Positions 1 through 40,526 of a DNA stretch of 40,526 nt are shown here, piece after piece. The notes beneath the pieces were generated by a model. The model was given only the letters and a program-made list of their open reading frames with translations, was not told where the DNA came from and made no database searches. Within the stretch, counting starts at the first letter, position 1; the number at the start of each line of letters is the position of its first letter. The DNA is from an uncultured Pseudomonadota bacterium (GTDB taxonomy: Bacteria > Myxococcota_A > UBA796 > SXON01). Where the stretch lies: the NCBI GenBank assembly GCA_903959175.1, contig CAJBVW010000438.1, positions 1 through 40,526 on the forward strand. The letters run 5' to 3'. Made by a program: the position numbers and the translations under genes.

Positions 1-1
1 C

Positions 2-789
<788 letters not shown>

Positions 790-793
<4 letters not shown>

Positions 794-1803
794 AGCGCAT
801 CGCCCTCGTCTGCCCCGGCCGCGGCAGCTATTCCCGCGACCTCCTCGGCTCCCTCCGCCCCTCCCCCTCGGTGGCCGCGGCGGACGCCTTCCGCGCCGCG
901 CTGGGGCGGCCCACCCCCACCGAGCTGGACGCCGCGCCCGCCTACGCCTCGCGCCTCCACGTCGCCGGCGAGAACGCCTCGATCCTCACGATGGCCGGCT
1001 CGCTCTCGGATCGTGACGCGCTCGCGCTTGGACCCGACGGGAAGGCCGAGGTCGTCTGTGTCCTCGGCAACTCGATGGGCTGGTACACCGCGCTCTCCGT
1101 CGCCGGCGCGCTCTCGCAGGCCGACAGCTTCACGCTCGTCGAGACCATGGCGCAGTACCAGGCCGACAACGTCATCGGCGGCCAGGTGCTCTACCCGCTC
1201 GTGGACGACGCCTGGCGCGCCCTCCCCTCCGCGGAGCTGGACGCCGCGCTCGCCGAGATCCCCGACCTGTACTGGAGCATCCGGCTCGGCGGTCAGGCCG
1301 TCCTCGGCGGCACCACCGCGGCGCTCGATGCGCTGATGAAGCTTCTTCCCCCGCGCAAGATCGGGGAGAGGGACGCCCCGTTCCAGCTCCCCCTCCACTC
1401 CGCGTTCCACACGCCGCTGATGCGCGCGACCTCCGCCCGCGCCTTCGACGATCTCGCCGGGCTCGGCTGGAAGGCCCCGGACGTCCCCCTGGTGGACGGC
1501 CGCGGCGTCGTCTTCCGGCCCCTCCACGCCGACCCCGCCGCCATCCGCGACTACACCCTCGGCGCCCAGGTCACCGATCCCTACAATTTCACCGCCAGCG
1601 TACGCGTCGCCATGCGCGAGTACGCGCCAGACGCCCTCGTGCTCCTCGGGCCCGGCGGCACGCTCGGCGGCGCGGTCGCGCAGGTGCTCATCGCGGAGGG
1701 CTGGCGCCAGCTCGACGGGCGGGGCGCCTTCACCCGCGTGCAGGCCGAGGATCCCGTCGTCATCAGCCTCGCGCGCCCCGAGCAGCGCGCCCTCGTCACA
1801 TGA
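790..1803 (+). CDS. FabD-like ACP S-acyltransferase
   Basis: A 337-residue protein of the acyltransferase fold used by malonyl-CoA:ACP transacylase. It opens with VCPGRGSY, the counterpart of the FPGQGSQ strand. It has a nucleophile elbow GNSMGWY with Ser95 and a later LPLHSAFHTPLM with His203, the expected Ser/His pair. The usual GHSLGE elbow is changed: His becomes Asn, and the following Glu is replaced by an aromatic pair. That suggests a divergent subfamily with altered acyl choice rather than housekeeping FabD. The start is GTG at 790, inside the previous gene's stop (GTGA). The open frame extends further upstream, but that part is Arg-rich antiframe sequence. The stop overlaps the next ATG (ATGA). 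Substrate is unknown. Confidence 0.8.
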
Positions 1804-2276
1804 CCGACCGCGCGCTCGCCCTCGCCGCGATGGGCCTGAAGGAGGTCGACCGCGCCGGGTGGAAGCGGGTCGGCGTCGCCCGCCCCGAGAGCGTGGCGGC
1901 GCACTCCTGGGGCGTGGCGCTCCTCGCGCTTCTGCGCTGCCCGCCGGAGCTCGACCGCGAGAAGCTCCTCGCGATGGCGATCCTCCACGATCTCGCCGAG
2001 CTCCGCGTGGGGGACCTCACGCCCCACGACGGCGTCGCCCGCGACGAGAAGCACCGCCGCGAGGCCGCCGCGATGGACGAGCTCCTCGCCGACCGCCCCG
2101 ACCTGCGCGCGATCTGGGACGAGGCCGAAGCGGGCCAGAGCGCCGAGGCGCGGCTCCTCAAGGACCTCGACCGCGCCGAGATGGGCGCGCAGGCGCTCCG
2201 CTACGAGGCCCAGGGCGTCGACGTCGCCGAGTTCCTGCGCTCCGCGACGGCCAGCATGGAGCGGCTCGGCGAGTAG
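1800..2276 (+). CDS. HD-domain hydrolase (HDDC2/YfbR-like)
   Basis: A 158-residue HD-superfamily metal phosphohydrolase. Visible ligands are His35 in ESVAAHSW, His63-Asp64 in ILHDLAELRVGD, and an Asp in KDLDRAEM near residues 122-124. The block DLTPHDGVARDEKHRREAAAM is characteristic of the HDDC2/YfbR group, whose studied members dephosphorylate deoxynucleoside 5'-monophosphates. Length is normal for the family, which is cytoplasmic. The ATG overlaps the acyltransferase stop, so it is translationally coupled to two genes of apparently unrelated metabolism. Nucleotidase activity is inferred from the family only. Confidence 0.85.
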   Translation: MTDRALALAAMGLKEVDRAGWKRVGVARPESVAAHSWGVALLALLRCPPELDREKLLAMAILHDLAELRVGDLTPHDGVARDEKHRREAAAMDELLADRPDLRAIWDEAEAGQSAEARLLKDLDRAEMGAQALRYEAQGVDVAEFLRSATASMERLGE

Positions 2277-2280
2277 CCGT

Positions 2281-2613
2281 TCAGCCCGGCGGCCACGTCA
2301 GGCGGCGGCCGCCGAGGATGTGCAGGTGGAGGTGGAAGACGGTCTGGCCGGCCTCCTCACCGTTGTTGATGACGACGCGGTAGCCGGAGAGCCCCAGCTT
2401 CTTCGCCACGATCCCGACCGCGAGCATGCAGCGGCCGAGCACCTCCACGTCGGCCTCGGTCGCGAGGTCCAGGCGCGGGATGACCTGCCGGGGCACGACC
2501 AGCACGTGGGTCGGCGCCTGCGGGTGGATGTCGCGGAAGGCGATCGTGTGGTCGTCTTCGTAGACGATGTCGGCGGGGATCTGGCGCGCGATGATCTTCT
2601 CGAACAGGGTCAC
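2281..2613 (-). CDS. HIT family protein (HinT-like)
   Basis: A 110-residue histidine-triad protein. The N-terminal TLFEKIIARQIPADIVYEDD and C-terminal VFHLHLHILGGRR, carrying the His-x-His-x-His triad, are diagnostic of HinT-type purine nucleoside phosphoramidases. Length is normal, with no extra domain or signal peptide. The start is GTG at 2613, preceded by GGAG. It is the last gene of the long minus-strand series and meets the HD gene tail-to-tail with 4 bp between stops. A housekeeping role is likely. Its 54-bp separation from the FecR-like gene leaves open whether it belongs to the same transcript. Confidence 0.92.
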   Translation of the reverse strand: MTLFEKIIARQIPADIVYEDDHTIAFRDIHPQAPTHVLVVPRQVIPRLDLATEADVEVLGRCMLAVGIVAKKLGLSGYRVVINNGEEAGQTVFHLHLHILGGRRLTWPPG

Positions 2614-2667
2614 GGGAGGCTCCGGTGGTCGGACCTTAACCGCGCGCCCACGCCCCTCCCCCGGGAA

Positions 2668-3663
2668 TCAGGGGCCGACGCCGACGGGGAGGACGATGCG
2701 CGCGGGAACGGACGGCGCGCCGAGGAAGCCGGTGCGATCGAAGGACGAGATCCGCCACCAGAGGGCGCCCTCGTCGAAGGGCAGGAACAGCGTCTCGGGC
2801 CGCCACGGGCTGGACCCGACGTCCTCGGCGAGGACGATCGTGGTGAAGTCGGGGGTGGACGCGATCTCGACGCGGTAGCCCAGCGCGCGGTCGACGGGGG
2901 CCCACGCGAAGTCCGGGCGGCGGAGCTGGGTCTTCTCGTTCGGGTACCGCGGCGCGCCGGCCGCGAGCAGCGCCACCGGGGCCGCCGGGGCCTCCCCGTC
3001 GCGCACGCGGGTGGCGGTCCCCTCGGTGAGCGAGACCTGCGCGCCCGCGCCCATGACCTCCACCGGACCGTCGAGGGCCTCGGTGCGGGACGCGCCCTCC
3101 TCCACCGTGACGCGGAAGCCGCCCGTGGTGCTCGTGCTCACGCTCGCACCCGTGCGGACGGTCACGGCGCCGGTGCCCTCCGCCGCCGCGAGCACCGCGA
3201 TCGAGCCGCGCCGCACGGACACGACGGAGGCGCGGCGCTCGTCGCGGGCCCAGCTCGCGTCCAGCGTGAGGCAGGTGCCGCCGAGCATGGTGACGTCGTC
3301 GTGCTCGTGGCTGTGCGGCGCGGTGGCGAGGCGGAGGGTGGCGTGGCCGCCGGGATCCGTGCACACCAGCGTGCCGACGGGGAGCGCCCGCGTGGTGCTC
3401 AGGGGTACGGCGGCCTCCCCGGGGAGCGTGGCGGTGCCGGTCCCCGAGACGGAGAGCACGATGGCGGCGGGCTCCGAGCTCTCCGCTCCGGGGAGCAGCA
3501 GGACGGTGCCGACGGGCGGCAGGTCCTTGGCGGCGAGGCGGTTGAGCGCGCGTAGGGCTCCGACGGGCACGCCCTCCGCCTGCGCCACGTCGAGGAGGGT
3601 CTCGCCCTCGTGGAGGACGTGGTGGTCGAGCGCGTGGGCGAGCCCGGCCCAGAGGAGGATCAC
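2668..3663 (-). CDS. LysM and FecR-like domain envelope protein
   Basis: A 331-residue predicted exported protein. A short hydrophobic leader (VILLWAGLAHA) is followed by a LysM-like segment, about residues 13-60 (HHVLHEGETLLDVAQAEGV, then LNRLAAKDLPPVGTVLLLPG). LysM domains bind peptidoglycan. Residues of roughly 85-210 are beta-rich with the FecR-type pattern GGHATLRLATAP, LTLDAS, VSVRRGSIAVLA. The C-terminus (about 250-325) looks like an Ig/fibronectin-type repeat: FAWAPVDRALGYRVEIASTPDF, ALWWRISSFDRTGFLG. The GTG start at 3663 overlaps the stop of the OmpA-like gene (GTGA), so the two are coupled. The leader lacks a clear basic n-region. Role as a wall-anchored sensor or scaffold is inferred. 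Confidence 0.75.
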   Translation of the reverse strand: MILLWAGLAHALDHHVLHEGETLLDVAQAEGVPVGALRALNRLAAKDLPPVGTVLLLPGAESSEPAAIVLSVSGTGTATLPGEAAVPLSTTRALPVGTLVCTDPGGHATLRLATAPHSHEHDDVTMLGGTCLTLDASWARDERRASVVSVRRGSIAVLAAAEGTGAVTVRTGASVSTSTTGGFRVTVEEGASRTEALDGPVEVMGAGAQVSLTEGTATRVRDGEAPAAPVALLAAGAPRYPNEKTQLRRPDFAWAPVDRALGYRVEIASTPDFTTIVLAEDVGSSPWRPETLFLPFDEGALWWRISSFDRTGFLGAPSVPARIVLPVGVGP

Positions 3664-4985
3664 GGGGCCTCCGGGGCGCTGGCCGAGAGGCTCTCGACGC
3701 GGACGTAGCCGTGGGCGCCCTCGAGCGCGTCCTTCGGGGGTTTGGTCGAGGAGAGCACCTTGACGGCGCCGGCCGGGGCGCCCGCGGCCACCAGCGCGGC
3801 GGCGACGGCCTCCGCGCGGGCGCTCGCGACGCGGCGGTTCGCCTCGGCCTCTTCGGACGCGTAGGCACCCACGATGCGGAGCTGGTGGTCCCCGAGGGCG
3901 GCGACGTAGGCGCGCAGCGCCGGCAGCACGTCGGCGGGCACCTCCGCGGAGCCGACCGGGAACGAGAGGGTGAGCGGCGCGGGCACCGGCGCGCGCAGCC
4001 AGAGCGCGTACCCGGCCGCGACCGCACCGTCGATCACGACGCTGCGGCCGCCCCCGACGACCTCGACGGCGACGGGCCCCTCGGGCGCGCTGAAGACGGC
4101 GGTGCCGTCGGGAGCGATCGGGAACACGCTCGCGCCGATGCGCACGCGGTCCCCCGGGAAGGCCACCACGACGACCGAGCCGTACGCGGGGGCCGGGGTG
4201 AGCGAGAGCACACGCCCGCCGGCGGCGTCGAGGGTCACGTCCGCCGGGAGGTAGCCGGGGGCGCGCACCTGGACGGTCACCCCGAGGAGGGAGGCGGGAT
4301 CGCGGTCGCCCAGCGAGCTCGCCGGCACCCACTCGCAGACGGGGTGCGGCAGCCACACCATCGCCTCCGCGGGGGTCACGAGGAGCGGCAGGGGCGGCGG
4401 GGGCGCGGTAGGATCGCGCTCGGTGACGAGCGAGGCGGGCCGCGCGACGCGGGGGCCCGCCCGCCACGCGACGCCGACGCCGGCGATCACAGCGCCGGCC
4501 CCGCCGCCGCCGTACTGCCACGCGAGCGAGGCGCGCAGCCCGCGGTCGGCAGGCGCGGGGCCGTCGTACGCGACGCCGACGCGCGCGAGCGGGCGGGGGG
4601 CGTCCACCCACCAGCCGGTGCCGAGCCCCGCGGTGAGGGACAGCGCGCCCTTCGCGCCGGAGACGATCGGGAGGTGCGCGTCGAGCAGCGCCGTGATGCG
4701 CGGCGTGGGCGCGAGGTCGGCGCCGAGGCCGAGGTCCGCGTTGAGCTGCACCGCGCCGAACGGCAGCCCGGCCGACACGCCAAGCCCGGCCGCGGGCGCG
4801 CCCCCCGCGGCGGAGAGCCCGACGCTGCCGTCCACCCGCGCGACAAGCACGACGGCGGACTCGGGCGCGTGCGCGGCGCCGGCCGCGTGGGCCGGAGCCG
4901 ACGCGCACAGGGTTGCCAGCAAGAACGAGGAGAGGGACGTCACGGCTTCCCGTAGAAGCCTACCCGAAACGGGCCCCGGGATCAC
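3660..4985 (-). CDS. OmpA-like C-terminal domain protein
   Basis: A 441-residue exported protein. With the GTG at 4985 it has a basic n-region and a hydrophobic stretch ending APAHAAGA, a good signal peptide. A second GTG at 4943 would remove both arginines, so the upstream start is preferred. The middle is Ala/Gly/Val-rich and beta-like (about 45-180), followed by a proline run and PEGA-like beta segments. Residues of about 335-410 follow the OmpA peptidoglycan-binding layout (LSFPVGSAEVPADVLPALRAY, then NRRVASARAEAVAAAL), but the hallmark GHTD is replaced by GAYAS, so diaminopimelate binding is uncertain. It lies 15 bp after the kinase gene and overlaps the LysM/FecR-like gene, suggesting a joint envelope role. 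Confidence 0.75.
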   Translation of the reverse strand: MIPGPVSGRLLREAVTSLSSFLLATLCASAPAHAAGAAHAPESAVVLVARVDGSVGLSAAGGAPAAGLGVSAGLPFGAVQLNADLGLGADLAPTPRITALLDAHLPIVSGAKGALSLTAGLGTGWWVDAPRPLARVGVAYDGPAPADRGLRASLAWQYGGGGAGAVIAGVGVAWRAGPRVARPASLVTERDPTAPPPPLPLLVTPAEAMVWLPHPVCEWVPASSLGDRDPASLLGVTVQVRAPGYLPADVTLDAAGGRVLSLTPAPAYGSVVVVAFPGDRVRIGASVFPIAPDGTAVFSAPEGPVAVEVVGGGRSVVIDGAVAAGYALWLRAPVPAPLTLSFPVGSAEVPADVLPALRAYVAALGDHQLRIVGAYASEEAEANRRVASARAEAVAAALVAAGAPAGAVKVLSSTKPPKDALEGAHGYVRVESLSASAPEAP

Positions 4986-5000
4986 GCCGTCCCGGCGGAG

Positions 5001-6596
5001 CTACCGGGCGGGGACCATCCGGAACCGGGCGACCTGCCCGGTCTCCGTGGCGCGGAACGTGCCGTCCAGCGCGGGCTCGTCCGTGAGCCTCGCGACATAG
5101 CGCCCGCTGTCCGCGGTGCGCGTCGTGTCGGCGAGCTCGACGGTGCGCGTGGCGGGGTCGAAGCGCCCCTGCACGTCGGTGACGATGGCGGTGCCCTGGA
5201 AGGTGACCGTGACCGTGCCGTGGAGCGCGTCGTCGGTGCCGGCGAGGTCGAACCGGCTGGTGCGCCCGTTGAAGGAGCCCGTCCACACCCCGACGGGCGA
5301 GGCGGCCTTGGCGACCGGCTCGGCGACGGTCGGGCTGGACGGCTGCGCGTATGAACGGCGCGGCTTCACCTCGGACACGGCCGCGACGACGGCCGGCGCC
5401 TCAACGGCCGGCGCGACGGACGCGGCGACCACCGGAACGGACGGGGCGCTGCCCTCGGGCGTCCTGGCCTCGACGACGACGGCGGAGGGCGTGGGCCCCG
5501 ATGCACGCTCGGTGTTCGCCGGGGGCCCCGGGGGCGCGGATCGGATCCACACGGAGAGCCCCATCGTGCCGAGCAGGAGGAGGAGCAGCCCGGCGGTGAC
5601 GAGCTCGCGGCTGCGCAGGGCCAGCGCGGCTGCGGCGCGCCCGTCCAGCGTCGGCGCGACCTCGCCGCCGCGTCGGGGGCGGGGCACGCGCGGGACGGGC
5701 TCCTGCATGATCTCGGGCTCGGGGCTCAGACCGCTGAGCGAGGCGAGGACGCGATCGCGGACCCACACCCACGCGGCGTCGTCCCGCGCGGAGGGCGGCG
5801 GCTCCGCCGGCAGGAGGGCCATGGCCGCGAGCACGGCGGCGGCCATGTGGCGGGCGCTCGGGTAGCGTTCCGCCGGCGCGAGGCGCGTGGCGCGTTGGAG
5901 GAGCGGGCAGAGCACGTCGGGCACGTCGTCCCACCGCGCGGAGCCCGGCGGCGCGAGGAACAGGTCGACCGGGCTCGCGCCCGTCAGCACGGCGTACACC
6001 GTCGCGCCCGTCGAGTAGATGTCGGCGCCGACGCCCACGCCGCGCGCGTCGAGACGCTGCTCGGGCGGCATGTACGTCATCGAGCCCATCGCCACGCCCA
6101 CGCTGGTGTGGCGCGACTCGCGCCCGTCCGAGAGCAGCGCGATGCCGAAGTCGGCGAGGAGCGCGATGCCGTCGCGGTCGAGGAGCACGTTCTGCGGCTT
6201 CACGTCGCGGTGGATGACGCCGGCGTCGTGCGCGGCGGCGAGCGCGCCGAGGATCTGGAGGGCGTACCGGCACGCGACCACGGGGGGCAGCGGCCCGGTC
6301 TCGTCGACACGGTCCTGGAGGGAGCCCCCCTCAGCGAGGTCCATGACGAAGTAGTCCTGGCCGTCCGCGGTGCCGACGTCGTAGACGCGCAGGATGTTCG
6401 GGTGCGTCACCCGCGCCATCGCCCGCGCCTCGCCACGGAGGCGGGAGCGCTGCGCGTCGATGCCCGCGCCGTCCCCGCGGAGCACCTTCACCGCGCGCTC
6501 GACGCCGAGCGCAGTGTCCGTCGCCCGGTACACGGTCGACGTGCCGCCGGTGCCGAGGACCTCGCCCAGGCGGTATCGGCCCGCGATTTCAGCCAC
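5001..6596 (-). CDS. transmembrane Ser/Thr protein kinase
   Basis: A 531-residue PknB-type kinase. The glycine loop is GTGGTSTVY, the ATP lysine Lys37 (AVKVL), the catalytic loop HRDVKPQN (Asp131), then DFG at 149-151 and an activation-segment end MPPEQ in place of APE. All catalytic residues are present. A Pro-rich linker leads to one membrane helix near 333-352 (LVTAGLLLLLLGTMGLSVWI). An Ala/Pro/Val-rich periplasmic stalk and a C-terminal beta-rich domain (about 430-531, GVWTGSFNGRTSRFDLAG) follow, likely the sensor. It does not look like PASTA or another named sensor. GTG start; 45 bp after the FHA gene, whose product is the natural phospho-reader. Signal and targets are unknown. Confidence 0.9.
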   Translation of the reverse strand: MAEIAGRYRLGEVLGTGGTSTVYRATDTALGVERAVKVLRGDGAGIDAQRSRLRGEARAMARVTHPNILRVYDVGTADGQDYFVMDLAEGGSLQDRVDETGPLPPVVACRYALQILGALAAAHDAGVIHRDVKPQNVLLDRDGIALLADFGIALLSDGRESRHTSVGVAMGSMTYMPPEQRLDARGVGVGADIYSTGATVYAVLTGASPVDLFLAPPGSARWDDVPDVLCPLLQRATRLAPAERYPSARHMAAAVLAAMALLPAEPPPSARDDAAWVWVRDRVLASLSGLSPEPEIMQEPVPRVPRPRRGGEVAPTLDGRAAAALALRSRELVTAGLLLLLLGTMGLSVWIRSAPPGPPANTERASGPTPSAVVVEARTPEGSAPSVPVVAASVAPAVEAPAVVAAVSEVKPRRSYAQPSSPTVAEPVAKAASPVGVWTGSFNGRTSRFDLAGTDDALHGTVTVTFQGTAIVTDVQGRFDPATRTVELADTTRTADSGRYVARLTDEPALDGTFRATETGQVARFRMVPAR

Positions 6597-6641
6597 GGCG
6601 AAGCCCGCGCGGGCGCGCGTCGACGCCGCGCGGAGGCGCGC

Positions 6642-7598
6642 TCAACGGATCGTCACCTCGGTGACGCGGAGACGGACGAACCGCTGCTTCTTCTCGATGA
6701 ACCAGGGATCGAAGCCCGCCACCCGCAGCTCCGCGCGCAGCCGATGCAGCAGCACGTTGAGCTTGTTCTCGTCGCCGTGCCGGCCCCACACGCCGGTCAT
6801 GACCTCGTCGTCGGGGCACCAACCGCGCTCGTCCGGCGGCACGCCGCGCAGGCGATCCTCCTCGAAGCGGCGCCCGAGCAGGAAGAGCAGCACGGCGCGG
6901 TTCCCGCTGTCGATCTTGTGGGAGCGGCCCGAGGCCACGTCGTCCATCGTCGCCTCGGCGCCGAAGGGCCCCTCGAGCGTCGCGCTCAGGCGGTACGGAT
7001 ACCGCTCGGCCTGCGGCACCTCGGTGGCGGCCTGGACCTCCTCCACCTCGGCGAGGCGCAGCACGCGGTCGCCCACGGTGAAGTCGACGCCGATGGTCAG
7101 CGGACCCTCGCTGTCGTCGGTCCCGATCCGCACCTCGCCGTTGGAGTGAAGGATGAGCGTCGCCGCGCGCGCCGGCCCGTCGGGCAGGCGGAGGTCCGCG
7201 TCGGGCCCGGAGCCGATCGCGAAGCGGTCGCCGGTGAGCGGGAAGCGGGTCCCCGCGCGGAGGTCCTCGACCGCGAGGCCGCGGCTCGGGGCCTCGGGCA
7301 CCGCCACGTCCGCGCGCACCTGGAGCACGCACGTCGTGCCGAGGCGGATGCGATCGCCGTCGCGCACGGGGTGCACGCTGCGGATGCGCTTCTCGTTGAT
7401 GAACGTGCCGTTCGTGGACGCGAGGTCCTTGATCCAGACCGTCGTGCCTTCACGCCACACCATCAAGTGATGGCCGGACACCGTCGCGTCCGACACCACG
7501 AGCTCGTTCCCCGGCGCGCGTCCCACATGGATCGCGGCCTCCTCCACGCGGATCGCGTGGACCGTCTCGCCCGACCTCAGGAGCAGCAGCTCAACCAA
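6642..7598 (-). CDS. FHA-domain protein with winged-helix-like C-terminus
   Basis: A 318-residue protein. Residues of about 22-95 form a canonical FHA phosphothreonine-binding domain: GRAPGNELV, VSGHHL, then IKDLASTNGTFIN. Residues of about 110-190 resemble a second, degenerate FHA (FAIGSGPDADLRLPD, TLILHSNGEVRIG, GDRVLRLAEVEE) that lacks the SxxH and NG signatures. The C-terminus (about 225-318) ends LLHRLRAELRVAGFDPW, FIEKKQRFVRLRV, like the recognition helix and wing of OmpR/SARP DNA-binding domains. The start is TTG at 7598, supported by AGGAGG (7605-7610) at 6-nt spacing. Likely a cytoplasmic regulator bound or modulated by the adjacent kinase; DNA binding is inferred from pattern. Confidence 0.8.
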   Translation of the reverse strand: MVELLLLRSGETVHAIRVEEAAIHVGRAPGNELVVSDATVSGHHLMVWREGTTVWIKDLASTNGTFINEKRIRSVHPVRDGDRIRLGTTCVLQVRADVAVPEAPSRGLAVEDLRAGTRFPLTGDRFAIGSGPDADLRLPDGPARAATLILHSNGEVRIGTDDSEGPLTIGVDFTVGDRVLRLAEVEEVQAATEVPQAERYPYRLSATLEGPFGAEATMDDVASGRSHKIDSGNRAVLLFLLGRRFEEDRLRGVPPDERGWCPDDEVMTGVWGRHGDENKLNVLLHRLRAELRVAGFDPWFIEKKQRFVRLRVTEVTIR

Positions 7599-7635
7599 CC
7601 TCGACCTCCTTGGCGATCACCGTAGGCGCGCAGCC

Positions 7636-8826
7636 CTAGGGTAACGCCTCCGGGTGGCGCGATCGGTATCGCGCGAAGGTCATTCGCACGACCTCGTCGC
7701 GATCCTCGTCCAGCAGCGGCTCGATCTCGGCGAAGCGCCGGTCGTCGAGCGTGTACTGGAAGCCGGTGACATAGCGGCGAACGAGGTCGGCCACGACGGG
7801 GTCGACGCTCGCGGCGAGGTCACCCGCGCGCAGGAGCAACACCAGCCCGGGACCCGGCTCGTCCTCCCCCGCGGGCGCCTCGCAGAGGAGCCGCCCGGCG
7901 AGCTGCAGGGCGCGGGCCTCCGCGGCGGCGTCCACCCCCGCGCGCGCGGCACGGGCCACTTCGCCGAGGACTGCCACCGCCGCACCGCTCCGCCCGGACT
8001 CGGCGTATGCGCGCGACAGCTCCTCCAGGCCCTCGGCCTCGCCGGTGAGGTCAGCGGCCTGGCGAGCGAGCCGTACGGCCCGCCGCAACGTCTCCACCCG
8101 CGCGTCCGGCGCGACCAGCGCGGCCTCGCGCCGGAGCACCGCCGCCACACCCGCGAGGTCCCCGGCGGCCTCGAAGCGGCGCCGCGCCTCCGCGAGCCGC
8201 TCCCCCGCGGCCTCGAGCGCACCCCGCCCCGCGAGGGCGTCGGCCTGGACGAGGGCGGTCGCCCCCTCCCCCGCCCCGGACAGCGCCACGGCGGCCTCGG
8301 GCGCGCCGTCCCGCGCCAGCAGCCGCGCCAGCTCCCGCTCGAGCGCGAGCCGCCGGTGCGCGTCGGCGCGCGCAGCCAGGGCCTCGATGACGCCCACAGC
8401 CAGCGCGATCCCGCCCATGTCCTCGCGCGGGAAGAGGTCCCGCGACTGCGTCCGGAAGGCGTCGAGCACCCACGGCGCGAGCCGGGCGCCGTTCCCCCGC
8501 GTGGGCCCGAGGGCGTCGAGGCGGGCGGCGATCGCCACCAGGGCGGGCTCCGCGCGGTCGAGCAGCGCGGCGAACCCGACGCGGTCGGCGAGGACGGCGC
8601 GCTGGGCGTCCACTGGGTCGACGCGCTCGGGCATGTGGAGCACGGCGGTCGCGGCGGCGCGGCGCAGGCCGTTGGCGAGCGCGAGGTCGAGCTGGGCGGC
8701 GTCCCGGAACTTGGTGCGGAGGGCGGCGGTCGCGAGCGCGCCGCAGCCGGGGGTCGCCGCGGCCCCGGGCGCGAGCGCGGCGAGCCAGCCGACCAGGACG
8801 AGGTCGTCCCGGACGGTCGGGGTCAG
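7636..8826 (-). CDS. helical-repeat (TPR-like) protein, probable CTG start
   Basis: About 396 residues, mostly Ala/Leu/Arg-rich amphipathic helices that look like degenerate TPRs (about 170-330: GDLAGVAAVLRREAALV, TLRRAVRLARQAADLTGEAEGL, SGAAVAVLGEVARAAR). The C-terminus VVRMTFARYRSRHPEALP is distinctive but unrecognised. No ATG, GTG or TTG lies in frame between the previous gene and residue about 60. A CTG at 8826 overlaps the TGA of the preceding gene (CTGA), mimicking the ATGA junctions nearby, and is the best start. The next option, a GTG near 8647, would remove a hydrophobic N-terminus (LVLVGWLAALAPGAAATPGCG) that could be an export or lipoprotein signal. Probably a scaffold in the sigma/kinase module. 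Function unknown. Confidence 0.6.
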   Translation of the reverse strand: MTPTVRDDLVLVGWLAALAPGAAATPGCGALATAALRTKFRDAAQLDLALANGLRRAAATAVLHMPERVDPVDAQRAVLADRVGFAALLDRAEPALVAIAARLDALGPTRGNGARLAPWVLDAFRTQSRDLFPREDMGGIALAVGVIEALAARADAHRRLALERELARLLARDGAPEAAVALSGAGEGATALVQADALAGRGALEAAGERLAEARRRFEAAGDLAGVAAVLRREAALVAPDARVETLRRAVRLARQAADLTGEAEGLEELSRAYAESGRSGAAVAVLGEVARAARAGVDAAAEARALQLAGRLLCEAPAGEDEPGPGLVLLLRAGDLAASVDPVVADLVRRYVTGFQYTLDDRRFAEIEPLLDEDRDEVVRMTFARYRSRHPEALP

Positions 8827-9326
8827 TAGTCGGCCCGGACGGGCAGCATCAGGATGCCGTCCTTGAACGTCGGGCCCGCGACGATGAACGTGCCGCCGCG
8901 GTTGATGCTCACGGTGGTGTCGAGGAGCTTGCCGTCGTCGCTGGTGATCTCGACGCGGACGCGGGCCCGGGCGTCGTCCTTCGAGATGAGCGTGACCTTG
9001 AGGCGGCGCCCGCCCTCGATCGGGAAGTTGTGGTCCTCCCCTACGGAGACATCGGCGTCCTGCGTGGAGAGCAGGCGGTAGCCCTTGTACTTGAAGTAGC
9101 GGAACGAGGACGACAGCGCCGAGAGCCGCGGGTCGATGCCGCTCTCCGAGTCGGTCGCGTGCACGACGGAGATGTGGACGCCCACGCGGCTCGCGACCGG
9201 CTTCTGAGTCGCGGCGCCGGCCGCCGCGGGACGCGCGGGCGCCGGGGCGGGCCGGCTCTGCGCGTACGCAGGGCCCGAGAGCGCCATCGCCGCCAGGACC
9301 GTGGCCAGGAGCAGGACGCGAAGCAT
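8823..9326 (-). CDS. secreted protein of unknown function
   Basis: A 167-residue protein with a clear Sec signal peptide: Arg3, a hydrophobic run, and the likely cleavage site PAYA before QS at residue 22-23. A Pro/Ala-rich linker (about 24-45) leads to a single compact beta domain, about 48-167 (VGVHISVVHATDSESGIDPR, FRYFKYKGYRLLS, GRRLKVTLISKDDARARVRV, GGTFIVAGPTFKDGILML). The pattern is of a small periplasmic beta-sandwich, but I do not recognise the family. The ATG at 9326 overlaps the anti-sigma gene's stop (TGATG), so it is co-translated with it and is a candidate periplasmic partner or ligand sensor for that membrane protein. Confidence 0.75.
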   Translation of the reverse strand: MLRVLLLATVLAAMALSGPAYAQSRPAPAPARPAAAGAATQKPVASRVGVHISVVHATDSESGIDPRLSALSSSFRYFKYKGYRLLSTQDADVSVGEDHNFPIEGGRRLKVTLISKDDARARVRVEITSDDGKLLDTTVSINRGGTFIVAGPTFKDGILMLPVRADY

Positions 9327-10480
9327 CAGAGGGGCACTCCGGAGCCCGAGGGGGGGTCGTCCACGAGGATGAACGTCGGGCCGCCGTCCTCGAACTGCAT
9401 GACCTGTACCACCACATCGCCCGGCGCGTAGATCTCTTCCACCTGGGCGTCGTTGATGGTGGCGAGGCGGAGATCCGCGGCCACCGCGGCCACACCGTCC
9501 TCGGGGCGCCGGGTGGGAGCGGTCGGCGCAGTGGGCAGGACCGCGAACAACATCGCGGCCGCGAGCGCGAAGCCGAGGAGCGGGCCGCCGAGCGAGGCCC
9601 AGCGGGGCATGCGCACGGCGACGGGCTCGATCTGCGACATGACGGAGCCGGCCACGTCGATCGGGGGGATGGCCGCGAAGGCTTCCTTCAGGGGCGCGGC
9701 GATGGCGGCCCAGCCGTGGAGGGCGTCCCGCTCGAGGCCCACACCGTCGGCCACGCCGGGCCAGAGATCCTCGCCGCGCTGGGTAGCGTCCCGGAGGGAC
9801 TCGCCGAGGGAGGCGTAGGCGGCCAGGCGATCGCGCGCGCCGACGTCACGGAGCAGCCGCGCGGCGACGACCGCGGTGCGCTCCGAGGAGAGCTCGCCGT
9901 CGAAGTAGGCGGAGAGCTCGGCGTCGGGATCCAGCTCGGCCATCACCGGCGCGACCACGTCGATCGGGGGGGCGGCGCGGACGATGTCCCGCACGGCCTC
10001 GCCGACCGGGGCCCACACGGCCTCGTTCGCGATGGAGGCCATGACGAGGTCCGCGAGGTCGACCGCCGGGGCGCGCACGGCGTCCCGGAGGGCGGCGCCG
10101 AGGGGGGCCCACTCGGTCTCGGGGTCGAGGGGGGCGTCGACGTCGCTCGTGTACACGCCCATCGCCGCGATCTGCGCTGCGATGGCGTCCGCGAGGTCGA
10201 TCGGGGGCGCGTCGGCGCCGCCCAGCACGGACGCGAGCGAGGCGCCCAGGGGGGCCCACACGCGATCCGCGTCGAGCGCGGCCATCACGTCCCCCGCGAT
10301 GTCCACGGGGCCGGGGACGGCGAGGGCGGCTCGGAGCGCGACGCGCAGCTCGGCCCACGCGGCGAGGCGCGGGTCGGCGTCGGCCGCGGCGGCGAGCTCG
10401 CCCCGCTCTCCGGGGGTGGCCTCACCGTCGAAGGCCCGCATCAGCAGGGCTTCGAGGCGATCGGGGGGGGAAGGTTCCAT
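9326..10480 (-). CDS. membrane anti-sigma-like protein with internal repeats
   Basis: A 384-residue protein encoded directly after the ECF sigma gene (41-bp gap). The N-terminus (LLMRAFDGEATPGERGELAAAADADPRLAAW) resembles zinc-free anti-sigma domains. A second copy of that pattern, ELSAYFDGELSSERTAVVAARLL, begins near residue 175. Between and after these lie repeated units of the form WAPLGxxLRDxV followed by PPIDLAxxVMAxI, at least four recognisable copies (about residues 40-173, and again about 250-285). One membrane helix lies near 295-317, followed by about 65 periplasmic residues. There is no CxxC zinc motif. ATG at 10480. Likely holds the sigma factor inactive at the inner membrane; the repeat function is unknown. 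Confidence 0.75.
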   Translation of the reverse strand: MEPSPPDRLEALLMRAFDGEATPGERGELAAAADADPRLAAWAELRVALRAALAVPGPVDIAGDVMAALDADRVWAPLGASLASVLGGADAPPIDLADAIAAQIAAMGVYTSDVDAPLDPETEWAPLGAALRDAVRAPAVDLADLVMASIANEAVWAPVGEAVRDIVRAAPPIDVVAPVMAELDPDAELSAYFDGELSSERTAVVAARLLRDVGARDRLAAYASLGESLRDATQRGEDLWPGVADGVGLERDALHGWAAIAAPLKEAFAAIPPIDVAGSVMSQIEPVAVRMPRWASLGGPLLGFALAAAMLFAVLPTAPTAPTRRPEDGVAAVAADLRLATINDAQVEEIYAPGDVVVQVMQFEDGGPTFILVDDPPSGSGVPL

Positions 10481-10521
10481 CACCGGTGGAACGTCCGGCC
10501 GCGGGGTCCATTCACCGCCAT

Positions 10522-11109
10522 CTACATCTCGCCCGAGGAATGTTGCAGGAGCCCCTGCAGGCGCTTGCGGGCGTAGAAGAGTCGGCTCATGACGGTCCCT
10601 TCCGGGATGTCCATGGCCTCGGCGATCTCCTTGTAGGACATGCCCTCGACCTCGCGCAGGAGGATGACCTCGCGCTGGTCCTCGGAGAGCTCGTCCAGCG
10701 CCGCGAAGATCCGCTCGTGCAGCTGCTTGCGCTGGAGCGCCCGCTGCGGCGACTCGCTCTGGTGGAGGTCGAGGATGGTGCCGTCCTCGTCGCGGTTCGC
10801 GACGGCCTCGTCGAAGGCGGTGGTCTTCCGGCGCCGGTTCTTGCGGCAGTGGTCGATCGCGAGGTTCATCGCGATCCGGTACAGCCACGTGTAGAAGCTG
10901 GACTCGATCCGGAACGACGCGAGGCTCTGGTAGGCCTTGATGAACGCGTTCTGGGTGATGTCCCGCGCCTCCTCGCCGTCCCGGACCATCCCGTACACCA
11001 TCGCGTGGATGCGGGTCTGGTAGCGCTCGACGAGCGGCCGGTAGGCGCTGCCGTCGCCCTTGCGGACGCGCAACACCAGCTCTGAGTCGGGGAGGTCGTG
11101 CGAAAGCAT
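10522..11109 (-). CDS. ECF-type RNA polymerase sigma factor
   Basis: A 195-residue sigma-70 family protein with only regions 2 and 4, the ECF layout. Region 2 has LVERYQTRIHAMVYGMV, DITQNAFIKAYQSLASFR and the -10-contacting FYTWLYRIAMNLAIDHCRK. Region 4 has LDELSEDQREVILLREVEGMSYKEIAEAMDIPEGTVMSRLFYARKRL, the helix-turn-helix for the -35 box. This is the RpoE-like type that directs transcription of envelope or stress regulons. It heads the block running to the FecR-like gene and is followed by its putative anti-sigma factor. ATG start. Autoregulation would be usual, but I cannot identify its target promoter in the upstream 62 bp. Confidence 0.93.
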   Translation of the reverse strand: MLSHDLPDSELVLRVRKGDGSAYRPLVERYQTRIHAMVYGMVRDGEEARDITQNAFIKAYQSLASFRIESSFYTWLYRIAMNLAIDHCRKNRRRKTTAFDEAVANRDEDGTILDLHQSESPQRALQRKQLHERIFAALDELSEDQREVILLREVEGMSYKEIAEAMDIPEGTVMSRLFYARKRLQGLLQHSSGEM

Positions 11110-11171
11110 GGCCGCGTCATCCTATACGATCGCGGGGGTGCACGCCGGGGTCGGCCACCGACGCGCCCCGA

Positions 11172-14100
11172 TCACCGCACGATCACGCGATCGCCCGCCG
11201 CGCGGCCGAAGGTCTCGGGCGCGTACATCTCCTCCGCCTTGGTCGGCGGCACCACGAAGTCGCCGGGGGTCGTGGCGCGCGCGACGTAGGTGTAGGTGTG
11301 CACGCCGTCCGGAAGCAGCGACGCGAAGGCCTCCACGCGCTCGTCGCGGAGGTTCTCGTGCTCGTACCAGGTGCGGCCCCACCACCAGTAGGGGCTCGGG
11401 GTGGCCGTCGGATCCAGGGGGAGCGCGCCGGTGACCGCGAGGTCGGGGTTCAGCACCTCGAGACCGGCGGGGAGCGGGTCCACGAGCGCGACGTGGTAGC
11501 GGCGCATCGGGGTCGCCATCGTGAGGCGCACGCGCACGCGCGCCCCCGCCCGGATCGTCCACACGCCGTCCGCCGCGCGGGTCACGTCCCCCGGTTCGTC
11601 GATCGGCTCGTACACGCGCTCGACCGCGAAGCCGTAGTCGGCGGCCTCGGGCTCGAGGTCCACCGGCGCGTAGCGGAGCCCCGCCCGGTAGTAGAGGCGC
11701 CCGGCGCCCTCCTTCCCGACGACGAGGTCCTGCGCGCCGCGCTCCTGGAGCCACGCCATCGGCACGTCGACCTGCGCGCGCTCCGTCTCGCGCCCCGCGA
11801 ACTTCCGCTCGCCCGCGAGCCCGTCGCCGAGCCACACCCGCGCGACGAACGCGGGGGTCACGCCCTCGTAGACGTGGAAGTAGCGATCGAGCGCGAGCAG
11901 GATCTGCGCGTTCTCCGTCGTGTTCGCCCAGCGCCCCGCCGTGCGGTGCGCGAGCAAGCCGTTCACGAGCTTCGGCACGAGCTCGTTCTTCGGGTCGGTG
12001 CGGAGGAGGGCCTCGAGCAGCACGCCGTCCGCGACGCGATCGGAGTGGAGGAGGACCTGCGCGCCGTCCGAGTAGGAGGTCACGAAGTGGGCGCCCGCGG
12101 CGGTCTCCGTGACGTGGTTGGCGAGCCAGCCGCGGATGCTCTCCACCTCGCGCGTGGCCTTCCCGTCCACCAACGTCGGGAGGATCCACCCGAGGCTCTC
12201 CGCCCCGAGCCCGTCGACGCCGCCCTCGGCGAGGAGCGCCTTCGCCTTCGCGACGTTCGGCGTGCCGGCGAGCGAGAGGACGTTGACCGCGTAGGCCCGG
12301 ATCGCCCAGCGGGACTCGCGCGAGTACCAGCGGGGGATGTGGCGCTCGACCGACCCGACGTAGCCCAGCGCCTTGGCGTAGCTGACCGGCTCGACGGCGT
12401 AGCCCTTGGCCTTGGCGCGCACGAGCGCGTGGGTGACGTGTACGCCGAGGTACGGCCAGCCGTCGTCGCCGCGCCGCCAGAAGGACCAGCCGCCGTCGGG
12501 GTTCTGACGCCGGGCCAGCCGCTCGATGTCGGCCGCGACCGTCGCTTCGAGCTTCTCCTTCGAGGGGAGCTGATCGGAGGCGAAGGCGCCGAGCACGTCG
12601 CGGAGCGCGGCCACGCCGAGGAGGCGGGACGCGAGCTGCTCGTTGCAGTCGTAGGGGTAGGCGACGAGGTAGACGAAGGCGTCGGTGAGCGACTGGAGCT
12701 GGGTGGAGGAGACGGTCACCTCCAGGCCGCCGAACTGCGGCCACACGCCGGCGGGCGGCGCGACGGAGAGCCGCTCCGCGCCGGTGTCAAAGGTGCCGTA
12801 GGTCGCGAACGCCTCGGTGGTCGCGGGCGTCCACACGGGGAGGCTGCCGGTCGCGGCGTCCGCGTACGCACCGGACACTGCGGCGACCTGGAAGCGCGCG
12901 GTGCCGGCCATGGCCGCGGCGGCGGGGAAGCGCACCTCGACCCGATCGTTCGCGGGGACGACGACCCGGCGACCCGCCTGACCGCCCGTCGCCTCCGACC
13001 CGCGGGGGAGCGGATCGGTGACGGCGGAGAGGAGCGAGAGGTTGGCGACGCGCACGGCGAGGTCGACGGTGAGCGGGGCGTCGGTCTGGTTCTGGAGGAC
13101 GACGGGGAGCTCGACGCGGTCGCCGAAGTTGAGGAAGCGCGGCGCCGAGGGGCGCACCATCAGGGGGAGGCGCGCGGTGACGTCCGCCTCGCCCGAGCCG
13201 AACTCCCGTTCGCCCGCGACCGCCACCACCATGATCCGGTAACGGGTGAGGGAGTCGGGGAGCTTCAGGGGCACGCGCGCCGTACCGGCGGTGTCGGTCG
13301 TGACGCTCGGCATCCACAGCGCGACCGCCGAGAAGTCCGTCCGCATCGTGATCTTGGGGGCGGAGGCGTCGGGGACGGTCGGGCCGCTCTTGGCCTCGGC
13401 GTTCACCGAGCGCGTCCGAGCCGGCGCCGCGTCCATCGGCGGCGCGGCCATCGCCTTCATCATCAGCCCGCCTTCGGGAGGCGACCCGCCACCGCCGCGG
13501 CCGGCGCCGCTCATCCCGAGACCGCCCCCTCCGAACGCGTCGCCGATGCTCGCGTCCCCCAGCGGGTCGAGCGCCGCCGGGTTCACGAGGGTCACCCACT
13601 GGCGGAGGTGGTGGGTGCTGACGCCGTCACCGCGCGAGGCGTAGAAGGCGGCGAGCGGATCCGGGAGCTTGTACCCGGTGAGGGCGAGGACGGCCTCGTC
13701 CACGGCGACCACCGCGAGCTCTGCGCCGGCCACGGGGGTGCCATCGGCGCGGGTGACGCGCAGATCGATGGACGTCGCTGCGCCGGGATCGAGGCGCGCG
13801 ACCACGGGGGCCACGGCGACGGTGAGGGTGCGCGCGCGCGGCGGCACCTCGAAGGTGAGCGAGCCCGCGGCGTAGGCCACGCGCTTGGGGGCATCGGCGA
13901 GGGCCGCGCCGTCGTCGCCGGCGCGGGGACGGGCCCCCACGAGGTCGACGGCGACGGTGAAGTCGGGCACATGCCGCGCGGTCACGGGGATCGCGAGCGT
14001 GGTCGAGCCGCCCTCCATCGTGAAGCGGCGCGTCTCGAGGAGGTCGCCGCCCGCGCGTACGGTCAGGACGCCCTCGGCGGGCGAGAACGGAGCCTGGACG

Positions 14101-17100
14101 AGGAGGGTGGCCGTGTCGCCGACGGCGTAGGTCTGGCGCTCGGGGACGAGGGTGACCTCCTCCTGGGCGACACCGCGATCCGGGACGACCTGCGCGCCCG
14201 AGACCCAGACGCGCAGCTCGGTCTCGCTGAGGCGCCCGTGCCGATCGCGCGCCGTGGCGACGATCGCGTAGCTCCCGCCTGCCTCCGCGACGAAGGCGTG
14301 GCGACCGGCGCCCGGGAGCGTCGCCGTCCCGACCTCCTCGGGCACCTCGCTCCAGCCCGCCGCGCCGCGCGTCCACACGAGGCGGCGGAAGGACAGCGTC
14401 ACCGCGGAGCGCCCCTCCCCCGCGGCGACGGCCGCGCCCGCGCGATCCACGACGATCGCCTCGACGTCGACGGGCTTCCCCGCCTCGACGTATGCGGACG
14501 CCGTCTTGAGGCCGACGTACACGTCCGCCGGGTGTACGAGGAAGCTCTTCGACGCGGTCCACGCCTGCCGGTTCACGTCCTGGACGGTCGCCTCGGCGGT
14601 GACGGTCATCGGGCGGGCGGGGCGGAGCGACGCGAAGTGGATGCCGAGGTGGTGGGCGCCGGTGGCGTCGGTGACGCCGGCGAAGCGCTCGGGCTCGACG
14701 TAGCCGCGGTTCGGCTCGCTCCAGGGCCGCCACCAGGGGGACCACGGGCCGAAGCTCCAGTCGCTCCGACCGGGGGGCACGAACGTGGTCGGCGTGGCGC
14801 TCACCGTCCACGCGACGGGCGCGCCGGGGAGGCCGCCGCCGGCGTAGTAGGCAGCGTTCACGTCTACGATGGCGTCCTCGCCGAGGGCGTAGACGCCGTC
14901 GGCGCCGCTCGCGGTGACCTCGAACTCGGGGGTGCGGTACTCCTGGATCTCGAAGGCGAGCTCGGTGCCGTAGCGCGGCGTCGGCCCGTCGAGCGGCTCG
15001 ATGGCGATGCGCGCGGCGCCGAGGTTGGGCGTCTTCGGGAGGGGGAGGTCGAAGGTGAAGCCGCCGAGGCCGCTCACCGTGGCGGTGCCCTCGCCGAGCG
15101 GGTTGCCTTCGCTCGAGAACGCGTGCCAGCCCACGCGGGAGACGCCGGCGCCGCCGAGGTCCCCGTCGATCCCGGGCGCCTTCGACCGGAGCCAGCCGCG
15201 CACGTGAACGGTCTCGCCGGGCTTGTAGAGGTTCTTGTCGTCGAAGACGTACCAGCGCAGGTCCGCGTCGCGCTCGACGCGCACCCACGCGTCCCCGTAG
15301 CCGTAGGGGGACGCCGGGAGGAAGGCCGCGGTCGTGCCTTCGCCCGCGACGACGCCGAGGACGTCGGCGGCGAGGGGGAGGCGCGCGAGGCCGGCGGCGT
15401 CGGTGCGGAGCGGCGCGGAGAGGGCCCCGCCGCGGAGGAGCGCGCGCACGCCGAGGTCGCGGGCCGCGGTGCCGTCGGCGAGGGTGGTCGCCCACACGGT
15501 GAGGGCGGCGGCGTCCTGGAACACCGTGAGGCCGGTGGGCGTCGCCTGCACCCACCCCAGCCACTCCTGCCGGTTCCATCGGTCCTTCGGCTGCACGGTC
15601 GGCTCGACCTGGACGATGAGCTGCCCGCCGCTGCCCTTGAGGTACTTCGTGAGGTCGAGCGCCGTCTCCACCTTGCGATCGGCCACGGTGGCCACCGGGA
15701 TCGTCCCGGCAAACACCCGCTTTCCGGGGAAGGCCTGCTTACGGACGTCCTCCCAGCGGTAGGCCTGGAGCCACTTCTCCCATGCGGGCCAGTCCGTCGG
15801 CGCCACCTCGTGGATCGTCACCTTCAACGCGGATTGATTGGTCGTGAAGAAGGAGACCTTCGGCGGCCCGACGGGGTCGACGGTGACGAAGGTGGCGTCC
15901 GGGCCGCGGAGCATCTGCTCGGCGGGGCCGACGGCGACGGTGAAGGTGCGGGCCTCGGCGAGGGTCTGGCCGAAAATGTCCCGGATGCCCGCCGCGACCT
16001 TGACGGTGTAGGTCGTGCGGCCGGTGAAGAGGCCGTGGATGCGCACGCTGTCGCCGTCGGCGAGGCGCTGGAGGCCGGGGACCTCGGGCGTGACGCTGAT
16101 GCTGGCGGGGTCGAAGGCGGCCGCGTCGAGGGGGTTGGAGAACGCGATGTTCCAAGGGCTGTCCGGCGGGCAGGGCTTCTGGCCCCAGCATTCCGGCGCG
16201 CTCACGGTCAGCGGCCCGTAGGTGCGGAAGGCGAGGGCCTGCTCTGCCGTCGTGAGGAGCGGGCCCTCGGCGGAGGGAGCGCCCACGGGGACCACGAGGG
16301 CGTACGCCGTGCCCTTGGCGAGGGGGGCGGTCGGCGTGACCGCGAGCGCGCGGCCGGGCTCGGACTGGGCCACGCGGGCGGCCACCTCCGGCACCTTCGC
16401 GACCTCGTCCGCGGTCGCGAGGCGGACGCCCACCTCGGGGCCGCCGCGCAGCTTCAGAACCTTCACCAGCGCGTCGGGGCTGATCCCCTGGTCGAAGCCG
16501 AGGAAGAGCACGGGCGTGAGCGACTGGGGCGCGAGGTCGCGCGGGCGTCGGCTCGTCGCGTCGGGCCACGAGGACTGGAGCGTGAGCGGCGGGGTCGCGA
16601 AGGACCACGTCACCGCCTGATCGATCGTGCTCCCATCGGGCGCGCGCGTGCCGGCGGGGATGTCCGCGGTGAAGCGGGTCGCCATCGGGAAGCGCGGCTT
16701 CGGCTCGAACACGAGGGTCTTCGTGCCCAGCCAGCGCCACGCGCCCGGCGGCGCCGGCGTGATCGTGACCGGCACGCTCTTCGCGGCCTCGGCCTGGGAC
16801 GCGAGCGCCACCATCGGCCGCGAGAAGCTGACCGAGAGGTGCGGCGCCATCGGCACGTCGCCCTCGGGCGCGCGGCGGACGACGCTGAGCGGGCCGGACG
16901 CGACCTCGGGGGCGGTCGTCCCCTCGCCCGCCGGGAACGCCATCGGCACGGTGGCGCCGGTGCGCGGCGGGGGCTGGGGCCCGTCGCGGAGCGCGAAGGC
17001 CACGGCGGCGACGCCATCGGTCTCCAGCGCGGGCAGCCGGGCGAGGAGGGCGGTCGTGGCGGCGGGATCGAGCGCAGTGGACGCGACGAGCGGCACGGCA

Positions 17101-17291
17101 TCGAGCCCCTCGGCGAGCGGGCGGGCGTCGTAGAGGCGCATGCCGAGGCCGTCTTCCGCGGGATCCGCCTCGAACATCACGCTCACCTCCGGACGGGTCG
17201 TCGCGGCGGCGTCGGCGGGCACCTCGGGGGGCGGCTTCCGACAGGAGACCACCAACCCGACCGTCAGCATCCAACGTGTCCACCGCCGCAT
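11172..17291 (-). CDS. alpha-2-macroglobulin family lipoprotein with thioester motif
   Basis: A 2039-residue protein. The N-terminus is a lipoprotein signal: MRRW, hydrophobic core, lipobox VVSC with Cys17. ATG 17291 is chosen over a GTG at 17306 because AAGGGG lies upstream at suitable spacing. Macroglobulin-type beta domains fill the first 1200 residues. A Gly/Pro/Met-rich, probably exposed bait-like segment spans about 1254-1317. Then FSAVALWMPSVTTDTAGTARV marks the A2M core domain. The thioester motif CNEQ (Cys1549) precedes a helical terpenoid-toroid-like domain including NPDGGWSFWRRGDDGWPYLG. Bacterial A2Ms trap proteases covalently in the periplasm. E. coli-type relatives pair with pbpC; none is in this window. 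The family usually reaches 1500-1900 residues. Confidence 0.92.
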   Translation of the reverse strand: MRRWTRWMLTVGLVVSCRKPPPEVPADAAATTRPEVSVMFEADPAEDGLGMRLYDARPLAEGLDAVPLVASTALDPAATTALLARLPALETDGVAAVAFALRDGPQPPPRTGATVPMAFPAGEGTTAPEVASGPLSVVRRAPEGDVPMAPHLSVSFSRPMVALASQAEAAKSVPVTITPAPPGAWRWLGTKTLVFEPKPRFPMATRFTADIPAGTRAPDGSTIDQAVTWSFATPPLTLQSSWPDATSRRPRDLAPQSLTPVLFLGFDQGISPDALVKVLKLRGGPEVGVRLATADEVAKVPEVAARVAQSEPGRALAVTPTAPLAKGTAYALVVPVGAPSAEGPLLTTAEQALAFRTYGPLTVSAPECWGQKPCPPDSPWNIAFSNPLDAAAFDPASISVTPEVPGLQRLADGDSVRIHGLFTGRTTYTVKVAAGIRDIFGQTLAEARTFTVAVGPAEQMLRGPDATFVTVDPVGPPKVSFFTTNQSALKVTIHEVAPTDWPAWEKWLQAYRWEDVRKQAFPGKRVFAGTIPVATVADRKVETALDLTKYLKGSGGQLIVQVEPTVQPKDRWNRQEWLGWVQATPTGLTVFQDAAALTVWATTLADGTAARDLGVRALLRGGALSAPLRTDAAGLARLPLAADVLGVVAGEGTTAAFLPASPYGYGDAWVRVERDADLRWYVFDDKNLYKPGETVHVRGWLRSKAPGIDGDLGGAGVSRVGWHAFSSEGNPLGEGTATVSGLGGFTFDLPLPKTPNLGAARIAIEPLDGPTPRYGTELAFEIQEYRTPEFEVTASGADGVYALGEDAIVDVNAAYYAGGGLPGAPVAWTVSATPTTFVPPGRSDWSFGPWSPWWRPWSEPNRGYVEPERFAGVTDATGAHHLGIHFASLRPARPMTVTAEATVQDVNRQAWTASKSFLVHPADVYVGLKTASAYVEAGKPVDVEAIVVDRAGAAVAAGEGRSAVTLSFRRLVWTRGAAGWSEVPEEVGTATLPGAGRHAFVAEAGGSYAIVATARDRHGRLSETELRVWVSGAQVVPDRGVAQEEVTLVPERQTYAVGDTATLLVQAPFSPAEGVLTVRAGGDLLETRRFTMEGGSTTLAIPVTARHVPDFTVAVDLVGARPRAGDDGAALADAPKRVAYAAGSLTFEVPPRARTLTVAVAPVVARLDPGAATSIDLRVTRADGTPVAGAELAVVAVDEAVLALTGYKLPDPLAAFYASRGDGVSTHHLRQWVTLVNPAALDPLGDASIGDAFGGGGLGMSGAGRGGGGSPPEGGLMMKAMAAPPMDAAPARTRSVNAEAKSGPTVPDASAPKITMRTDFSAVALWMPSVTTDTAGTARVPLKLPDSLTRYRIMVVAVAGEREFGSGEADVTARLPLMVRPSAPRFLNFGDRVELPVVLQNQTDAPLTVDLAVRVANLSLLSAVTDPLPRGSEATGGQAGRRVVVPANDRVEVRFPAAAAMAGTARFQVAAVSGAYADAATGSLPVWTPATTEAFATYGTFDTGAERLSVAPPAGVWPQFGGLEVTVSSTQLQSLTDAFVYLVAYPYDCNEQLASRLLGVAALRDVLGAFASDQLPSKEKLEATVAADIERLARRQNPDGGWSFWRRGDDGWPYLGVHVTHALVRAKAKGYAVEPVSYAKALGYVGSVERHIPRWYSRESRWAIRAYAVNVLSLAGTPNVAKAKALLAEGGVDGLGAESLGWILPTLVDGKATREVESIRGWLANHVTETAAGAHFVTSYSDGAQVLLHSDRVADGVLLEALLRTDPKNELVPKLVNGLLAHRTAGRWANTTENAQILLALDRYFHVYEGVTPAFVARVWLGDGLAGERKFAGRETERAQVDVPMAWLQERGAQDLVVGKEGAGRLYYRAGLRYAPVDLEPEAADYGFAVERVYEPIDEPGDVTRAADGVWTIRAGARVRVRLTMATPMRRYHVALVDPLPAGLEVLNPDLAVTGALPLDPTATPSPYWWWGRTWYEHENLRDERVEAFASLLPDGVHTYTYVARATTPGDFVVPPTKAEEMYAPETFGRAAGDRVIVR

Positions 17292-17356
17292 CGAGACCCC
17301 TTGCACGCCCGAAGAACGCCGGCGCGCGCCCGAGCTTACTCCGGGGCCTCGGCGGA

Positions 17357-17384
17357 GGTCAGTGTGCGGCGGTCAGTGTGCGGC
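17357..17384 (-). repeat. 14-bp perfect tandem duplication over the polA stop codon
   Basis: On the minus strand GCCGCACACTGACC occurs twice back to back (17371-17384 and 17357-17370). The first copy encodes the last residues and TGA of polA; the second lies just after the stop. It looks like a recent replication-slippage duplication with no coding effect. Confidence 0.85.
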
Positions 17385-18851
17385 GTCCCAGGTCGACGCC
17401 CAACCGGCGTCCACCTTCAGCGGCACGCACAACGTCGCGACGCCCTCCATCGCGGCGCGGACCCGCTCCGCGACCTCCTTCACGTCGCCCTCGGGGACCT
17501 CGAGCACGAGCTCGTCGTGCACCTGCAGCAGCAGGCGCGCCGAGGTGCCCGCGACATCGGCGTGGACGCGCACCATGGCGAGCTTGATGAGGTCCGCCGC
17601 GGTGCCCTGGATGGGCGTGTTGATCGCGATGCGCTCGGCGCCGGCGCGGTCCATCGGGTTCTTGGCGTCCAGGCCCTGGTTCGGGCGGCGGCGGCCGTAG
17701 AGCGTCTCCGCGTAGCCCTTCTCCCGGGCGCGGGCGATCGCGCCGTCCATGTAGGCGCGCACCTGCGGATAGCGGGCGAAGTACCCGTCGATGTAGGACT
17801 GGGCCTCCGTGCGGGAGATGCGGAGGTCGTTCGCGAGGCGGAAGGCGCCCATGCCGTACACGATGCCGAAGTTGATCGCCTTCGCGGCGCGCCGCATGTC
17901 GGGGGTCACGAGCCCGGGCATCACCCCGAAGATCTCCGACGCGGTGCGCCGGTGGATGTCCTCGTCGTTGCGGAAGCTCTCGCAGAGCGGGCCGTCGCCG
18001 CAGTAGTGCGCCAGGATCCGCAGCTCGATCTGGGAGTAGTCGCAGGACAGGAACACGTGCCCCGGCGCCGCCACGAAGCAGCGGCGGATGCGCCGCCCCT
18101 CCTCCGTGCGGACGGGGATGTTCTGGAGGTTGGGGTCGTTCGACGAGAGCCTTCCCGTGGCCGCCACCGCCTGCCGGAAGTGCGTGTGGATCCGCCCGGT
18201 CTTCGGGTTCACGGCCGGGGGCAGCGCGTCCACGTAGGTGCCCTTGAGCTTCGAGAGCTCGCGCCAGGCGAGGATGGCGCCGGGGAGCGCGTGCTCCTCA
18301 CGGAGCTTGTCGAGCGTGTCGGCGTCGGTGCTCCAGCCGGTCTTCGTGCGCTTGCCGCCCTTCAAGCCGAGCTTCTCGAAGAGCACCTCCGCGAGCTGCT
18401 GGGTCGAGGCGACGTTGAACTCCTGCCCGGCGAGGGCGTGGCAGCGCTTCTCCTCCTCGGCGAGGCGGGCGCCGAGCTCAGTGGAGAGCGCCTGGAGCGC
18501 GGACACGTCCACCGCGATGCCGGCGCGCTCCATGTCGGCGAGCACGGGCACGAGCGGGAGCTCGATGTCGCGGTACACCCCGGTGACGCCGTTCTCCTCT
18601 AGCTTCTCGGCGAGCAGGGAGTCCAGGGCCCAGGTGAGCTGGGCCTCCTCGCCGAGGGCGGTCCCGAGCGGGTGATCGAGGTAGCGCTTCCCGAGGTCGT
18701 CCAGGCCGTGCTTCTGCTCGGGCACGAGCAGGTAGTCGGCGAGCATCACGTCCCCCGCGATGCCGGCGAGGTGCACGCCGGCGCTCTCGAGGAGCTTCGC
18801 CGCTTCCTTCAGGTCGTAGCCGGTCTTCTCCACCGTGGCGTCCTCGAGGAG
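17373..18851 (-). CDS. polA: polA 3' part: family A polymerase domain
   Basis: This frame resumes homology exactly after the C run (LLEDATVEKTGYDLKEAAKLL). It holds the complete polymerase domain: thumb, TGRLSSNDPNLQNIPV, motif A DYSQIELRILAH with the metal Asp, the O-helix motif B RRAAKAINFGIVYG, and motif C LLQVHDELVLE with the second catalytic Asp. No convincing start codon with a Shine-Dalgarno is visible at the junction. The frame is open upstream to 19058 but without homology there. If the frameshift is real, a Klenow-like fragment could be made only by internal initiation or frameshifting. Confidence 0.85.
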   Translation of the reverse strand, partial: LLEDATVEKTGYDLKEAAKLLESAGVHLAGIAGDVMLADYLLVPEQKHGLDDLGKRYLDHPLGTALGEEAQLTWALDSLLAEKLEENGVTGVYRDIELPLVPVLADMERAGIAVDVSALQALSTELGARLAEEEKRCHALAGQEFNVASTQQLAEVLFEKLGLKGGKRTKTGWSTDADTLDKLREEHALPGAILAWRELSKLKGTYVDALPPAVNPKTGRIHTHFRQAVAATGRLSSNDPNLQNIPVRTEEGRRIRRCFVAAPGHVFLSCDYSQIELRILAHYCGDGPLCESFRNDEDIHRRTASEIFGVMPGLVTPDMRRAAKAINFGIVYGMGAFRLANDLRISRTEAQSYIDGYFARYPQVRAYMDGAIARAREKGYAETLYGRRRPNQGLDAKNPMDRAGAERIAINTPIQGTAADLIKLAMVRVHADVAGTSARLLLQVHDELVLEVPEGDVKEVAERVRAAMEGVATLCVPLKVDAGWASTWDAAH

Positions 18852-18856
18852 GGGGG
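18851..18856 (-). other. frameshift site in polA (C6 homopolymer)
   Basis: Minus strand reads CTG CGC CCC CCT CCT CGA in the upstream frame. Deleting one C gives CTG CGC CCC CTC CTC GAG, i.e. LRPLLE, which restores continuous Pol I homology. The position is therefore fixed to this run within one or two codons. CCC-C is also a sequence at which +1 slippage of proline tRNA is known, but there is no stop codon nearby to promote it. Confidence 0.85.
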
Positions 18857-19959
18857 CGCAGGGCGGCGAGCGAAGCGTCGTCGACCGGGACGCGCACAAG
18901 CTGCGGATGTCCAGCCTCGGTCCAGCCGAAGGTGATGCGGGTCGGCACGTCGGCGAGGAAGTCGGCGCCGGTGGCGGCGACGGCGAGGGAGACGCGGCCG
19001 GCGGCGCGGAGACGGGCGTCCAACGCCGCGAGCGGGCCGGGGCCCCACACTGCGGCACAGTCGAGCGTCGGCCAGCCCTCGGTGGAGCCGGCGCGCACGG
19101 GCGCGGGCGCGGAGAGGCCGAGATCCGTGAGGAGGGTCTTGAAGTTCCAGCGGCCGAGCTTCTCTCGGAGCGCGTCCTCGTCGCGGGCGCGGGGGGTCAG
19201 ATCGTCCAGCGTCACGTCGATCGGCGCCTGGAGATCGATGGTGACGAGCCTACGCGCGAGCCGCACGCTGTCGGCGTTGTCGGCGATGCACTGGCCGGTC
19301 TTCCCGCCGATCGCGGCGGTGTTGGCGAGCACGCCCTCGAGGTCCCCGAACTTCTGGATGAACTGGGCGGCCTTCTTCTCGCCCACGCCCGGGACGCCCG
19401 GGACGTTGTCGGACGTGTCCCCCATCAGGGAGAGGAGGTCGATGATGCGGTCGGGGCCGACGCCCCACTTCTCGCGGATCTCGTCGGGGCCGTAGTCCAC
19501 GCCCTTCATCAGGTCGAGCAGGTGGATCCGCCCGTCGACGATCTGGCCGAAGTCCTTGTCGCTGCTCACGATCCCGACGTGCACGTCGTCTGAAGCGAAG
19601 CGGCAGGCGAGGGTCCCGATGACGTCGTCCGCCTCGGTGTTCGGCACGGCGATGACGTGGAAGCCGAAGGCCTCGATCAGCGGGCGGAGCTCGCCCCACT
19701 GCTGGCGCAGATCGTCCGGCATGTCCGGACGTTGCCCTTTGTACGCCGGATAGAGCGCGTTCCGGAAGCTCTTGCCCACGTCGAAGACGAAGGTGACGTA
19801 GTCGGGCTTGTGCTCGCGCACGAGCGCCAGGAGCATCCGGCTGAAGCCGTAGAGGCAGCGCGTCGGGAAGCCGTCCGGGGCGCGCATGTCCGATTGGATC
19901 GCGTGGTACGCGCGGAATGCGTGGTTCGGCGCGTCGACGAGGAGCAGTTTCTTCGGCAT
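18852..19959 (-). CDS. polA: polA 5' part: 5'-nuclease and degenerate 3'-5' exonuclease domains
   Basis: This reading frame gives the N-terminal 369 codons or so of DNA polymerase I. The flap endonuclease metal-binding motifs are intact: LLVDAPNHAFRAYHA, FVFDVGKSFRN, NTEADDVIGTLA, GIVSSDKDFGQ and GDTSDNVPGVPGVGEKKAAQF, the last being the helix-three-turn-helix DNA-binding loop. The following exonuclease-like segment (RVSLAVAATGADFLADVP) lacks the DxE metal motif of active proofreading domains, as in Taq polymerase. Homology ends at VDDASLAALRP beside the C run. Read literally, the frame continues as unrelated Arg-rich sequence to a stop at 18478, giving about 493 residues. Confidence 0.85.
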
Positions 19960-20116
19960 GCGCCGACCTAACCCGCCCTCCCCCCGGCCCGCCCGCGTCG
20001 GGTCGGGCAACGACGCCGGACTCCGGTGCGCGAGCTCACGGGCGACCGTGACGGGCGACGGAACCAGCGCCGACGCGGGCGCTTAACGTTAGGATGCGCG
20101 CCCTCAGCGAGCACGC

Positions 20117-21258
<1,142 letters not shown>

Positions 21259-21268
<10 letters not shown>

Positions 21269-21549
21269 TCCTGCTCCTGCTCGCGGGCTGCCTCGGCTAC
21301 ACGGAGGGGCAGGCCCAGCGTGGCGAGCTGCACTGCGCGTGGCTCGACACCTGCGGAGAGCTCGACAGCGTGGGCTTCTCCGACGTGGCGGCGTGCGCCG
21401 ACGCCGCGGCCGCCCAGCCCTACGACGACGCCGACTGCCCCGACTACGACGGCGCGGCGATGGCGGCGTGCCTCCAGTCCTACGAGGACGCCATCGACGC
21501 CGCGAGCTGCGACGTCGACTTCGCCGAAGCCTGCCTGGTATGTGGCTGA
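21259..21549 (+). CDS. small Cys-rich lipoprotein, copy 1
   Basis: A 96-residue protein starting at GTG 21259 (alternative GTG 21265, inside the dehydrogenase stop). MRVILLLLAGC is a minimal lipoprotein signal with lipobox LLAGC. The mature part is acidic and rich in Cys, Ala and Asp, with the pattern CAWLDTCGELDSVGFSDVAAC, a later AACLQS, and CDVDFAEACLVC near the end. The spacing suggests several disulfides. It is clearly related to the next gene. It overlaps both the upstream dehydrogenase and that downstream gene, so all three are probably co-translated. The family is not one I can name; function unknown. Confidence 0.7.
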
Positions 21550-21839
21550 TCCTCCTCTCCGCGTGCCGGAGCCCCGAGGTGGTGGCGTTCCTGGACGATC
21601 GCGCGGTCGCGATCTGCGGGCGCCATGTGACGTGCGGCACCCTCGCGGACGCCGGCTATGCCGACGAGGCCGCGTGCCTCGACGCGGTCGACGCGACGAC
21701 CGGCGCGCTCGCGGACGACGGCGCGCTCGCCTGCGAGGCCTTCTCCGACGCGGACGCCGGCGCCTGCCTCGCCGCCCTCACGGATACGCCCTGCGACGTG
21801 GCCCCGGACCTCACCGTGTGCGACGCCGTCTGCCCCTGA
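21540..21839 (+). CDS. small Cys-rich lipoprotein, copy 2
   Basis: A 99-residue protein with ATG at 21540, overlapping the end of copy 1 by 10 bp. The leader MWLILLSAC is very short but ends in a lipobox (LLSAC). The mature sequence repeats the layout of copy 1: CGRHVTCGTLADAGYADEAAC, then GACLAAL and CDVAPDLTVCDAVC. Cys positions align closely with copy 1, so the pair arose by tandem duplication and has since diverged. Likely outer-membrane- or periplasm-anchored and disulfide-bonded. The gene ends 3 bp before the stop of the convergent REC/J-domain gene. Function unknown. Confidence 0.7.
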   Translation: MWLILLSACRSPEVVAFLDDRAVAICGRHVTCGTLADAGYADEAACLDAVDATTGALADDGALACEAFSDADAGACLAALTDTPCDVAPDLTVCDAVCP

Positions 21840-21842
21840 CCG

Positions 21843-23708
21843 CTACTTCGGCGCCTTCCGGCCGAGGATGCCGCCGAAGAGCCCGCCCCCGCGGGGCGGT
21901 GGCGTCGGGTTCCGCGCCTCGTACAGGCGGAGCTCGCGCTGGGCGTCGTGGTTCATCGGATCCTTCTGGGCGGCCGCGCGGAACTGCTTCATCGCCTCTG
22001 CCTCGCGGTCCTCCTGCTTGAGCACGTTCCCCATGTAGACGAGCACCTCCGCGGCGCGCGAGGGCTCCGGCGGGGCGAGCGACGCGAGCGTGGCGAGCGC
22101 GGCGAGGGGGGGCACGCGCCGCGCGAGCCACCCGCAGTAGGTCGCCATCAGGAGGTGGGGCCAGGTGGCGGCGTCGATGCTCGCGGCCTCCTCGAAGTGG
22201 GGGTCCGCCGCCTTCCACTCGCGCGCGCGGAACGCGGCTTCGCCCTTGCGGAACGCCAGCTTCGCAGCGCGGAGCTCCTTCTCGCTCACGAAGGCTGTCC
22301 CCTTCGCCTTCGACTCGAGGAAGCGCCGCGCGTCCGCGAGCCCGCCGGGGAGGCGAAGGGCGTCATACGCGAGGTTCACCCGGGAGAAGCACGACTCCGC
22401 GAGCACGCGCACCTCGGGCGGCGCGCTGAAGAACGTGTCGGGGTGGTACCGGCGGGAGACCTCCCGGTAGGCGTTCGCGACGTCCTCGTCGGTGACCTGC
22501 AGGCGCCCCTCGAGCTCGAGGATCTCGATGGGATGCGCATCAGCGAGGGCGGCGGCGGCGACGGCCAGCCGCTCGGCGCGGGGATCCTTCGCCGTGGGAG
22601 CGAGCACGGCGGCCGCCTGGGGCTCCTCGGCGGGCTCGTCATCCGGGTCCCCGACGGCCACGACGAGCAGGCCGAGCACTTCGAGCGTGTCGACGGCGCG
22701 TAGGATCTCCGGGCGCCGCGCGCGGTCGGCACCCGCGGCCTGGCGGATGAGGGCGTCCACCGTGGGGGTCCGGGGTGCAAGCCGGAGCACGCGCAGCGTC
22801 GTCGCGTCCAGGCCCCAGCTCTCCTCGGGGGAGTCCTCGGGTGCGCGGCAGGCCAGCGGCGCGAGCTCCAGCTCCCGCCAGGCGCGCGCCACCGCGGCGT
22901 CGCTCCGACCGAGGGAGAGGCCGCGCGCGAGGATGCGCGGCACGGACGCCGGGAGCGGGAACCGCCCGGGCGGGGGCGTCCACTCCGCGTCGAAGGTGAC
23001 CTGCCCTCCGCGCTCGCTCACGAGGCTAGCCAGCCAGACGCCGAGCCCGTCGCATGCTCCCGCGAGCGCGTGATCCACGGGATGACCGGCCGCCACGGCG
23101 ACGCCGAGCCCGTCCATGAGCCGATCGCCGGCGGAGGGCGCCACGGAGGCGAAGAGGCCGGGGACGCCGAGCACGTCGACGACCTTCCCGTTCCGGAGGC
23201 CCACGAGCGCGGTCGTATCGCCGAGGACCACCCGTAGGGCGCCGGAGGCGGCGACCCGGTGCGCGAGGAACAGCACGCGGACGGGCGGGAAGCGCTCGAT
23301 CGGCCCCGCCACCGCGGCGAGGAAGGCGCTGCCGCTCCACTCGACGGAGCGCGGGGCGGCGCCCGCGGCGCGCACGGCGTCGATGGCACGGCCCAGGCGA
23401 TCGCTGTCCAGCGGCTTGGCCACGAACCCGGCGATGGGCACGGTTCCCGAGGGCGGGCGCCCGGCGGCGCTGACGAGCACGACCGGGATGGGCACGGGCC
23501 GCGCGGCGATGCGGCGGGCCAGCTCGACCCCGTCCATCTCGGGCATCGCCACGTCGGAGATGACGAGGTCGAAGGTCTCCTCCCGGAGGCGCGCGAGCGC
23601 GTCCGCGCCGGAGGCGACCACCACGACCTCGTGCCCGAGCGACCGAACGGCATCGAGGAGGACGGCGCGGGAGAGCGCGTCATCATCCACGACCAGTATG
23701 CGACTCAT
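21843..23708 (-). CDS. response-regulator / DUF4388-like / J-domain / TPR fusion protein
   Basis: A 621-residue cytoplasmic fusion. Residues of 1-120 are a receiver domain with acidic pocket D8-D10, phospho-acceptor Asp52 (VISDVAMPEMDG) and Lys98 (FVAKPL). About 125-260 resembles the DUF4388/PATAN module (ASGALRVVLGDTTALVGLRNGKVVDV). About 395-450 is a J domain with the Hsp70-activating His422-Pro-Asp (REVSRRYHPDTFF). Two or more TPR-like units follow (FRKGEAAFRAREWKAADPHF, VYMGNVLKQEDREAEAMKQF), and the tail is Gly/Pro-rich. The start is ATG 23708, with GGAGG exactly 6 nt upstream; ATG 23714 abuts the same GGAGG and is less likely. It may couple phosphorelay input to DnaK action; no partner kinase is adjacent. 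Confidence 0.88.
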   Translation of the reverse strand: MSRILVVDDDALSRAVLLDAVRSLGHEVVVVASGADALARLREETFDLVISDVAMPEMDGVELARRIAARPVPIPVVLVSAAGRPPSGTVPIAGFVAKPLDSDRLGRAIDAVRAAGAAPRSVEWSGSAFLAAVAGPIERFPPVRVLFLAHRVAASGALRVVLGDTTALVGLRNGKVVDVLGVPGLFASVAPSAGDRLMDGLGVAVAAGHPVDHALAGACDGLGVWLASLVSERGGQVTFDAEWTPPPGRFPLPASVPRILARGLSLGRSDAAVARAWRELELAPLACRAPEDSPEESWGLDATTLRVLRLAPRTPTVDALIRQAAGADRARRPEILRAVDTLEVLGLLVVAVGDPDDEPAEEPQAAAVLAPTAKDPRAERLAVAAAALADAHPIEILELEGRLQVTDEDVANAYREVSRRYHPDTFFSAPPEVRVLAESCFSRVNLAYDALRLPGGLADARRFLESKAKGTAFVSEKELRAAKLAFRKGEAAFRAREWKAADPHFEEAASIDAATWPHLLMATYCGWLARRVPPLAALATLASLAPPEPSRAAEVLVYMGNVLKQEDREAEAMKQFRAAAQKDPMNHDAQRELRLYEARNPTPPPRGGGLFGGILGRKAPK

Positions 23709-23728
23709 ACACATCCTCCGCCGGCTCG

Positions 23729-23757
23729 TTGCCCGCACCTTGGACGGATCATAATGA
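23729..23757 (+). promoter_or_regulatory. possible sigma70-type promoter of trxA
   Basis: TTGCCC (23729-23734) and CATAATGA (23750-23757) lie before the thioredoxin gene. Spacing is 15 to CATAAT or 17 to TAATGA. The match is moderate; it is the only AT-rich hexamer in the 71-bp divergent gap. Confidence 0.3.
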
Positions 23758-23779
23758 GCTTGGACCCAATGGGAGCATC

Positions 23780-24112
23780 ATGGCCAGCGCCAAGGTTGAG
23801 TACATCTCCGACGCCGATTTCAAGAAGAAGGTCCTCGAAAGCGAGGTTCCCGTGCTGCTCGACTTCACGGCCGTCTGGTGCGGCCCCTGCAAGGCAATCG
23901 CGCCGCTGCTCGACCAGCTCTCCGGCGAGCAGGGCGAGGCCATGAAGGTCTACAAGATCGACATCGACCAGAACACCGAGACCCCGAACCAGTTCGGCGT
24001 CCAGTCCATCCCGACCCTGATCTTCTTCAAGGGCGGCAAGGTCTTCGAGCGCAAGGTCGGCTCGATGACGAAGGGCGCGCTCGACTCGCTCGTCGCCAAG
24101 GTCCTCGCGTAG
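23780..24112 (+). CDS. trxA: thioredoxin
   Basis: A 110-residue protein of normal thioredoxin length. The active site WCGPC is at 33-37 within LLDFTAVWCGPCKAIAPLL. The cis-proline loop IPTLIFFKGGK and the C-terminal helix are present. There is no signal peptide, so it is the cytoplasmic disulfide reductase fed by thioredoxin reductase. ATG 23780 is preceded by GGGAG four bases upstream; a longer frame from 23729 has no support. It stands alone between the divergent REC/J-domain gene and the convergent mreB. Confidence 0.95.
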   Translation: MASAKVEYISDADFKKKVLESEVPVLLDFTAVWCGPCKAIAPLLDQLSGEQGEAMKVYKIDIDQNTETPNQFGVQSIPTLIFFKGGKVFERKVGSMTKGALDSLVAKVLA

Positions 24113-24123
24113 CTCCGCGGTGC

Positions 24124-24151
24124 GGGAGTGGGGGGCATGCCTCCCCTCCCC
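24124..24151. terminator. hairpin between convergent trxA and mreB
   Basis: GGGAGTGGGGGGC / GCCTCCCCTCCC form an imperfect GC-rich inverted repeat around CATG in the 60-bp convergent gap. Neither strand has a U-tract after it, so it is at best a weak or factor-assisted bidirectional terminator. Confidence 0.4.
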
Positions 24152-24172
24152 CTCGGGCCTGGCGGATGAGGC

Positions 24173-25362
<1,190 letters not shown>

Positions 25363-25385
25363 CGCGCGCTTCCGGGTTTCGTCGC

Positions 25386-26855
25386 ATGTCCCTCCTCGAG
25401 AACCTCCGCAAAGGCACCGACAGCACCGCAACGCGCCTGCTGATCGGCGCGGTGGTCGCCGCCTTCGTCCTGAGCGTGGGCTCGAACAATAGCGATCAAA
25501 CCTCGATCTACGCCTCGGTGAACGGGCAGACGATCACGGACAGCGACTTCCGCCGCACCTACTCGATCCAGGCGCGGCAGGCCGGGCGCAACCTCTCCGA
25601 GGACGAGGAGAAGGAGCTCGAAACCAAGGTGCTCACGCGCCTCATCGAGCTCGAGGCCCTCGTGCAGGAGGCCGATCGGCTCGGAATCACGGTCTCCGAG
25701 GAAGAGGTCGCGCGCAGCGTCGTCAAGGTCCCCGCCTTCGCCGGCGCGGACGGCAAGTTCGACGAGAAGACCTACCTGCGCCTCCTCAAGGCCAACGGCA
25801 CCAGCCGCGCCCAGTTCGAGATGGACGAGCGGCGCCGCCTCGTCGTCCAGAAGCTGATGGACCTCGCCGGGCGCTCCGTTTCCGTGAGCGAGGCCGAGCT
25901 CAAGGCGGAGTTCCTCAAGCAGGAGACCTCCCTCGACCTCACCTTCGTGCGCCTCCCCACCACCGCCTTCCTCGACGACGTGGTGGTCTCCGACGCGGAT
26001 CGGGACAGCTTCCTCAAGGACAACGCCGACAAGGTGAAGGCCCGGTACGACGAGTCGTACGACCGCTTCTACAACCTCCCGAAGCGCTACCAGCTCCGTT
26101 CCATCCTCCTCCGCACCGACCTCCCCGGCACGGACGAGGCCGCGGTCCAGGCCCGCGCCGAAGCCGTGCGCGCGACCGCCCTCGGCGGCGCTGACTTCGA
26201 CGAGCTCGCCAAGCGCTGGAGCGAGGACCTCAGCGCGTCCAACGGCGGCCTGCTCGGCCTCCAGGCGATGGACCAGATCGACCCCGCCCTCGTCGCCGCG
26301 GCAGACGCCGCCGGTGCCGGCAACGTCTCCGCCGTCGCGAAGACCAGCCGCGGCCTCCAGATCCTCCTGGTCGAGAAGATCGAGGACGCCAAGGTCATCT
26401 CGCTGGACGAGGCCAGGCCCGAGCTCGCCGTCGCGATGCTCAAGGAGGAGCGCGCCCCCGCCCTGGTCGACGCCTTCGCCGCCAAGCTCATCGAGGGCTG
26501 GAAGGCCGGTGGCGCGCCCCCGACCGCGCTCCTTGAGCCCAAGCGCCTCTCCGCCGACTCAACCGGCGAGTTCACCCTCGGCGCCCCCGAGATCCCCCGC
26601 CTCGGCGAGAGCCCCGAGCTCCGCCAGCAGATCGAGAAGGCGCCGGTCGGCTACGTCGTCCCCACGCCGCTCACGCTCAAGGGCAACGTGTTCGTGGTGG
26701 GCGTCGGCGCCCGCACCGAGGCCGACCCCGCCGCCTTCGAGGGCAGCCGCGCGATGATCGAGGGCCGCCTGCTCTACCAGCGCCGCGAGGCCTTCATCGA
26801 GCAGTGGCAGTCGGACGTGATCGCGCACGCCAAGGTCGTCCGCAACCGGCCCTGA
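25386..26855 (+). CDS. membrane-anchored PpiD/SurA-type peptidyl-prolyl isomerase
   Basis: A 489-residue protein. A single N-terminal membrane helix (about 17-33, RLLIGAVVAAFVLSVG) anchors it, with the rest in the periplasm. The SurA-N-like chaperone region spans about 40-200, with VNGQTITDSDFRRTY and ELETKVLTRLIELEALVQEADRLGI. A parvulin/PpiC-like domain lies about 235-345 (YQLRSILLRTD, GGADFDELAKRWSED, GGLLGLQAMDQIDPAL, RGLQILLVEKIEDAKV). Its PDLG-type turns are partly degenerate, so isomerase activity may be weak, as in some PpiD homologues. It probably assists folding of secreted and outer-membrane proteins. Divergent from mreB. Confidence 0.88.
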   Translation: MSLLENLRKGTDSTATRLLIGAVVAAFVLSVGSNNSDQTSIYASVNGQTITDSDFRRTYSIQARQAGRNLSEDEEKELETKVLTRLIELEALVQEADRLGITVSEEEVARSVVKVPAFAGADGKFDEKTYLRLLKANGTSRAQFEMDERRRLVVQKLMDLAGRSVSVSEAELKAEFLKQETSLDLTFVRLPTTAFLDDVVVSDADRDSFLKDNADKVKARYDESYDRFYNLPKRYQLRSILLRTDLPGTDEAAVQARAEAVRATALGGADFDELAKRWSEDLSASNGGLLGLQAMDQIDPALVAAADAAGAGNVSAVAKTSRGLQILLVEKIEDAKVISLDEARPELAVAMLKEERAPALVDAFAAKLIEGWKAGGAPPTALLEPKRLSADSTGEFTLGAPEIPRLGESPELRQQIEKAPVGYVVPTPLTLKGNVFVVGVGARTEADPAAFEGSRAMIEGRLLYQRREAFIEQWQSDVIAHAKVVRNRP

Positions 26856-26942
26856 GCCGCGCGCGCCTCCGCCGCCGCCACCACCCCGCAGGTTCGTGCA
26901 GTCGAGACGCGCGCGCGACTCTTCCACGACAAACGGAGACAT

Positions 26943-26950
26943 GCTATACT
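26943..26950 (+). promoter_or_regulatory. extended -10 promoter element
   Basis: The TATACT hexamer (26945-26950) sits directly downstream of a G-C step within ATGCTATACT, giving TGC-TATACT (26942-26950), the extended -10 consensus. No good -35 hexamer lies 17 bp upstream (TTCCAC is the nearest), which extended -10 promoters tolerate. Transcription would start near 26957. Confidence 0.45.
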
Positions 26951-26972
26951 CGGTCTTGACATGGCAAGACCG
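26951..26972. repeat. perfect 8-bp inverted repeat abutting the -10 element
   Basis: CGGTCTTG (26951-26958), six bases ACATGG, then CAAGACCG (26965-26972). It begins at the base after TATACT, so it covers the expected start of transcription. That is the position of a repressor operator, or of a 5' hairpin in the RNA. No U-tract follows, so it is not an intrinsic terminator. Confidence 0.7.
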
Positions 26973-27216
26973 TCCCTGAAGCTACCGTTGAGGTGCCTGG
27001 GGCCGGCCTTCCTGGAGGATGGACGGGTACGCGTGTTTGCTGTTCTCGCTGTTGAAGTTGTGCCTGTGTCGCATTTGAACGTGGTGTGGCCGTTGACGAT
27101 GGGGCGAACGTCCGCCCGCCGCCGCTGTTGCTGTTTGCCCCCGCGCGTGCCCGTCCCTCCTCCTTCCCCTTCCTCTCTTCCGCCCTCGAAGATGGCGCGC
27201 ACCCGGGCTCCCCGTC

Positions 27217-28326
27217 ATGGCTGAACCCCGCGCCTCCGAGCCCCCGAGCGCCGTCCCGGCCCCCCGCCCCGGCGCGTGGCCCTCTGCCCCCGCCCCCGCC
27301 CTCGCGCGCTGGATGGGAGACGCCGCGCTCGGCCTGACCTTCCGCGTCGTCCAGGCGCGCACGAAAGACCCCTACACCGCCTCCGGCCCCGGCGCCGCGC
27401 TCGCCCGCGTCTACTACACGACGGACGACGGGTGGCGCGCCCCGCTCTTCTACCTCCCGCCCGCCCCCGGCCGCTCCGGGGAGCCGGTCCTGCTCGCCCA
27501 CGGCCTCGGCGGCACCCACCGGGACTTCTCGCTGGAGGCCGGACGCTGCCTGGCCGCCACGCTCGCGGCCGCCGGCTACGCCGTCTACCTCCTCGAACAC
27601 CGCGGCGATCGCAGCGCGCTCCCGCCCGAGGGCGCCCTCCCCTTCTCCCTGGACGACATCGCGCTCCACGACCTCGGCGCCGCCTTCGACGCCGTCCGCG
27701 ACCACAGCGGCTTCGACCGGGTGCTCTGCGTGGGCCACGGCCTCGGCGCCCAGGCGCTCTACCTCCGCATGGCGCTCGCCGGCACGGAGGGCATGGCCGC
27801 GCTCGTCACCCTCTGCGGCGCCGTGCGCTTCTCCGCCGGCGTGTCCGCAGCGCGCAACGCGGGGCTCGTGGCCACGCTCCTCCCCTCGGGGTGGGTGCTG
27901 CCGGGCCGCCGCCTCCAGCAGCTCGTGTCCCCCTTTGTCACGACGGGCGAGCAGATCGCCTCTCCCGACACCCCCGGCCCGGTCGCACGCGCGCGCCTGC
28001 GCTACGCCGCGGGTGACCTCCACGGCGGCGTGATCCGCCAGATGGCACGCTGGGTCGCGAGCGGTCACCTCACGGATGCGTCCGGACGTCTCGACGTGAC
28101 CAGCGCCCTCCGCCCGTTCCCTTCCCTGCTCTTCGCGGGCGACGACGATCCCGCCTGCCCGCCCACCGCGGCCTTCCCCGCAGCCGACGCGCTGGGCTCG
28201 GAGCTCGTCGTCCTCACCGGTGGCTGGGGCCACCTCGATCCGCTGCTGGGCGCGCGCGCCCCCGCGGAGGTCCACGCCAGGATCCTCCCCTTCTTCGACG
28301 CGCACCGCCGGATGTGCTGGGGCTGA
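27217..28326 (+). CDS. alpha/beta-hydrolase-fold protein lacking the nucleophile serine
   Basis: A 369-residue protein with a Pro/Ala-rich N-terminal 30 residues and an alpha/beta-hydrolase core. Present are the oxyanion loop LLAHGLGGTHRDFS, the acid region LLFAGDDDPACPP and the histidine in GGWGHLDP. The nucleophile elbow reads CVGHGLGAQ, with Gly175 (codon GGC at 27739) where Ser is expected. Unless another residue substitutes, it cannot act as a classical serine hydrolase. The overall layout resembles lipase or PHA-synthase-like proteins. ATG 27217. It follows the gene-poor stretch and precedes sppA by 165 bp of unremarkable sequence. Confidence 0.8.
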   Translation: MAEPRASEPPSAVPAPRPGAWPSAPAPALARWMGDAALGLTFRVVQARTKDPYTASGPGAALARVYYTTDDGWRAPLFYLPPAPGRSGEPVLLAHGLGGTHRDFSLEAGRCLAATLAAAGYAVYLLEHRGDRSALPPEGALPFSLDDIALHDLGAAFDAVRDHSGFDRVLCVGHGLGAQALYLRMALAGTEGMAALVTLCGAVRFSAGVSAARNAGLVATLLPSGWVLPGRRLQQLVSPFVTTGEQIASPDTPGPVARARLRYAAGDLHGGVIRQMARWVASGHLTDASGRLDVTSALRPFPSLLFAGDDDPACPPTAAFPAADALGSELVVLTGGWGHLDPLLGARAPAEVHARILPFFDAHRRMCWG

Positions 28327-28491
28327 TCGTCGGCGAATCAACGCCGCCCGGGTGACGATGGGCCGATCGGTGTCCAGACTCTTCGTCCCCGCGGCTGGCT
28401 CCGAGACGAGCGCGCGCCGCCTCCCGCCCACCCCAGGCTCGGCATCGGCCGGACGTGATAGGGCGCCGCCCCGAGCCTCTTGGAGCCCGCG

Positions 28492-30303
28492 ATGAACGAC
28501 GACACCACCGGATCCGACACCGCGCCTCCCCCGCAGGCCCCCCGCCCGCGGCGCACCGGCGGCGGGGCGCGCCTGCTCGTGGGCATCAGCATCATGGGCA
28601 TCGTCACGCTCGCCGCGGCGACGGCCGGGGTGCTCTTCTTCGCGCGGGACGGCGTGGGGCTCGGCGGGCTCGGCGGCGGCGGCGTCACGGAGAACAGCTT
28701 CCTCGAGGTCGTGTTCGACGGACCGATCACGGACGCCCCCGGCGAGACCGGCTTCGTCATGGATCCCGCGGACTTCCCGCCGCTCGTCACCGAGGTCGCC
28801 GCCGACATCCGGCGCGCCGCGACGGACGAGCGCATCACCGGCCTCTACCTCGAGATCGGGAGCGTCTCGACCGGATGGGCCGAGACCCAGGAGATCCGCG
28901 ACGCGATCGTGGCCTTCGGCGCGTCGAAGAAGCCCTGCCACGCCTACGGCGAGACCTTCGACAACAAGGCGTACTACCTCGCGAGCGCGTGCGACAACGT
29001 CTACCTCGCGCCCGCGGGCCTCATGCTGGTGAACGGCTTCTCCGTCACGACGGAGTACTACGCCGGCACCCTCGAGAAGCTGGGCGTGAGCTCCCAGTTC
29101 GAGCACGTGGGCGACTTCAAGAGCGCCATCGAGCCCTTCCAGCGCACCGGCCCGTCCGAGGCCGCGTCCATCGCGACCGAGTCGATGCTCGACAGCCTCT
29201 ACAGCCAGCTCGTGGACGGCATCGCCGCCGGGCGCGGCATGACTCAGGACGCCGTGCGCGCCGTCATCGACAACCCGCCAATCACCCCGGACGCCGCGCT
29301 GGCCGCCGGAATGGTCGACGGGCTGAAGTACCGCGACGAGGTCCGCGAGGGCATCGCCGGCAAGGAGCGCACCGAGCTCAAGGACTACCACGTCGCCGGC
29401 ACGTCGAGCCTCGGCGGCGGCGGCAAGACCATCGCGATCGTCCACGCGGAAGGCCAGATCATCAGCGGCGAGTCCGGCAGCCCGATCTTCGGCGGCTCGA
29501 TGGTCGGCGATCGCACCGTCAGCGAGATGCTGGAGGACGTGCGCGAGGATGAAGACGTCGTCGCCGTCGTCCTGCGCGTGAACTCCCCGGGCGGGAGCGG
29601 GCTCGCGTCCGACGCGATGTGGCACGACATCGAGCGCGTGCGTGAGGCCGGCAAGCCCGTCGTCGTCTCGATGGGGGACTACGCCGCGAGCGGCGGGTAC
29701 TACATCGCGGCCGCCGCGGACGCGATCGTGGCCGAGCCCGCCACCCTCACCGGCAGCATCGGCGTGTTCGGCGGGAAGATGAACCTCGCCGGGCTCTACG
29801 AGAAGGTGGGCATCACGATGCACACCTACCAGCGCGGCCAGCTCTCCAGCCTCCTCTCGCCGACCTCGAACTTCTCCGACGTGGAGCGCGCCAAGTTCCG
29901 CGAGTTCCTCGAGGGCTTCTACCAGACCTTCCTCACCCGCGTCGCGGACGGCCGCGGCATGACCAAGGAGGCCGTACACGAGGTCGCGCAGGGCCGCGTG
30001 TGGACCGGCGTGCAGGCCAAGGAGCGGGGCCTCGTCGACGAGCTCGGCGGCATCGACGTCGCCATCGCGCGCGCCCGCGTGCTCGCCGCGATCCCCGAAG
30101 GCGAGGACGTGACATTGCTCCGCCTCCCGAAGCGCAAGACCTTCATCGAGGAGATCGTAGAGGATCTCCAGAAGGCCGAGGTGCCCGCGGAGATGATGGT
30201 GCCCGGCGTCGCGGAGGCCTACGGGCAGCTCTTCGGGCTGTCGCGCGTGCTGGAAGACGGCGGGGTTGCGGCGATGCTGCCCGGCACGTTCACCATCCGT
30301 TAG
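28492..30303 (+). CDS. sppA: signal peptide peptidase SppA, two-domain type
   Basis: A 603-residue S49 peptidase, the long (67K-like) form with tandem domains. A Pro-rich cytoplasmic tail precedes one membrane helix (about 28-50). Lys159 (TFDNKAYYLASACDNVYLAP) in the first domain and Ser400 (GDYAASGGYYIAAAAD) in the second form the expected Ser-Lys dyad shared between domains. NSPGGSG is the conserved substrate-binding loop and GSIGVFGG the following strand. ATG 28492 has GGAG at 6-nt spacing; a TTG at 28480 is less likely. It degrades signal peptides after cleavage, at the periplasmic face of the inner membrane. Confidence 0.94.
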   Translation: MNDDTTGSDTAPPPQAPRPRRTGGGARLLVGISIMGIVTLAAATAGVLFFARDGVGLGGLGGGGVTENSFLEVVFDGPITDAPGETGFVMDPADFPPLVTEVAADIRRAATDERITGLYLEIGSVSTGWAETQEIRDAIVAFGASKKPCHAYGETFDNKAYYLASACDNVYLAPAGLMLVNGFSVTTEYYAGTLEKLGVSSQFEHVGDFKSAIEPFQRTGPSEAASIATESMLDSLYSQLVDGIAAGRGMTQDAVRAVIDNPPITPDAALAAGMVDGLKYRDEVREGIAGKERTELKDYHVAGTSSLGGGGKTIAIVHAEGQIISGESGSPIFGGSMVGDRTVSEMLEDVREDEDVVAVVLRVNSPGGSGLASDAMWHDIERVREAGKPVVVSMGDYAASGGYYIAAAADAIVAEPATLTGSIGVFGGKMNLAGLYEKVGITMHTYQRGQLSSLLSPTSNFSDVERAKFREFLEGFYQTFLTRVADGRGMTKEAVHEVAQGRVWTGVQAKERGLVDELGGIDVAIARARVLAAIPEGEDVTLLRLPKRKTFIEEIVEDLQKAEVPAEMMVPGVAEAYGQLFGLSRVLEDGGVAAMLPGTFTIR

Positions 30304-30319
30304 CCCCCGCGCATCGCCG

Positions 30320-31081
30320 TCACTCGGTGACGACGACCAGCCCCACCGCGAGGCGACCCGCTAGGAACGCGGAGATCGAGGTGTTCACGCCCTCGAACGA
30401 GAGCGGGTCGGCGACCTCCATCCCGGCCACGCCAACGACGTAGGTGCTCTTCCGGAGGAAGGCCTCCGCCGGGATCTCGAGGCTCTCCACCGAGGCCTCG
30501 GTGTGGGTGAAGGTGTAGACCTCGTCCACGCCCTCCGGCAGGTTGTCCCAGGTCATCCGGCCGCGGTCGACGTCATAGGCCGCGGCGACCGCGTTCTGGT
30601 AGTCATAGTCCGACAGGTCGATGCTCAGCGAGTTCTCCCGCTTGAAGCTCCCGGGCAGCTCGAAGTCGGGCGCCTCCGGCGCGAGGACCTCGAGGCGGGC
30701 CTCGGCGCCGTCGATCGTGAAGGTGATGATCGGCGTGTCCCCTACCTCGTAGACGAGCCCGTCGGACGAGTCGAGCGCGTACTTCCCGGCGCCCTCGTCG
30801 CGGAAGGTGAGCGAGCCGTTCGCGGGGGAGCGCAGCGTGAGCGTGGCGCCCTCGACCGGCGCGTCGGCGAGCTCGGACGGATCCGCCACGTACGCCAGGA
30901 ACACGTTGCAGAGGGCGGCGAACTGGAAGTCCTCCGCCTCGGCGAGGTCGTCCTGGTAGGACTCCGGCACGTCGAGCCCGAGGTAGAGCCCCTGGGCGAC
31001 GACCGGATCCGCGAGGTCGCTCACGGCGTCGAGGCGCCCGCAGCCGGACAGGAGGAACGCAGAGAGGACGAGCCGGAGCAT
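30320..31081 (-). CDS. lipoprotein of unknown function
   Basis: A 253-residue protein with a lipoprotein signal (MLRLVLSAFLLSGC, Cys14). ATG 31081 follows an in-frame GTG at 31084. The mature part is acidic and beta-rich: an N-terminal helical stretch with one more Cys (FAALCNVFLAYVADP), a carboxypeptidase-regulatory-like beta segment (GATLTLRSPANGSLTFRDEGAGKYAL), and a C-terminal domain that reads like an Ig/beta-sandwich ending in FEGVNTSISAFLAGRLAVG. I do not recognise the family. It lies tail-to-tail with sppA (16 bp) and head-to-head with the small basic protein gene. Probably outer-membrane anchored. Confidence 0.75.
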   Translation of the reverse strand: MLRLVLSAFLLSGCGRLDAVSDLADPVVAQGLYLGLDVPESYQDDLAEAEDFQFAALCNVFLAYVADPSELADAPVEGATLTLRSPANGSLTFRDEGAGKYALDSSDGLVYEVGDTPIITFTIDGAEARLEVLAPEAPDFELPGSFKRENSLSIDLSDYDYQNAVAAAYDVDRGRMTWDNLPEGVDEVYTFTHTEASVESLEIPAEAFLRKSTYVVGVAGMEVADPLSFEGVNTSISAFLAGRLAVGLVVVTE

Positions 31082-31123
31082 CACCCCCGCGTTCTACACC
31101 TCAGCTCGCGGGGGGTCAAACCA

Positions 31124-31152
31124 TTGACGCGGCACCCTTCCCGCCTTAATGG
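31124..31152 (+). promoter_or_regulatory. probable promoter of the small basic protein gene
   Basis: TTGACG (31124-31129), a 17-bp spacer, then TAATGG (31147-31152), leaving a leader of roughly 35 nt. Strong -35, fair -10, in a 111-bp divergent gap. Confidence 0.45.
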
Positions 31153-31192
31153 CCCGGCGTTCCACTCTTGGACCCCCTTTCCCGGTGATCCC

Positions 31193-31354
31193 ATGGCCTC
31201 CGCTACCGCACAGACCGAGTACCGCCGCAAGCTCCGCAAGAAGAACGCGGGCACCAAGGCGCGCCGCGCCCGCGAGAACAAGGGCTCGACGCCCGTGTTC
31301 CCCGTGCACACGCCCGAGGCGGACGCCAACGCCGAGAGCAAGTCCTCCAGCTGA
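31193..31354 (+). CDS. 53-residue basic protein of unknown function
   Basis: ATG 31193 is preceded by GGTGATC (31184-31190), a good match to the anti-Shine-Dalgarno sequence. The product has a strongly basic N-terminal half (YRRKLRKKNAGTKARRARENK, likely helical and nucleic-acid binding) and a distinct C-terminal half TPVFPVHTPEADANAESKSSS that is acidic and probably extended. There is no Cys, signal peptide or membrane helix. It has its own upstream promoter-like hexamers and a strong intrinsic terminator 57 bp after the stop, so it is a monocistronic, probably well expressed gene. Ribosome- or nucleoid-association would fit the charge, but I do not recognise it as any named ribosomal protein. 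Confidence 0.7.
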   Translation: MASATAQTEYRRKLRKKNAGTKARRARENKGSTPVFPVHTPEADANAESKSSS

Positions 31355-31410
31355 GGCATGTGCGGCGTGACCGCCGCGCACGTCCGCTCGGACCCGCAGC
31401 TCGGGCCCAG

Positions 31411-31445
31411 ACAGGGAGCCTATCCGGCTCCCTGTTTGACGTTTT
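31411..31445 (+). terminator. strong intrinsic terminator
   Basis: ACAGGGAGCC (31411-31420), loop TATCC, GGCTCCCTGT (31426-31435): a perfect 10-bp stem followed by TTGACGTTTT. The T-rich side is on the plus strand, so it ends the small basic protein transcript. Confidence 0.88.
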
Positions 31446-31466
31446 GCCCGCACGCAGGAGGCGCCG

Positions 31467-32249
31467 TCAGGCCCAGCGGAAAAAGCGCCGGGTGTTCTCG
31501 GCCGCCTGATCGGCGAGCGCGGTCACGTCCACGCCGCGCACCTCCGCCACCTTCTGCGCTACGTACGTCACGAAGGCGGGCTCGTTGCGCTTCCCCCGGA
31601 ACGGGATGGGGGTGAGGAAGGGGCTGTCGGTCTCGAGCAGGATGCGATCCGCGGGGGCGCGCGCAGCTACCTCGCGCATCGTCTCGCCGTTCTTGAACGT
31701 CACGATGCCGGGGATCGAGACGTAGCCGCCCCGCCCGACGATCTGCTCCATCGCGGCGACGTCGCCCGTGTAGCAGTGGTAGAGCACGCCGGTCTCCCAG
31801 GCGCCCTCCTCGTCGAGGATCGCGAGGGTCTCCCCGGCGCTCTCGCGGTCGTGGATGATGACCGGCAGGTTGCGCGCGCGTGCCGCCCGCAGCTGGACGC
31901 GGAAGACGTGGCGCTGCTGATCGCGCGGCGAGCTGTCGTAGTGGTAGTCGAGGCCCATCTCGCCGAGGGCGAGCACCTCGGGCGCGTCGGCCATCGCGAT
32001 GAGGCCGGCGAGGGACGCGTCCGTGGCGAGCTTCGCGTCGTGCGGGTGGAGACCCACGGAGGCGCGCACGGTCTCGGGGTGGCGACGGGCGACGGCGAGG
32101 GCCCGCTCCGCGCTCTCGAAGCCGTACCCGGAGCCGATGGTGACCATGCGGTCGACCCCGGCGGCGCGGGCGCGGGCGATGGCGTCGTCCACGCCGTCGT
32201 CGCCGCCGAAGACGGTCGGGTCGAGGTGGCAGTGGGAGTCGATGAGCAT
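31467..32249 (-). CDS. tatD: TatD family metal-dependent hydrolase
   Basis: A 260-residue TIM-barrel nuclease of the TatD/YcfH family, full length. Metal ligands are visible in DSHCHLD (His6, His8), the Glu in GEMGLDYHYD, His in PVIIHDR, His in LYHCYTG and Asp in LETDSPFLTPIPFRGK. These enzymes act on DNA ends in vitro, and YcfH-type members include D-aminoacyl-tRNA-editing-like and repair roles. ATG 32249 has AGGGGAA four bases upstream. It follows holB by 9 bp, the common holB-tatD pairing. Confidence 0.93.
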   Translation of the reverse strand: MLIDSHCHLDPTVFGGDDGVDDAIARARAAGVDRMVTIGSGYGFESAERALAVARRHPETVRASVGLHPHDAKLATDASLAGLIAMADAPEVLALGEMGLDYHYDSSPRDQQRHVFRVQLRAARARNLPVIIHDRESAGETLAILDEEGAWETGVLYHCYTGDVAAMEQIVGRGGYVSIPGIVTFKNGETMREVAARAPADRILLETDSPFLTPIPFRGKRNEPAFVTYVAQKVAEVRGVDVTALADQAAENTRRFFRWA

Positions 32250-32258
32250 GGGGTTCCC

Positions 32259-33251
32259 CTACGCGCGGCGGGCCTGGGAGAGCTCGAGGTTCAGGGCGGT
32301 GAAGAGCGCCTCGAGGACCACGCGCCCGTTCACGTTGAGCTTCAGACGGTCGCGCGCGGCGGCGATCGCCTTGTCCAACCGCCCGATGCCGCCCGGATGG
32401 AGCGCGGCGGCCCACACGCGCAGGGCGCCGAGGTGGGTGGGGTGGAGCACGTCCCGCTCACGACCCGAGGCGACGAAGACGGCGTCCCGGAGGAGCTCCT
32501 CCAGCGCGTCCACCGCGAGCGTGGTGCGTTCGACCGAGCCTTCCGAGCGCTTGCCGGCCGCCTCGGAGAAGCTGAAGAGCAGGTGGAGCGGCTGCCCGAC
32601 GACGCCGAGGAGCTGCTCCACGACGTCGCGGCGCTCCTGCGCTTCCCCGTCCGCGAGGCGGAGGGCGAAGCCGGGGCTCCCCGCGGAGAGCACCGCGAGG
32701 GCCGGGTCGAGCCCGCGCGCGCTGAGCCAGCCCTCGAGCGCCTCCCGCGCGACGGGCCCGAAGCGGACGCGCTGGCTGCGGCTGCGCACGGTGGGGAGGA
32801 GCGAGGCCGCGCGCGAGGTCACGAGGATGAACTGGGTGCCCGCGGGCGGCTCCTCGAGGGTCTTGAGGAGCGCGTTGGCCCCCTCCTCGGAGAGGGCGTC
32901 CACGGGGTCGATGATGACGAAGCGGCGTCGGGCGGAGTGGCGCTGGAGCTGGAGGCCCGTGATGACGGCGCGCGCCTGATCCGCGGTGATGATGCGGGTC
33001 AGCTTCTCGGGGTCCGGCCCGACGACGACGACGTCGGGGTGGGTCCCGGCGAGGATGGTGCGGCAGCTCGCGCAGGTGCCGCAAGGGGCGTGGTCGGAGA
33101 GACAGTTCACCGTGAGCGCGAGGCGCATCGCGGTCATCGCCTTGCCGACGCCCTCGGGCCCCTCGAAGAGGTAGCAGTGGTGCATCCTCCCTTCGTCCGC
33201 CGCGCGCCAGATCCGCGCCCGCACGGCTTCGTTCCCCAGCAGCTCCTCCAC
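32259..33251 (-). CDS. holB: DNA polymerase III subunit delta'
   Basis: A 330-residue clamp-loader subunit. The N-terminus ELLGNEAVRARI matches the delta' start. The P-loop GPEGVGKA is followed by a zinc module of four Cys (CLSDHAPCGTCASC), then a HPDV segment, IIDPVDALSEEGANALLKTLEEPP, and TVRSRSQRVRF, where the SRC motif of related ATPases reads SRS. The start is GTG 33251, with GGGGAGG four bases upstream; the frame is open further upstream but non-homologous. It loads the beta clamp as part of the gamma complex. No tmk precedes it; a divergent ATP-grasp-like gene does. Confidence 0.9.
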   Translation of the reverse strand: MEELLGNEAVRARIWRAADEGRMHHCYLFEGPEGVGKAMTAMRLALTVNCLSDHAPCGTCASCRTILAGTHPDVVVVGPDPEKLTRIITADQARAVITGLQLQRHSARRRFVIIDPVDALSEEGANALLKTLEEPPAGTQFILVTSRAASLLPTVRSRSQRVRFGPVAREALEGWLSARGLDPALAVLSAGSPGFALRLADGEAQERRDVVEQLLGVVGQPLHLLFSFSEAAGKRSEGSVERTTLAVDALEELLRDAVFVASGRERDVLHPTHLGALRVWAAALHPGGIGRLDKAIAAARDRLKLNVNGRVVLEALFTALNLELSQARRA

Positions 33252-33332
33252 GCGCCCTCCCCGCTGCCGCACGTAGCCGGGGCGCGCCCCCCGCGCGACG
33301 ACCGATCGCCGCGACCGGAATACGCTGGCGCG

Positions 33333-34625
33333 ATGCGCGCCTCCGAACGGTGGGAACAAGCCGCCATCGCGGCGCCGCTCGCGGCGGACGCCTTCCTCGA
33401 CCGCGTGACGGCCGCCGGCGCGCGCTACGGCGAGGGCCCCGTGTGCGTTCACCGCACGCCCCACTTCGTCGATCGCGCCGCGCTCACCCGCTGGGCCCGC
33501 ATCCTCCCGCGCTTCCACCGCATCGTTCGGCACGCGCGCGCCGCCCTCCTCGCCGACCTCGACCGCGAGCACGACTCGCTCGCCGCGCGCATCGGCGTCG
33601 ACGCGCAAGCGATCGCGTGGGCCCGCATCGATCCCGGCTTCCAGAGCGTCGCGCCCCTCGCCCGCATCGACGCCTTCTGCGCCGGCGGCCACCCGTGGTT
33701 CGTCGAGCTCAACGCCGAGAGCCCCGCGGGGATGGGCTACGCCGACGCCCTCTCGGGCGTCTTCACCGCCGACCCCGCCTACGCCCCCACCGGCTCCCTC
33801 CGCGCCTTCGACACCTGCGCCGCCCTCGTCGCCACCGTGCGCGACATCGCCCGCGAGTGGGGGCACCGCCACCGTCGGCTCACCGTCGCCATCGTTGACC
33901 GTTTGTCCGTCCCCACGGCGCCCGAGTTCCTGCTCATCCGGGACCGCTTCCGCCGCGCCGGGCTCGTCGCCGAGCTGGTCGAGCCGGGCGACCTCCGCTT
34001 CGACGGCGACGCGTTGACCGCCGGCGACCTCCGGATCGACGTCGTCTTCCGTCGCCTGCTCGTGTCCGACCTCCGCGCCCGCCCGGACGAGGGCGCCGCG
34101 CTGCTCGCCGCGTACCGCGCCGGCCGCGTCTGCATGATCAACTCGCTGCGGACGGCGCTCCTCCACGGCAAGGGCCTCTTCGCCCTCCTCCACGACCCCA
34201 CCTTCCCCCTCTCCGAGGCCGACCGCGCCTTCGTCCAGCGCCACGTTCCGTGGACCGGCCTGCTGCTCGGCGTCGGCGGCGACGCCCTCCGCGAGCAGGC
34301 CCTGCGCGCGCCCGAGCAGTGGGTCCTCAAGCCCCTCGACGGGCACGGCGGCCAGGGCGTCGTCCTCGGCTGGGCCACCCCCGCCGCCGCGTGGGCGCGC
34401 GCGGTCGCCGAGGCCGACCACCACGTCCTCCAGCGCCGCCTCCCTGAGGAGCGCGACGTGTTCTACGACGTGCGCGCGGGCGTGCGCCAAGAGCGCCTCG
34501 TCGACCTCGGCCCCTTCCTCGCGCGCGGGCGCCTCGCCGGGTTCCTCTGCCGCGTGTCGGACGGGCCCCTCGCGAACGTCACGTCAGGCGCGTCGCAAGT
34601 CCCGGTGTTCGTCGACCTCGCCTGA
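33333..34625 (+). CDS. ATP-grasp-like protein of unknown substrate
   Basis: A 430-residue soluble protein. The order of motifs resembles the glutathionylspermidine-synthase-like, circularly permuted ATP-grasp families: WFVELNAESPAGMGYADAL (about 122-140), CMINSLRTALLHGKGLFALL (about 257-276), and WVLKPLDGHGGQGVVLG (340-356), whose Lys and Gly-rich loop would bind ATP. The C-terminal region carries a Glu/Asp cluster (LPEERDVFYDVRAGVRQERLVDLG). Such enzymes join a carboxylate to an amine; the substrate is not inferable. ATG 33333 has no clear Shine-Dalgarno. It stands alone between divergent holB and the convergent LptD-like gene. Confidence 0.65.
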   Translation: MRASERWEQAAIAAPLAADAFLDRVTAAGARYGEGPVCVHRTPHFVDRAALTRWARILPRFHRIVRHARAALLADLDREHDSLAARIGVDAQAIAWARIDPGFQSVAPLARIDAFCAGGHPWFVELNAESPAGMGYADALSGVFTADPAYAPTGSLRAFDTCAALVATVRDIAREWGHRHRRLTVAIVDRLSVPTAPEFLLIRDRFRRAGLVAELVEPGDLRFDGDALTAGDLRIDVVFRRLLVSDLRARPDEGAALLAAYRAGRVCMINSLRTALLHGKGLFALLHDPTFPLSEADRAFVQRHVPWTGLLLGVGGDALREQALRAPEQWVLKPLDGHGGQGVVLGWATPAAAWARAVAEADHHVLQRRLPEERDVFYDVRAGVRQERLVDLGPFLARGRLAGFLCRVSDGPLANVTSGASQVPVFVDLA

Positions 34626-34628
34626 GCC

Positions 34629-36458
34629 TCACTTGCGGAGGGTGAGCGCGAGCCCGAGGTCGGGGACGGCACGATCCGGAGCGAAGCGCGCGGTGAGCGT
34701 CGCGGCCGTGCACCCGTCGTCGTAGCCGAGGCGCGCGTCCGCCCCGGAGTACGCGCCCGCGTCGAGGTTCCAGGCGAGGCCGGCGCCGGTGCGGAGGCGC
34801 CCGAGCGCGAGCGCGGCGTCGCCCCATCCGAGCCAGAGCTCCGCCGCGTGCGCCGTCCCCGCGGCGAGGGTGAGCGGACCGGGCATCCACCGCACCTCGC
34901 CCGCCTGGACCTCGGGATCGACCTGCCCGCGCACCGAGATGCGCGCGAGGTGCACGTCTACGGAGGCCGCGGGGCGCCACCCGGTGCCGTCCTGGAGGAG
35001 CGCGGCGTCCACGTCGACGCCCCCCGTGCGCGTCGCCGTGGAGGCGCGGATCGCGGGCCCGGCCCGGAGCGCGGCGCCCACCACCTCGCCCGGCGCCCAC
35101 CCCGCGCGGGCCTCGGCGCGCATCCCCGGCCACCACTGTATCCGCACGGGCCCCACCGCCGACCACATCGGCACCGCCGCCTCCGCGGCGATCGTCCCGC
35201 CGAGGCCGGTCCCGCCGTCGCCCCACGCGGAGAGCGGGCCGCGCGCGAGCCCCTCACCCCACCCGCCGAGGCCGGCGCCCCACGCCCCGAGCCCGTCCGA
35301 CCACCCCGAGAGCGCCCCGGGGAACCCCGCCCCGCCCGCACCCGGCGCCGTCAACCGCCCGGTCACGTCCGCGCGGGCCTCGGCCGCGAACCACGTCGTC
35401 CCGCCCGCCGCGCGCGCCCCGACCCCGAGCTCGCCGAGCGGCGCGACCTCGTCCACCGATCCGACCACCGCGACGCCGATCCGCGGCGTCACCGACACGG
35501 CGCGCCCCCGGCCGAGCTCCCACGCCACCCGCTCGCGCGCGAGGGCGCCCACGCTACCGTCGTCCGGGAGCCACACGTCGAGCGTGGAGGGCCCGACGGC
35601 GAGCACGGCGCGGCTGTCGCGCCACCGCGTGCCGCGCGCGACGTAGTCCACGGCGTAGTCGGCGAGGTAGTCGGCGTCGGAGAGCCAGGCGGCGTCGACC
35701 CCCGCGCGCACCGCCGCCCCCGCGATCGTGGAGGTGGTCCCGCCCCGCGCCACGCCGGCCCCACGCACCTGCTCCGCCAGCGCGTCCCACCCGAGCGCTC
35801 CCTGGGCGCTCAGCCCCGGCGCCGTGACCGCCACCTCCCCGCGGAGCCCGCGATCGAGCCGCCACGCCGGCCCACCCTGTACGAACGCGGTCCCGACGCC
35901 GCCGCGCCCCTGGATGGATGCGCTCGGCCCGTACTCGCCCCACCCGACCTCCGGGAACAGCAACCGGAACCGGCGGGGATCGAGGGGGATCCTCCAGTAT
36001 GGGACGGGGAGGAGCGGCACCTCGAAGACCTGCACCACGCCGCCGTGCACGACGACCACCCGGTCGGGGACGACGGTGATCCGCCGCGCGCGGAAGCCGA
36101 GCGCCGGGGTCCCCCCGTCCGTGCACGCGCACGGCACCACCGTGGCGCCCTCCGCGGTCCACATCCCCTCCCCCAACTCCAGCCGATCCGCCTCGATGGC
36201 AGCCCCGCCGGTCTCGACGCGCGTCTCCACGAGCATCGCGGTCCCCTCGGCCGGGTGGACCTCCGCGCGGTCGAACGCGAGCGTGCCCTCGGGGCGGCGG
36301 TACACGCCGTCCTCCACCACGAGCGTCGTGCCGTCCCACGTCGCCCGCGCCCCGGCGAGCGCGTGCGCGCCGAAGCGCACCTCGACGCCGCCCTCGGCGA
36401 CCATCGCGCCCTGGGCCCACTCGACGCGCGCGGCTTCGACCTCGAGGGGGCCGTCCAC
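34629..36458 (-). CDS. LptD-like (OstA/LPS-assembly) protein without visible signal peptide
   Basis: A 609-residue protein. Residues of 1-150 are an OstA/LptA-like beta-jellyroll (DGPLEVEAARVEW, GGVEVRF, TTLVVEDGVYR, DRLELGEGMW). The junction VFEVPLLPVPYWRIPLDPRR, then LLFPEVGWG (about 145-173), is the characteristic LptD hinge. The remainder is alternating Gly/Ala-rich beta sequence consistent with an outer-membrane barrel, including a Trp-Gly-rich stretch at about 350-385. Start GTG 36458 lies 5 bp after folC. In-frame sequence upstream has no start codon and is Arg-rich, so no signal peptide can be added. LptD inserts LPS in the outer membrane; this is a short divergent form. Confidence 0.72.
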   Translation of the reverse strand: MDGPLEVEAARVEWAQGAMVAEGGVEVRFGAHALAGARATWDGTTLVVEDGVYRRPEGTLAFDRAEVHPAEGTAMLVETRVETGGAAIEADRLELGEGMWTAEGATVVPCACTDGGTPALGFRARRITVVPDRVVVVHGGVVQVFEVPLLPVPYWRIPLDPRRFRLLFPEVGWGEYGPSASIQGRGGVGTAFVQGGPAWRLDRGLRGEVAVTAPGLSAQGALGWDALAEQVRGAGVARGGTTSTIAGAAVRAGVDAAWLSDADYLADYAVDYVARGTRWRDSRAVLAVGPSTLDVWLPDDGSVGALARERVAWELGRGRAVSVTPRIGVAVVGSVDEVAPLGELGVGARAAGGTTWFAAEARADVTGRLTAPGAGGAGFPGALSGWSDGLGAWGAGLGGWGEGLARGPLSAWGDGGTGLGGTIAAEAAVPMWSAVGPVRIQWWPGMRAEARAGWAPGEVVGAALRAGPAIRASTATRTGGVDVDAALLQDGTGWRPAASVDVHLARISVRGQVDPEVQAGEVRWMPGPLTLAAGTAHAAELWLGWGDAALALGRLRTGAGLAWNLDAGAYSGADARLGYDDGCTAATLTARFAPDRAVPDLGLALTLRK

Positions 36459-36463
36459 CGGAG

Positions 36464-37729
36464 CTACTTGACCCCGGCGAGATCCCGCACGGCGCCGACG
36501 AGGTAGAGAGAACCCGCCACGATCACGAGGCTCCCGTCGGCACGCGCGAACGGGAGGGCGTCCGCCAGCGGGCCCGCCGGGCTCACCGGAACGGGGAGGC
36601 CCTCGAGCTCGGCCGCCACGTCACCGGGGGAGCGCGCCTTGGGGTGGTCGCAGGCGGTGGTGTACACGCGGTCGACCTGCGGCGCGAGCGTCCAGGCGAC
36701 GCTCCGCACGTCCTTGTCGGTGCCGCCGCCGAGGAGGAGGGTCCGCTTGCGGTCCCGCGGCAGGCGCGCGAGGTAGTTCGCGAGGACCGTGGCGCCGTCC
36801 GGGTTGTGGGCGCCGTCCACCAGCAGGTCGGGGGCCAGCCACTCGAGCCGCCCGCGGTTGCGCGCCGCGGCGAGGCCCGTCCGGATCGCGTCCTCTCCGA
36901 CCGCGAGCGCGGGGGGGAGGAGGTCCACGATGCGGAGGGCGACCGCCGCGTTGACGACCTGGTGGTCGCCGCTCAACGAGAGCCGGAGACCCTCGCGTTC
37001 GTGCCCGTCGCCGCGGTAGTCGAAGTTCTCGGGGGCGCCGCTCGCCTGGAAGTCCTCGCCGAAGGTGGAGATCGGCGCGCCGCGCTCGACCGCGACGGAG
37101 CGGACGACGGCCATCGCCTCGTGCGTGAGCGGCCCGAGGACGACCGGCACGCCCGGCTTGAGGATCCCCGCCTTCTCCCCGGCGATCGACGCGTGGTCGG
37201 GGCCGAGGTGCTCGGTGTGGTCGAGCCCGACCGTGACGATCGCGGTGACCAGCGGCGTGACGACGCTGGTGGCGTCGAGCCGCCCGCCCATGCCGACCTC
37301 GATGATGCCGACGTCCACGCGCTCCTCGGCGAAGTGGAGGAAGGCCGCCGCGATCAGGAACTCGAAGTAGGTGAGCGGGTAGCGCTCGTCCGGCGGGAGC
37401 TCCTTGGCGGCCCAGGCGCGGCGCTCGTCGTCGATCCGCTCCACGAGGCGCGCGAAGGCCTCGTCCGAGATGGGCGTCGATCCGATGCGGATCCGCTCGT
37501 TCACCTCCTGGAGGTGCGGGGACGTCGTGATGCCAACCTTGTAGCCCTGGGCCTCGAGCACCGCGCCCGCGATGCGACAGACGCTGCCCTTGCCGTTGGT
37601 GCCGCCGATGTGGATCGTCGGGTAGGCGAGGTGCGGGTTGCCCAGCCAGGCCAGGAACGCGCGCATCCTCGGTAGGCCCATCCGCATGCCGGCCTGCGAG
37701 AGGCCCGCGAGGATCGGGTGGTCGTTCAT
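36464..37729 (-). CDS. folC: dihydrofolate/folylpolyglutamate synthase FolC
   Basis: A 421-residue Mur-ligase-fold enzyme that adds L-glutamate to dihydropteroate and to folates in the cytoplasm. ATP-binding P-loop IHIGGTNGKGSVCR (about 40-53), TTSPHLQEVNERIRI, metal and substrate region DVGIIEVGMGGRLDATSVV, HTEHLG, the carbamoyl-lysine neighbourhood IAGEKAGILK, and C-terminal WLAPDLLVDGAHNPDG are all intact. ATG 37729 overlaps the accD stop (ATGA). The accD-folC order is a widely conserved pair. The gene after it, LptD-like, is 5 bp away and may be in the same transcript. Confidence 0.95.
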   Translation of the reverse strand: MNDHPILAGLSQAGMRMGLPRMRAFLAWLGNPHLAYPTIHIGGTNGKGSVCRIAGAVLEAQGYKVGITTSPHLQEVNERIRIGSTPISDEAFARLVERIDDERRAWAAKELPPDERYPLTYFEFLIAAAFLHFAEERVDVGIIEVGMGGRLDATSVVTPLVTAIVTVGLDHTEHLGPDHASIAGEKAGILKPGVPVVLGPLTHEAMAVVRSVAVERGAPISTFGEDFQASGAPENFDYRGDGHEREGLRLSLSGDHQVVNAAVALRIVDLLPPALAVGEDAIRTGLAAARNRGRLEWLAPDLLVDGAHNPDGATVLANYLARLPRDRKRTLLLGGGTDKDVRSVAWTLAPQVDRVYTTACDHPKARSPGDVAAELEGLPVPVSPAGPLADALPFARADGSLVIVAGSLYLVGAVRDLAGVK

Positions 37730-38613
37730 CGGGCGCCGACGGCGTCCGGCGGCGTGAGCAGGCGGAGGAGACGCGCGAGCGTGTCCTTGAGCTCGGCGCG
37801 CGGGACGATGCGGTCGACCATGCCGTGGGCGAGCAGGTATTCGCTGGTCTGGAAGCCCTCGGGGAGCTCCGCGCCGATGGTCTGCGCGATGACGCGCGGG
37901 CCCGCGAAGCCGATGAGGGCGTCGGGCTCGGCGAGGATCACGTCCCCCAGCATCGCGAAGCTGGCGGCGACGCCGCCGGTCGTGGGGTCCGTCAGCAGGC
38001 TGATGTAGGGCATCCCGGCGTCGTCCCGCAGGCGCGCGAGCGCGGCGCAGGTCTTCGCCATCTGCATGAGCGAGAGGATCCCCTCCTGCATGCGGGCGCC
38101 GCCCGACTGGGAGATGACGATCGCCGGGCGACGGCGCTCCGCCGCGCGCTCGAACTGGCGCGTGATGAGCTCGCCGACGACCGAGCCCATCGAACCGCCC
38201 ATGAAGCGGAAGTTGAAGGTCCCGATCTCGACGGGGAGGCCGTGGATGGTGGCGGAGCCGGAGATGTACGCGTCGAGCTCGCCCTGCGCGCGCTGGGTGG
38301 CCGCGAGGCGCGCGTGGTAGGGCTTGCCGTCGACGAAGTTGAGGGGGTCCATCGGGGCGACGTGCTGGTCGTGGCGCTCGAACGAGCCGGCGTCGACGAG
38401 GAAGTCGAGGCGGGCCCGGGCGTCCCATCGGTGGTGGCGCCCGCAGTGCGGACAGACCGCCTGCTGCTCGAGGAGCGCGGGCCGGTAGAGGATCTGGGCG
38501 CAGCCGGGGCACCGCACCCAGAGGTCCTTCACCGCGGGGCCGGGACGGGGCTCGGACTGGACGGGGTTGCTGGGCACCTGCTCGTACCAGCGCGTACCGG
38601 ACTCGTTGCTCAC
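37726..38613 (-). CDS. accD: acetyl-CoA carboxylase carboxyltransferase subunit beta
   Basis: A 295-residue protein. A four-Cys zinc ribbon (CPGC at about 35-38 and CPHC at about 54-57) precedes a crotonase-like carboxyltransferase core with FMGGSMGSVVGE, ISQSGGARMQEG (oxyanion and acetyl-CoA-binding), LTDPTTGGVAASFAMLGD and GFAGPRVIAQT. It pairs with AccA to make malonyl-CoA, the first committed step of fatty-acid synthesis. The start is GTG 38613. Length and motifs are normal. It overlaps folC by four bases. Confidence 0.96.
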   Translation of the reverse strand: MSNESGTRWYEQVPSNPVQSEPRPGPAVKDLWVRCPGCAQILYRPALLEQQAVCPHCGRHHRWDARARLDFLVDAGSFERHDQHVAPMDPLNFVDGKPYHARLAATQRAQGELDAYISGSATIHGLPVEIGTFNFRFMGGSMGSVVGELITRQFERAAERRRPAIVISQSGGARMQEGILSLMQMAKTCAALARLRDDAGMPYISLLTDPTTGGVAASFAMLGDVILAEPDALIGFAGPRVIAQTIGAELPEGFQTSEYLLAHGMVDRIVPRAELKDTLARLLRLLTPPDAVGAR

Positions 38614-38692
38614 GACGTGGACTCGGGGAGCGCGGAGTCTATCGCGTCCCCGCGGGTCCGTTCCAGCGCGGGCGCGCGTCGCCGGGCCGCGG

Positions 38693-40390
38693 TCACTCGA
38701 CGTAGCCGAGCGCGCGGAGGGCGTCGGTGGTGCCGGCCTCGAGCGGGACGGCCGGGGCCACTGCGCCCGGCACCGTCGGAACGAGAGGATCCAGCTCCGG
38801 AAAGCCGTCGAAGGGGGCGCGCTCTGCGGGGTCGGCGGCGAGGTCGAAGGCCCGGCGGGATCCCCCGTCCACCACGACCTTGTCCGCGCCGACCCGCACG
38901 GATCGGGCGTCGAGCGCGCCGTAGAGGAGGTTCACCGAGGGAAGGGGCGCGTCGCCCGGCAGGCGGAGGTCGCGCCCGTCGAGGCCGTCCGCGGGGAGGC
39001 CGGCGACGCCGAGCAGCGTGGGGACGACGTCCTGGAGGCCCACCGGGCCCTCGGTGTCCACCGCGAGCCCCTCCACGAGGAGCGGCACCGCGAGGAGCTC
39101 CTGGTAGAGCGTGTGCCCGTGCTCGAAGCCCCCGTGCTCGCCGAACTCCTCGCCGTGGTCCGCGGTGAGCACGAGGACGGCGGCGGGGACGAGCGCGCGG
39201 ATGCGCAGCAGGGCGGCGTCCACCACGCTCACCTCGTGGTCGTAGGCGCGCCGGAGCAGCGCGAGCGTGGCGGCGTCGGGCGTCGGCCCGATCGCGAGGC
39301 GGTGGGCCGTCGCGAGCCAGACGCGCTCCGAGTAGGGGAGGTCGAGGTCGAGCGCGTGGCGGTACGGCAGGTGCGCGTCGAGGAGGTGGACCCACAAGAA
39401 CAGAGGACGATCGCGGCGAACCGCGAGGAGCGCCTCTACGTCGTGGACGCGCCGATCGGCGCCGCCGTCGTCCGCGGGGAGCAGGCCGAGGGCGGCGAGC
39501 GCGAGGGCAGCGACGGGGCGGCTCCGGTCGCCGAACGGGGCGCGCGGGAGCACCCACGGCCGGGCGCCGTCGGAGCGCACCCGCGCAAAACCGCGCTGCA
39601 AGCCGAACCGTTCGCCGGCGAAGGGGCTCTCCACCGTGGCCGCGGTGTCCCATCCCGCCGCGGAGAGGCGCTCGGCGAGCGTCGGGGCGGCGGTCGCGGA
39701 GAAGCCGCCGCGCACGCGCAGGGCCCCGTGGTGGGCGGGGAGCAGCCCCGTCTGGAGCGTCGCGAGCGAGGGGAGCGTCCACGGGGCGGGCGCCTGCGCC
39801 TCAAGGAGCGTGCCCTCTTGGAACGCCTTCATCCCGCGCGCGACGTCGAGCCGAAGCGTGTCCACGCTCACGACGACGATGTCGGGACCCTGGGGCATCG
39901 GCCCCTCCGCGGTCCACCGCTCGGTGGCGCCGGGCCAGAGCGCGAGGGGAGCGAGGATCACGGCGTACCGACCGAGGACCACCGCGGCGACGAGCGCGGC
40001 CGCCACCCACCGCACCGTCGCGAGCGGCGGCGGGCTCCCCTCCCCCGCGCCGATAACCACCCATACCAACGCGGTCACGACGGCGACGCCGGCCGCGGTC
40101 CCGCGCGCGCCGATGGGGCGACGCCGGGTCGCGAGGGCGGCCGCCGCCGCGCAGAGCCCCCACACGAGGAGGCCGGTCCCGCGGCCCCAGAGCGCGGGCA
40201 CGAGCAGGCCGCCGCCGTAGACGAGCAGCGGCAGCAGCGGCCGGCCGCTGGCCCCGAGCGCCGCTACGAGCGCGACGGCAGCGAGCAGATCGGGCGTACC
40301 GAGGGCGTCCCCGCTGGCGCGCGCGAGGAGGAGCTCGACCGTCCCCCCGACGAGCGCGGGCGCCCAGCGCGCGGCGCGGCCGGGCGTCAC
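38693..40390 (-). CDS. membrane sulfatase/alkaline-phosphatase-superfamily enzyme
   Basis: A 565-residue protein. About five membrane helices fill residues 10-180. The catalytic domain follows: DIVVVSVDTLRLDVA (metal Asp), PWTLPSLATLQTGLLPAHHG, LFLWVHLLDAHLPY, and LVLTADHGEEFGEHGGFEHGHTLYQELLAVPLL (metal Asp-His and His). At the nucleophile position there is Thr205 (PWTLPS) rather than the Cys or Ser needed for formylglycine, so a phosphotransferase- or phosphatase-type reaction is more likely than sulfate-ester hydrolysis. Start GTG 40390, overlapping the TGA of the upstream gene (GTGA). Substrate unknown; it is probably an envelope glycolipid or polysaccharide. Confidence 0.82.
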   Translation of the reverse strand: MTPGRAARWAPALVGGTVELLLARASGDALGTPDLLAAVALVAALGASGRPLLPLLVYGGGLLVPALWGRGTGLLVWGLCAAAAALATRRRPIGARGTAAGVAVVTALVWVVIGAGEGSPPPLATVRWVAAALVAAVVLGRYAVILAPLALWPGATERWTAEGPMPQGPDIVVVSVDTLRLDVARGMKAFQEGTLLEAQAPAPWTLPSLATLQTGLLPAHHGALRVRGGFSATAAPTLAERLSAAGWDTAATVESPFAGERFGLQRGFARVRSDGARPWVLPRAPFGDRSRPVAALALAALGLLPADDGGADRRVHDVEALLAVRRDRPLFLWVHLLDAHLPYRHALDLDLPYSERVWLATAHRLAIGPTPDAATLALLRRAYDHEVSVVDAALLRIRALVPAAVLVLTADHGEEFGEHGGFEHGHTLYQELLAVPLLVEGLAVDTEGPVGLQDVVPTLLGVAGLPADGLDGRDLRLPGDAPLPSVNLLYGALDARSVRVGADKVVVDGGSRRAFDLAADPAERAPFDGFPELDPLVPTVPGAVAPAVPLEAGTTDALRALGYVE

Positions 40391-40526
40391 GTCGCGGTCG
40401 CGGGCGGGGGGCGGAGCGCCGTCCACGCGAGGGCGAGGAGGAGCGCGGGGGTGAGGGAGAGCGAGGTGGCCTCGGCGATGGCGGGCGTGGCGAGCGGCGC
40501 ACACCACGCCGCCACGAGCAGGGCAG
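40387..40526 (-). CDS. membrane protein C-terminus (partial)
   Basis: From the right edge the frame reads a hydrophobic C-terminal segment (ALLVAAWCAPLATPAIAEAT, then LSLTPALLLALAWTALRPPP) ending at TGA 40389-40387, which overlaps the GTG of the sulfatase-like gene. It resembles the last two membrane helices of an integral membrane protein. Too little is visible to name a family. The overlap implies co-translation with the downstream enzyme. Confidence 0.5.
   Translation of the reverse strand, partial: ALLVAAWCAPLATPAIAEATSLSLTPALLLALAWTALRPPPATAT

Follow-up and report, generated by a model that had tools for sequence, protein, structure and literature searches.

Among described systems, the regulator EmbR of Mycobacterium tuberculosis (domain order wHTH-BTA-FHA) and its kinase PknH are the closest published precedent for one half of the locus described here, a set of kinase, FHA, and envelope genes termed module B (PMC4601284). 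Ser/Thr kinases are also known to act on sigma factor circuits. The ECF43 sigma factors, which are without the DAED-type acidic motif in region 2.2, depend on phosphorylation by a kinase, and kinase-phosphorylated anti-sigma factors have been published as well (PMC8999054); ECF and Ser/Thr-kinase signalling are thus not the normally separate types that the original prediction for this locus took them to be. The other half of the locus, module A, invites comparison with the RpoE-RseA-RseB system of gammaproteobacteria.

The locus and its context

The window, meaning the whole 40,526-nucleotide stretch of DNA that was analysed, is contig 438 of a 7.2-Mb draft genome in 611 contigs, the close relatives of which are uncultured MAGs. 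All eight minus-strand open reading frames predicted at 2668-11109 were found (Table 1). Their order is identical in both congeneric genomes (L142 and L143), so the eight are taken to be real genes. The gene families and the envelope-facing character originally assigned to them were right, and the individual domain calls fared unevenly. Pfam matches in the window proteins themselves support the ECF sigma factor (E about 1e-20 for both regions), RseA_N (above its cut-off), FHA (4e-19), Ser/Thr kinase, and LysM calls, whereas wHTH, OmpA, and FecR are supported through relatives only. The TPR-like call is weak: the window protein has no Pfam TPR match, and the matches in a few relatives are marginal (best 0.0021).

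The gene overlaps proposed at 9326 (TGATG) and 3660-3663 are present and are kept in the genus, but at 8823-8826 the genes overlap only if the TPR-like gene starts at CTG. No other codon fits the expected start, the window having lost the ATG and spacer of both congeneric species. Because both of those species have an ATG after a spacer, this overlap is not a conserved coupling.

Table 1. Features of the locus, with coordinates in the window
Feature	Coordinates	Strand	Evidence or remark
ECF sigma factor, RpoE-like, 195 aa; module A	10522..11109	-	Pfam Sigma70_r2/r4_2; TIGR02939, 174 bits; identity within genus 93-94%
Membrane anti-sigma factor, 384 aa; module A	9326..10480	-	RseA_N 1.3e-9; repeats; independent domain profile
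Secreted protein, 167 aa, secretin-like beta domain; module A	8823..9326	-	AlphaFold model; structural matches; 190/379 genomes
TPR-like alpha-helical protein; module A, mainly in the window's family	7636..8826	-	In 13/58 relatives; start (CTG) uncertain
FHA protein with C-terminal OmpR/PhoB-type wHTH; module B	6642..7598	-	Conserved linker Thr192
Transmembrane Ser/Thr kinase; module B	5001..6596	-	Pkinase 2.5e-40; conserved periplasmic C-terminal domain
OmpA-like secreted protein; module B	3660..4943	-	OmpA match in 18/18 family members
LysM and FecR-like secreted protein; module B	2668..3663	-	LysM in 13/20, FecR in 9/20 members
HIT gene, usual downstream end of module A	2281..2613	-	Separation from TPR-like gene by module B confined to the window's genus
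Bacterial alpha-2-macroglobulin gene, context, in neither module	11172..17306	-	Between polA and sigma gene

It is peculiar to the window's genus that the alpha-2-macroglobulin gene separates polA from the sigma gene, the two being direct neighbours in several other genera. In the window, a frameshift near 18860 divides polA (17373-19959, minus strand) between two reading frames. The gene is a single frame in the compared relative L147, and the frameshift may be an assembly error in the MAG or a real lesion.

Two separately conserved modules

Module A comprises the ECF sigma factor, the membrane anti-sigma factor, the secreted protein, and the TPR-like protein; module B comprises the FHA-wHTH protein, the Ser/Thr kinase, the OmpA-like protein, and the LysM/FecR protein. 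Linkage between them was assessed by searching five of the proteins in 58 genomes drawn from the genus, the family, and the order and mapping 58 neighbourhoods. The sigma and secreted genes stand together at all 20 loci of the order, with an anti-sigma gene recognised at 19. In much of the window's family, the TPR-like gene and HIT follow these three genes, and polA often lies upstream. Module B, or a core of kinase, OmpA, and LysM genes, is placed elsewhere in other genera and in varying gene order; its FHA gene may be upstream or first, downstream or last, divergent, or absent. The window's genus (three of three species) is alone in having module B between the TPR-like gene and HIT. The limits first proposed for the block fail on the downstream side, where module A runs on into HIT, now parted from it by module B. 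Both modules occur in 17 genomes outside the genus and lie on different contigs in every one, a separation that leaves room for rare linkage because all but a few of these genomes are drafts.

At five loci from relatives in the window's family, the TPR-like and HIT genes overlap by 4 bp, and the site without module B is therefore the older by parsimony. Gene order kept within the genus carries little weight because the flanking polA, HIT, and HD genes are likewise syntenic there. Neither the LysM/FecR protein tree nor the kinase-domain tree points to an origin for the genus's module B.

The block is best explained, with a probability of roughly three in four, as a composite: two envelope-signalling operons, each conserved independently of the other, that were brought together in the ancestor of the genus. 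The original prediction instead joined all eight genes into one pathway, and named homologues scattered in related genomes without a conserved order as a finding that would speak against it. This is what the neighbourhoods show: each set, sigma/anti-sigma/secreted on the one hand and kinase/FHA/OmpA/LysM on the other, is conserved, and outside one genus the two are unlinked. The eight genes are probably not one pathway but two envelope sensors lying side by side, which would work in parallel. What emerges is two testable systems in place of a one-genus curiosity.

A shared transcript without cross-talk is a serious possibility that falls somewhat short of even odds. Module B would then have been captured into the sigma operon and be expressed from the same promoter, possibly as part of the sigma regulon, while acting on different targets. 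Same-strand spacing is tight throughout, and module B interrupts a formerly overlapping TPR-HIT pair. However, the spacers between the TPR-like, FHA, kinase, and OmpA-like genes (36-110 nt, poorly conserved) could hold promoters, and no conserved ECF promoter, in the form of a classical GAAC-type autoregulation site, was found upstream of the sigma gene.

The sigma factor and a repeat-bearing anti-sigma factor

Region 2.2 of the window sigma factor reads DGEEARDITQ, and its acidic residues are conserved in relatives. Because the acidic motif (DGEEARD) is kept, the sigma factor is not of the phosphorylation-dependent type. A TATAGG-like element (around 11121-11126, minus strand) precedes the sigma ATG by about 12 nt, and similar elements occur in several genera; it may mark a near-leaderless, separate promoter for the sigma gene.

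The anti-sigma factor of the window has one anti-sigma domain at about residues 10-54 and a second at about 186-233. It also carries partial helix repeats, a single membrane helix (about 297-315), and a periplasmic tail. A domain profile built from phylum-wide relatives, with the window sequences left out, recovers both domains: at a nominal search size of 1000 sequences the i-E values are 2.5e-5 for the first and 4.8e-9 for the second. The first domain reaches 26.0 bits, where the highest of 2000 shuffles gave 12.0. In relatives the number of such domains ranges from one to three. In the window protein, shorter units of the form LRxALRxxPxxDVADxVMAxI separate the two domains and also follow the second; these units look like the end part of an RseA-type domain, a likeness to be taken as a lead only. 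The number of units varies even inside the genus. One membrane helix and a periplasmic tail are kept in all versions. The tail spans about 50-107 residues, and aligned members share a pattern like VxQFEDGGPTFILVDE. At one locus (L152:7972-8682), the anti-sigma protein carries near-identical tandem copies of LQSAVGGGVDVADDVMLSLA, and almost no complete anti-sigma domain can be recognised in it; the repeat expansion here is extreme.

Sequence searches with the first domain and with the whole anti-sigma factor found no relative among solved structures, and the predicted structure is of low confidence (pLDDT 56) and too poor for use. The NCBIfam entry NF052375 was considered as a name for the family and rejected, the matches falling far below its cut-off. 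RseP-like (M50) and HtrA-like (trypsin-like) proteases are encoded in the window genome.

With tandem domains, the stoichiometry of sigma control becomes a direct question. One answer, speculative and rather unlikely as a whole, is a multivalent brake: two or three anti-sigma domains would hold more than one sigma factor, or a single one with graded affinity, and lineages would tune the threshold by gaining and losing units, with the secretin-like protein taking RseB's place as a new periplasmic partner across Myxococcota. The literature searched, which includes few of the subscription journals, contained no description of tandem anti-sigma domains or of the sigma/anti-sigma/secreted triad.

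A secretin-like secreted protein

The profile of the secreted protein has a match in 190 of 379 Myxococcota genomes, and a genome with a match nearly always has a single copy. At 19 of 19 distant loci the gene follows just after an ECF sigma gene, with an anti-sigma gene recognised between the two by profile at 15. The triad of sigma factor, anti-sigma factor, and secretin-like protein is conserved across much of Myxococcota. With its secreted member in about half of the sampled genomes, the triad would be a natural candidate for an RpoE-type envelope stress response in the phylum.

The name of the protein follows from its predicted fold. The mature part of the AlphaFold model has a pLDDT of about 97. 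Foldseek alone returned no good match to the model and ranked no secretin convincingly; on re-ranking with VIA-align, the top 22 entries are all secretins (Z 9.5-7.2, rmsd 3.5-4.3, 95-103 residues), and the next entry, at 7.0, is unrelated. The Pfam Secretin family (PF00263) matches none of 18 members at E values up to 10. Alignment by hhalign to secretins of the same genomes is weak (probability 21%) but falls on a corresponding motif (P 0.001). Because structural likeness is paired with a weak sequence match, the protein is called secretin-like and not a secretin; in its modelled form it resembles a stripped-down secretin domain. No match to RseB was found, and the predicted fold differs from that of RseB. 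The C-terminal tyrosine was considered as an OMP-tail-like ligand for DegS/PDZ and set aside, since conservation of the residue does not extend beyond the order.

Instead of sensing the anti-sigma factor, the protein may belong to the sigma regulon as an envelope repair or secretion factor that travels with its regulator, a minority prospect of real standing: gene position is the sole tie between the secreted protein and the anti-sigma factor, and secretins, which the fold resembles, are envelope machinery. Against this, in all 19 distant neighbourhoods the gene keeps strictly to the place directly after the anti-sigma gene, as RseB does, which favours the reading of the protein as an anti-sigma sensor.

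The phylum-wide triad and the multi-domain anti-sigma factor are the most interesting pieces of the locus, with functions that are inferred throughout.

The kinase and FHA-wHTH module

The phosphothreonine-binding residues of the FHA domain (G26 R27, S41, H44, N63 G64) are invariant. The wHTH is recognised as Trans_reg_C in 16 of 17 relatives and gives a profile match to the wHTH of SaeR/PhoB; the domain order is FHA-wHTH, and a BTA domain gave no match in the protein. Of 17 regulators, 15 have a threonine in the linker immediately ahead of the wHTH, whereas linker shuffles reach 9 at most. This conserved threonine suggests an EmbR-like switch from kinase to regulator.

The catalytic residues of the kinase are invariant in 17 sequences (K37, E56, HRD 129-131, DFG 149-151, PE 178-179). 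One membrane helix is predicted, and the alignment shows conservation of the C-terminal domain beyond it, for which no match was found among solved structures. In 12 of 17 proteins the linker of the kinase contains PT[LIMV], where shuffling gives 3.3 on average and 9 at most; this pattern was chosen after inspection of the alignment.

The envelope partners are recognised less directly. In the window proteins the OmpA domain is below the Pfam cut-off, LysM is just above its cut-off, and FecR is below; all three are matched among family members (Table 1). Full-length relatives of the LysM/FecR protein occur only within the order. In distant Myxococcota families, single-contig genomes included, a LysM/FecR-like gene comes just after a gene for a Ser/Thr kinase, with no OmpA or FHA gene between (L220-L223).

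Module B is plausible as a self-contained relay, compact in its kinase-to-FHA-wHTH path and equipped with envelope partners and a predicted phosphosite.

Proposed mechanism

Module A would operate as an RseA-type switch. The membrane anti-sigma factor would hold the ECF sigma factor through its two cytoplasmic domains and partial repeats, while the secreted secretin-like protein would watch the short periplasmic tail. Once freed or cleaved, the tail would expose the anti-sigma factor to degradation, and the sigma factor would be released. In module B, the layer of peptidoglycan and outer membrane would be sensed by the kinase's periplasmic domain, with assistance from the OmpA-like protein and the LysM/FecR protein. 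The kinase might then phosphorylate both itself and the linker threonine of the FHA-wHTH regulator, and binding of phosphothreonine by the FHA domain would change the regulator's DNA binding.

Least probable is an integrated pathway in this genus, in which the kinase phosphorylates the anti-sigma or sigma factor, or the FHA protein tunes the sigma factor, and the joining of the operons was selected: the gene order kept in all three species could reflect new wiring, and kinase control of anti-sigma factors (PknB) and of ECF43 sigma factors is published (PMC8999054), but the modules are unlinked outside the genus, unrelated flanking genes are equally syntenic within it, the sigma factor keeps its acidic region-2.2 motif, and module B itself contains a candidate substrate for the kinase and a DNA-binding output. 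Cross-talk between the modules in the genus is possible, because kinase action on anti-sigma factors has precedents (PMC8999054), but unsupported. The original suggestions for the kinase thus part ways: its action on the FHA protein gains support and its tuning of the sigma factor gains none.

Comparison with known systems

Module A shares with RpoE-RseA-RseB an RpoE-like sigma factor, a single-pass anti-sigma factor with RseA_N, and a secreted protein encoded directly after it. Proteases of the RseP and HtrA types are likewise encoded in the genome, and activation may be by regulated intramembrane proteolysis. It differs in its third gene, which encodes a small secretin-like beta domain and not an RseB-like protein, in having two or three anti-sigma domains in some lineages, and in its short periplasmic tail. 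Compared with secretins (GspD, PilQ, InvG, pIV), the secreted protein may share the core beta fold, as its model predicts, and has a weak match to the motif T-x-V ... G-T-x-x-x-x-G-G/P. Unlike them, it has only about 120 mature residues, is without N domains, and is found with a sigma/anti-sigma pair rather than with secretion genes.

Module B resembles EmbR-PknH in combining FHA and an OmpR-type DNA-binding domain in one protein whose gene adjoins that of a transmembrane Ser/Thr kinase; here the FHA domain comes first, BTA is absent, and the partners are OmpA-like and LysM/FecR proteins. As in the ECF43 pairs EcfP-PknT and EcfK-PknS, kinase and ECF sigma genes lie close together in the window. 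In contrast to ECF43, the window sigma factor has its own anti-sigma factor, keeps acidic residues in region 2.2, and is linked to a kinase in one genus only.
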